Positions 1 through 34,363 of a DNA stretch of 34,363 bases are shown here, piece after piece. Source of the DNA: Nevskia sp. (GTDB lineage Bacteria > Pseudomonadota > Gammaproteobacteria > Nevskiales > Nevskiaceae); assembly GCF_021732705.1 (NCBI RefSeq), contig NZ_JAKFUM010000027.1, positions 1-34,363 on the forward strand, read 5' to 3'. Position 1 is the first letter of the stretch, and every line of letters begins with the position of its first letter. The notes beneath the pieces are model-generated. The model did no database searches, was not told where the DNA came from, and saw nothing but the letters and a program-made list of their open reading frames with translations. A program made the translations under genes and the position numbers.

Positions 1-127
1 CCCGCAAACTTAGGGGGCTACCATAACCTATTGATTATTATAGGTTATCTGAAAATAATGCTTGTAAGTCATTGATTTATAAAGAATCGCAAACCGCCGC
101 TTTTTCCTTCTTCAACCAGATAACCCC
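1..127 (-). mobile_element. Terminal 127 bases of a mobile element (left copy)
   Basis: This segment is the exact reverse complement of 34237-34363. The element end reads outward from base 127: on the minus strand it begins GGGGTTATCTGG, and GGGG termini are typical of Tn3-family inverted repeats. It is AT-rich against the GC-rich chromosome. An internal inverted repeat, ATAACCTA (23-30) and TAGGTTAT (41-48), could form a hairpin with a 10-base loop. The body of the element and its transposase lie outside the window. Family assignment is inference from the terminus only. Confidence 0.7.
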
Positions 128-217
128 GGGCTGGACTTCGCCGATCTGGGCGACGTCGTGCAACAGAACGTGGTCGAGCCGGTCGCCAATCTCGATGCCG
201 CCGAGGTCACGCCATGA
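128..217 (+). CDS. 3' end of an unidentified gene, cut by the element end
   Basis: An open frame runs from the element boundary to a TGA at 215-217. Its last residues read LDFADLGDVVQQNVVEPV and end AAEVTP. The TGA overlaps the ATG of the next gene (ATGA, 214-217), the usual sign of a translationally coupled operon, so this is very likely the C-terminus of a real gene. Reading further upstream into the element meets an in-frame TAA at 80-82. I do not recognise the family from 29 residues. Either the gene is disrupted by the element, or the rest lies across an assembly break. Confidence 0.55.
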   Translation, partial: GLDFADLGDVVQQNVVEPVANLDAAEVTP

Positions 218-1455
218 GCGTCGCGCCGAGCCGCCGCCGCATCCAGTTCGCGTGGGCGCTGAACGACTGGGCCAACTCGGCGTTCGCGACGACGGTACTG
301 GTCGGCTTCTTCCCGATCTTCTTCAAGCAGTTCTGGGCCACCGATCTGAGCCCGACCGATGCCACGCTGTATCTCGGCTTCGGCAATTCGTCCGCGAGCC
401 TGATGGTGATGCTGATGTCGCCGTGGCTGGGTGCGGTGGCGGATCGGCTCGGCGCCAAGAAGCGTTTCCTCGGCGTGTTCACCGTCCTCGGTGCCTTGTC
501 GACATTCGTGCTGGCCTTCATCGGTGCCGGCGACTGGGAACTCGCGATCGTCGTGTTCGTGCTGGCTTCGGTCGGCTTCTTCGGCAGCCTCACCTTCAAT
601 GACGCGCTGCTGGTCAGTGTCGCCACGCGCGAGGAATCGGATCGGGTCTCGGCCTGGGGCTATGGACTCGGCTATCTCGGCGGCGGCCTGCTGTTCCTCG
701 TCAACGTGATGATGGTGCTCAAGCCCGAGTGGTTCGGCCTGGCGGACAAGGTGGCCGCCACGCGCGCCGCGTTCATCAGCGTGGCGCTGTGGTGGATCCT
801 GTTCTCGATTCCGCTGTTCCGGCACGTGCCCGAAACCCGTGTGCCGAGCGATGCGCCGCTCGGCTGGCGCGAGATCTGGGCGACGGTCCGGCAGATTGCG
901 CAGCATCCGCCGGTGTGGAAGTTCCTGCTGGCGTACTTCCTGTACATCGACGCCGTCGGTACGCTGGCCCAGATGGCGGTCGACTTCGGGCTGAATCTCG
1001 GCTTCAAGTCCGACAGCCTGATCAAGGCGCTGCTGCTGGTGCAGTTCGTCAGCTTTCCGGCGGCGATCGGCTTCGGATATCTGGCCGACCGCATCGGCAC
1101 CAAGCGCGCGATCTACCTGGCGCTGTGCGTGTACATCGGCGTCACTTGCTGGGGCTACTTCATGCAGACCGAAAGCCAGTTCTACCAGATGGCCGCCGCG
1201 ATCGGACTCGTGCAGGGCGGCGTGCAAAGCTTGAGCCGGTCGTACTTCTCGCGGCTGATTCCGGAAGGACAGGCCGGGCAGTTCTTCGGCTTCTACAACA
1301 TGCTCGGCAAGTTCGCGGCGGTGCTGGGTCCGAGCGTCGTCGGCATCGTTGCTGCCAGCACCGGCAACCCGCGGCTGTCGATCCTGGCGCTGATCGCGTT
1401 CTTCATCGGCGGCATCTTGCTGCTGGCGCGGGTCCGGGAGCCACGCGCGTCATGA
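214..1455 (+). CDS. MFS transporter, UMF1/Atg22-like family
   Basis: A 413-residue polytopic inner-membrane protein with about twelve hydrophobic segments. The N-terminal stretch ALNDWANSAFATTV is the hallmark of the UMF1 (Atg22-like) branch of the major facilitator superfamily; the fungal relative Atg22 exports amino acids from the vacuole. An MFS-type loop (VADRLGAKKR) follows the second membrane segment, and a second such loop (LADRIGTKRA) sits in the C-terminal half. The start overlaps the stop of the gene fragment upstream, and the stop overlaps the start of tryptophan dioxygenase (ATGA at 1452-1455), so the three are probably one operon. That suggests an amino acid or catabolite as substrate, but the substrate is inference. 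Confidence 0.85.
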   Translation: MSVAPSRRRIQFAWALNDWANSAFATTVLVGFFPIFFKQFWATDLSPTDATLYLGFGNSSASLMVMLMSPWLGAVADRLGAKKRFLGVFTVLGALSTFVLAFIGAGDWELAIVVFVLASVGFFGSLTFNDALLVSVATREESDRVSAWGYGLGYLGGGLLFLVNVMMVLKPEWFGLADKVAATRAAFISVALWWILFSIPLFRHVPETRVPSDAPLGWREIWATVRQIAQHPPVWKFLLAYFLYIDAVGTLAQMAVDFGLNLGFKSDSLIKALLLVQFVSFPAAIGFGYLADRIGTKRAIYLALCVYIGVTCWGYFMQTESQFYQMAAAIGLVQGGVQSLSRSYFSRLIPEGQAGQFFGFYNMLGKFAAVLGPSVVGIVAASTGNPRLSILALIAFFIGGILLLARVREPRAS

Positions 1456-2246
1456 GCGAACGCAACGTCGTCACCTATGCCAGCTATCTGAAGCTCGATC
1501 AGCTGCTGGCACTGCAGCAGCCGCTGTCCGATGGCCCGGAACACGACGAACTGCTGTTCATCACGATCCATCAGGTCTACGAGCTGTGGTTCCAGCAGAT
1601 GCTGCACGAGCTGACCGCGCTGCGTGCCCGCCTGATCGCCGGCGATACGGCGCCGGCGCTGGCCCACCTGCGCCGCGTGCTGACGATCCTGAAGACCCTG
1701 GTCAAGCAGGTCGACGTGCTCGAAACGATGACGCCGCTGTCGTTCAACGCGTTCCGGTCGCGGCTCGAAACCTCCAGCGGCTTCCAGAGCTGGCAGTTTC
1801 GGGCGCTCGAATTCCTGCTCGGCCAGAAGCGCCCATCGCTGATCCAGCAGCATCCGGAAGGCAGCCGCGCGCGGCGGGAACTGGAACAGCTACTGGCCGA
1901 ACCGTCGATCTATCAGGCTTTCCTGCACTATCTGCAGGCGATCGGTTGCGTGATGCCGGGCGACGCGCTGAACCGCGATCCAGCGGTGGCAACGATGGCC
2001 GATGTCGCCGTGCAGGCGGTGCTGGTCGAGGTCTACAAGACCCAGCCATTCGCCGCACAAGTCTGCGAGAACCTCGTCGACCTCGACGAAGGCATGCAGG
2101 AATGGCGCTACCGCCACCTGAAGATGGTCGAGCGCACCATCGGCGCGATGCACGGCACCGGCGGCTCCGCCGGCATCGCCTACCTGCGCGAAAGCCTGTT
2201 CAAGCCGCTGTTTCCGGACCTTTGGGCGATCCGGATGCAGTTGTAG
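1452..2246 (+). CDS. kynA: Tryptophan 2,3-dioxygenase
   Basis: A 264-residue heme enzyme that opens the indole ring of L-tryptophan with O2 to give N-formylkynurenine, the first step of the kynurenine pathway. Family landmarks are visible: HDELLFITIHQVYELWFQQ near the N-terminus (the distal heme-pocket histidine is in this region), the SSGFQS motif, and the C-terminal RYRHLKMVERTIGAMHGTGG with the proximal heme-ligand histidine and the substrate-loop glycines. The length fits bacterial TDOs. The ATG overlaps the MFS stop by four bases. No other kynurenine-pathway gene is in the window. The gene converges on the cytochrome locus; only a small 5-bp GC hairpin with a GCGA loop (2247-2260) lies in the gap. 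Confidence 0.96.
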   Translation: MSERNVVTYASYLKLDQLLALQQPLSDGPEHDELLFITIHQVYELWFQQMLHELTALRARLIAGDTAPALAHLRRVLTILKTLVKQVDVLETMTPLSFNAFRSRLETSSGFQSWQFRALEFLLGQKRPSLIQQHPEGSRARRELEQLLAEPSIYQAFLHYLQAIGCVMPGDALNRDPAVATMADVAVQAVLVEVYKTQPFAAQVCENLVDLDEGMQEWRYRHLKMVERTIGAMHGTGGSAGIAYLRESLFKPLFPDLWAIRMQL

Positions 2247-2306
2247 CGGCCGCGAGGCCGGCATCGACCATGGCACCGGATTCATCAGTGACGCGCGGGG
2301 GCGTGC

Positions 2307-5300
2307 TCAAGGCTTCACGTCGTCGCTGACGAACCACGGCGTGCCGTCGCGCTTCAGGTAGAAATCGCGCATCTCGGTCTGGTTGAACGGGCGCGAGCCG
2401 AGGCGGCCGAAGACGGCGATCTGGCCGCCGGTTTCGTCGACGGCGCGATCGCGATCGAGGCCGCGGGACAGGGCCAGTGCCGGTTGCGATGTGCGATGGC
2501 CGGCAATCCAGTGCGGTTTCGGGTCCGGCGAATAACCGTAGAACTTCGGCTGCGTGTCCGGTGCGGTGAGCTGCACGACCTGCAGGCCGTTTCGGCCGTC
2601 GGCGACGTAGGCGAACAGGCTGGCATTGGTCGAACCGACGACGACATCGCGCGCGTCGTTGATGCGGCCGTCGCCGTCGAACCGCTGGTACAGCTTCGGA
2701 TGTTCGGGGTTTTCGATATCGACGATGACGAGGCCTTCGCGGCCGGCGGCCACGTAGGCGAACGTGCGAGCGAGGTAGACGCGATGGCCGTCGCGCAGCG
2801 TGATCAGCGCGCCGCTGACGGCAACCGGCCGCGCGGGCTCGGTCACGTCGAAGGTTTCGAGGCCGCGCTCGGTGACGGCGAACAGGTAGCGGAACTGCAG
2901 CGCAGTCGAACGCAGTCCGGTCACCGGCACCACACTTTCGATGACCGGCGTCAGCGGGTCACGCAGGTCGATGGTGACGAGACCGGCATCGGCAGCAACA
3001 TACGCACGGCTGCCGGCCACGGTGATGTGCGAGGCGCCGCGCAACACGCCCTCCGGATTGAACGTCACGGCGCGGTCGAGGTAGTTGTTCAGCGGGTCGC
3101 CGTCGACCAGCGTGTCGACATTGACCAGCACCAGCCCTTCGACCCGATCCGCGATCAGCGCGTACGAGTAGATCGGTGCCAGCCGCTGTTCCTGATTGAC
3201 CGTCTGCATCATCGGCAACTGGTTGCGCAACGGGCTGACCGGTTGATTCGTCGGCAGCGCGACGAAGGCGGCATCGCGCGTGTCCACGCGCAGCCGCTGG
3301 CCGAGCGGCGATACCGGCCCGGTCGTGATCCGCTGCGAAAAGCCCTTGTTGCCGACGGTGGCGACGTCATACACCTGCAGACCTTTCGCGCCTTCCGCGG
3401 CGAACAGGTATTCGCCGCGCAATTGGAGCGCGTTGACCGGCACGCCGGCCGATTCTCGATGCGCGGTCGGCAGCATCCGGCCACGCGATTCGTGCGCGCG
3501 ATACCAGTCCGGGTAGGCGTAGCGGTGCAGGTAGCTGCCGATCACCGCCTGCGGCTCGTCCCATTCGGTGACCTGCACCGCAGTGACGCTGTCCGCCGTG
3601 CCGACGAACGCGTGATAGCCGATGAAGTTGACGAAGCCGGTGCCCAGACCGAGCAACTGGCCGATGACGGCGTTGTTGTCATTGGCCTGCGACAGGTGGC
3701 AATCGGAACAGGTCTTGGTCTCGGTGGTGCGTTCGGTATGCGCGTAATGCGGGTTGAACGCCTGCGACGAGAAGCCGCTGGACGAAATCGGCGGCTGCTG
3801 GGTGTAGATGCGCTCGCGGTTGGCGTTGGTCGACGACAGCACCAGCGCCGACGATGAGCGCACCGGTGCCACGCGATGGCCCTTGGCCGCGCCATGCTTG
3901 CCGAGGATGTACATGTCGTCGCGCGCGACCTGCGGGTTGTACGTCGCGTAATTGCGGGTTTCACCGCCTTCGAAATGGCCGCGCTCGGTTTTCCAGTTCG
4001 CCTGAATCGGCAAATGGCAGCCGGAACAGGAATTGGTCCACGAGGTGTGGCAGGACGCGCACACCATCTCGTCGTCCTGGTGCGCGCGCTGGTTTGGCGC
4101 GACGTCGCCGCCCCACTTGAACGCGGTCTTGTCGCGGCTCATCAGCTTGGCGCGGGCGGCCTTGGCGTTGTAGTGCGCGGAGCCCGGCGTCACCGAATCC
4201 TTGACCGTGTGAATCTGCCATTCGAGGCCGGGTGTCAGCGCGCTGCGCTGAAAGAGCTTGTCGCCGATCCACTCGAAGCGGCGGCGACCGTCCGGCGTGC
4301 GCAGTCTGGCCATGTCGGTGCCGCCGGGCGGTGCGGCAGGACCCGAGGTCTTCAGGCTCGGCTGGCGATCGACCGTGCCGTGGCAATCCTGACAGTCGAT
4401 CTCGATGGCCTGTGCGACTTCGCCGTACAGATGGCCATTGCCGTGCGTGTCCTGCGAGAAATGGCAGTCGACGCAGTGCATGCCCTTTTCGAGATGGATC
4501 GAGGCCAGATGGGTCGCCTTCTCGAACTTCTTCGGGTCGTCGTCGGCGACCTTCGCACCCTTGCCATCGAGCAGATTGCCCTTGCGGTCGCGCTTGTAGA
4601 TCGCGCGGAAGTTCCAGCCGTGGCCGTGGTAGTCGGCGAACTGCGTGTCCCTAGCCTGCGCATTCAGGTCCGAGACGTTGTCGAGGAATTTGCGGTCACC
4701 CCACAGGCCGCGCGTGGCCGCTTCTTCCGGGTTGCGCTGGTTGATCGCGCGGATCTCGGCATCGGTCGGGTATTTCTGCTCCTTCGGCCACATCAGCGGC
4801 GCGTCGGATTCGTAGTCCCACATGGTGTAGCCGAGGAAGCTGTTCACGAAGACGTTCGGCTGATGCAGATGGCAGACGATGCACTGCGCGCTCGGAATCG
4901 CGCGGGTGAACGCATGCTTCAGCGGATGGCCTTCCTCGGCCTTCGGGATCGTCGGGTCTGCGGTTTGGGTCTTGCCGGTGTGGCCGAACCGGGCATAGCC
5001 AGCGGAATGCTTTGGGTCGCGGTCGTTGGCGTAGACCACATGGCAGCTCGAACAGCCGCTGGATCGGTAATCGCCCGGCTGGTCGTTGGTGCCGAGAAAC
5101 CAGGTGAACGGGTCGTTCAGACGCGTCTTGTGCAGGTTCAGCACCGGTACCGAGATGCGGTTGCCGGTGCCCGGTCCGCGGCTCGACTGGTGCAGGTCCG
5201 GCCGGCCCGGTTCTTCGAGCCGCTGCAGGTTGCCGGCAACGCCGGGCAGGCCGGTTTCCGGAAACTGGCTGCCGATGTTGCGGCCGCCGGGTTCGAACAC

Positions 5301-6065
5301 GCGGAACACGTCGCCCGGCGTGGTGGTCTCCCAGGCCGGCAGCGGCAGCAGCTGACTCAGGATCCCCTTGGCCGCCATGTTGGCATTGACCGCGACCGGC
5401 CCGAGCAGCTTCGCCGGCTGGCCGTCGCGCGTGTAGGCCTCGCCGAACAGGTAGTGCTTGAACGGCACGACACCGTTGTTGTACGAAGCCCCGCCCCAGA
5501 GCATGGCGCCGGTCGCCATCAGGCTGCGCTCGGCGGCCTCGATGACCGGCAGGTGGCAGGCACCGCAGCTTTCGCGGGCAATCCGGTAGTCGCCGGGATT
5601 GATGAAGCGGATGAACGCCGGTGATTCCTTGTTCAGCAGGGTGAAGCTCTGCGGCGGATTGGCGCTGTGCGGGTAGTTCCAGGCCCCCGGCAGGCGCGGC
5701 TGGATGTGGGCCTGATCGAGCGCGGCGCGATAGCGGACATCACCGGGCTGCGCGCTGTCCGGCAGCCGGATCGACGCATCGCCGCCGTGGCAGTCGGTGC
5801 AGCCGAGGATCACAGCCGGGCTTTCGTGCATCGTCTTCTGATCGCTCGCCGTGTGGCAGCTGACGCAGCCTGCGCTTTTCCGCGCGGCGTCGGCGGCGGT
5901 CTGGAAGCGCGGGGCGGGCGGGGCGTCGGCGAGGGCGGGACGTGCAAACGGCAGGGCCATGCCGATCAGCAGCAGCACGGCCAACAGCGTCCGGCTTGCG
6001 CGCCTTCCTGCGCGTCGCCCAATCGGAGAACGACGAGCATCAGCAATCGCGGCGGCAGGGCGCAT
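2307..6065 (-). CDS. Secreted decaheme c-type cytochrome with LVIVD-repeat beta-propeller
   Basis: A 1252-residue protein. Residues 25-47 form a signal peptide ending in PALA; there is no lipobox cysteine. Ten CXXCH heme-binding motifs lie at about residues 67, 89, 167, 338, 395, 531, 558, 669, 680 and 786, in the N-terminal two thirds. The heme-free C-terminus (about 880-1200) carries at least six repeats of the LVIVD type (GLQVYDVAT, GLVTIDLRDP, GLETFDVTEP, GLVIVDIENP and others), which fold as a beta-propeller. Inference: periplasmic or cell-surface electron carrier, with the propeller docking to a partner or acceptor. It is the last gene of the five-gene operon, two bases after the beta-barrel gene, like the terminal cytochrome of porin-cytochrome conduits. 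The electron acceptor or donor is unknown. I know of no named homologue. Confidence 0.85.
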   Translation of the reverse strand: MRPAAAIADARRSPIGRRAGRRASRTLLAVLLLIGMALPFARPALADAPPAPRFQTAADAARKSAGCVSCHTASDQKTMHESPAVILGCTDCHGGDASIRLPDSAQPGDVRYRAALDQAHIQPRLPGAWNYPHSANPPQSFTLLNKESPAFIRFINPGDYRIARESCGACHLPVIEAAERSLMATGAMLWGGASYNNGVVPFKHYLFGEAYTRDGQPAKLLGPVAVNANMAAKGILSQLLPLPAWETTTPGDVFRVFEPGGRNIGSQFPETGLPGVAGNLQRLEEPGRPDLHQSSRGPGTGNRISVPVLNLHKTRLNDPFTWFLGTNDQPGDYRSSGCSSCHVVYANDRDPKHSAGYARFGHTGKTQTADPTIPKAEEGHPLKHAFTRAIPSAQCIVCHLHQPNVFVNSFLGYTMWDYESDAPLMWPKEQKYPTDAEIRAINQRNPEEAATRGLWGDRKFLDNVSDLNAQARDTQFADYHGHGWNFRAIYKRDRKGNLLDGKGAKVADDDPKKFEKATHLASIHLEKGMHCVDCHFSQDTHGNGHLYGEVAQAIEIDCQDCHGTVDRQPSLKTSGPAAPPGGTDMARLRTPDGRRRFEWIGDKLFQRSALTPGLEWQIHTVKDSVTPGSAHYNAKAARAKLMSRDKTAFKWGGDVAPNQRAHQDDEMVCASCHTSWTNSCSGCHLPIQANWKTERGHFEGGETRNYATYNPQVARDDMYILGKHGAAKGHRVAPVRSSSALVLSSTNANRERIYTQQPPISSSGFSSQAFNPHYAHTERTTETKTCSDCHLSQANDNNAVIGQLLGLGTGFVNFIGYHAFVGTADSVTAVQVTEWDEPQAVIGSYLHRYAYPDWYRAHESRGRMLPTAHRESAGVPVNALQLRGEYLFAAEGAKGLQVYDVATVGNKGFSQRITTGPVSPLGQRLRVDTRDAAFVALPTNQPVSPLRNQLPMMQTVNQEQRLAPIYSYALIADRVEGLVLVNVDTLVDGDPLNNYLDRAVTFNPEGVLRGASHITVAGSRAYVAADAGLVTIDLRDPLTPVIESVVPVTGLRSTALQFRYLFAVTERGLETFDVTEPARPVAVSGALITLRDGHRVYLARTFAYVAAGREGLVIVDIENPEHPKLYQRFDGDGRINDARDVVVGSTNASLFAYVADGRNGLQVVQLTAPDTQPKFYGYSPDPKPHWIAGHRTSQPALALSRGLDRDRAVDETGGQIAVFGRLGSRPFNQTEMRDFYLKRDGTPWFVSDDVKP

Positions 6066-6067
6066 GG

Positions 6068-7897
6068 TCAGAACGTGAAGATGAAATTGCCGAGCAGCGA
6101 GAACCCGGCGCTGTCGGCATACAGCGCACGCAGGCCGGCGCCCGGAATGAGCCAGGCCCCGGACATGCGCAGCACCACGTTCTGGTTGTTGTACGGGCGC
6201 CAGATCGCGGCGGCCGACAGGTCCCAGCCGATGTCATTCCCAATCGCGCCGCCGACCGGACCGCGGCTGGCGAGGCGCGACAGCACGGCGGTGCGATCGA
6301 AGCGCAGGTGGTTGATGTTGCTCGACAGGCGAACGGTCGGCGTCAGGTCGGCATCGGTTCCGATGCCGGCGAGGATCAGCCCGGGGTTCTCGAAGTTCGA
6401 CTGATCGCTGCCGCCCGGCCGCAGCCCGTTCAGCAGGCCGTTGCGCAGGCTCAGGCGCGTGTCGCGCGCGAACGCCAGCGACTGGCGCGACCAGAACGCG
6501 GTGTCGGCCCCGGCGAAGATCGGGTTTTCCTCCAGCGCGTCGTAGCCGCTGGCGGTGTCGTCATCCGGATCGCCGTCGCCGCTCTGATACAGCGCCGAAA
6601 AGCGGAAGCGCAGCCAGTTCACGTCGATCGAGGCTTCCGCCGCAGCGAAGCCGGCCAGCACCGTGCGGGCGCCCGGCGAGACGATGCCGCTGGACTGCGT
6701 GCCGGCCAGCAGGGTTGCCGACGCGGTCAGGTTGATCCGGCCGAAGTGCCCGTCACCGTTGGCGCCGAGGTAAGTCACTTCGTAACTGCGTGGCAGCAGG
6801 CCAGCTGCAAGGGGATCGCGCTCGCGATTGCGGTTGTGCGCGACGAGGCCTTGCACGATGAAGCCCGGCACTGGCCAATCCTGCCGGTAGAGATTGAACA
6901 GCACGATCTCGTCGGCGCGCGGCGCGACCCGGACATCGTTCAGCGCGCTGGCCGGGTCTTCGACCAGTCGCTTGATCGCGACGATGTTGTACTGCCAGCG
7001 ATTGCCGTCGCGGGTGCCGTACAGCCGCGCCGCCAGCTGACTGTCCTGAAACAGGAAGCCGCGGAAATCGCTGGACAGTGGCTGGATGCCGACACGCACC
7101 GCGTCGAAGTCGTAGCGCGGCGACACCGTGCGCAGGAAGCGGTCGGCATACAGCTCCTGCAGGCCGACGAAGCTGTCGAGATCAGTGCCGCGCGTGCGGG
7201 GAGCTGCGCCGGGCACGGTCAGATAGCTGGAATTGATGACCGGCGTCGCGCGCAGCGACCAGTCCGGCGGCTTGAACGTGGTGTTGCCCTGCTGGAAATC
7301 GACGCTGGCGATCAGGTTCTGCGACCAGAAGCGCTGGGTCAGGCTCGTCCCGTCGCGCAAGCTCGGCAGGCGCCGCAGCTCAACAATGGTGTTGTTCGTG
7401 GCCGCCAGCGACAGGAAGCGGAACTCGCCGGTCGGTGTGACCGACCACGGCTTGTCGCCCTTCAAGGTGTTCTGGTGATAGCTGTCGTACCGGCGCTCGT
7501 TGACCAGCCCGAGTTCATCGAGCAGACGCCAGCGGTCCGGGGACGGAATCGGCGCCTGCGCGGCGTAGACCTCCGGCGCGTGGGCATCGGGCGGCAGGCA
7601 GCCCGGTGTGGGCGTGGCTTCGCAGACCACGCGTTCTGCCGGTGGAATCGGTGCCGGCGCCACCGCGCGCAGACCGCTGCGGCGGTTGGCGTCCGGCAGG
7701 GCTTCCGGCGCCAGTATCGGCGGCGGCTTGTGGTCCGGACGGCGACGCAGTTCCGGCTCGGTCGGGTCGACCGGCACGATGCGCGGCGCCTCGGCTGGCG
7801 ACGGCGCTTCCGTCGCCTGGCATGGCAGCTGTGCCATCAGCAGCAGCGCCAGACCGATCGGCCGATGCGCGCGACAACGTTCCGGCACCGCGCTCAT
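6068..7897 (-). CDS. Predicted outer-membrane beta-barrel (porin-like) protein of the cytochrome operon
   Basis: 609 residues. The N-terminus (about 1-30) is a signal peptide (LALLLMAQLP). A proline-rich linker of about 90 residues follows, with a lone cysteine pair (CEATPTPGC). The rest shows alternating hydrophobic/aromatic strands typical of a barrel and ends in NFIFTF, a C-terminal phenylalanine as needed for BAM-dependent insertion. There is no heme motif. The ATG overlaps the stop of the FHA-cytochrome gene (ATGA, 7894-7897). The reading frame stays open far upstream, but that part is a shadow of the FHA gene. Inference: the outer-membrane sleeve of a porin-cytochrome conduit, analogous in role to MtrB or OmbB, though I see no sequence sign that it is homologous to them. 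Confidence 0.75.
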   Translation of the reverse strand: MSAVPERCRAHRPIGLALLLMAQLPCQATEAPSPAEAPRIVPVDPTEPELRRRPDHKPPPILAPEALPDANRRSGLRAVAPAPIPPAERVVCEATPTPGCLPPDAHAPEVYAAQAPIPSPDRWRLLDELGLVNERRYDSYHQNTLKGDKPWSVTPTGEFRFLSLAATNNTIVELRRLPSLRDGTSLTQRFWSQNLIASVDFQQGNTTFKPPDWSLRATPVINSSYLTVPGAAPRTRGTDLDSFVGLQELYADRFLRTVSPRYDFDAVRVGIQPLSSDFRGFLFQDSQLAARLYGTRDGNRWQYNIVAIKRLVEDPASALNDVRVAPRADEIVLFNLYRQDWPVPGFIVQGLVAHNRNRERDPLAAGLLPRSYEVTYLGANGDGHFGRINLTASATLLAGTQSSGIVSPGARTVLAGFAAAEASIDVNWLRFRFSALYQSGDGDPDDDTASGYDALEENPIFAGADTAFWSRQSLAFARDTRLSLRNGLLNGLRPGGSDQSNFENPGLILAGIGTDADLTPTVRLSSNINHLRFDRTAVLSRLASRGPVGGAIGNDIGWDLSAAAIWRPYNNQNVVLRMSGAWLIPGAGLRALYADSAGFSLLGNFIFTF

Positions 7898-9876
7898 CGA
7901 TGAAAGACGGAGGCGCGGCCTGCGCCGCCAGCGACCCCGGCCGCCGCATGCGGATCCGGCCCCGACGAGGCGGCAGCAGCCGGCGCGCGATCCTTCATCA
8001 GCGCGTTTTTGGCGGTATGGAAGCCGTGGCAGTCGGTGCAGACGGTCTGCACCCGCGCCGGACTGCCGCGGTCGCCGTGGCATTCGCGGCAGCGGCCGAT
8101 CGGCGGCGTCAGCACGTCGTCGCCGCTGCTGGACTGCGGCGCGGCGTGGCAGCTCGTGCAGTCGTCGGTGGCGTGCCGGCCATGCGGAAAGGGGCTGGCC
8201 TGCGTCAGCCGCTGCGTGGTCAGCGCCAGCGGCCGGATCCGCCACGGCGAGATCGTCATCGGCGCCAAGGTCAGCACCGCGCCGCGCGTGGCGAGATCGG
8301 GGCTGCGCGGCGGCGTCGGCATGTCCGGCGTCCGCTCGACCGTGTGGCAGTAGCGGCAGGTGCGCTTATCGAAGGTCTCGTCGATCACCAGCCGCGAGCG
8401 CCTGTCGGCCCAGGCGAGGGCGGCCATCGCATCGTTGCTGGCCAGCGCTTCGCCGGGACGGCGGCGCAGCTGCACGGCCGTCGGAGCGTCGGCTGCCATC
8501 ACGCCGCCGCCGAGGGCCACGCGGGCGTAGTAGTCGCGGATGGTGTCGACGACGGCGGCCTCGTTGCCGTGCGGCACGACTCTCGACGGATCATTCGGCT
8601 CGAAATCGAGCCGGTGGCATTCGGCGCAATGCGTTTCCATGCGGATCGGCCGGAAGCCGATGCCGGAGCCATCGGCCTCATGGCAGTTCTCGCACGTCAG
8701 CACCTGCGTGCCGTTCGGCCCCTTGATGCCGGCCTGCGCCACGTGCAGGTCATGCGGATACTTGAGATGGCTGTCCGATTGCAGCACCTTCGGGCTCGGC
8801 AAGGCGGCCGGGGCTTTCGGATCGATCGGCAGCGCCTCGGGATCGATCCAGCGGAACGCGGCCTTGATCGCGGGATCGGCGGCCTGCTGTTCCGCCGACA
8901 CGCGCCGCGCGATCTGCGGCGTGAATCCGGGATGACTGAACGAGAAGTTCGCCACCGGCGTCATCTTCGCGGTGCCGAAGCGCGTGCCGGGCTCGGCATG
9001 ACAATCGGTGCAGCGTTGATCCTGGCGCGCGGCCATGCCGGCGGCACCGCGATGCTCGTGATGGCAGTCAGTGCAGTGGGCCTCGCGGAACTCGGCCTGA
9101 TCGAGCTGCTCGCGGGCCTCGACATGGTGCGCGGTGGTCTCGTGGCACCGCAGGCAGCTGCGATCTTCCACCTGCACGAACGGCTGCTCGTGACACTGAC
9201 CGCAGTCGCGTTCGAACCACGCATGCGACGGGCTCGACGGGCCCGGCTGCCACTGGCGATCGTCCGGCCGCCACCGCACCAGCCGCGCCGCGAGCCCGGC
9301 TTCCGGCGGCACCGCGGCACCCGACAGTTGCCGCGCGGCGGCTTCGAGCTGCTCCGGGCTGCGCGGCGGCTGGCCATCGCCGAAGCGCAGCCATGCCGGC
9401 AGCAGCAGACTGATCAGCACGATGGCGGCAAACAGCCCGATCGAGACCACGCGACGGCTGTGGCCGATGCGGCCGAGCCGCTCGCGCAGCGCATCGAGCC
9501 GGCGCGCACGATCGTCCCGCGCGGTGCGCAGCTCCTGCACTTCGACCACCAGATCGATGCCGGCTTCGGCCGGAACCGCCTTCGCAGGGCGCAACAGGTG
9601 CAGGCGATGGCGACCGCAGTCGACCGTGCTGTCGAACGCGTGGACGCGGGTCTCGACCGTGCCATCGGCCCTCACGCGCAGGATCTCGACCTGTCGGGCG
9701 CCACGGCCATCGGTCACCGTGCGCAGTGACAGCGCCGTGGCCGGGATGCGCAGATCGGCCAGCACCAGATCCTGATCGGCGCCATGGCCGATGCGCAGGC
9801 GCTCGCCTTCGAACAGCGTCTCGGCCGGCGGCTTGCGCAGCGTCGGCGTGACCTGATGACGGATCAGCACCTTCAT
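7894..9876 (-). CDS. Membrane-anchored decaheme cytochrome with degenerate FHA domain
   Basis: 660 residues. Residues 1-115 resemble a forkhead-associated domain (RIGHGADQDLVLADLRI matches the RIGR...D.VL.D core), but the conserved SRxH phosphothreonine-binding residues are replaced (IPATALSL). One membrane helix follows at about 146-163 (GLFAAIVLISLLLPAWL). The C-terminal domain has ten CXXCH motifs at about residues 225, 241, 268, 289, 395, 417, 507, 573, 596 and 613, plus extra histidines that could be distal ligands. Topology by inference: FHA in the cytoplasm, hemes in the periplasm. The ATG at 9876 is chosen because a GGTGG lies just upstream; a GTG at 9885 is also in frame. The stop overlaps the barrel gene start. 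Probably passes electrons from the b-type protein toward the outer membrane. Confidence 0.82.
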   Translation of the reverse strand: MKVLIRHQVTPTLRKPPAETLFEGERLRIGHGADQDLVLADLRIPATALSLRTVTDGRGARQVEILRVRADGTVETRVHAFDSTVDCGRHRLHLLRPAKAVPAEAGIDLVVEVQELRTARDDRARRLDALRERLGRIGHSRRVVSIGLFAAIVLISLLLPAWLRFGDGQPPRSPEQLEAAARQLSGAAVPPEAGLAARLVRWRPDDRQWQPGPSSPSHAWFERDCGQCHEQPFVQVEDRSCLRCHETTAHHVEAREQLDQAEFREAHCTDCHHEHRGAAGMAARQDQRCTDCHAEPGTRFGTAKMTPVANFSFSHPGFTPQIARRVSAEQQAADPAIKAAFRWIDPEALPIDPKAPAALPSPKVLQSDSHLKYPHDLHVAQAGIKGPNGTQVLTCENCHEADGSGIGFRPIRMETHCAECHRLDFEPNDPSRVVPHGNEAAVVDTIRDYYARVALGGGVMAADAPTAVQLRRRPGEALASNDAMAALAWADRRSRLVIDETFDKRTCRYCHTVERTPDMPTPPRSPDLATRGAVLTLAPMTISPWRIRPLALTTQRLTQASPFPHGRHATDDCTSCHAAPQSSSGDDVLTPPIGRCRECHGDRGSPARVQTVCTDCHGFHTAKNALMKDRAPAAAASSGPDPHAAAGVAGGAGRASVFHR

Positions 9877-9922
9877 GCCGGCCACCCGCGCCGACAGGCG
9901 CTGTGTGCGACGACGGCGCGCA

Positions 9923-10858
9923 TCACCAGTACAGGAACACGGACACGATGTGCCCGGTCAGCGCCGCGAGCAGGGCGAGGGTCATCGGCACGTGCAGCAT
10001 CAGCCAGACGCGCATCCGTGCATGGAACGCGAGATCGCGGCCGAGCCGGGTCAGCAGGCTGTGCCGGCGTGCGAGCAGGTCGATCAGTTCGGCGACGCGG
10101 CGGGCGTCGTCGCCGGTGCGGCGGCCGGTGGCCAGCTGCGCGGTGATGCGTTCCAGCATGGTGCCGGCGCCGCCGTTGGCGGCGCGCACCTGCACGGCGC
10201 GGCCGCGGAGGTGATCGCGCATCCGGTTCGAGATCGCGGTGGCCTCGATGGCCCGCAGCACCAGCAGATGGGTTTCGCGATCGACCGCACTGGCGAGGCT
10301 CAGCACGCGCTCGTCGGCCTCATCGAGATCGATCAGCCACTGATCGCGGCTTTTGCCGGCACGATTGGCGGTGATCAACGCGGGATAGCGGCTGTACGCA
10401 ACCACGCCGTAGAGCCCGCTGAGCACCACCAGCAGCATCAGCAGCCAGGCCAGCGTGTGGATGTTCCAGCCGAATTCGAACGCCGAATGCAGCGTGCCGA
10501 CCAGCACCAGCGCCAGCCCGAGCCAGACATGGGCCGACGTCCAGCCACGCACGGTACCCAGCCGGCTGCTGTAGCGCCGGCGCCGGATGCCGAGCGCGCT
10601 CAAGGCCAGGATCAGCGCTGTGCCGATGCCGCCCAGCGTGTAGCCCAGCCAGGTGCCGCCGTTGGCACCGGCCACCGGCGCATGGCGCCAGTAGGCGAGG
10701 GTCGAGGCCGCGCACAGCAGCAGGGCCAGCTTCAGCCACCGGAAATCGGCATGGCCGAGAAAGCCGTCGTGAACGCCCCGGCTCAGACTCGGCGGCGTGC
10801 CGGCAGGCGCGGCCGCCACGCCCGACGGAGGGGACGGGCTCACGGTCGACGTGCTCAC
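9923..10858 (-). CDS. Di-heme b-type integral membrane protein (ferric-reductase-like histidine pattern)
   Basis: 311 residues with five predicted membrane segments (about 41-60, 70-91, 108-128, 134-156 and 283-310) and a charged loop of about 125 residues between segments 4 and 5. Segment 3 has H110 and H124, and segment 5 has H289 and H303; both pairs are H-X13-H. That is the two-heme ligation spacing known for ferric reductase/NADPH oxidase and cytochrome b helices. The start is GTG, overlapping the stop of the flavin-ferredoxin gene (GTGA, 10855-10858); no good alternative start keeps the full N-terminus. Inference: carries electrons from the cytoplasmic Fe-S/FAD partner, or from quinol, across the inner membrane to the FHA-decaheme cytochrome. 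The exact family is not certain. Confidence 0.72.
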   Translation of the reverse strand: MSTSTVSPSPPSGVAAAPAGTPPSLSRGVHDGFLGHADFRWLKLALLLCAASTLAYWRHAPVAGANGGTWLGYTLGGIGTALILALSALGIRRRRYSSRLGTVRGWTSAHVWLGLALVLVGTLHSAFEFGWNIHTLAWLLMLLVVLSGLYGVVAYSRYPALITANRAGKSRDQWLIDLDEADERVLSLASAVDRETHLLVLRAIEATAISNRMRDHLRGRAVQVRAANGGAGTMLERITAQLATGRRTGDDARRVAELIDLLARRHSLLTRLGRDLAFHARMRVWLMLHVPMTLALLAALTGHIVSVFLYW

Positions 10859-13254
10859 GTCAGGCTCGACACGCGCAGGAACGTTTCCGGGCTCGCCCGG
10901 ACGGCGGCACCGGTCGGGCAGGCGCGGACGCAGGCCGGGCCGCCGGACAGCGCCATGCACATGTCGCACTTCACCGCCTTCTTGTTGGCGGATGCCGCAA
11001 CTTTCGCAGGCGATTTCGCCGGCAGCCCCGGTTCGCGGCCGCCGAACATCATCCAGCGCCACAGGCTTGGCCGTTCGACGGCCGCTTCCGCCATCTGGAT
11101 CACGCCGTAAGGGCAATTGCGCTCGCAGTTGCCGCAGCCGATGCAGGCATCGGTGATGAACACTTCGCCTTTCGGATTGCGCCGGATCGCGTCCGGCGGG
11201 CAGTCCTTCATGCAGTGCGGGCTTTCGCAGTGCCGGCACGAGGTCGGCACGTGCAGGGTGCCGAAGCGGGCGCCAGCCTCGCGCTTCAGCCGCGAGACGC
11301 CGCCGTGCGTGTCGGCGCAGGCCTTTTCGCACTGATCGCAGCGCGTGCACAGCGATTCATCGATCAGCAGCGCATCGGTCGCTTCGCCGAGACCCTGCGC
11401 CATCAGGAAGCCGACCACCGGGCTGCGGTCGTGCTGTTGCGAGGCGGCATAGTTCGCCGAGATGCGCGCCTTGTAGATGTCGGTCAGCCGCTCGCGCAAC
11501 GCCGGTTCGGCCGCCAGCAGCGCCTTGAACGTGCGGCCGTCGATGCGGATCGTCTCGCCGGGCGCGGCGGCGTGGGCCGTGACGGTCTGCGCGGTTTCGC
11601 TGAGCAGCGCCAGACCGCCGACGAACTCGCCGACCGGCGCATAGCTCAAGGTGGCGTCATGGCCGTCGATCCGGCGCGAGACGGTGACCGAGCCCTTGCT
11701 GATGATGTGCAGGCAGTCCGCGGCATCGCCTTCGCGGAACAGGCAGTCGCCGGTCTGCCAGCGTTGGACGCTGGCGCTCTCGATCAACGGCTGGATCGAC
11801 GACAACGTCACCTGCGGCGCGAGGGTGGTCTGGATCATGCGGCGGAGGAAGGTCGACTCCACCGGCTGGCGGAAGCCCGGCACCTGCGCCATCAGTCGCA
11901 GCAGGGTGCGGCGCGGCGTCTCGATCAGCAGGCAGCCTTCCGCCGCACGGACGGTGGCGGCCCGGCGCCGGCCGGACAGCAGCGCCATTTCGCCGAAGAA
12001 CTCGCCGGCATTCAGCCGCGTGCGCTTGCCGCTGGCGTGCTCGGATTCGATCGCGCCGTCGACGATCAGATAGAAGCGGTCGTCATAGTCGTTGCGGGTG
12101 ATCACCACGGTGCCGGGCTTCGGCGCCAGCACCGCCGATTCCAGCAGGAACTCGCGAAGCTGCAGGCGGGTCAGCGCCGCCAGCAGCGGCAGACGCCGCC
12201 ACAAATGATCCAGACGGTCGTCGATGTCGTCGCCGGGCAGCAGGGCCAGCCGCTCGCGCAGCATCGGCTGATCGACCGGTTCGACGTTGACGCCGGCGAT
12301 GGTTTCGATCACGTCGAAACCCTGGTTCAGCGCCTGCTTGATCAGCGGGAAGCCGGCCAGCGCGCCGACGATGTACAGCCCCGGCACGCTCGATTCGTAC
12401 TGCGGGCTCAGGGTCGGCAAGGCGTTGCGGTCCGGCGTCGGAAACACCACGCCGAGCCGTTCGACGAACGCGCGCGGCGGCGTGGCACCGATGCGGGCGA
12501 TGATCCGGTCGCAGTCGATCACCACTTCGGAATGGCCCACGCCGAGCACCAGCCGCGCGGTCTGCGCGCTGGCGCCGGGCTCGATCCGCAGCACGCGGGC
12601 GCTGTAATGGCAGACCACCGAGCCATCGCGGATCGCCGCGACGATGCGGCCTTCGTTGGTGCTGTTGGCGAAGCGGAAGTCGTCGAACTCGTTGACGATG
12701 ACGACGCGGTTCTGTGCGGTCAGCGCCAGCGCGTTCTCGAGGCCGGCATTGCCGACGCCGACCACGACGATGGTTTCGCCGCTGTATTCGTCCGGATCAT
12801 CCAGTTGGTACTGCAGTGCCGGATGCTCGGCACCCGGGCAGGTGAGGCGGTTCAGGTTGCCCTGCAGACCAATCGCCAACACCACCTTGCGGGCGAGGAC
12901 CTGATCGCCGCCGGCAACGGTCAGCCGGAAGTCGTCGCCTTCGCGCGTGATCGCCTGCACCGCGGCATCGAGCCGCACCTGAACGCCGAGATCGGCGATG
13001 CGCGCGGACCAGCCATCGAGGATCGCTTCGCGGATGCCGTCCGCGAACGACAGCGGCGAGCGCAGCGGCAGGGATTTCGGCTCCGCCATCACCTGCTTGC
13101 CGCGCTGGTAGCGGTAGATGGTGTTCGACAGGCGGGGCTCGGCTTCGAGCAGCAGATGCGACAGACCGCGTTCGGCCGCACGGGCGGCGGCCGACAGGCC
13201 GGCAGGCCCCGAGCCGACGATCGCCACGTCCACCGACACGATGGCCCCCGCCAT
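10855..13254 (-). CDS. Fusion: FAD/NAD(P) oxidoreductase + two cyclic-nucleotide-binding domains + four-cluster ferredoxin
   Basis: 799 residues, cytoplasmic. Residues 6-325 are a two-Rossmann flavin reductase: GSGPAG for FAD near 14, GVGNAG for NAD(P) near 166 and GLYIVGALAG near 292. It lacks the CXXC of thioredoxin reductase. Residues about 365-475 form a cNMP-binding domain with an intact-looking phosphate cassette (GEFFGEMALLSGRRRAATV). Residues about 480-595 form a second, degenerate one (GEFVGGLALLSETAQTV, lacking Glu and Arg). Residues 636-785 hold four cysteine groups (CTRCDQCEKAC, CRHC...CMKDC, CIGCGNCERNC, CDMC...CVRAC), as in the four [4Fe-4S] electron-transfer subunits of the DmsB/HybA type. 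Predicted first gene of the operon: oxidises (or makes) NAD(P)H and exchanges electrons with the b-type protein. ATG 13254 follows GGGGG; GTG starts at 13272 and 13275 are alternatives. Confidence 0.88.
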   Translation of the reverse strand: MAGAIVSVDVAIVGSGPAGLSAAARAAERGLSHLLLEAEPRLSNTIYRYQRGKQVMAEPKSLPLRSPLSFADGIREAILDGWSARIADLGVQVRLDAAVQAITREGDDFRLTVAGGDQVLARKVVLAIGLQGNLNRLTCPGAEHPALQYQLDDPDEYSGETIVVVGVGNAGLENALALTAQNRVVIVNEFDDFRFANSTNEGRIVAAIRDGSVVCHYSARVLRIEPGASAQTARLVLGVGHSEVVIDCDRIIARIGATPPRAFVERLGVVFPTPDRNALPTLSPQYESSVPGLYIVGALAGFPLIKQALNQGFDVIETIAGVNVEPVDQPMLRERLALLPGDDIDDRLDHLWRRLPLLAALTRLQLREFLLESAVLAPKPGTVVITRNDYDDRFYLIVDGAIESEHASGKRTRLNAGEFFGEMALLSGRRRAATVRAAEGCLLIETPRRTLLRLMAQVPGFRQPVESTFLRRMIQTTLAPQVTLSSIQPLIESASVQRWQTGDCLFREGDAADCLHIISKGSVTVSRRIDGHDATLSYAPVGEFVGGLALLSETAQTVTAHAAAPGETIRIDGRTFKALLAAEPALRERLTDIYKARISANYAASQQHDRSPVVGFLMAQGLGEATDALLIDESLCTRCDQCEKACADTHGGVSRLKREAGARFGTLHVPTSCRHCESPHCMKDCPPDAIRRNPKGEVFITDACIGCGNCERNCPYGVIQMAEAAVERPSLWRWMMFGGREPGLPAKSPAKVAASANKKAVKCDMCMALSGGPACVRACPTGAAVRASPETFLRVSSLT

Positions 13255-13466
13255 CGTTGCAGCCCCCGTCACCACAGCCGTGCCCCGTCAGTTCTGTCGT
13301 TATGTTGGGAAGACTACGGAGTGGCCGAAGCATCGCCATTGATCGCGAATAAGACCGGATCGCACCGCAGCATATGTAATGTCATCGCGTTGCGAGAGGA
13401 TGGTCGAAGCGTCGGCGGCAAAGGCCGCGATCGGTGTTCGGGAACGGATTCGGGAGGCATGACACG
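13255..13466. promoter_or_regulatory. Divergent intergenic region of the cytochrome locus, with an FNR-like half site
   Basis: This 212-base gap must contain the start signals for both the minus-strand operon and the plus-strand cytochrome. A TTGAT-CGCG-AATAA at 13339-13352 keeps one perfect half of the FNR/ANR consensus (TTGAT-N4-ATCAA) and three of five bases in the other. A match of this quality can occur by chance. I see no convincing -35/-10 pair on either strand. Confidence 0.3.
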
Positions 13467-14807
13467 GTGAGGCAGCAGCAGGGTGCGAGGTCGTCAGGAT
13501 GGCGTTGCGGCGTCCGCGGCCTGCTGTGGCTGCTGTGCAGCCTGTCGGCGCGGCCGCTGCTTGCCGACGCGCCGGCCGGCGATCGTCACCTGGGCGTGGC
13601 GACCTGCGCCGGCAGTACCTGTCATGGCGCCACCCGGCCCTTCGCCGGCAGTGCCATCAGGCAGGACGAATACTTCATCTGGCAGCGACAGGATCCGCAT
13701 GCCGGCGCGCTGCGCAGCCTGCAGACGCCGGAGGCCGATGCCATCAGCCGCCGGCTCGGCATGGGGCCTGCCGCCAGCGCCGAAAACTGCCTGAGCTGTC
13801 ATGCGGAGAACGTGCCGGCAGCCCTGCGCGGCGAGCGCTTCGTCGCCGATGACGGCATCGGCTGCGAAAGCTGCCATGGCGCCTCGGAGCGCTGGATCGG
13901 CACGCACGTCAAGGGCTATCGCACCGACGACGAGCGCCTGGCCGCCGGCCTGCACGCCACGTGGAAACCCGCCGTGCGCGCCGAACTGTGCGCGAGCTGC
14001 CACGTCGGCGATGCCGATCACCGCATCGACCACCGGACGATGGCGGCCGGCCATCCGCCGCTGCTGTTCGAGCTGGACACATTCACGGCGCTGGAGCCGC
14101 CGCACTGGGATGTCGACGACGATTACCGGGCGCGCAAGGGTGACGCCGACGGCGCCCGCGACTGGGCGGTCGGGCAGGCGGCGGCGGCCCGGCGCGTGCT
14201 GGCGAAGCTGATGCGGACGCCGGTGGCCGGCGGCCTGATGCCGGAACTGTCGCTGTTCGACTGCAACGCCTGCCATCACGGCACCCGGGCCGGCCGAGCG
14301 AACGCCGAACGCAATGGCGGCATGCCGGTCGGTACGCCACCGCTGGCCGACACGCCGCTGGTGATGCTGCAGCCGTGGCTGGATCTGATCGATCCGGCGA
14401 TGGCCGCCGAATGGCGTCGGCACTGGACGGCGCTGCACGCGGCGGCCAGCGATTCCCGCGAGGCACTGCAGCGCGAAGCCGACGCGATGACCCGACTGAT
14501 CGACCGGCGGATCGTGCCGCTGGCCGAGCGCAGCCGCCTGTCGCCGTTGCAGCTGCGGCAACTGGTCGCGGCGATCGTCACGGCCGCCGGCGACCGTCAT
14601 CGCGGCGATTTCAGCCATGCCGAGCACACGGCGATGGCCGTGTCGGTGCTGGCCACCGCCTGGTCCGAGCGACAGCGGACGCCGGCGCCGACCGCGTTGA
14701 AACCCGCGCTCGATGCGGTCTATCGGGAAGTGCAGGACCGCGACCGTTTCAGCCCCGCACGCTGGACGGACTCGCTGAAAGCCGTCATCTCGGCGCTCGG
14801 CGGCTGA
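13467..14807 (+). CDS. Multiheme c-type cytochrome, cytochrome c554-like
   Basis: 446 residues with a signal peptide ending in LLADA (about residues 15-35). Heme sites are one CX4CH (CAGSTCH, residue 47) and four CXXCH (CLSCH 108, CESCH 133, CASCH 175, CNACHH 266). The spacing and the GxxCESCHG segment resemble the cytochrome c554 family of periplasmic tetraheme carriers. The last 170 residues have no heme motif and look helical. Start: GTG 13467, preceded by GGGAGG eight bases upstream; an upstream in-frame GTG (13434) has no such site and would lengthen the signal peptide. It is transcribed divergently from the five-gene operon and probably belongs to the same electron route as a soluble periplasmic shuttle. 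No hydroxylamine oxidoreductase is nearby, so a nitrification role is not supported. Confidence 0.8.
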   Translation: MRQQQGARSSGWRCGVRGLLWLLCSLSARPLLADAPAGDRHLGVATCAGSTCHGATRPFAGSAIRQDEYFIWQRQDPHAGALRSLQTPEADAISRRLGMGPAASAENCLSCHAENVPAALRGERFVADDGIGCESCHGASERWIGTHVKGYRTDDERLAAGLHATWKPAVRAELCASCHVGDADHRIDHRTMAAGHPPLLFELDTFTALEPPHWDVDDDYRARKGDADGARDWAVGQAAAARRVLAKLMRTPVAGGLMPELSLFDCNACHHGTRAGRANAERNGGMPVGTPPLADTPLVMLQPWLDLIDPAMAAEWRRHWTALHAAASDSREALQREADAMTRLIDRRIVPLAERSRLSPLQLRQLVAAIVTAAGDRHRGDFSHAEHTAMAVSVLATAWSERQRTPAPTALKPALDAVYREVQDRDRFSPARWTDSLKAVISALGG

Positions 14808-15082
14808 CCCTTTCCCCCGGAAAGGCCTCGCGGTCCGATTCGCGAGACCGCAAATGCGGGCCTTCCCGGGCCGGAAGTGTTAAAATCGCGTGACCAACTG
14901 CCGGTCCGCCCGCTGCCATTCCGCCGTGATCCGGTGACGGTGGCGAGCAGCTGCCGACAGACCCCGAGCCGTGCAATAACAGCCGCTGTCCATGCGGCGC
15001 TCATGATTCGCAACTCCGTGGGTTCTGGGCCGTGTCCGCACGGCCCCGTCGCCTGGCGTGCGAATCCTCGAACGAAACCAGA
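14808..15082. promoter_or_regulatory. gyrA upstream region
   Basis: A 275-base gap. Just after the cytochrome stop there is a short inverted repeat, CCTTTC/GAAAGG (14809-14825), followed by CTCGCG/CGCGAG (14827-14846), without a T tract; it could act as a weak terminator. A TAAAAT at 14881-14886 is a candidate -10 element, but I see no matching -35. The remaining 190 bases may be a long gyrA leader. No gene seen. Confidence 0.3.
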
Positions 15083-17842
15083 ATGAGCGAATTCGCCAAA
15101 GAAGTCCTTTTCGTCAACCTCGAAGACGAAATGCGCCGTTCGTACCTCGATTACGCGATGAGCGTGATCGTCGGCCGCGCCCTCCCGGACGCCCGCGACG
15201 GCCTGAAGCCGGTTCATCGCCGCTCGCTGTACGCGATGAACGACCAGGGCAACCACTACAACAAGCCGTTCCGCAAGTCGGCGCGCATCGTCGGTGACGT
15301 GATGGGTAAATACCATCCGCACGGCGACTCCGCGATCTACGACACCATCGTCCGCATGGCGCAGCCGTTCAGCTTGCGTTACATGCTGGTCGACGGGCAG
15401 GGCAATTTCGGCTCGGTCGACGGCGACCGCCCGGCGGCGATGCGCTACACCGAAGTGCGCATGTCGAAGATCGCGATGGAACTGGTCTCCGACATCGACA
15501 AGGACACCGTCGATTTCGTGCCGAACTACGACGGTTCCGAGCAGGAACCGGCGGTGCTGCCGACGCGCATCCCGAACCTGCTGGTCAACGGTTCCAGCGG
15601 CATCGCGGTCGGCATGGCCACGAACATCCCGCCGCACAACCTGTCGGAAGTGATCGACGGCTGCGTGGCGCTGATCGACAACCCGGACATGGATCTGGAC
15701 GCGCTGATGAAGCTGATTCCGGCGCCGGATTTCCCGACCGCCGGGCTGATTCTCGACGCTGCCGGCCTGAAGGAAGCGTACGAGACCGGCCGCGGCCGCA
15801 TCGTGCTGCGGGCCCGCACGCACTTCGAGGATTTCGAGCGCGGCGGCGACCGCCAGGCGATCGTCACCACCGAGCTGCCGTACCAAGTCAACAAGGCGCG
15901 GCTGATCGAGAAGATCGCCGAGCTGGTCAAGGAAAAGAAGATCGAAGGCATCACCGATCTGCGTGACGAGTCCGACAAGGACGGCATGCGCATGGTGATC
16001 GAGCTGCGCCGCGGCGAGAACGCCGAAGTCGTGCTCAACAACCTGTACCAGCAGACCCAGCTGCAGACCGTGTTCGGCATCAACATGGTCGCGCTCGACG
16101 ACGGCCAGCCGAAGACGCTCGGCCTGAAGCCGCTGCTCGAAATCTTCCTGCGTCATCGCCGCGAAGTGGTGACGCGCCGCACGCAGTACCTGCTGAACAA
16201 GGCGCGCGACCGCGCCCACATCCTCGAAGGCCTGTCGGTGGCACTCGCCAACATCGACGAAGTCATCGAGCTGATCCGCCGCAGCCCGAACGCGGCGGAA
16301 GCCAAGGCCGGCCTGATGTCGCGCGACTGGCGCGCCGGGCAGGTGGCCGACATGCTGTCCCGCGCCGGGGCCGACGCCTCGCGTCCGCTCGGCCTGGATG
16401 GCCAGTTCGGCATGCAGGCGGTGGCGGGAGCCGCACCCGGGCCAGAGAGCCTGTATCGCCTGTCGGACCTTCAGGCGCAGGCCATTCTCGACCTTCGCCT
16501 CCAGCGCCTCACCGGTCTGGAGCAGGACAAGATCCACGACGAGTACCGCGCGATCCTCGAAGCGATCCTCGACTACATGGACATCCTCGCGTCCGAACCG
16601 CGCCTGCTCGGCGTGATTCGCGGCGAACTGCTGGAAGTGAAGGACAACTTCGGCGACGAGCGCCGCACCGAGATCACCGACTTTGCGCTGAACCTCAATC
16701 GCGAAGACCTGATCACGCCGCAGGACATGGTCGTGACGCTGTCGAAGGCCGGCTATGTCAAGGCTCAGCCGCTCGCCGAGTATCAGGTGCAGAAGCGCGG
16801 TGGCCGTGGCCGCACGGCGGCCGCGACCAAGGAAGACGATTACGTCAACGGCCTGTGGGTCGCGCATTCGCACGACTGGCTGCTGTGCTTCAGCTCGCGC
16901 GGCCGCATGTACTGGCTGCGCGTGTTCGAGCTGCCGGCCGGCGGTTCGGGTTCCAAGGGCAAGCCGTTCGTCAACCTGCTGCCGCTGGAAGACGGCGAGC
17001 GCATCAGCGTGGCGCTGCCGGTCAAGCGCTTCGATACCGGTCAGTTCGTGTTCATGGCCACCCGCGGCGGCACCGTCAAGAAGACGCCGCTGGAAGATTT
17101 CTCGCGTCCACGCACGGCCGGCATCATCGCGGTCGACCTGCGCGTCGACGACGAACTGGTCGGCGTGGTGCTGACCTCCGGCGACAGCGACGTGCTGCTG
17201 TTCTCCGATGCCGGCCGCGTCATCCGCTTCAACGAGCGCGACGTCCGTGCGATGGGCCGCGGCGCCACCGGCGTGCGCGGCATGCGTCTGGTCAAGGCCG
17301 GCGGGGGCGAAGAAGACGATTCGGCCGCGGCCGACAGCGATGCCGAAGGCGATGCATCCGCCGAACCGGTCGCCAGCGGCGCGCAGGTGATCGCGCTGCT
17401 GGTCGCACAGGACGGCGACATCATGACCGTCTCCGAATTCGGCTACGGCAAGCGCACGCCGATCAGCGGCTTCCCGCTGCGAGGTCGCGGCGGTCAGGGC
17501 GTGATCGCGCAGGCACTGTCGGACAAGACCGGCAAGCTGCTCGGCGCGCTCGATGTCAACGACCGCCACGAGCTGATGCTGATCTCCGACGCCGGCCATC
17601 TGATCCGCGTGAAAGCCAGCGATATCAAGCAGTTGGGCCGCAACACGCAGGGCATCCGCGTGGCACGTCCGAGCGAGGGCGATCGTCTGGTCGGTCTCGA
17701 CCGGATCGAGCCGGAGCCGGAAGTCGCGATCGATACCGCACTCGATGGCCTGCCGCCGGTCGCGGCGCCGGATGCCGCGGTCGACGACGGCACGCAGGAT
17801 GGCGGCCCGGACGCAACGCCCGACGACGACGCCAACCGTTGA
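15083..17842 (+). CDS. gyrA: DNA gyrase subunit A
   Basis: 919 residues. This is the breakage-reunion subunit of the topoisomerase that introduces negative supercoils, working as A2B2 with GyrB. Numbering matches E. coli at the start: Tyr122 (AAMRYTE) is the catalytic tyrosine, and the quinolone-resistance region reads [12 protein letters not shown] with Ser83 and Asp87 both wild type. The GyrA box QKRGGRG is present at about residue 571. The C-terminal pinwheel contains an acidic insert of about 28 residues (about 741-768, [20 protein letters not shown]) and an acidic tail. Start: ATG before SEFAKEVLF; an open frame extends 17 codons further upstream without family similarity. The 70-base gap to serC holds a GC-rich hairpin. 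Confidence 0.98.
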
Positions 17843-17861
17843 TCGCTGGCTTCAGCAGAAA

Positions 17862-17884
17862 GGCCGCGTCTCAGGGACGCGGCC
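17862..17884 (+). terminator. GC-rich stem-loop between gyrA and serC
   Basis: GGCCGCGTC (17862-17870), a five-base loop, then GACGCGGCC (17876-17884): a perfect 9-bp stem. It is followed by GTGGTT rather than a T run, so it is not a textbook intrinsic terminator. It could attenuate transcription or stabilise the 3' end of gyrA mRNA. Confidence 0.45.
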
Positions 17885-17912
17885 GTGGTTCAGAACACGA
17901 CAAAACAACCCC

Positions 17913-18986
17913 ATGACTCGAGTTTTCAATTTCAGCGCCGGCCCGTCGACCCTGCCGGTTCCCGTGCTCGAACAGGTTCGCGAAGAGCTGCTCGACTGGC
18001 GCGGCACCGGCATGTCGGTGATGGAGATGTCGCACCGCGACAAGCCGTTCATGTCGATCGCGACCGAAGCGGAAGCGGACCTGCGCGAAGTCCTGAGCAT
18101 CCCGGCGAACTACAAGGTGCTGTTCATGCAGGGCGGGGCGACCGGCCAGTTCGCGGCGGTGCCGCTGAACCTGCTGAACGGCAAGAGTGGCGACTACATC
18201 GTCAACGGCGCCTGGGGCGTCAAGGCGGTGAAGGAGTGCGCCAAGTGGGGTCAAGCCAACACCGCGGCCAAGCCTGCGACGTTCAATCAGGTGCCGGCAC
18301 GCGAGACCTGGACGCTCGATCCGAATGCGGCCTACGTGCACTACACGCCGAACGAGACCATCGAAGGCGTCGAGTTCCACAGCATTCCGGATGTTGGCAG
18401 CGTGCCGCTGGTCGCGGATTTCTCGTCCAGCTTCCTGTCGCGACCGCTCGATGTCTCGAAGTTCGGCGTGATCTACGCCGGTGCGCAGAAGAATGCCGGC
18501 CCGGCCGGCATCACCTTCGTCATCATCCGCGAAGACCTGCTCGGCACCTGCAACCCGCTGGCGCCGTCGATCTTCGATTACAAGGCGGTGGCCGACAACG
18601 ATTCGATGCTGAACACGCCGTCGACGTTCTCGTGGTACGTCTCCGGCCTCGTCACCAAGTGGATCAAGTCCGAAGGCGGGCTGGCCGTGATCGGCGAGCG
18701 CAATCGCCGCAAGTCGTCGCTGATCTACGACTACATCGACAGCGAGCCGTTCTACACCAACCCGGTGGCCCGGGCCGACCGCTCGTGGATGAACGTGGTC
18801 TGGACGCTCGCCGACAGCACGCTCGACGCCGAATTCGTCAAGGGTGCGGCGGCCGCCGGCATGCCGGGCCTGAAGGGGCACCGCATCGTCGGCGGCCTGC
18901 GCGCGTCGATCTACAACGCGATGCCGGAAGCCGGCTGCGCGGCACTGGTCGACTACATGAAGGAATTCGTGCGGACGCGCGGCTGA
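17913..18986 (+). CDS. serC: Phosphoserine aminotransferase
   Basis: 357 residues, the usual SerC length. A PLP enzyme converting 3-phosphohydroxypyruvate and glutamate to phosphoserine, and acting also in pyridoxal phosphate synthesis. Landmarks: N-terminal VFNFSAGPSTLP, the glycine-rich FMQGGATGQFAAV, the PLP lysine in YAGAQKNAGPAG, and C-terminal HRIVGGLRASIYNAM with the phosphate-binding arginines. ATG 17913 is chosen because the family begins at TRVFNFSAGP; the Shine-Dalgarno is poor. It follows gyrA and precedes pheA by 70 bases, the gene order common in Beta- and Gammaproteobacteria. Confidence 0.97.
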   Translation: MTRVFNFSAGPSTLPVPVLEQVREELLDWRGTGMSVMEMSHRDKPFMSIATEAEADLREVLSIPANYKVLFMQGGATGQFAAVPLNLLNGKSGDYIVNGAWGVKAVKECAKWGQANTAAKPATFNQVPARETWTLDPNAAYVHYTPNETIEGVEFHSIPDVGSVPLVADFSSSFLSRPLDVSKFGVIYAGAQKNAGPAGITFVIIREDLLGTCNPLAPSIFDYKAVADNDSMLNTPSTFSWYVSGLVTKWIKSEGGLAVIGERNRRKSSLIYDYIDSEPFYTNPVARADRSWMNVVWTLADSTLDAEFVKGAAAAGMPGLKGHRIVGGLRASIYNAMPEAGCAALVDYMKEFVRTRG

Positions 18987-19056
18987 CGCAGCGCCTGCAT
19001 CAGGTCCGCGGATTCACGACGGTGCGCGGCACGCGCGTGATCGGAGGTTGCACTCG

Positions 19057-20154
19057 ATGAAGCTGAATACCCTGCCGGAAGCCCGCGCCGCGATCGATGC
19101 CATCGACGCCGAGCTGCAGGCGCTGATCGCGCGTCGCGCCCGCGTGGCCGAACAGGTGCGCGAGATCAAGGTCGCGAGCGGCGCCACCGGCGATCACTAT
19201 CGCCCGGCGCGCGAGGCCGAGGTGCTGAAGAAGGCGATGGAGCGCAACCGCGAACTCGGCGGCCCGCTGCCGGACGAGGTCATGGCCAAGCTGATGCGCG
19301 AAATCATGTCGGCCTGTCTGGCGCTCGAATCGCCGCTGTCGGTGGCCTATCTCGGACCGGAAGGCACCTATACGCAGGCCGCGGTCTACAAGCAGTTCGG
19401 CGCCCAGGTCGCGGCCCGCGCGGTGGCGGCGATCGACGACATCTTCCGCGATGTCGAAGCCGGCGCCGCCGCCTATGGTGTCGTGCCGATCGAGAACTCC
19501 ACCGAAGGCGTGGTCAATTCCACGCTCGACCTGCTGGCGACGACACCGCTGAGCATCTGCGGCGAAGTCTGGCTGCCGGTGCATCACCAGCTGCTGTCGC
19601 CGCATGACACGCTGGCCGACGTCAAGGTGGTCTACGCGCATCCGCAGTCGCTCGCGCAGTGCCGTCGCTGGCTCGATGCCCGGCTGCCGGGCGTGCCGCG
19701 CGAACCGGTCTCGAGCAATGGTGCTGCCGCCAAGCTGGTGTCCGAAGCCGGCCACGGCGCCGCGATTGCCAGCGTTGCCGCCGGCGAGCGCTACCAGCTG
19801 CACGGGCTGGCGGCGAACATCGAGGACGATCCGAACAACACGACGCGCTTCCTCGTGATCGGCCGCCAGCAGCCCGAAGTGACCGGTGCCGACCGCACGT
19901 CGCTGGTCTGCTCCGCACCGAGCGGCGGCGAGGCCGGCGCGCTGTTCCGTCTGCTGGAGCCGTTCGCCAAGGCCGGCATCAACCTGTCGAAGATCGAATC
20001 GCGACCGAGCCGCCGCGGCATCTGGGACTACAACTTTTTCCTCGATGTCGAAGGCCATCGCGCCGAACCGCTGGTCGCCAACGCGCTGGAGGAAGTGCAG
20101 AAGCGCGCCGCGTTCTTCCGCGTGCTGGGCTCGTACCCGCGGGCCGTGGTCTGA
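19057..20154 (+). CDS. pheA: Bifunctional chorismate mutase / prephenate dehydratase (P-protein)
   Basis: 365 residues. An AroQ-type chorismate mutase (about 1-90), prephenate dehydratase (about 95-275; STEGVVNSTLDLL and the NNTTRFLVIG motif with the catalytic Thr) and a C-terminal ACT domain (about 285-360) with the ESRP motif (KIESRPSRRGIWDYNFF) that binds phenylalanine. It converts chorismate through prephenate to phenylpyruvate and is expected to be feedback-inhibited by phenylalanine. ATG 19057 has GGAGG nine bases upstream, better than the in-frame TTG at 19048. A 105-base GC-rich gap separates it from hisC. Confidence 0.97.
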   Translation: MKLNTLPEARAAIDAIDAELQALIARRARVAEQVREIKVASGATGDHYRPAREAEVLKKAMERNRELGGPLPDEVMAKLMREIMSACLALESPLSVAYLGPEGTYTQAAVYKQFGAQVAARAVAAIDDIFRDVEAGAAAYGVVPIENSTEGVVNSTLDLLATTPLSICGEVWLPVHHQLLSPHDTLADVKVVYAHPQSLAQCRRWLDARLPGVPREPVSSNGAAAKLVSEAGHGAAIASVAAGERYQLHGLAANIEDDPNNTTRFLVIGRQQPEVTGADRTSLVCSAPSGGEAGALFRLLEPFAKAGINLSKIESRPSRRGIWDYNFFLDVEGHRAEPLVANALEEVQKRAAFFRVLGSYPRAVV

Positions 20155-20259
20155 GCGCCGCGCGCTGCCGCCGCGGGCGCCAGCGCGCGCCAGCGCGAAA
20201 CGCGAGAAAATCCGGGCACGCCGCGCCCGAACTGCCGGATCCGAATTCCTGATTGTCCG

Positions 20260-21408
20260 ATGAGTCACATGACCACGACCGAACAACCGTTTCTGAAGAA
20301 TGCCCTCGCCGGCGTCCTGGCGTTGGAGCCGTACTCGCCCGGCATGCCGATCGACGAACTGCAGCGCCGCCTCGGCTTGAGCGACGTGATCAAGCTGGCG
20401 TCGAACGAGAATCCGCTGGGGCCGAGTGCCAAGGTCAAGGCCGCACTCGCCGAGCACGCGGCCAGCGGCAATGTCTCGCTGTATCCGGACGGCGGCGGCT
20501 TCCGTCTCAAGAAGAAGATCAGCGAATTCCACGACATCGACTCTTCGCGGATCACGCTCGGCAACGGTTCGAACGACCTGCTGGAATTCATTGCCCGCGT
20601 CTTCCTCGGCCCGGGCCGCAAGGCGCTGTTCTCGGAGTACTGCTTCGCGGTCTATCCGCTGGCGACCCTGGCGCAGAACGCCGAGGCGATCGTGGCCAAG
20701 GCACTGCCGGCCGATCATCCGACGATGCCGTTCGGTCATGATCTCGAGGCACTCGCGGCTGCGCTCACGCCGGACGTCAGCGTGGTGATGATCGCAAACC
20801 CGAACAATCCCACCGGAACGTGGGTCGAGCCGGGGCCGCTCGAAGCGTTCATCGCCCAAGTGCCGGCATCGACCCTGGTGGTGCTCGACGAGGCGTACAT
20901 CGAGTACTTCGACCCGTCGTTGAAGCCGGACAGCCGCGCCTGGCTCGACCGCTACCCGAATCTCGTCATCACCCGCACGTTCTCGAAGACTTATGGCTTG
21001 GCCGGTCTGCGTGCCGGCTATGCGCTGTCGCACCCGAGCGTGGCCGACCTGCTGAACCGCGTCCGTCAGCCGTTCAACCTGAACATGCTGGCGCTGCAGG
21101 CGGCCGAAGTGGCGCTCGGGGATCAGGAGCACGTCGCGAAAGCCGTCGAACTGAACCGCACCGAGATGGCGCGGATCAAGGCGGAATTCGCGGCACTGGG
21201 CTTGAGCGTGCTGCCGTCGCAGGCCAACTTCCTGACCTTCAACCTCGGTCGCGACGCCGCGCCGATCCACAAGGGCCTGCTCGAACGCGGCGTGATCGTC
21301 CGCCCGATGGCCTCGTACGGCATGCCGACCTGGCTGCGCGTCAGCATCGGCACCGCGGCCGAGAACACGCGCTTCCTGACCGCGCTGAAGGCAGCGCTCG
21401 CGGCGTGA
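20260..21408 (+). CDS. hisC: Histidinol-phosphate aminotransferase
   Basis: 382 residues, a class I/II PLP aminotransferase. Landmarks are KLASNENPLGPS, the NPNNPTGTWV stretch, DEAYIEYF and the PLP-lysine motif TRTFSKTYGLAGLRAGY. It converts imidazole-acetol phosphate to histidinol phosphate. Placed between pheA and tyrA, it probably also transaminates phenylpyruvate or hydroxyphenylpyruvate, as HisC paralogues in this position do. ATG 20260 or 20269 (MTTTEQ) could be used; neither has a strong ribosome site. The stop overlaps the tyrA start by GTGA. Confidence 0.95.
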   Translation: MSHMTTTEQPFLKNALAGVLALEPYSPGMPIDELQRRLGLSDVIKLASNENPLGPSAKVKAALAEHAASGNVSLYPDGGGFRLKKKISEFHDIDSSRITLGNGSNDLLEFIARVFLGPGRKALFSEYCFAVYPLATLAQNAEAIVAKALPADHPTMPFGHDLEALAAALTPDVSVVMIANPNNPTGTWVEPGPLEAFIAQVPASTLVVLDEAYIEYFDPSLKPDSRAWLDRYPNLVITRTFSKTYGLAGLRAGYALSHPSVADLLNRVRQPFNLNMLALQAAEVALGDQEHVAKAVELNRTEMARIKAEFAALGLSVLPSQANFLTFNLGRDAAPIHKGLLERGVIVRPMASYGMPTWLRVSIGTAAENTRFLTALKAALAA

Positions 21409-22289
21409 ACGCCTCGGCGCCCGCGATTCGCCTCGCCGTCGTCGGGCTTGGCCTGATCGGCGGCTCGCTGGCGCGGGCGCTGCGCGACGCCGGTGTCGTG
21501 TCCGAAATCGCCGGCTACGACCGCGATCCGGAGCAGATTCGGCTGGCGCTGGAACTCGGGGTGATCGATCGCGCCGGGACTGATGCCGCCGATGCCGTGC
21601 ACGGCGCCGACGTGGCGGTGATTGCCGTCCCGGTGCTGGCGACGGCGGCGGCGATTGCCGAGTGCAAGGCCGGGCTCGGGCCGGACACGATCCTGACCGA
21701 TGTCGGCAGTACCAAGCAGTCCGTGCTCGATGCCGTGCTGTCGGTGTTCGGCGACATCCCGCCGCGGTTCGTCGCGGCTCACCCAATCGCCGGCACCGAA
21801 AAGAGCGGTGTCGCGCACGCGAAGGCCGATCTGTTTCGCAAGCATCGTCTGATCCTGACGCCGCATCCGGCACAGGATGCCGAGGCGCTGGCGACGGTCG
21901 AGGCGCTGTGGGCGGCCACCGGTGCCCGCGTGGTCAAGATGGACGCGACCCGGCATGACGCGATCTTCGCCGCGACCTCGCACTTGCCGCATCTGCTGGC
22001 CTACAGCTTCGTCGACATGCTCGACCAGCTTGAAGGCGCGGATGCCGACATCTTTCCGAACGCTGGCGGCGGCTTTCGCGATTTCACCCGGATCGCGTCG
22101 TCGAGCCCGCGCATGTGGCATGACATCCTGCGGGCGAACGCGCAGCCGGTGGCCGAACTGCTGCGCCGGCAGATCGATGAACTGAGCCGGCTGCTGGCGA
22201 TGATCGAGACCGATCGCTGGGACGAGATGCGCGCCGTGTTCGAGCGCGCCCGGGCGGCGCGCGAGCGGCACCTGACTCGAATCGAATGA
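21405..22289 (+). CDS. tyrA: Prephenate dehydrogenase
   Basis: 294 residues. An N-terminal Rossmann domain with VVGLGLIGGSLARAL binds NAD(P); the catalytic region has HPIAGTEKSGV and a helical dimerisation domain with TSHLPHLLAYS. It converts prephenate to 4-hydroxyphenylpyruvate for tyrosine. Start is GTG, overlapping the hisC stop (21405-21408). It is a free-standing short form: no chorismate mutase and no ACT domain, unlike enterobacterial TyrA, and it is separate from aroA, unlike the Pseudomonas tyrA-aroA fusion. The 41-base gap to aroA contains no visible promoter. Confidence 0.95.
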   Translation: MNASAPAIRLAVVGLGLIGGSLARALRDAGVVSEIAGYDRDPEQIRLALELGVIDRAGTDAADAVHGADVAVIAVPVLATAAAIAECKAGLGPDTILTDVGSTKQSVLDAVLSVFGDIPPRFVAAHPIAGTEKSGVAHAKADLFRKHRLILTPHPAQDAEALATVEALWAATGARVVKMDATRHDAIFAATSHLPHLLAYSFVDMLDQLEGADADIFPNAGGGFRDFTRIASSSPRMWHDILRANAQPVAELLRRQIDELSRLLAMIETDRWDEMRAVFERARAARERHLTRIE

Positions 22290-22330
22290 ATTGCGTGCCA
22301 TAACGACCATCGAATGACCATTGAACGAAC

Positions 22331-23671
22331 ATGAGCTCTGAAGGACCCGGTTTGACCTTTGTCGTGCAGCCCGGCGGACAGTTGTCGGGGACCTTGCGCG
22401 TGCCGGGTGACAAGTCGATCTCGCATCGTGCGGTCATGCTCGGTTCGCTGGCCGAAGGCGTGTCCGAAGTCACCGGCTTCCTGACGGGCGAGGACTGCCT
22501 GTGCACGATGAAGGCGTTCCAGGCGATGGGGGTCCGCATCGAGCAGCTCGGGCCGACGCACCTGCGCGTTCACGGCGTCGGCCTGCATGGCCTGAAGGCG
22601 CCGACCGGTCCGCTGGATCTCGGCAACTCGGGCACCTCGATGCGCCTGATGTCGGGGCTGATGGCGGCGCAGGGTTTCGAGACGACGCTCATCGGTGATT
22701 CGTCGCTGTCGAAGCGGCCGATGCGCCGAATCGTCGACCCGCTGCGGACCATGGGCGCCGTGATCGCGACGACCGAGAAAGGCACGTCACCGCTGACGTT
22801 TTCGCCGGCCGCCGGCCTGAACGCGATTTCGTACGACTCGCCGGTTGCGAGCGCGCAGGTCAAGAGCGGCATCCTGCTCGCCGGCCTTTATGCGACTGGC
22901 AGGACCATCGTCACGGAACCGGAACCATCCCGCGATCACACCGAGCGGATGCTGCGCGGCTTCGGAGTCGAGGTCGACGCCAAGCCGGGTTACGCGGCGG
23001 TGCAGGGCGGCCAGTCGCTGAAGGCCACGAACATCGAAGTGCCGGCCGATATCTCGTCGGCGACGTTTCCGATGGTCGCCGCCGCGATCGTGCCGGGGTC
23101 GGACATCACGCTAACGGCCGTCGGCATCAATCCGACCCGCACCGGCATCATCGACATCCTGCGCAGCATGGGTGCCACGATCACGCTGACCCACGAGCGC
23201 CTGCTCGGCGGCGAGCCGGTGGCCGACCTGCGCGTGCAGGGTGCGCAGCTGCAAGGCATTGAAATCGGTGGGGACGTGGTGGCGTCGGCGATCGACGAAT
23301 TCCCGGCCGTGTTCGTCGCTGCGGCCTGCGCGACCGGCGTCACCGTGGTCACCGGTGCCGAGGAACTGCGCGTCAAGGAATCGGACCGCATCGCCGCGAT
23401 GTGCGATGGCCTGACCGCGCTCGGGGTATCGGCCATTGCGCGCCCCGACGGCGCCGTCATCACCGGGCGGGGCACCGCCGCACCGATCGGTTCCGGTACG
23501 GTCGATTCGAAAGGCGACCACCGCATCGCGATGAGCTTCGCCGTGGCCGCGCTGCGGGCGTCTGGCGCGATCACGATTCTCGACTGCGCCAACGTCAACA
23601 CATCGTTCCCCGGCTTTGTCGGCCTGATGGCCGGAGCTGGCCTCAAGATCGCGGAGCAACAGGCCTCGTGA
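22331..23671 (+). CDS. aroA: 3-phosphoshikimate 1-carboxyvinyltransferase (EPSP synthase)
   Basis: 446 residues, the shikimate-pathway enzyme joining shikimate-3-phosphate and PEP. Landmarks: DKSISHRAVMLGSLAEG, LGNSGTSMRL, SRDHTERMLRGFG, EELRVKESDRI and the catalytic DEFPAV. Several segments (SAQVKS, RDHTERML) resemble the class II type more than E. coli AroA. The inhibitor-contact glycine of GNSGT is kept, so there is no direct sign of glyphosate tolerance. The stop overlaps the cmk start (GTGA, 23668-23671). Confidence 0.97.
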   Translation: MSSEGPGLTFVVQPGGQLSGTLRVPGDKSISHRAVMLGSLAEGVSEVTGFLTGEDCLCTMKAFQAMGVRIEQLGPTHLRVHGVGLHGLKAPTGPLDLGNSGTSMRLMSGLMAAQGFETTLIGDSSLSKRPMRRIVDPLRTMGAVIATTEKGTSPLTFSPAAGLNAISYDSPVASAQVKSGILLAGLYATGRTIVTEPEPSRDHTERMLRGFGVEVDAKPGYAAVQGGQSLKATNIEVPADISSATFPMVAAAIVPGSDITLTAVGINPTRTGIIDILRSMGATITLTHERLLGGEPVADLRVQGAQLQGIEIGGDVVASAIDEFPAVFVAAACATGVTVVTGAEELRVKESDRIAAMCDGLTALGVSAIARPDGAVITGRGTAAPIGSGTVDSKGDHRIAMSFAVAALRASGAITILDCANVNTSFPGFVGLMAGAGLKIAEQQAS

Positions 23672-24357
23672 CTCGACCCGTCATCCCGGTGATCGCGGTC
23701 GACGGCCCCAGCGGCGTCGGCAAGGGGATGGCGACGCGCTGGCTGGCATCGCGCACCGGCTGGCATCGGCTCGACAGCGGCGCGCTGTATCGGATCCTCG
23801 CGCTCGCAGCAACCCACGCGGCTGTGCCGCTCGATCAGGCCGATGCAGTGGCCGCGCTCGCCGGCGGGCTCGACATCCGTTTCGTCGGCGAAACCGAGGC
23901 CGACGAGGCAATCCTGGTCGATGGTCAGGACTGGACGCACGAGATCCGGGCCGAGGAAACCGGCAATCTGGCGTCGAAGATCGCGACGGCATCGGTGGTT
24001 CGTGACGCGCTGATGCAGCGCCAGCGGGACTTCCGGACCGCACCGGGCCTGATCGCCGATGGCCGCGACATGGGCACGATCGTCTTCCCGGACGCCGTGC
24101 TGAAGGTGTTTCTCGATGCCAGCGCCGAGGCGCGGGCCGAGCGGCGCTACCGTCAGTTGAGCAAAAAAGGCGCAAGTGTTAAATTGACAGACCTCTTTGC
24201 GGAGGTTCGTGCTCGCGACGAGCGCGATCGCAAGCGTGCCGTGGCACCGCTTGCGGCCGCGCCAGACGCCGTGATCATCGACACCACGCAGATGGGTGTG
24301 CCGGAAGTGCTGACCGAAATCGAAGCGTTGCTGAAATCCCGGCAACTCGTCGACTGA
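23668..24357 (+). CDS. cmk: Cytidylate kinase
   Basis: 229 residues. Phosphorylates CMP and dCMP. The P-loop is GPSGVGKG near residue 13; DSGALYR and DGRDMGTIVFPDAVLKVFLDAS are the CMP-binding and LID regions of the family, and RDERDRKRAVAPL follows. The GTG start overlaps the aroA stop. The 3' part of the gene is locally AT-rich and contains a candidate promoter for rpsA. Confidence 0.97.
   Translation: MTRPVIPVIAVDGPSGVGKGMATRWLASRTGWHRLDSGALYRILALAATHAAVPLDQADAVAALAGGLDIRFVGETEADEAILVDGQDWTHEIRAEETGNLASKIATASVVRDALMQRQRDFRTAPGLIADGRDMGTIVFPDAVLKVFLDASAEARAERRYRQLSKKGASVKLTDLFAEVRARDERDRKRAVAPLAAAPDAVIIDTTQMGVPEVLTEIEALLKSRQLVD
24157..24185 (+). promoter_or_regulatory. Candidate sigma-70 promoter for rpsA inside cmk
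   Basis: TTGAGC (24157-24162), a 17-base spacer containing an A6 run, then TAAATT (24180-24185). Each hexamer matches its consensus at four of six bases, in an AT-rich island within a GC-rich gene. In E. coli rpsA is transcribed partly from promoters inside cmk, which makes this position plausible. A TTGACA at 24184-24189 overlaps it but has no good -10. Confidence 0.4.
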
Positions 24358-24464
24358 AGCGGCATTCAAGCCGAAGCGGACGGCCAGGATGGCGGTCCTC
24401 AAATCTCAGACCAGGTTGCCAGGGTGGCGATTTGGAAGCGTTACCAACTTAAAGAGCTTGCTGA
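24358..24464 (+). promoter_or_regulatory. rpsA leader without a strong Shine-Dalgarno
   Basis: A 107-base leader. The start is preceded only by AAAGAG at 9-14 bases; there is no GGAGG. In E. coli the rpsA initiation region also lacks a canonical site and is folded so that S1 protein can repress its own translation. The same control here is inference. Confidence 0.35.
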
Positions 24465-26162
24465 ATGATCGATAGTTTTGCTGAACTCAGTTTTGCCGAG
24501 ATGTTCGAACAGAGCCTCTCGGGCGGCCAGTCGATGCAGCCTGGCACCATCGTTTCGGCGCTGGTCCTCGAAGTGAAGGCTGATGTCGTGATCGTCGACG
24601 CCGGACTCAAGTCCGAAGGCGTCATCCCGATCGCCGAATTCATGGTCGACGGCGCACCGGCAACGGTGATGGTCGGCGACCGCATCGAAGTGGCGCTGGA
24701 AACCGTCGAAGACGGCTTCGGCGAAACCCGCTTCAGCAAGGAAAAGGCCGAGCGCATCCGGACCTGGGACCGCCTCACGAAGGCGTTCGAGGGCAAGGAA
24801 ACCGTCATCGGCATCATCACCGGCAAGGTCAAGGGCGGTTTCACCGTCGATATCGGCAACGTCCGCGCGTTCCTGCCGGGCTCGCTGGTCGACGTCCGTC
24901 CGGTCCGCGACACCGCGTACCTCGAAGGCAAGCCGCTCGAGTTCAAGGTGATCAAGCTCGATCGCCTGCGCAACAACGTCGTCGTCTCGCGTCGTGAAGT
25001 GCTCGAAGCCGAATACTCGGCCGAGCGCGACATGCTGCTCGAGAAGCTCCAGGAAGGCGCGATCCTGCGCGGCGTGGTCAAGAACCTCGTCGAGTACGGC
25101 GCGTTCGTCGACCTCGGCGGCATCGACGGCCTGCTGCACATCACCGACATGACCTGGAAGCGCATCAAGGATCCGGCGGAAGTCGTGACCGTGGGCGTGG
25201 AAATCGAAGTCAAGGTCCTGAAGTACGACCGCGAGCGTCGCCGCGTGTCGCTCGGCCTGAAGCAGCTGGGCGCTGATCCGTGGGTCGACATCGAACGTCG
25301 CTACCCGGAAAAGACCCGCCTGTTCGGCAAGATCACCAACATCACCGATTACGGCGCGTTCGTCGAAATCGAGCCGGGCGTTGAAGGCCTGGTCCACGTG
25401 TCCGAAATGGACTGGACCAACAAGAACGTCAACCCGGGCAAGCTGGTGCACCTGGGCGACGAAGTCGAAGTCATGATTCTCGACATCGACGAAGAGCGCC
25501 GCCGCATCAGCCTCGGCATGAAGCAGTGCGTGCCGAATCCGTGGGAAGAGTTCTCGCAGAACTTCCAGAAGGGCGACAAGGTCAAGGGCCAGATCAAGTC
25601 GATCACCGACTTCGGCATCTTCATCGGTCTGGATGGCGGCATCGACGGTCTCGTCCACCTGTCCGATCTGGATTGGAACGAGCCGGGTGAGACCGCCGTC
25701 CGTCGCTACTCGAAGGGTCAGGAACTGGAAGCCACCGTGCTCGCCATCGACGGTGCGCGCGAGCGCATCAGCCTCGGCATCAAGCAGCTGGGTCAGGATC
25801 CGCTGACGATGTTCCTCGCCGACAACCAGAAGGGCCAGCTCGTCAAGGGCACGGTCAAGGAAGTCGATGCGAAGGGCGCCGTCATCACCCTCGCAGGCGG
25901 TGTCGAGGGCTACATCAAGGCGGGCGATCTGTCGCGCGAGCGCGTGGAAGATGCCACCAAGGTGCTGTCGGTCGGCCAGACGCTGGAGTCGCGCTTCATC
26001 GGTGTGGATCGCAAGAACCGCATCGTGACGCTGTCGGTCCGGGCGAAGGAAATCCAGGAAGAGGAAGAAGCCGTGGCCGAGTACAGCCGCAACGCTTCGA
26101 CCGGCAAGACCAGCCTGGGCGACCTGCTGAAGGAACAGATCGGCGGCGGCGACGGCAACTAA
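24465..26162 (+). CDS. rpsA: 30S ribosomal protein S1
   Basis: 565 residues with six S1/OB-fold repeats, the full proteobacterial form (E. coli 557). Repeats are recognisable by their GxVxxxxxxGxFVDxxxGxxGLxHxS core, for example at [38 protein letters not shown] and [20 protein letters not shown]. Repeats 1-2 anchor the protein on the 30S subunit; 3-6 bind mRNA. Codon use is strongly biased to C-ending codons, as expected for a highly expressed gene. A textbook terminator follows 25 bases after the stop. Confidence 0.98.
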
Positions 26163-26186
26163 GCCAGCGCTTTTCGTGGATCAAAG

Positions 26187-26215
26187 GAGCCGCGCGCAAG
26201 CGCGGCTCTTTTTTT
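26187..26215 (+). terminator. Rho-independent terminator of rpsA
   Basis: GAGCCGCGC (26187-26195), GCAA tetraloop, GCGCGGCTC (26200-26208), then seven T (26209-26215). A perfect 9-bp GC-rich stem plus U tract. It separates rpsA from ihfB, so ihfB needs its own promoter or read-through. Confidence 0.95.
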
Positions 26216-26311
26216 GTGCCATTTTTCACCCGATCGCGGCGCTCCGGGTTGCGCCAGTGCTTTTTTTTCACTATCGTCCGGTTTCCCAAAGGTTTGATCG
26301 CGAACGCATTT

Positions 26312-26620
26312 ATGACCAAATCCGAGTTGATCGAGGCGCTCGCGCTGAAGCAGACGCATTTGATGCAAAAGGACGTCGAACTCGCCGTCAAGCTGGTGCT
26401 GGACCAGATCAGCAATGCGCTGGCCAAGGAAGAGCGGGTCGAAATCCGCGGTTTTGGCAGTTTCGCGCTGCACAGCCGTCCGTCCCGCGTCGGTCGCAAC
26501 CCGAAGACGGGCGAAGCGGTCCGCATTCCGTCCAAGCATGTCCCGCACTTCAAGCCGGGCAAGGAAATGCGCGAGCGCGTCAATGCGAGCATCGCGACAA
26601 CGCCGATCAAGAGCGATTGA
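26312..26620 (+). CDS. ihfB: Integration host factor subunit beta
   Basis: 102 residues, HU/IHF family; pairs with IhfA and bends DNA sharply at specific sites. Visible are the N-terminal helices ([26 protein letters not shown]), EIRGFGSF, and the DNA-intercalating arm [20 protein letters not shown]. The 91 bases upstream, after the rpsA terminator, contain a T8 run but no clear promoter hexamers. An open frame extends 32 codons upstream of the ATG but lacks family similarity. Confidence 0.97.
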
Positions 26621-26723
26621 GCGCTTCTGAACCGTCATTCTCGGCGCGACGTCCGATACAGGCCGTCATCCCGTTTCTTGCAGCGCGTAAGCTGCACGCG
26701 TCCACCACACGCCGAACATCGCC

Positions 26724-27020
26724 ATGCTCCGTCTGCTGACCGTGCTGCTGCTGGTTCTCGTGTTCACCGTCGGCGCCAGCCTCGGTTACTTCAACGCCGA
26801 GCGCGTCACGTTCCATTACTTGTTCGGAAGCGTCGAAGTCCGGGTCGCGGTGCTGATCGCGGTGAGCTTCGTCGTAGCTGCGCTGGTGACCCTGGCGCTG
26901 TGCGGCATCCGGATGCTGCGTCTGCATCGGGAGATCCGTCGACTTCGCAAGCAGTTGCGCGACAGCGAGACCGAACTCAAGAACCTGCGCAACCTGCCGC
27001 TGGCGGCTTCCGGCCGCTGA
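26724..27020 (+). CDS. lapA: LPS assembly protein A, LapA domain
   Basis: 98 residues: two membrane helices (about 3-20 and 42-65) flanking a short periplasmic loop (GYFNAERVTFHYLFG, the DUF1049/LapA signature), then a basic cytoplasmic coiled coil (HREIRRLRKQLRDSETELKNL). With LapB it takes part in regulated FtsH-dependent turnover of LpxC and hence LPS synthesis. 37 bases separate it from lapB. The preceding 103-base gap contains a small GCAGC/GCTGC hairpin. Confidence 0.92.
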   Translation: MLRLLTVLLLVLVFTVGASLGYFNAERVTFHYLFGSVEVRVAVLIAVSFVVAALVTLALCGIRMLRLHREIRRLRKQLRDSETELKNLRNLPLAASGR

Positions 27021-27057
27021 TCGCCGGACCGTCGATGTCCACCGGAAGGCGATCCCG

Positions 27058-28155
27058 ATGCTGACCACGCTGCTGTCGTGGGCGCTGTTGCCGCTCGGCA
27101 TCGTGCTGGGTCTGGCGCTGGCGCGGCGCGGGCAGGGCGGTAGCGACGAGCAACGCACCACGACGATGCAGGGTCCGCTCGAGTCGCGCAGTGCCGGCAC
27201 GGGCGACTCCGAAACGATCGAACTGCAACTGACGCTCGGCAGTCTGTTCCGCAAGCGCGGCGAGCTGGATCGCGCAATCCAGCTGCACGAGGCGGTGCTG
27301 GCAAGGCCGGCGCTGAGCACGGCGGACTCGGCGTCGGCCCGGCTTGAACTTGCACAGGATTTCCTGCGCGGCGGGGTGATGGACCGCGCGGAGTCGCTGC
27401 TGCAGACGCTGGTCAGCCATGGCGAACACTTGGAAGCCGCGCTCGAACTGCTGCTGGATCTGCACGAACAGGGCCGCGACTGGCGTGCCGCGATCGACAC
27501 TGCAACCCGCCTGCAGGCAGTGCGCGGCCGCTCGCAGGCGGCCCGCATTGCCCACCATCATTGTGAGCTGGCGGAGAACGCGCGCCACGACGGCGATCTC
27601 GACAAGGCCCGGCATCAGGCTCTGAAGGCGCTCGACATCGACCACGGCTGCGCGCGCGCCAGCCTGTTGCTGGCATCGCTCGCCGAAGCCGAGCGGGACT
27701 GGCGCACGGCGGCAAAAGCCTATGTTCGCGCGATCGAGCAGGATCGACGCTATCTGCCGGAAGTGCTGACTCCCCTGAAGCGCTGCCATGCCGAGGCCGG
27801 TGACCAGGCCGGCTATCTCGAATTTCTCGACGACGCCGTCGCCGATCATCCGGACTCCACGGCCGTCGCACTGGCGCGAGCCGACGTCATGAGCGAGCAG
27901 GGTGGGGACGTCGCCGACTTTCTTGCAACGCGGCTGGCGAGCATCCCGAACTGGCGCGCGCTGCTGCGCTGGATCGAAGTCGATTCCGCCGGTTCGACTG
28001 CTGCACAGCCGATTCTGGCCGCGTTCCGGCAAAAGCTGCAGCAGCAGCCCCGCTATGCCTGCAGCAGCTGCGGGCTGAAGCCGAGCGTGCTGTTCTGGCA
28101 GTGTCCGAGCTGCAAGCAGTGGGCCACGATCGCCCCAGCGCGGGACGATCTCTGA
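27058..28155 (+). CDS. lapB: LPS assembly protein B (TPR + rubredoxin-like)
   Basis: 365 residues. An N-terminal membrane anchor (ALLPLGIVLGLALARR) is followed by a run of TPR repeats (for example FRKRGELDRAIQLHEAVL and KHNAR-type helices to about residue 320), then a C-terminal rubredoxin-like metal site with two CxxC pairs (CSSCG and CPSCK). This is the LapB (YciM) architecture: it bridges FtsH to LpxC and adjusts LPS production. It converges with bepA, with a 55-base gap containing GCCGC/GCGGC. Confidence 0.94.
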   Translation: MLTTLLSWALLPLGIVLGLALARRGQGGSDEQRTTTMQGPLESRSAGTGDSETIELQLTLGSLFRKRGELDRAIQLHEAVLARPALSTADSASARLELAQDFLRGGVMDRAESLLQTLVSHGEHLEAALELLLDLHEQGRDWRAAIDTATRLQAVRGRSQAARIAHHHCELAENARHDGDLDKARHQALKALDIDHGCARASLLLASLAEAERDWRTAAKAYVRAIEQDRRYLPEVLTPLKRCHAEAGDQAGYLEFLDDAVADHPDSTAVALARADVMSEQGGDVADFLATRLASIPNWRALLRWIEVDSAGSTAAQPILAAFRQKLQQQPRYACSSCGLKPSVLFWQCPSCKQWATIAPARDDL

Positions 28156-28210
28156 ACCCGGCGCCGCGTCGCGGCGGCTGAGCGGCGACGGCCGGCGATG
28201 CGGTGGTCGA

Positions 28211-29674
28211 TCAACCCGGCTCGCGCTGCAGGCGGCGGAGCTGATCGCGCGGAATCTGGTCGAGAATTTCCTGACGCTTGGCGCTCAACCGCGAGCGATC
28301 CTGCGTGCTGATGCTGGCCACGCGCAAACCGGCGTTCAACTGCTGCAGGGAGCCTCGGATGTCGCCGCGCTCGTTCAGGTAGATCGCCTGCTGGTACTGC
28401 GCCTCGGCGATGTTGCCGCTGGCACGGGCAGCACTGGCCAGCAGGCGATACGTATCGATCCGCGTGCCGAGCGCCTGCTCGTGCGACAGCAGCACCTTGC
28501 GCGCCTGATCGGGCTCGCCGGCATTGATCAGGGCTTCGGCGTACTCGATGATCGCGGGCGGATACCGCGGCACCGAAGCCAGCGTGCGCTCATACAGCGC
28601 GAGACCGTCGCCGACCTTGCCCTGGCCGATCAGGATTCTGGCTTGCAGCAGCGGCACGCTGATCGTCTTGTTCGCCAGCTTCTGCAGCGGCTCCAGCGCC
28701 GCTTCGGCCTCGACGAACTGGCCCGAACCGGCCAGCGCCATCGCCAGACCGTACTGGTTTTCGGCCGTGACCTTGCCGGCGTTCAGCTCGCCGGCAAAGA
28801 ATCCGGCGACCTGGCTCAGCGAATCGGCGAGCAGCACGCGGATACGCGCCCGCATGATCTCGAAATCGGGCGAACTCTTGACCTCGCGCTTCTGGTACTG
28901 GGCGGCGCGCGACTGCGCCTCGGCAATGCGCGTGGTGTTGACCGGGTGGGTCAGCAGGATCTCGGGCAACTGATTGCCGTACAGCCGCGTCTGCTGCTCG
29001 AGCTTGGCGAAGAAGCTGGCCATGCCATTCGGGTCGAAGCCGGCGGCGGCGAGGGTGCGGATGCCGATCCGATCGGCCTCGAATTCATTGCCGCGGGTGT
29101 AGCTGACCTGCCGGTTGTAATTGATGCCCTGACCCAGCGACAGCGCGCCGATCACGACATTCGGGTTGGCCGAGCCGGCAATGATCGCGGCGATGACGGC
29201 CAGCCAGGTCGCGATCGTGGCGACCTGATCATCGTTCTGGCCGCGTGCGGCATGGCGCTGCGTGACGTGAGCCTGTTCGTGCGCCATGACGCCGGCGACT
29301 TCGCTTTCGGTCTGCGCGGCCAGCAACAGGCCGGCATTCATGCCGATGTAGGCGCCGGGCAGGGCGAACGCGTTGATCCGCGGGTCGGCAATCAGGAAAA
29401 ACTTGAAATCCGGTGGCTTCTCGGTACCGAAGCCGGCCAGTCGCCAGCCCAGCGAGTAGAGATACTCCGAGACTTCGACGTCCTCGAGCACGTAGTTGTA
29501 GTAGTACAGCTCGCCGGCAACCTGCTTGCCGATCTGCTCCTCTTCCGCCGGCGACAGCGCCAGATCGGCAGGATTGCCGATCTGCGGCAGGTCGATGACC
29601 GGCTGCTCGGCCTTGCCAACCGCGCTGACGACGGTCAGCGCTGCGACTGCCAGGGAGATCAGGGTTCTGCGCAT
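28211..29674 (-). CDS. bepA: Periplasmic M48 metalloprotease with TPR repeats, BepA-like
   Basis: 487 residues. A signal peptide (1-22, ending VGKA) precedes an M48 peptidase domain with zinc motif HEQAH at 132-136 and the third ligand in RGNEFEADRIG (about 197), followed by a C-terminal TPR region (about 310-470). BepA degrades misassembled outer-membrane proteins such as LptD and helps their maturation; LPS-related lapA/lapB next door fit the theme. The gene diverges from cvpA across 261 bases. Confidence 0.92.
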   Translation of the reverse strand: MRRTLISLAVAALTVVSAVGKAEQPVIDLPQIGNPADLALSPAEEEQIGKQVAGELYYYNYVLEDVEVSEYLYSLGWRLAGFGTEKPPDFKFFLIADPRINAFALPGAYIGMNAGLLLAAQTESEVAGVMAHEQAHVTQRHAARGQNDDQVATIATWLAVIAAIIAGSANPNVVIGALSLGQGINYNRQVSYTRGNEFEADRIGIRTLAAAGFDPNGMASFFAKLEQQTRLYGNQLPEILLTHPVNTTRIAEAQSRAAQYQKREVKSSPDFEIMRARIRVLLADSLSQVAGFFAGELNAGKVTAENQYGLAMALAGSGQFVEAEAALEPLQKLANKTISVPLLQARILIGQGKVGDGLALYERTLASVPRYPPAIIEYAEALINAGEPDQARKVLLSHEQALGTRIDTYRLLASAARASGNIAEAQYQQAIYLNERGDIRGSLQQLNAGLRVASISTQDRSRLSAKRQEILDQIPRDQLRRLQREPG

Positions 29675-29935
29675 GGGGTGACCGGGTTGAGCCTGCGACT
29701 GAGTTTACGCTTAGAGATGTCGACCGGGACTAAGTTTCATCGACCTTCTTCGCGCCGGTGAACCGGCTTCCCGCGCGCAGGATTCGCGGCCTCGACACCG
29801 AACCCGGCACCGACTCCGGCGGTGCATCCGGCAGCGAGGCACCACGGCCAATTCGACCAGAACGCCCGCCTGCAACAAGCCTGCAATGATAAACTGCGCC
29901 GCGCTCACGACAGGCCCTTGCAGCATGAGTCCCGC
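29675..29935. promoter_or_regulatory. Divergent bepA/cvpA intergenic region
   Basis: A 261-base gap with no gene. It holds a perfect inverted repeat, GCCGGT-GA-ACCGGC (29754-29767), that could be an operator or a weak hairpin. Near cvpA, CCTGCAA occurs twice with a four-base spacer, followed by ATGATAAAC, a possible -10 region. No PurR-like box was recognised. Confidence 0.3.
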
Positions 29936-30457
29936 ATGATCTGGGTGGATTACGTCTTCGTCGGAATCGTTGTGATCTCTCTGCTGATCGGCATCTGGCG
30001 CGGGCTCGTCCGCGAAGCCCTGAGTCTTGCGGCCTGGATCGCTGCGATCGGCCTCAGCTTCCGCTACGGCGCAAGCCTTGCCGACCGCCTCGTCCCTTAC
30101 ATCGAATCGCCGGTCGCGCGCAGCGTTGTCGCGCACGTCGGCATCTTCTTCGTGGTGCTGCTGCTCGGCGCGCTCATCATCTGGTTGCTGTCGCGCGTCG
30201 TCTCGGACGCCGGACTGTCCGGCGTCGACCGCATGCTCGGCGGCGGTTTCGGCTTCGTGCGCGGCACCTTGATCGTGGTCTTGCTGGTGTTGCTGGTCGA
30301 CAGCACGCAACTCCGGCGGGAACCGGCCTTGCAGCACTCGCTGCTGATGCCGCATCTGCGCCCGCTGGCGGCGGGCCTCGACAGCCTGCTTCCGAAACAC
30401 TGGCTGGCTTCCAGCTCGACGTCGAAAGCCTCATCCCCTGATTCGGAATCGGAGTAG
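29936..30457 (+). CDS. cvpA: CvpA family membrane protein
   Basis: 173 residues with four membrane helices, starting [18 protein letters not shown] as in the CvpA/colicin V production family, and [20 protein letters not shown] loop ([16 protein letters not shown]). The C-terminus is short and serine-rich. The function is poorly defined; it is linked to envelope homeostasis and colicin V export in E. coli. The standard partner purF follows after five bases. The ATG at 29936 is chosen from family similarity. Confidence 0.93.
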
Positions 30458-30462
30458 CAGCC

Positions 30463-31980
30463 ATGTGCGGCATTGTCGGAATCGTTGCGAAAAACCCGGT
30501 CAACCAGGAAATCTACGACGGCCTGACGATGCTGCAGCATCGCGGCCAGGACGCCGCCGGCATCATCAGCAGTGAAGGCGACCGGCTGTACCTGCACAAG
30601 GACAACGGCCTCGTGCGGGACGTCTTCAACAAGGACGAATACATGATCCGCCTGCGCGGAAACATGGGCATCGGCCACGTCCGTTATCCGACGGCGGGCT
30701 GCGCCACGTCCGCCGAAGCGCAGCCGTTCTACACCAACACGCCGTTCGGTATCGCGCTCTCGCACAACGGCAACCTGACCAATGCCGAAACGCTGAAGCA
30801 GGAGCTGTTTGCCGAAGATCGCCGGCATCTGAACACGGATTCCGACTCCGAAGTGCTGCTGAACGTGTTCGCGCACGAACTGATGATGAGCGGCGCACTT
30901 CGGGTGTCGCCGGACGACATCTTCGAAGCGGTGTCGCGTGTCCATGTGCGCGCCAAGGGCGCGTATGCCTGCGTGGCGCTGATCAGCGGCTACGGCGTCG
31001 TCGGCTTCCGCGACCCGTATGGCATTCGCCCGGTGGTCTATGGCCGCCGCGAAGGCCCGTACGGCATGGATTACATGATCGCGTCGGAATCGGTCGCGCT
31101 CGACGCGGCCGGCTTCGAACTGGTCGCCGACATCCAGCCGGGCGAGGCGGTCTACATCACGCTCGACGGTCAGATCCACGTGCGCCAGTGCGCCATCAAT
31201 CCGGTCTATTCGCCGTGCATCTTCGAGCACGTGTATCTGGCGCGCCCGGACTCGGTGATGGACAAGATCTACGTCTACAAGGCGCGGCTGCGCATGGGCG
31301 TGAAGCTGGCCGAGAAGATTCTGCGCGAGTGGCCGGATCACGACATCGACGTCGTCATTCCGATTCCGGATACCTCGCGCGTCGCGGGCGCGGAACTCGC
31401 TTCGCGGCTCGGCGTGAACTACCGCGAAGGCTTCATCAAGAACCGCTACATCGGCCGAACCTTCATCATGCCGGGGCAGGCGCAGCGCAAGAAGAGCGTC
31501 CGCCAGAAGCTGAACCCGGTCGACGTCGAATTCCGCGGCAAGAACGTGCTGCTCGTCGACGACTCGATCGTGCGCGGCACCACGAGCCAGGAAATCATCC
31601 AGATGGCGCGCGACGCCGGCGCCAAGAAGGTGTATTTCGCCTCGGCCGCGCCGCCGGTGCGCTATCCGAACGTCTATGGCATCGACATGCCAACGGTTTC
31701 GGAACTGGTGGCGCACGGCCGCAGCCATGACGAGTTGGAACTGCTGCTCGGTGCCGATCGCCTGATCTTCCAGGACCTCGAAGACCTCATCGAAGCCGTG
31801 CGCCACAAGCACTCGCGCATCCAGACGTTCGACTGCTCGGTGTTCACCGGCGACTACGTGACGCAGGATATCGACGCCAAGTACCTGAGCCAGCTTGAAT
31901 TGTTCCGCTCGGACTCGGCCAAGGAAGCGCGTCGCGTGCGTTCGGACAACGTGGTTCTGGATATTCAGAACGCGCGCTGA
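30463..31980 (+). CDS. purF: Amidophosphoribosyltransferase
   Basis: 505 residues. First committed step of purine synthesis: PRPP plus glutamine gives phosphoribosylamine. It begins MCGIVGIV, so Cys2 becomes the N-terminal nucleophile with no propeptide, as in E. coli. Glutaminase motifs GHVRYPTAG and LSHNGNLTN are present; the PRPP site is [22 protein letters not shown] nine bases upstream of the ATG overlaps the cvpA stop region. The usual downstream gene metZ is absent; accessory DNA follows directly. Confidence 0.98.
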
Positions 31981-31986
31981 CACTTC

Positions 31987-32012
31987 AGCGGCGTCTGTTG
32001 ACTGACGCCGCT
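31987..32012 (+). terminator. Stem-loop after purF
   Basis: AGCGGCGTC (31987-31995), an eight-base loop, GACGCCGCT (32004-32012): a perfect 9-bp stem six bases after the purF stop. No T run follows, so termination would be weak or Rho-assisted. Confidence 0.5.
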
Positions 32013-32330
32013 GCCGCTGTTGCCGCGGTCATCGCCAACGTGCCGATGCTGCGCCGCTGGCTCGATATGGTGACGTCCACGCAAGCGAGGGCACGTGCTC
32101 GCAGCTGAAGTGTTGAGTCGCTGGTCCGGGTCGCGATACATCTGCCGCAAGCCAATTGGGCTATAAGATTTTGGGCGCAATAAATAGATAATTCAGTCTT
32201 AGGCGGCTTCATGGGTTCATCCTCCCCAAATTGGGTACTGAAGTACAGACTTCGTATCAGCCCAACGGCGATAGGCGACATCGCTGCCGGGCCACGTTCC
32301 TGAAGAAAAGTCCAACCAAAACTCCCGTTC
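32013..32330. other. Gene-free stretch
   Basis: No convincing gene on either strand. It becomes AT-richer from about 32150 and contains the left dif-like sequence (32171-32195). An antisense frame is open through part of it but has no start signal or recognisable family. Confidence 0.4.
32171..32195. other. Possible left dif-like / attachment sequence
   Basis: TTGGGCGCAATAAATAGATAA resembles a XerC-type arm plus central region. It shares GCRCAATAAATA (32175-32186) with the stronger dif-like site at 34069-34080; the XerD-side arm here (GATAATTCAGT) is poorly conserved. Together the two could be the ends of a 1.9-kb Xer-integrated element. Low confidence on its own. Confidence 0.3.
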
Positions 32331-32624
32331 CTAGCTGACTTTGGTTGCATCTGCGAGGGCGAGGGCGACGCAAGACAGGATCGGATCGCCGAGGAAGTAG
32401 GCGAGTCGCGCGGCTTGAGCCGGTCCCATTGGTCGCCGGCCTTTTCGGTAATCGCTGATGCGCTGCGGCGTGGTGTGCAGCAGCTGCGCGGTTTTCCCAT
32501 CTGAGCCGGTCTTGGCCTTTGCCCGATCCAGCGCCTGGGCGTTGACGCGGGCGCTCTGCATCCGGCGCTGCGCATCGACCTTCGCCTTGAGCTGCGCGGC
32601 GGTTCGCTTCGGGCGGCGCGTCAT
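32331..32624 (-). CDS. Small Cro/C1-like helix-turn-helix protein
   Basis: 97 residues. A basic N-terminal half is followed by an HTH: KTAQLLHTTPQRISDYRKG, with the recognition helix at PQRISDYRKG, then MGPAQAARLAYFLGDP as in XRE-type repressors of phages and small mobile elements (it resembles phage-related HTH proteins such as the DUF3693 group, not verified). Start ATG 32624; GGTGAG lies a few bases upstream. Divergent from the ribbon-helix-helix gene across a 521-base control region full of inverted repeats. Likely a repressor of the element remnant. Confidence 0.65.
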   Translation of the reverse strand: MTRRPKRTAAQLKAKVDAQRRMQSARVNAQALDRAKAKTGSDGKTAQLLHTTPQRISDYRKGRRPMGPAQAARLAYFLGDPILSCVALALADATKVS

Positions 32625-32671
32625 GGCTCACCGCCGAGGCTCTGTACGGCTCCTGGTGCGCGTGCCGGGGT

Positions 32672-32690
32672 GTGGGGGCCATGCCCCCAC
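32672..32690. repeat. Perfect GC hairpin upstream of the HTH gene
   Basis: GTGGGGGC (32672-32679), loop CAT, GCCCCCAC (32683-32690). A strong 8-bp hairpin 48 bases upstream of the HTH start codon. Without a T run on either side it is more likely a protein- or replication-related structure than a terminator. Confidence 0.5.
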
Positions 32691-32892
32691 GGCAGCGAAG
32701 CGGAGACCGGCGCCTGCGGCACCGTGGGCGGCGGCAGCGGCAGGGTAGGCGTCGCGGGACCGCTGCGGACGCTGCGCTGCCGGTATTCCGTGCCCCGGAA
32801 AACCGATTTTCCCTGGCGGTTGGATTCGGTCATGGGTTCAGGGGCACGGCAGGCGGCAGCGGCTGGCGGAGCGGCCGCGCCGCCCACCGCCG

Positions 32893-32937
32893 GTTCGGGT
32901 GCCTGTAACAACCCGAACTTTGTTGCATGTATGCAAC
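32893..32937. repeat. Structured repeat, copy 1: hairpin plus palindrome
   Basis: Hairpin GTTCGGGT (32893-32900), 10-base loop GCCTGTAACA, ACCCGAAC (32911-32918), then TTT and a second inverted repeat GTTGCAT-GT-ATGCAAC (32922-32937). The same order recurs 70 bases downstream. It lies in the divergent region between the HTH and ribbon-helix-helix genes. Confidence 0.65.
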
Positions 32938-32962
32938 CGGTAACCAGCGCCGAAAGCTGCCT

Positions 32963-33009
32963 GTGCGGGTTCCAGTAACAACCCGCACTTTGTCCGATAT
33001 ACCGGACAA
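32963..33009. repeat. Structured repeat, copy 2: hairpin plus palindrome
   Basis: Hairpin GTGCGGGT (32963-32970), 10-base loop TCCAGTAACA, ACCCGCAC (32981-32988), then TTGTCCG-ATATAC-CGGACAA (32990-33009). The 19-base core GTAACAACCCGmACTTTGT (m = A or C) is shared with copy 1 at 32905-32923. One stem position differs by a compensatory pair (T-A to G-C). CGGACA recurs at 33010-33015. Confidence 0.65.
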
Positions 33010-33095
33010 CGGACACCTGAACTTTCAACGGTTTCCGCTCCGTCGAAGTCATTGCCGCATCAGCGTTTCCGGCCGCTGGCACTCGGTCAAAACCT

Positions 33096-33126
33096 TGGTA
33101 CCATGAACCTCGATTTGGTGGTACCA
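33096..33126. promoter_or_regulatory. Tandem palindromic operator upstream of the ribbon-helix-helix gene
   Basis: Two copies of the palindrome TGGTACCA, at 33096-33103 and 33119-33126, 23 bases apart start to start, so on about the same DNA face. The second ends 19 bases before the start codon and extends to GTGGTACCAC. Ribbon-helix-helix repressors typically bind such tandem short palindromes, so autoregulation is the natural inference. Confidence 0.55.
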
Positions 33127-33145
33127 CGAAAACCGGGGATTTCTG

Positions 33146-33373
33146 ATGGCCATCAACCTGCGTTTGCCCGATAGGCTGCATGCCGATATCGCGACGGCTG
33201 CTGCTGCAGAAGGCGTCTCGATCAACACCTTTATCGTCAAGGCGATGCGCTCGCATCTGCGTCGCCAGCTTGGCTTTGGTTATGAGCCAACTCCGGATCG
33301 CGCTCGATTGAATCGCGAGCTGATTGACGCTGCGCGCCGGATCGTCAAAGCTTCCGAGGCTGCAGGCAGCTAG
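33146..33373 (+). CDS. Arc-like ribbon-helix-helix DNA-binding protein
   Basis: 75 residues. MAINLRLPDRLHADIATAA gives the beta-ribbon and helix 1; EGVSINTFIVKAMRSHLRRQ gives the turn and helix 2, matching the Arc/MetJ (HicB/CopG-like) fold. The C-terminal tail is basic and helical. A GGGGAT precedes the ATG by about 8 bases. Sits just downstream of the TGGTACCA operator, so probably autoregulated. Converges with the next gene (five-base gap). No toxin partner is visible, so an antitoxin role is not supported; a phage- or plasmid-type regulator is more likely. Confidence 0.75.
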   Translation: MAINLRLPDRLHADIATAAAAEGVSINTFIVKAMRSHLRRQLGFGYEPTPDRARLNRELIDAARRIVKASEAAGS

Positions 33374-33378
33374 CCCGG

Positions 33379-33816
33379 TCACCACTGGAACTTCTCCGTC
33401 TCGAACACGCCGGTAGCGGTCACTTCGTCGCGCCACTGCGGGCGTGCGCTGCCACTGCCACGGAACATGCCGTAGCTGACGGCACATCCGTTTCTGACCT
33501 GGTCGAGCAGGCAGGCCACGTCTTTCGGCAACGCCTGGTCGACGTGCCAGCGCTGGACGGTCCTGACCGTCACGCCGGTAACGGTGGCGATCACCGCGGT
33601 ATTGCCGCTGTGCCGGTCGCACCACCAGCGATACAGCGCACGGTTGTCGGGCTGGCCAGGCTCCAGCCGGTGGATCTCTGGCTGGAACACGACCGGCTTC
33701 GGCGGCCGCGTTCCCGGCGTCGGGATCCCGAACATGATCCGGCGATACGCCATCCGCTGAGCGATCAAGCGATCGCGCTTCAGCAGCTTCGCCACATCGG
33801 GCGCAGGCCCGGTCAT
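33379..33816 (-). CDS. Hypothetical protein with a possible helix-turn-helix
   Basis: 145 residues, family not recognised. A stretch near the middle, NTAVIATVTGVTVRTVQRWH, reads as a helix-turn-helix with recognition helix VRTVQRW. The N-terminus is basic (KLLKRDRLIAQRMAYRR); the C-terminus is aromatic-rich and ends EKFQW. Its ATG overlaps the stop of the ORF upstream (ATGA, 33813-33816), which argues that both are real and co-expressed. It resembles in style the small DNA-binding proteins of phages and integrated elements. Confidence 0.55.
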   Translation of the reverse strand: MTGPAPDVAKLLKRDRLIAQRMAYRRIMFGIPTPGTRPPKPVVFQPEIHRLEPGQPDNRALYRWWCDRHSGNTAVIATVTGVTVRTVQRWHVDQALPKDVACLLDQVRNGCAVSYGMFRGSGSARPQWRDEVTATGVFETEKFQW

Positions 33817-34085
33817 TGGAACCGGCCCTCGATCAGCTCGCCGTGCAGCATGCCCAGGGTGTAAGCCTCGGACTGGTAGGCCTCGAGCAAACTTGAAAAC
33901 TCTGCAGAGCTGGTCAGTGCACCGTGCGAAAACGCCGTCAAAGCCTTCTGCTGCAAGGTTTTCAGCTTCGCCTCGTGGTCATCGGCCAGTTTACGCAGCT
34001 CGGCATAGGTCCAGCGCGAAGGCCTTATGTCATCAGCGTTTGCGGGCGGTGCCTGTCCGGAAGTAGGTGCACAATAAATATTATG
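33813..34085 (-). pseudogene. ORF lacking a start codon, interrupted at the dif-like site
   Basis: An open frame of about 90 codons ends in a TGA that overlaps the start of the next gene. It reads DDIRPSRWTYAELRKLADDH, then LQQKALTAFSHGALTSSAEF and ends GELIEGRFQ: a charged, helical protein of unknown family. No ATG or GTG occurs in frame before the last 12 codons; the frame opens only at a TAA (34086-34088) inside the dif-like sequence. Only ATT (34079) or internal TTG codons could start it. The simplest reading is that the 5' end was lost at this junction. Confidence 0.45.
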
Positions 34086-34091
34086 TTAAGT
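34066..34091. other. dif-like Xer recombination site (right)
   Basis: The right arm TTATGTTAAGT (34081-34091) matches the XerD-binding arm of the E. coli dif site (TTATGTTAAAT) at 10 of 11 bases. The left part, GGTGCACAATAAATA, resembles the XerC arm GGTGCGCATAA plus central region but is two bases shorter than the usual 28-base layout. It is therefore a degenerate or hybrid site, as seen for integrated Xer-using phages (IMEX). Confidence 0.45.
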
Positions 34092-34101
34092 AAAAGGGCC
34101 A

Positions 34102-34176
34102 TCAATAGCCGCTGATCCAGCACTCGCTGACTTCGCGCTTCAATTGCTTGATCCGCTCCGTCTTGCTTGTTGTCGA
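34102..34176 (-). pseudogene. Possible IS3-family OrfA relic
   Basis: A 24-residue open frame containing TERIKQLKREVSE, which resembles the conserved leucine-zipper segment of IS3-family OrfA proteins (ERIKxLEREVxEL). It is closed by stops on both sides, with nothing else of a transposase around it. The match is short and could be chance. Confidence 0.25.
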
Positions 34177-34236
34177 TCAACATCGAAACCGGCATCAGGG
34201 GCGGCCTTGCGGTGTCACTGCCGCGGCGTCTCAGCC

Positions 34237-34363
34237 GGGGTTATCTGGTTGAAGAAGGAAAAAGCGGCGGTTTGCGATTCTTTATAAATCAATGACTTAC
34301 AAGCATTATTTTCAGATAACCTATAATAATCAATAGGTTATGGTAGCCCCCTAAGTTTGCGGG
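34237..34363 (+). mobile_element. Terminal 127 bases of a mobile element (right copy)
   Basis: Begins GGGGTTATCTGG at 34237 and runs off the window; identical to the reverse complement of 1-127. The bases just outside the two copies differ (CAGCC at 34232-34236, GGGCT at 128-132), so they are not the two sides of one insertion with a 5-bp target duplication. Contains the same ATAACCTA/TAGGTTAT inverted repeat. Confidence 0.7.

Follow-up and report, generated by a model that had tools for sequence, protein, structure and literature searches.

Gene content and linkage of the locus

The window (the whole stretch of DNA analysed herein, 34,363 nucleotides) contains six redox-related genes, all of them unbroken ORFs lying at or inside the coordinates given in a preliminary description of this DNA. 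Five are carried on the reverse strand: EXT (2307..6065), a 1252-residue decaheme cytochrome assigned from its ORF, CXXCH motifs and Pfam domains; BAR (6068..7897), a 609-residue beta-barrel protein assigned from its ORF and an AF2 model; PERI (7894..9876), a 660-residue protein with an FHA-type N-terminus, a TM-like stretch and a decaheme domain, assigned from motifs and a PDB profile; IMP (9923..10858), a 311-residue membrane protein with WX3HX13H and SGLYG motifs; and FAD (10855..13275), an 806-residue flavoprotein assigned from Pfam domains and conserved residues. The sixth gene, C554 (13434..14807, forward strand), is divergently transcribed and codes for a 457-residue protein of the cytochrome c554 family (motifs and Pfam PF13435). 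The FAD/C554 intergenic region (13276..13433), which was scanned for regulatory boxes, is the probable control region. Pfam domains were called at E values up to 0.01, a level at which neither BAR nor IMP had a match. Relative to the longest ORF starts, the start sites were corrected to 7897 for BAR, near 10858 for IMP, and near 9876 for PERI. Packing is tight, with a 4-base overlap at both FAD/IMP and PERI/BAR and a 2-base gap between BAR and EXT.

EXT and PERI each contain 10 CXXCH motifs, and C554 contains four CXXCH and one CX4CH. A six-frame scan of the window for C-X(2-4)-CH retrieved 26 motifs, 25 of which fall inside these three genes; thus, the clustering of hemes is no chance effect, and the earlier claim of six genes with about 25 c-type hemes at 2307-14807 is confirmed.

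BAR and EXT are neighbours in all 101 loci that hold both, and the order FAD-IMP-PERI is kept in 69 of 71 loci. Some of the 108 loci collected are one region taken twice, from two sources (this holds for at least L041/L111 and L054/L131), and the set numbered L029-L108 consists of the 80 most similar to EXT out of 269. Among 398 genomes, all 11 with a full-length EXT also have IMP at over 320 bits (Fisher 1.4e-20, with kinship ignored and the 320-bit line drawn after the scores had been seen). At 200 bits, 11 genomes have both, four have IMP only, and none has EXT only. Three of the four (G426, G562 and G451) have IMP at 220-230 bits and no EXT, and the other (G424, locus L153), the twelfth genome with IMP over 320 bits, lies on a contig that stops 0.3 kb past BAR. 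Four further genomes show EXT matches that are short and partial (E 1e-11 to 4e-15), and 14 show weak IMP matches. Even where EXT and IMP are unlinked, both are kept, on separate contigs in G802 and more than 600 kb apart on a single contig in G755 and G621. Scattering of the homologues without linkage, the outcome that the preliminary description had set against its own claim, was looked for, and linkage proved to be conserved. Judged from these patterns, the six genes are one conserved redox module. Its hosts include many soil and water bacteria; Erythrobacter, Sphingomonas, Solimonas and Tahibacter are among the matched records, together with others. Several hosts are named strains, and the function is therefore directly testable. 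Erythrobacter cryptus DSM 12079, Solimonas sp. SE-A11 and Tahibacter soli are cultured examples in which a single stretch carries the complete module.

The inner half and its cyclic-nucleotide-binding domains

FAD combines a Pyr_redox domain (residues 16-319) with two cNMP-binding domains (about 386-464 and 490-600) and a 4Fe-4S domain, PF13247 (E 2.4e-11). Residues 643-786 hold 16 Cys, enough for four [4Fe-4S] clusters, and these Cys are kept in 68 of 68 relatives. The first cNMP pocket has its Glu and its Arg each in 66 of the 68, and the second has Glu in 61 and Arg in 67. An NADPH-type Arg is likewise present in 66/68. The window copy of the module is atypical: Glu replaces the NADPH-type Arg and the residues of the second cNMP pocket are also lost, so that its input may be NADH or may be impaired. 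The earlier reading of FAD as an NAD(P)H-type flavin/Fe-S protein holds, but it overlooked the cNMP-binding domains, whose conserved pockets make the module appear to be a cyclic-nucleotide-controlled system. Cyclase-type ORFs are neighbours in 17 of 108 loci and phosphodiesterase-type ORFs in 22 of 108 (raw counts, with no chance baseline). Family models were applied to two members from each ORF cluster and identified them, the phosphodiesterase models both with scores below their cut-offs. These neighbours come mostly from related Alphaproteobacteria.

The intergenic region gave no CRP or Fur match, and its best FNR-like match had two mismatches. Upstream of FAD and C554 relatives, respectively, FNR boxes were found in 1/68 and 0/81 (shuffles, 1.4 and 2.2), Fur boxes in 5/68 and 3/81 (1.9 and 1.8), and CRP-like boxes in 11/68 and 12/81 (5.5 and 4.6), the two sets of stretches overlapping in divergent loci. 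The excess of Fur and CRP-like boxes over shuffles is weak.

Two WX3HX13H motifs are present in IMP, at His110/124 and His289/303, together with SGLYG; both WX3HX13H motifs recur in all 73 complete relatives, and SGxxG in 68 of the 73. On these grounds, IMP is probably a di-heme b membrane protein. Its PDB sequence search returned six matches, all with E 0.26 or worse. In PERI, a TM-like stretch was read by eye at about residues 145-168. The PERI profile matched GarA-type PDB chains (E 2.3e-8), which we take to be FHA domains, and the cytochrome c family protein 3ov0 (E 1.4e-15); Pfam gave no FHA match to PERI, and only a sub-threshold match to the YscD cytoplasmic domain. Ten hemes are present in 73 of 74 PERI copies. 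The heme pattern of C554 is identical in 77 of 77 complete relatives, and its signal peptide was read by eye. Two di-heme-b-type motifs on a membrane protein, together with a decaheme cytochrome, agree with the earlier description, to which the FHA-type part of PERI is an addition.

The outer half, its conservation and a proposed role

EXT carries its 10 CXXCH across residues 67-790, followed by a C-terminal LVIVD beta-propeller (about 830-1230), and Pfam accordingly reports multiheme and LVIVD domains. A Sec-type signal, with no lipobox Cys, was read by eye. The heme count is 10 in 98 of 99 copies. The AF2 model has a mean pLDDT of 52.7, with the propeller alone confident and the heme half unusable; the modelled propeller resembles propeller folds in the PDB, and a PDB sequence search with EXT gave no match. 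Sixteen non-motif His are conserved, which suffice for bis-His ligation at all ten hemes, and thus no open active-site heme is indicated, a point against EXT as an enzyme.

The AF2 model of BAR has 18 long strands (residues 159-608) behind an N-terminal stretch of about 147 low-confidence residues. A PDB sequence search with BAR gave a single match (E 0.19), and the modelled fold resembles the AlgE/OprD 18-strand barrel, with 8-18% identity in structural alignments. The MtrB barrel has 26 strands; the outer-membrane barrel gene described earlier is upheld, but as a predicted AlgE/OprD-like barrel instead of one of the MtrB type. MtrB was absent among the 50 fold matches listed, an absence that carries no weight. 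The six-gene set, correct as far as it went, had also missed a seventh gene, an HbpS-like lipoprotein present in 91 of 99 loci; some of the other eight are short stretches (for example, L057 and L096). In the window's own genome, the sole HbpS match over the cut-off was a single-domain 172-residue protein.

EXT may be located at the cell surface. The type II secretin GspD scored over its cut-off in 15 of 19 module genomes; the four with none over the cut-off weaken this placement. Instead, EXT might stay in the periplasm as an NAD(P)H-driven reductase, with BAR serving only as a substrate channel. We regard this as unlikely, given the 15 genomes with GspD, the possibility of other export routes or of anchoring by BAR, and the fact that the fold similarity of BAR is no proof of function.

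Across 23 loci, identity was 66% for EXT and 34% for PERI, the EXT value being inflated because these loci were picked by EXT similarity. Ten genomes chosen by IMP gave 64.7% for EXT, 62.7% for BAR, 62.2% for HbpS and 37.0% for PERI (best BLAST segment only, some ORFs partial, with C554 in 4/10 and HbpS in 9/10). Control Mtr loci gave 38.8% for MtrC and 53.2% for MtrA (6 of 8 fetched loci, of which 5 served for the barrel and two belong to one genus; heme count and adjacency, and no model, were the basis for choosing MtrA and MtrB). The order of conservation in the module, with EXT at about 65% and PERI at about 35%, is inverted relative to Mtr loci. As EXT, BAR and HbpS are nearly equal in the IMP-chosen set, EXT alone is not singled out, and high conservation can stem from complex assembly instead of catalysis.

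From the gene content, linkage, motifs, co-occurrence and conservation observed, we infer the following chain. In the cytoplasm, NAD(P)H would hand its electrons to the FAD domain, from which they would run through four [4Fe-4S] clusters of the same protein to the b-heme pair of IMP. IMP would convey them over the inner membrane to PERI and its decaheme domain, and from there they would reach a BAR-EXT outer-membrane unit, usually with the HbpS-like lipoprotein; C554 would be a probable carrier. At the far end of the line, EXT would serve as a decaheme reductase that uses its propeller for binding and acts on a specific substrate at the outer membrane. Candidate substrates include Fe(III)/Mn(IV) in chelated or mineral form, quinones or humics, and O2 species. 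We put at about an even chance that the module is such a cyclic-nucleotide-regulated reductant-export line ending in a specific decaheme enzyme. A wider version, namely second-messenger-gated NAD(P)H export in aerobic Alpha- and Gammaproteobacteria that powers a specific and strongly conserved extracellular decaheme-propeller enzyme, like an NADPH oxidase or plasma-membrane ferric reductase working across two membranes, is offered tentatively. If true, cyclic nucleotides would, in many cultured bacteria, control an electron line through the envelope that connects the pool of NAD(P)H with the outer membrane.

Multiheme chains can run both ways, and EXT might instead oxidise an external donor, with the chain feeding NAD(P)H or the quinone pool. 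This appears very improbable: the potential of NAD(P)H and the membrane potential both favour an outward direction, reduction of NAD(P)+ from an external donor via b-hemes is uphill, regulated reductant export would be the better fit for cNMP and FHA-type domains sited at the NAD(P)H end, and the named hosts are presumably mostly not known lithotrophs. Uptake finds some support in PCC4: this candidate conduit, described in 2017 (PMC5566968), occurs in genomes belonging to Fe(II) oxidisers and was modelled there for uptake.

For an outward-running line, EXT could also be the terminal wire of a generic extracellular conduit that resembles MtrCAB or PCC4 and delivers electrons to Fe(III)/Mn(IV), to humics or to an electrode. 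A barrel, decaheme PERI and a second decaheme protein in adjoining genes argue for this, as do the sub-threshold similarities of EXT (25.2 bits) and C554 (22.3 bits) to the Pfam MtrC/MtrF domain, PF22113 (cut-off 30). Multiheme conduits are discussed mainly for metal respirers and iron oxidisers, whereas we presume the named hosts to be mostly aerobic heterotrophs, and the 18-strand AlgE-like model of BAR also speaks against it. The inner half resembles PCC4-like clusters (see below), and PCC4 is itself read as such a conduit in the text available from PMC5566968. On the other hand, the module's conservation is inverted not only relative to Mtr loci but also relative to the published pattern of Geobacter conduits (PMC6148476). 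A generic conduit is thus doubtful, and EXT as a specific-substrate enzyme is more likely than EXT as a generic mineral wire. Inverted conservation further suggests a simple sequence test of "enzyme" versus "wire" for uncharacterised porin-cytochrome clusters.

Comparison with known conduits

The module shares the decaheme-barrel-decaheme layout of MtrCAB/MtoAB. However, PERI did not match the MtrA model (DmsE-family TIGR03508), for which C554 scored 19.5 bits against a cut-off of 192.2, and EXT did not match the MtrC/OmcA model (TIGR03507) at 0.01, for which C554 scored 16 bits against 209.3. The window's own genome has no MtrC-family match over the cut-off; another, G226, holds this module plus an MtrC-family protein. 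Membership in MtrABC was rejected, since the curated MtrA and MtrC models were unmatched over cut-off, in agreement with the earlier statement that the proteins are not like MtrA or MtrC. BAR differs from MtrB in its predicted 18 long strands, and from AlgE and the OprD-Occ channels, whose fold its model shares, in its position among cytochrome genes and its low identity. The ExtM model NF040943 matched EXT (E 1.8e-20, 72.8 bits, cut-off 800), best over a short heme segment; EXT combines 10 hemes with a propeller, whereas the ExtM protein encoded in the Geobacter ext cluster has 12 hemes and a mass of 68 kDa (PMC5877670). No OmaB/OmcB-type family name appeared among the Pfam and NCBIfam matches listed.

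PCC3 resembles the module in its IMP motifs and in clustering a porin with periplasmic and extracellular multiheme cytochromes (MHCs) (PMC5566968, PMC10734462). In the accessible parts of these papers, its periplasmic MHC has 21-27 hemes (PMC10734462; median 21 in PMC5566968) and its extracellular MHC 10 to 85. With 10 hemes each in PERI and EXT, the module does not match the large periplasmic MHC of PCC3.

PCC4 is closer. The available text of PMC5566968 describes MHCs of 4, 5 and 10 hemes in it, none of them extracellular, and gives an IMP with five transmembrane helices as a membership feature. It was compared here through PCC4-like loci matched by gene content (L142, L144-L146 and L148), with no named PCC4 genome among them. 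As far as that description goes, the two WX3HX13H motifs and SGXXG (SGLYG) of IMP, an adjoining PF13247 cNMP/4Fe-4S gene that overlaps the IMP start (PCC4 subgroup II), a c554-type cytochrome and a barrel gene are common to both. The decaheme protein of L148 is homologous to PERI (hhalign probability 98.6, E 5.9e-16). The inner half is thus, by profile and motif, homologous to PCC4-like clusters, and the earlier claim of an undescribed system does not extend to it; PMC10734462 also lists, uninterpreted, a 10-CXXCH "Forkhead-associated protein". The claim fits the outer half and the set as a whole, neither of which was found described in the open-licence PMC papers searched.

In comparisons with the PCC4-like locus L148, no homology of the outer half was detectable. 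The BAR profile did not align with the one PCC4-like porin compared, that of L148 (hhalign E 0.38; barrels diverge fast), and EXT aligned with the 5-heme protein of L148 over a heme pair only (probability 24.8). Relative to PCC4 as described, the module in the window lacks a 5-heme PCC4-type protein, its hemes being arranged as 4+1 in C554 and 10 each in PERI and EXT, and adds a decaheme-propeller EXT, usually an HbpS-like lipoprotein, and the FHA-type domain of PERI. Moreover, Pyr_redox is fused here to the cNMP/Fe-S protein, whereas L148 has a separate FAD_binding_6/NAD_binding_1/Fer2 protein and no Pyr_redox; thus, two different NAD(P)H inputs appear to serve a homologous core. What would be new in the module is this NAD(P)H-input domain unlike the PCC4-like one, the conserved cyclic-nucleotide pockets, and a conservation pattern inverted relative to Mtr.

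Organization and distribution of the module

The window spans one entire contig (C25; 34,363 bases) of a 4.53-Mb host genome, and an ORF reading yields six intact genes within 2307-14807. Five are arranged on the minus strand in a series from 13275 to 2307: a cytoplasmic flavin/Fe-S protein (FAD, 806 aa), a membrane protein with two di-heme-b-type motifs (IMP, 311 aa), an FHA-type decaheme protein (PERI, 660 aa), a beta-barrel (BAR, 609 aa), and, ending at 2307, a decaheme/propeller protein (EXT, 1252 aa). The sixth, a c554-family cytochrome (C554, 457 aa), is divergent from the others on the plus strand. Because 4-base overlaps join FAD to IMP and PERI to BAR, and 2 bases separate BAR from EXT, the five genes from FAD to EXT probably form a single operon. 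EXT and PERI each contain 10 CXXCH motifs, and C554 contains four plus one CX4CH; these three genes hold 25 of the 26 such motifs counted over the six reading frames of the window. The preliminary estimate of about 25 hemes is correct. The module adjoins a housekeeping block (15032-31980), whose ORFs were named by eye as gyrA, serC, pheA, hisC, tyrA, aroA, cmk, rpsA, and purF-like genes.

Among 369 genomes from the host's class, EXT was found in 13, one of them the host's own. A pattern scan of a named genome collection with the window EXT returned 269 stretches with relatives; the best 80 of these 269, which were retained, come from Alpha- and Gammaproteobacteria, e.g. Erythrobacter, Sphingomonas, Phenylobacterium, Hyphomonas, Solimonas, Tahibacter, and Woeseiaceae; Solimonas is assigned to Nevskiaceae by NCBI. 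Over 108 loci, some of them duplicates, BAR and EXT are same-strand neighbours wherever both occur (101/101), the order FAD-IMP-PERI is kept in 69 of 71, and all six genes lie on a single fetched stretch in 57. Co-occurrence with conserved order, on which the idea of a six-gene locus depended, is thereby borne out: the gene set is real, ordered, and widespread. Heme numbers per protein are nearly fixed, complete copies having 10 in EXT (98/99) and PERI (73/74) and 4+1 in C554 (77/77). In a congener of the host (L109, 4176-5672), a PERI copy with just seven heme motifs is apparently cut short.

In a 398-genome sample of the phylum, IMP scored above 320 bits in 12 genomes, and full-length EXT was found in 11, all of which carry IMP; in the twelfth (G424, locus L153) the contig stops 0.3 kb past BAR. 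No EXT was found in three genomes of this sample with IMP at 220-230 bits (G426, G562, and G451). Both genes are retained even where unlinked, on separate contigs in G802 and more than 600 kb apart on the same contig in G755 and G621. A quick tree built from 89 EXT rows, with many open forks, groups mostly by family, the window being nested among Nevskiales rows, and FAD was detected at E 1e-40 in 17 of 61 genomes (own plus relatives), representing 9 of 21 genera. Inheritance therefore looks mostly vertical, with losses.

Putative control parts and a seventh gene

Most loci encode an additional lipoprotein-like protein of ~650-670 aa, with HbpS-like domains (PF03928) and a lipobox identified by eye. 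In L041 its gene is flanked by PERI and BAR; in L091 the flanking genes are C554 and BAR. This family is present in 91 of the 99 loci carrying BAR, EXT, and PERI or C554. The gene is absent from that place in the window, and the one protein of the window's genome over the PF03928 cut-off is single-domain and encoded at another site.

Residue conservation was counted over 68 FAD sequences (the window and 67 relatives). All 16 Fe-S cysteines are invariant. In the cNMP pocket of domain 1, Glu and Arg are each retained in 66 of the 68 sequences; in that of domain 2, Glu is retained in 61 and Arg in 67. An NADPH-type Arg past the second Rossmann strand is found in 66 of 68. The pocket residues presumably act as in PKA/CRP, and the NADPH-type Arg as in thioredoxin reductase. 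One neighbouring ORF cluster, in 17 of 108 loci, consists in the two members tested of CHASE2 plus a class III cyclase; another, in 22 of 108, consists in the two tested of calcineurin-like phosphoesterases, matching NF050112 (cyclic-nucleotide phosphodiesterase SpdA) at E 2.6e-38 and 6.2e-35, both below cut-off. From the retained pockets and these cyclase- and phosphodiesterase-type neighbours, we infer that FAD would be gated by a cyclic nucleotide. In Erythrobacter cryptus, the stretch next to the module (L091, 148-4388) encodes a CHAT-domain protein, a cyclase with CHASE2, and a 245-aa product that has no Pfam match. The window FAD (10855-13275) deviates from nearly all relatives, with Glu replacing the NADPH-type Arg and with Gly and Gln at the two key positions of the second cNMP pocket. 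This copy, from which the HbpS-like gene is also missing, may accept NADH, be under looser control, or have lost one control input.

Constraint, location, and direction of flow

Among 23 loci with six complete genes, a set biased by its selection through EXT, mean pairwise identity is 66% for EXT, 54% for BAR, 53% for FAD, 44% for IMP, 42% for C554, and 34% for PERI, EXT being highest in 95% of 253 pairs. Ten genomes selected by IMP gave 64.7% for EXT, 62.7% for BAR, 62.2% for HbpS, 60.6% for FAD, 51.0% for IMP, 37.1% for C554, and 37.0% for PERI. In contrast, MtrCAB-type controls show the inverse order (MtrA-like 53.2%, MtrC 38.8%, MtrB-like 34.7%; 6, 6, and 5 loci), and Geobacter conduits, according to PMC6148476, have variable extracellular and conserved periplasmic components. 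By this measure the constrained part of the module is its outer unit, as would be expected for a specific enzyme complex. EXT has 16 conserved non-motif His, sufficient as ligands for all ten hemes, which counts against a simple active-site claim. One genome (G226) holds the module plus an MtrC-family protein over cut-off; the two systems therefore need not be redundant.

Judged by eye, EXT carries a Sec-type signal but lacks a lipobox Cys. Of the 19 module genomes, 15 score over cut-off for GspD, the type II secretion secretin; the other four (G536, G759, G666, and G500), all with completeness ratings of 100%, have just weaker secretin matches (96-130 bits vs a 351 cut-off), so that EXT there is either exported by another route or periplasmic. 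The propeller part of the EXT profile also has a match (E 9.7e-12) in G430 (C1:1349095-1349529), within an 11,725-aa open frame encoding a giant protein. The module would act as an electron line that is linked to NAD(P)H and regulated, and from energetics we infer that electrons flow outward.

Relation to published clusters

The candidate porin-cytochrome clusters PCC3 and PCC4 were described in 2017, and their IMP motifs, as PMC5566968 defines them, are matched exactly by the window IMP. The loci picked by IMP profile include PCC4-like clusters, matched to that description by gene content rather than through a named PCC4 genome. One of these, L148, encodes in series a 5-heme protein, a barrel-like protein, a FAD/NAD/2Fe-2S protein, a 4-heme c554-type protein, a cNMP/4Fe-4S protein, IMP, and a 10-heme protein. 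Module profiles matched it at 52 (C554), 199 (FAD), 58 (IMP), and 65 bits (PERI), and PERI aligned with its decaheme protein at 98.6% probability (E 5.9e-16). BAR gave no alignment with its barrel (E 0.38), and that of EXT with the 5-heme protein was limited to a heme pair (prob 24.8). The key difference in NAD(P)H input is that L148 has a separate FAD_binding_6/NAD_binding_1/Fer2 protein, whereas the module has a fused Pyr_redox domain. That one homologous core is served by two distinct flavin domains of NAD(P)H type argues for a functional pyridine-nucleotide link.

FAD, IMP, and PERI are also present in L139-L141, with a FAD-IMP fusion in L140 and L141; neither BAR nor EXT was found in these fetched stretches, nor EXT by a profile search of their genomes. 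The inner half may function by itself or with different partners. For 27 of 87 Gallionellaceae iron oxidisers, a table passage of PMC10734462 records a "Forkhead-associated protein" that has 10 CXXCH and leaves it uninterpreted; going by description alone, it may belong to the PERI family. No paper describing the whole gene set was found in the open-licence literature. The suggestion that the system may be undescribed holds for the outer half and the set as a whole but not for the inner half: the inner half is PCC4-like, the outer half is the module's own, and the whole is little described. In PCC3-like L143 and L150, 24- and 21-heme proteins adjoin IMP, and both loci are hit by the profiles of PERI and IMP; the inner halves of these loci and of the module could on this evidence belong to one superfamily.
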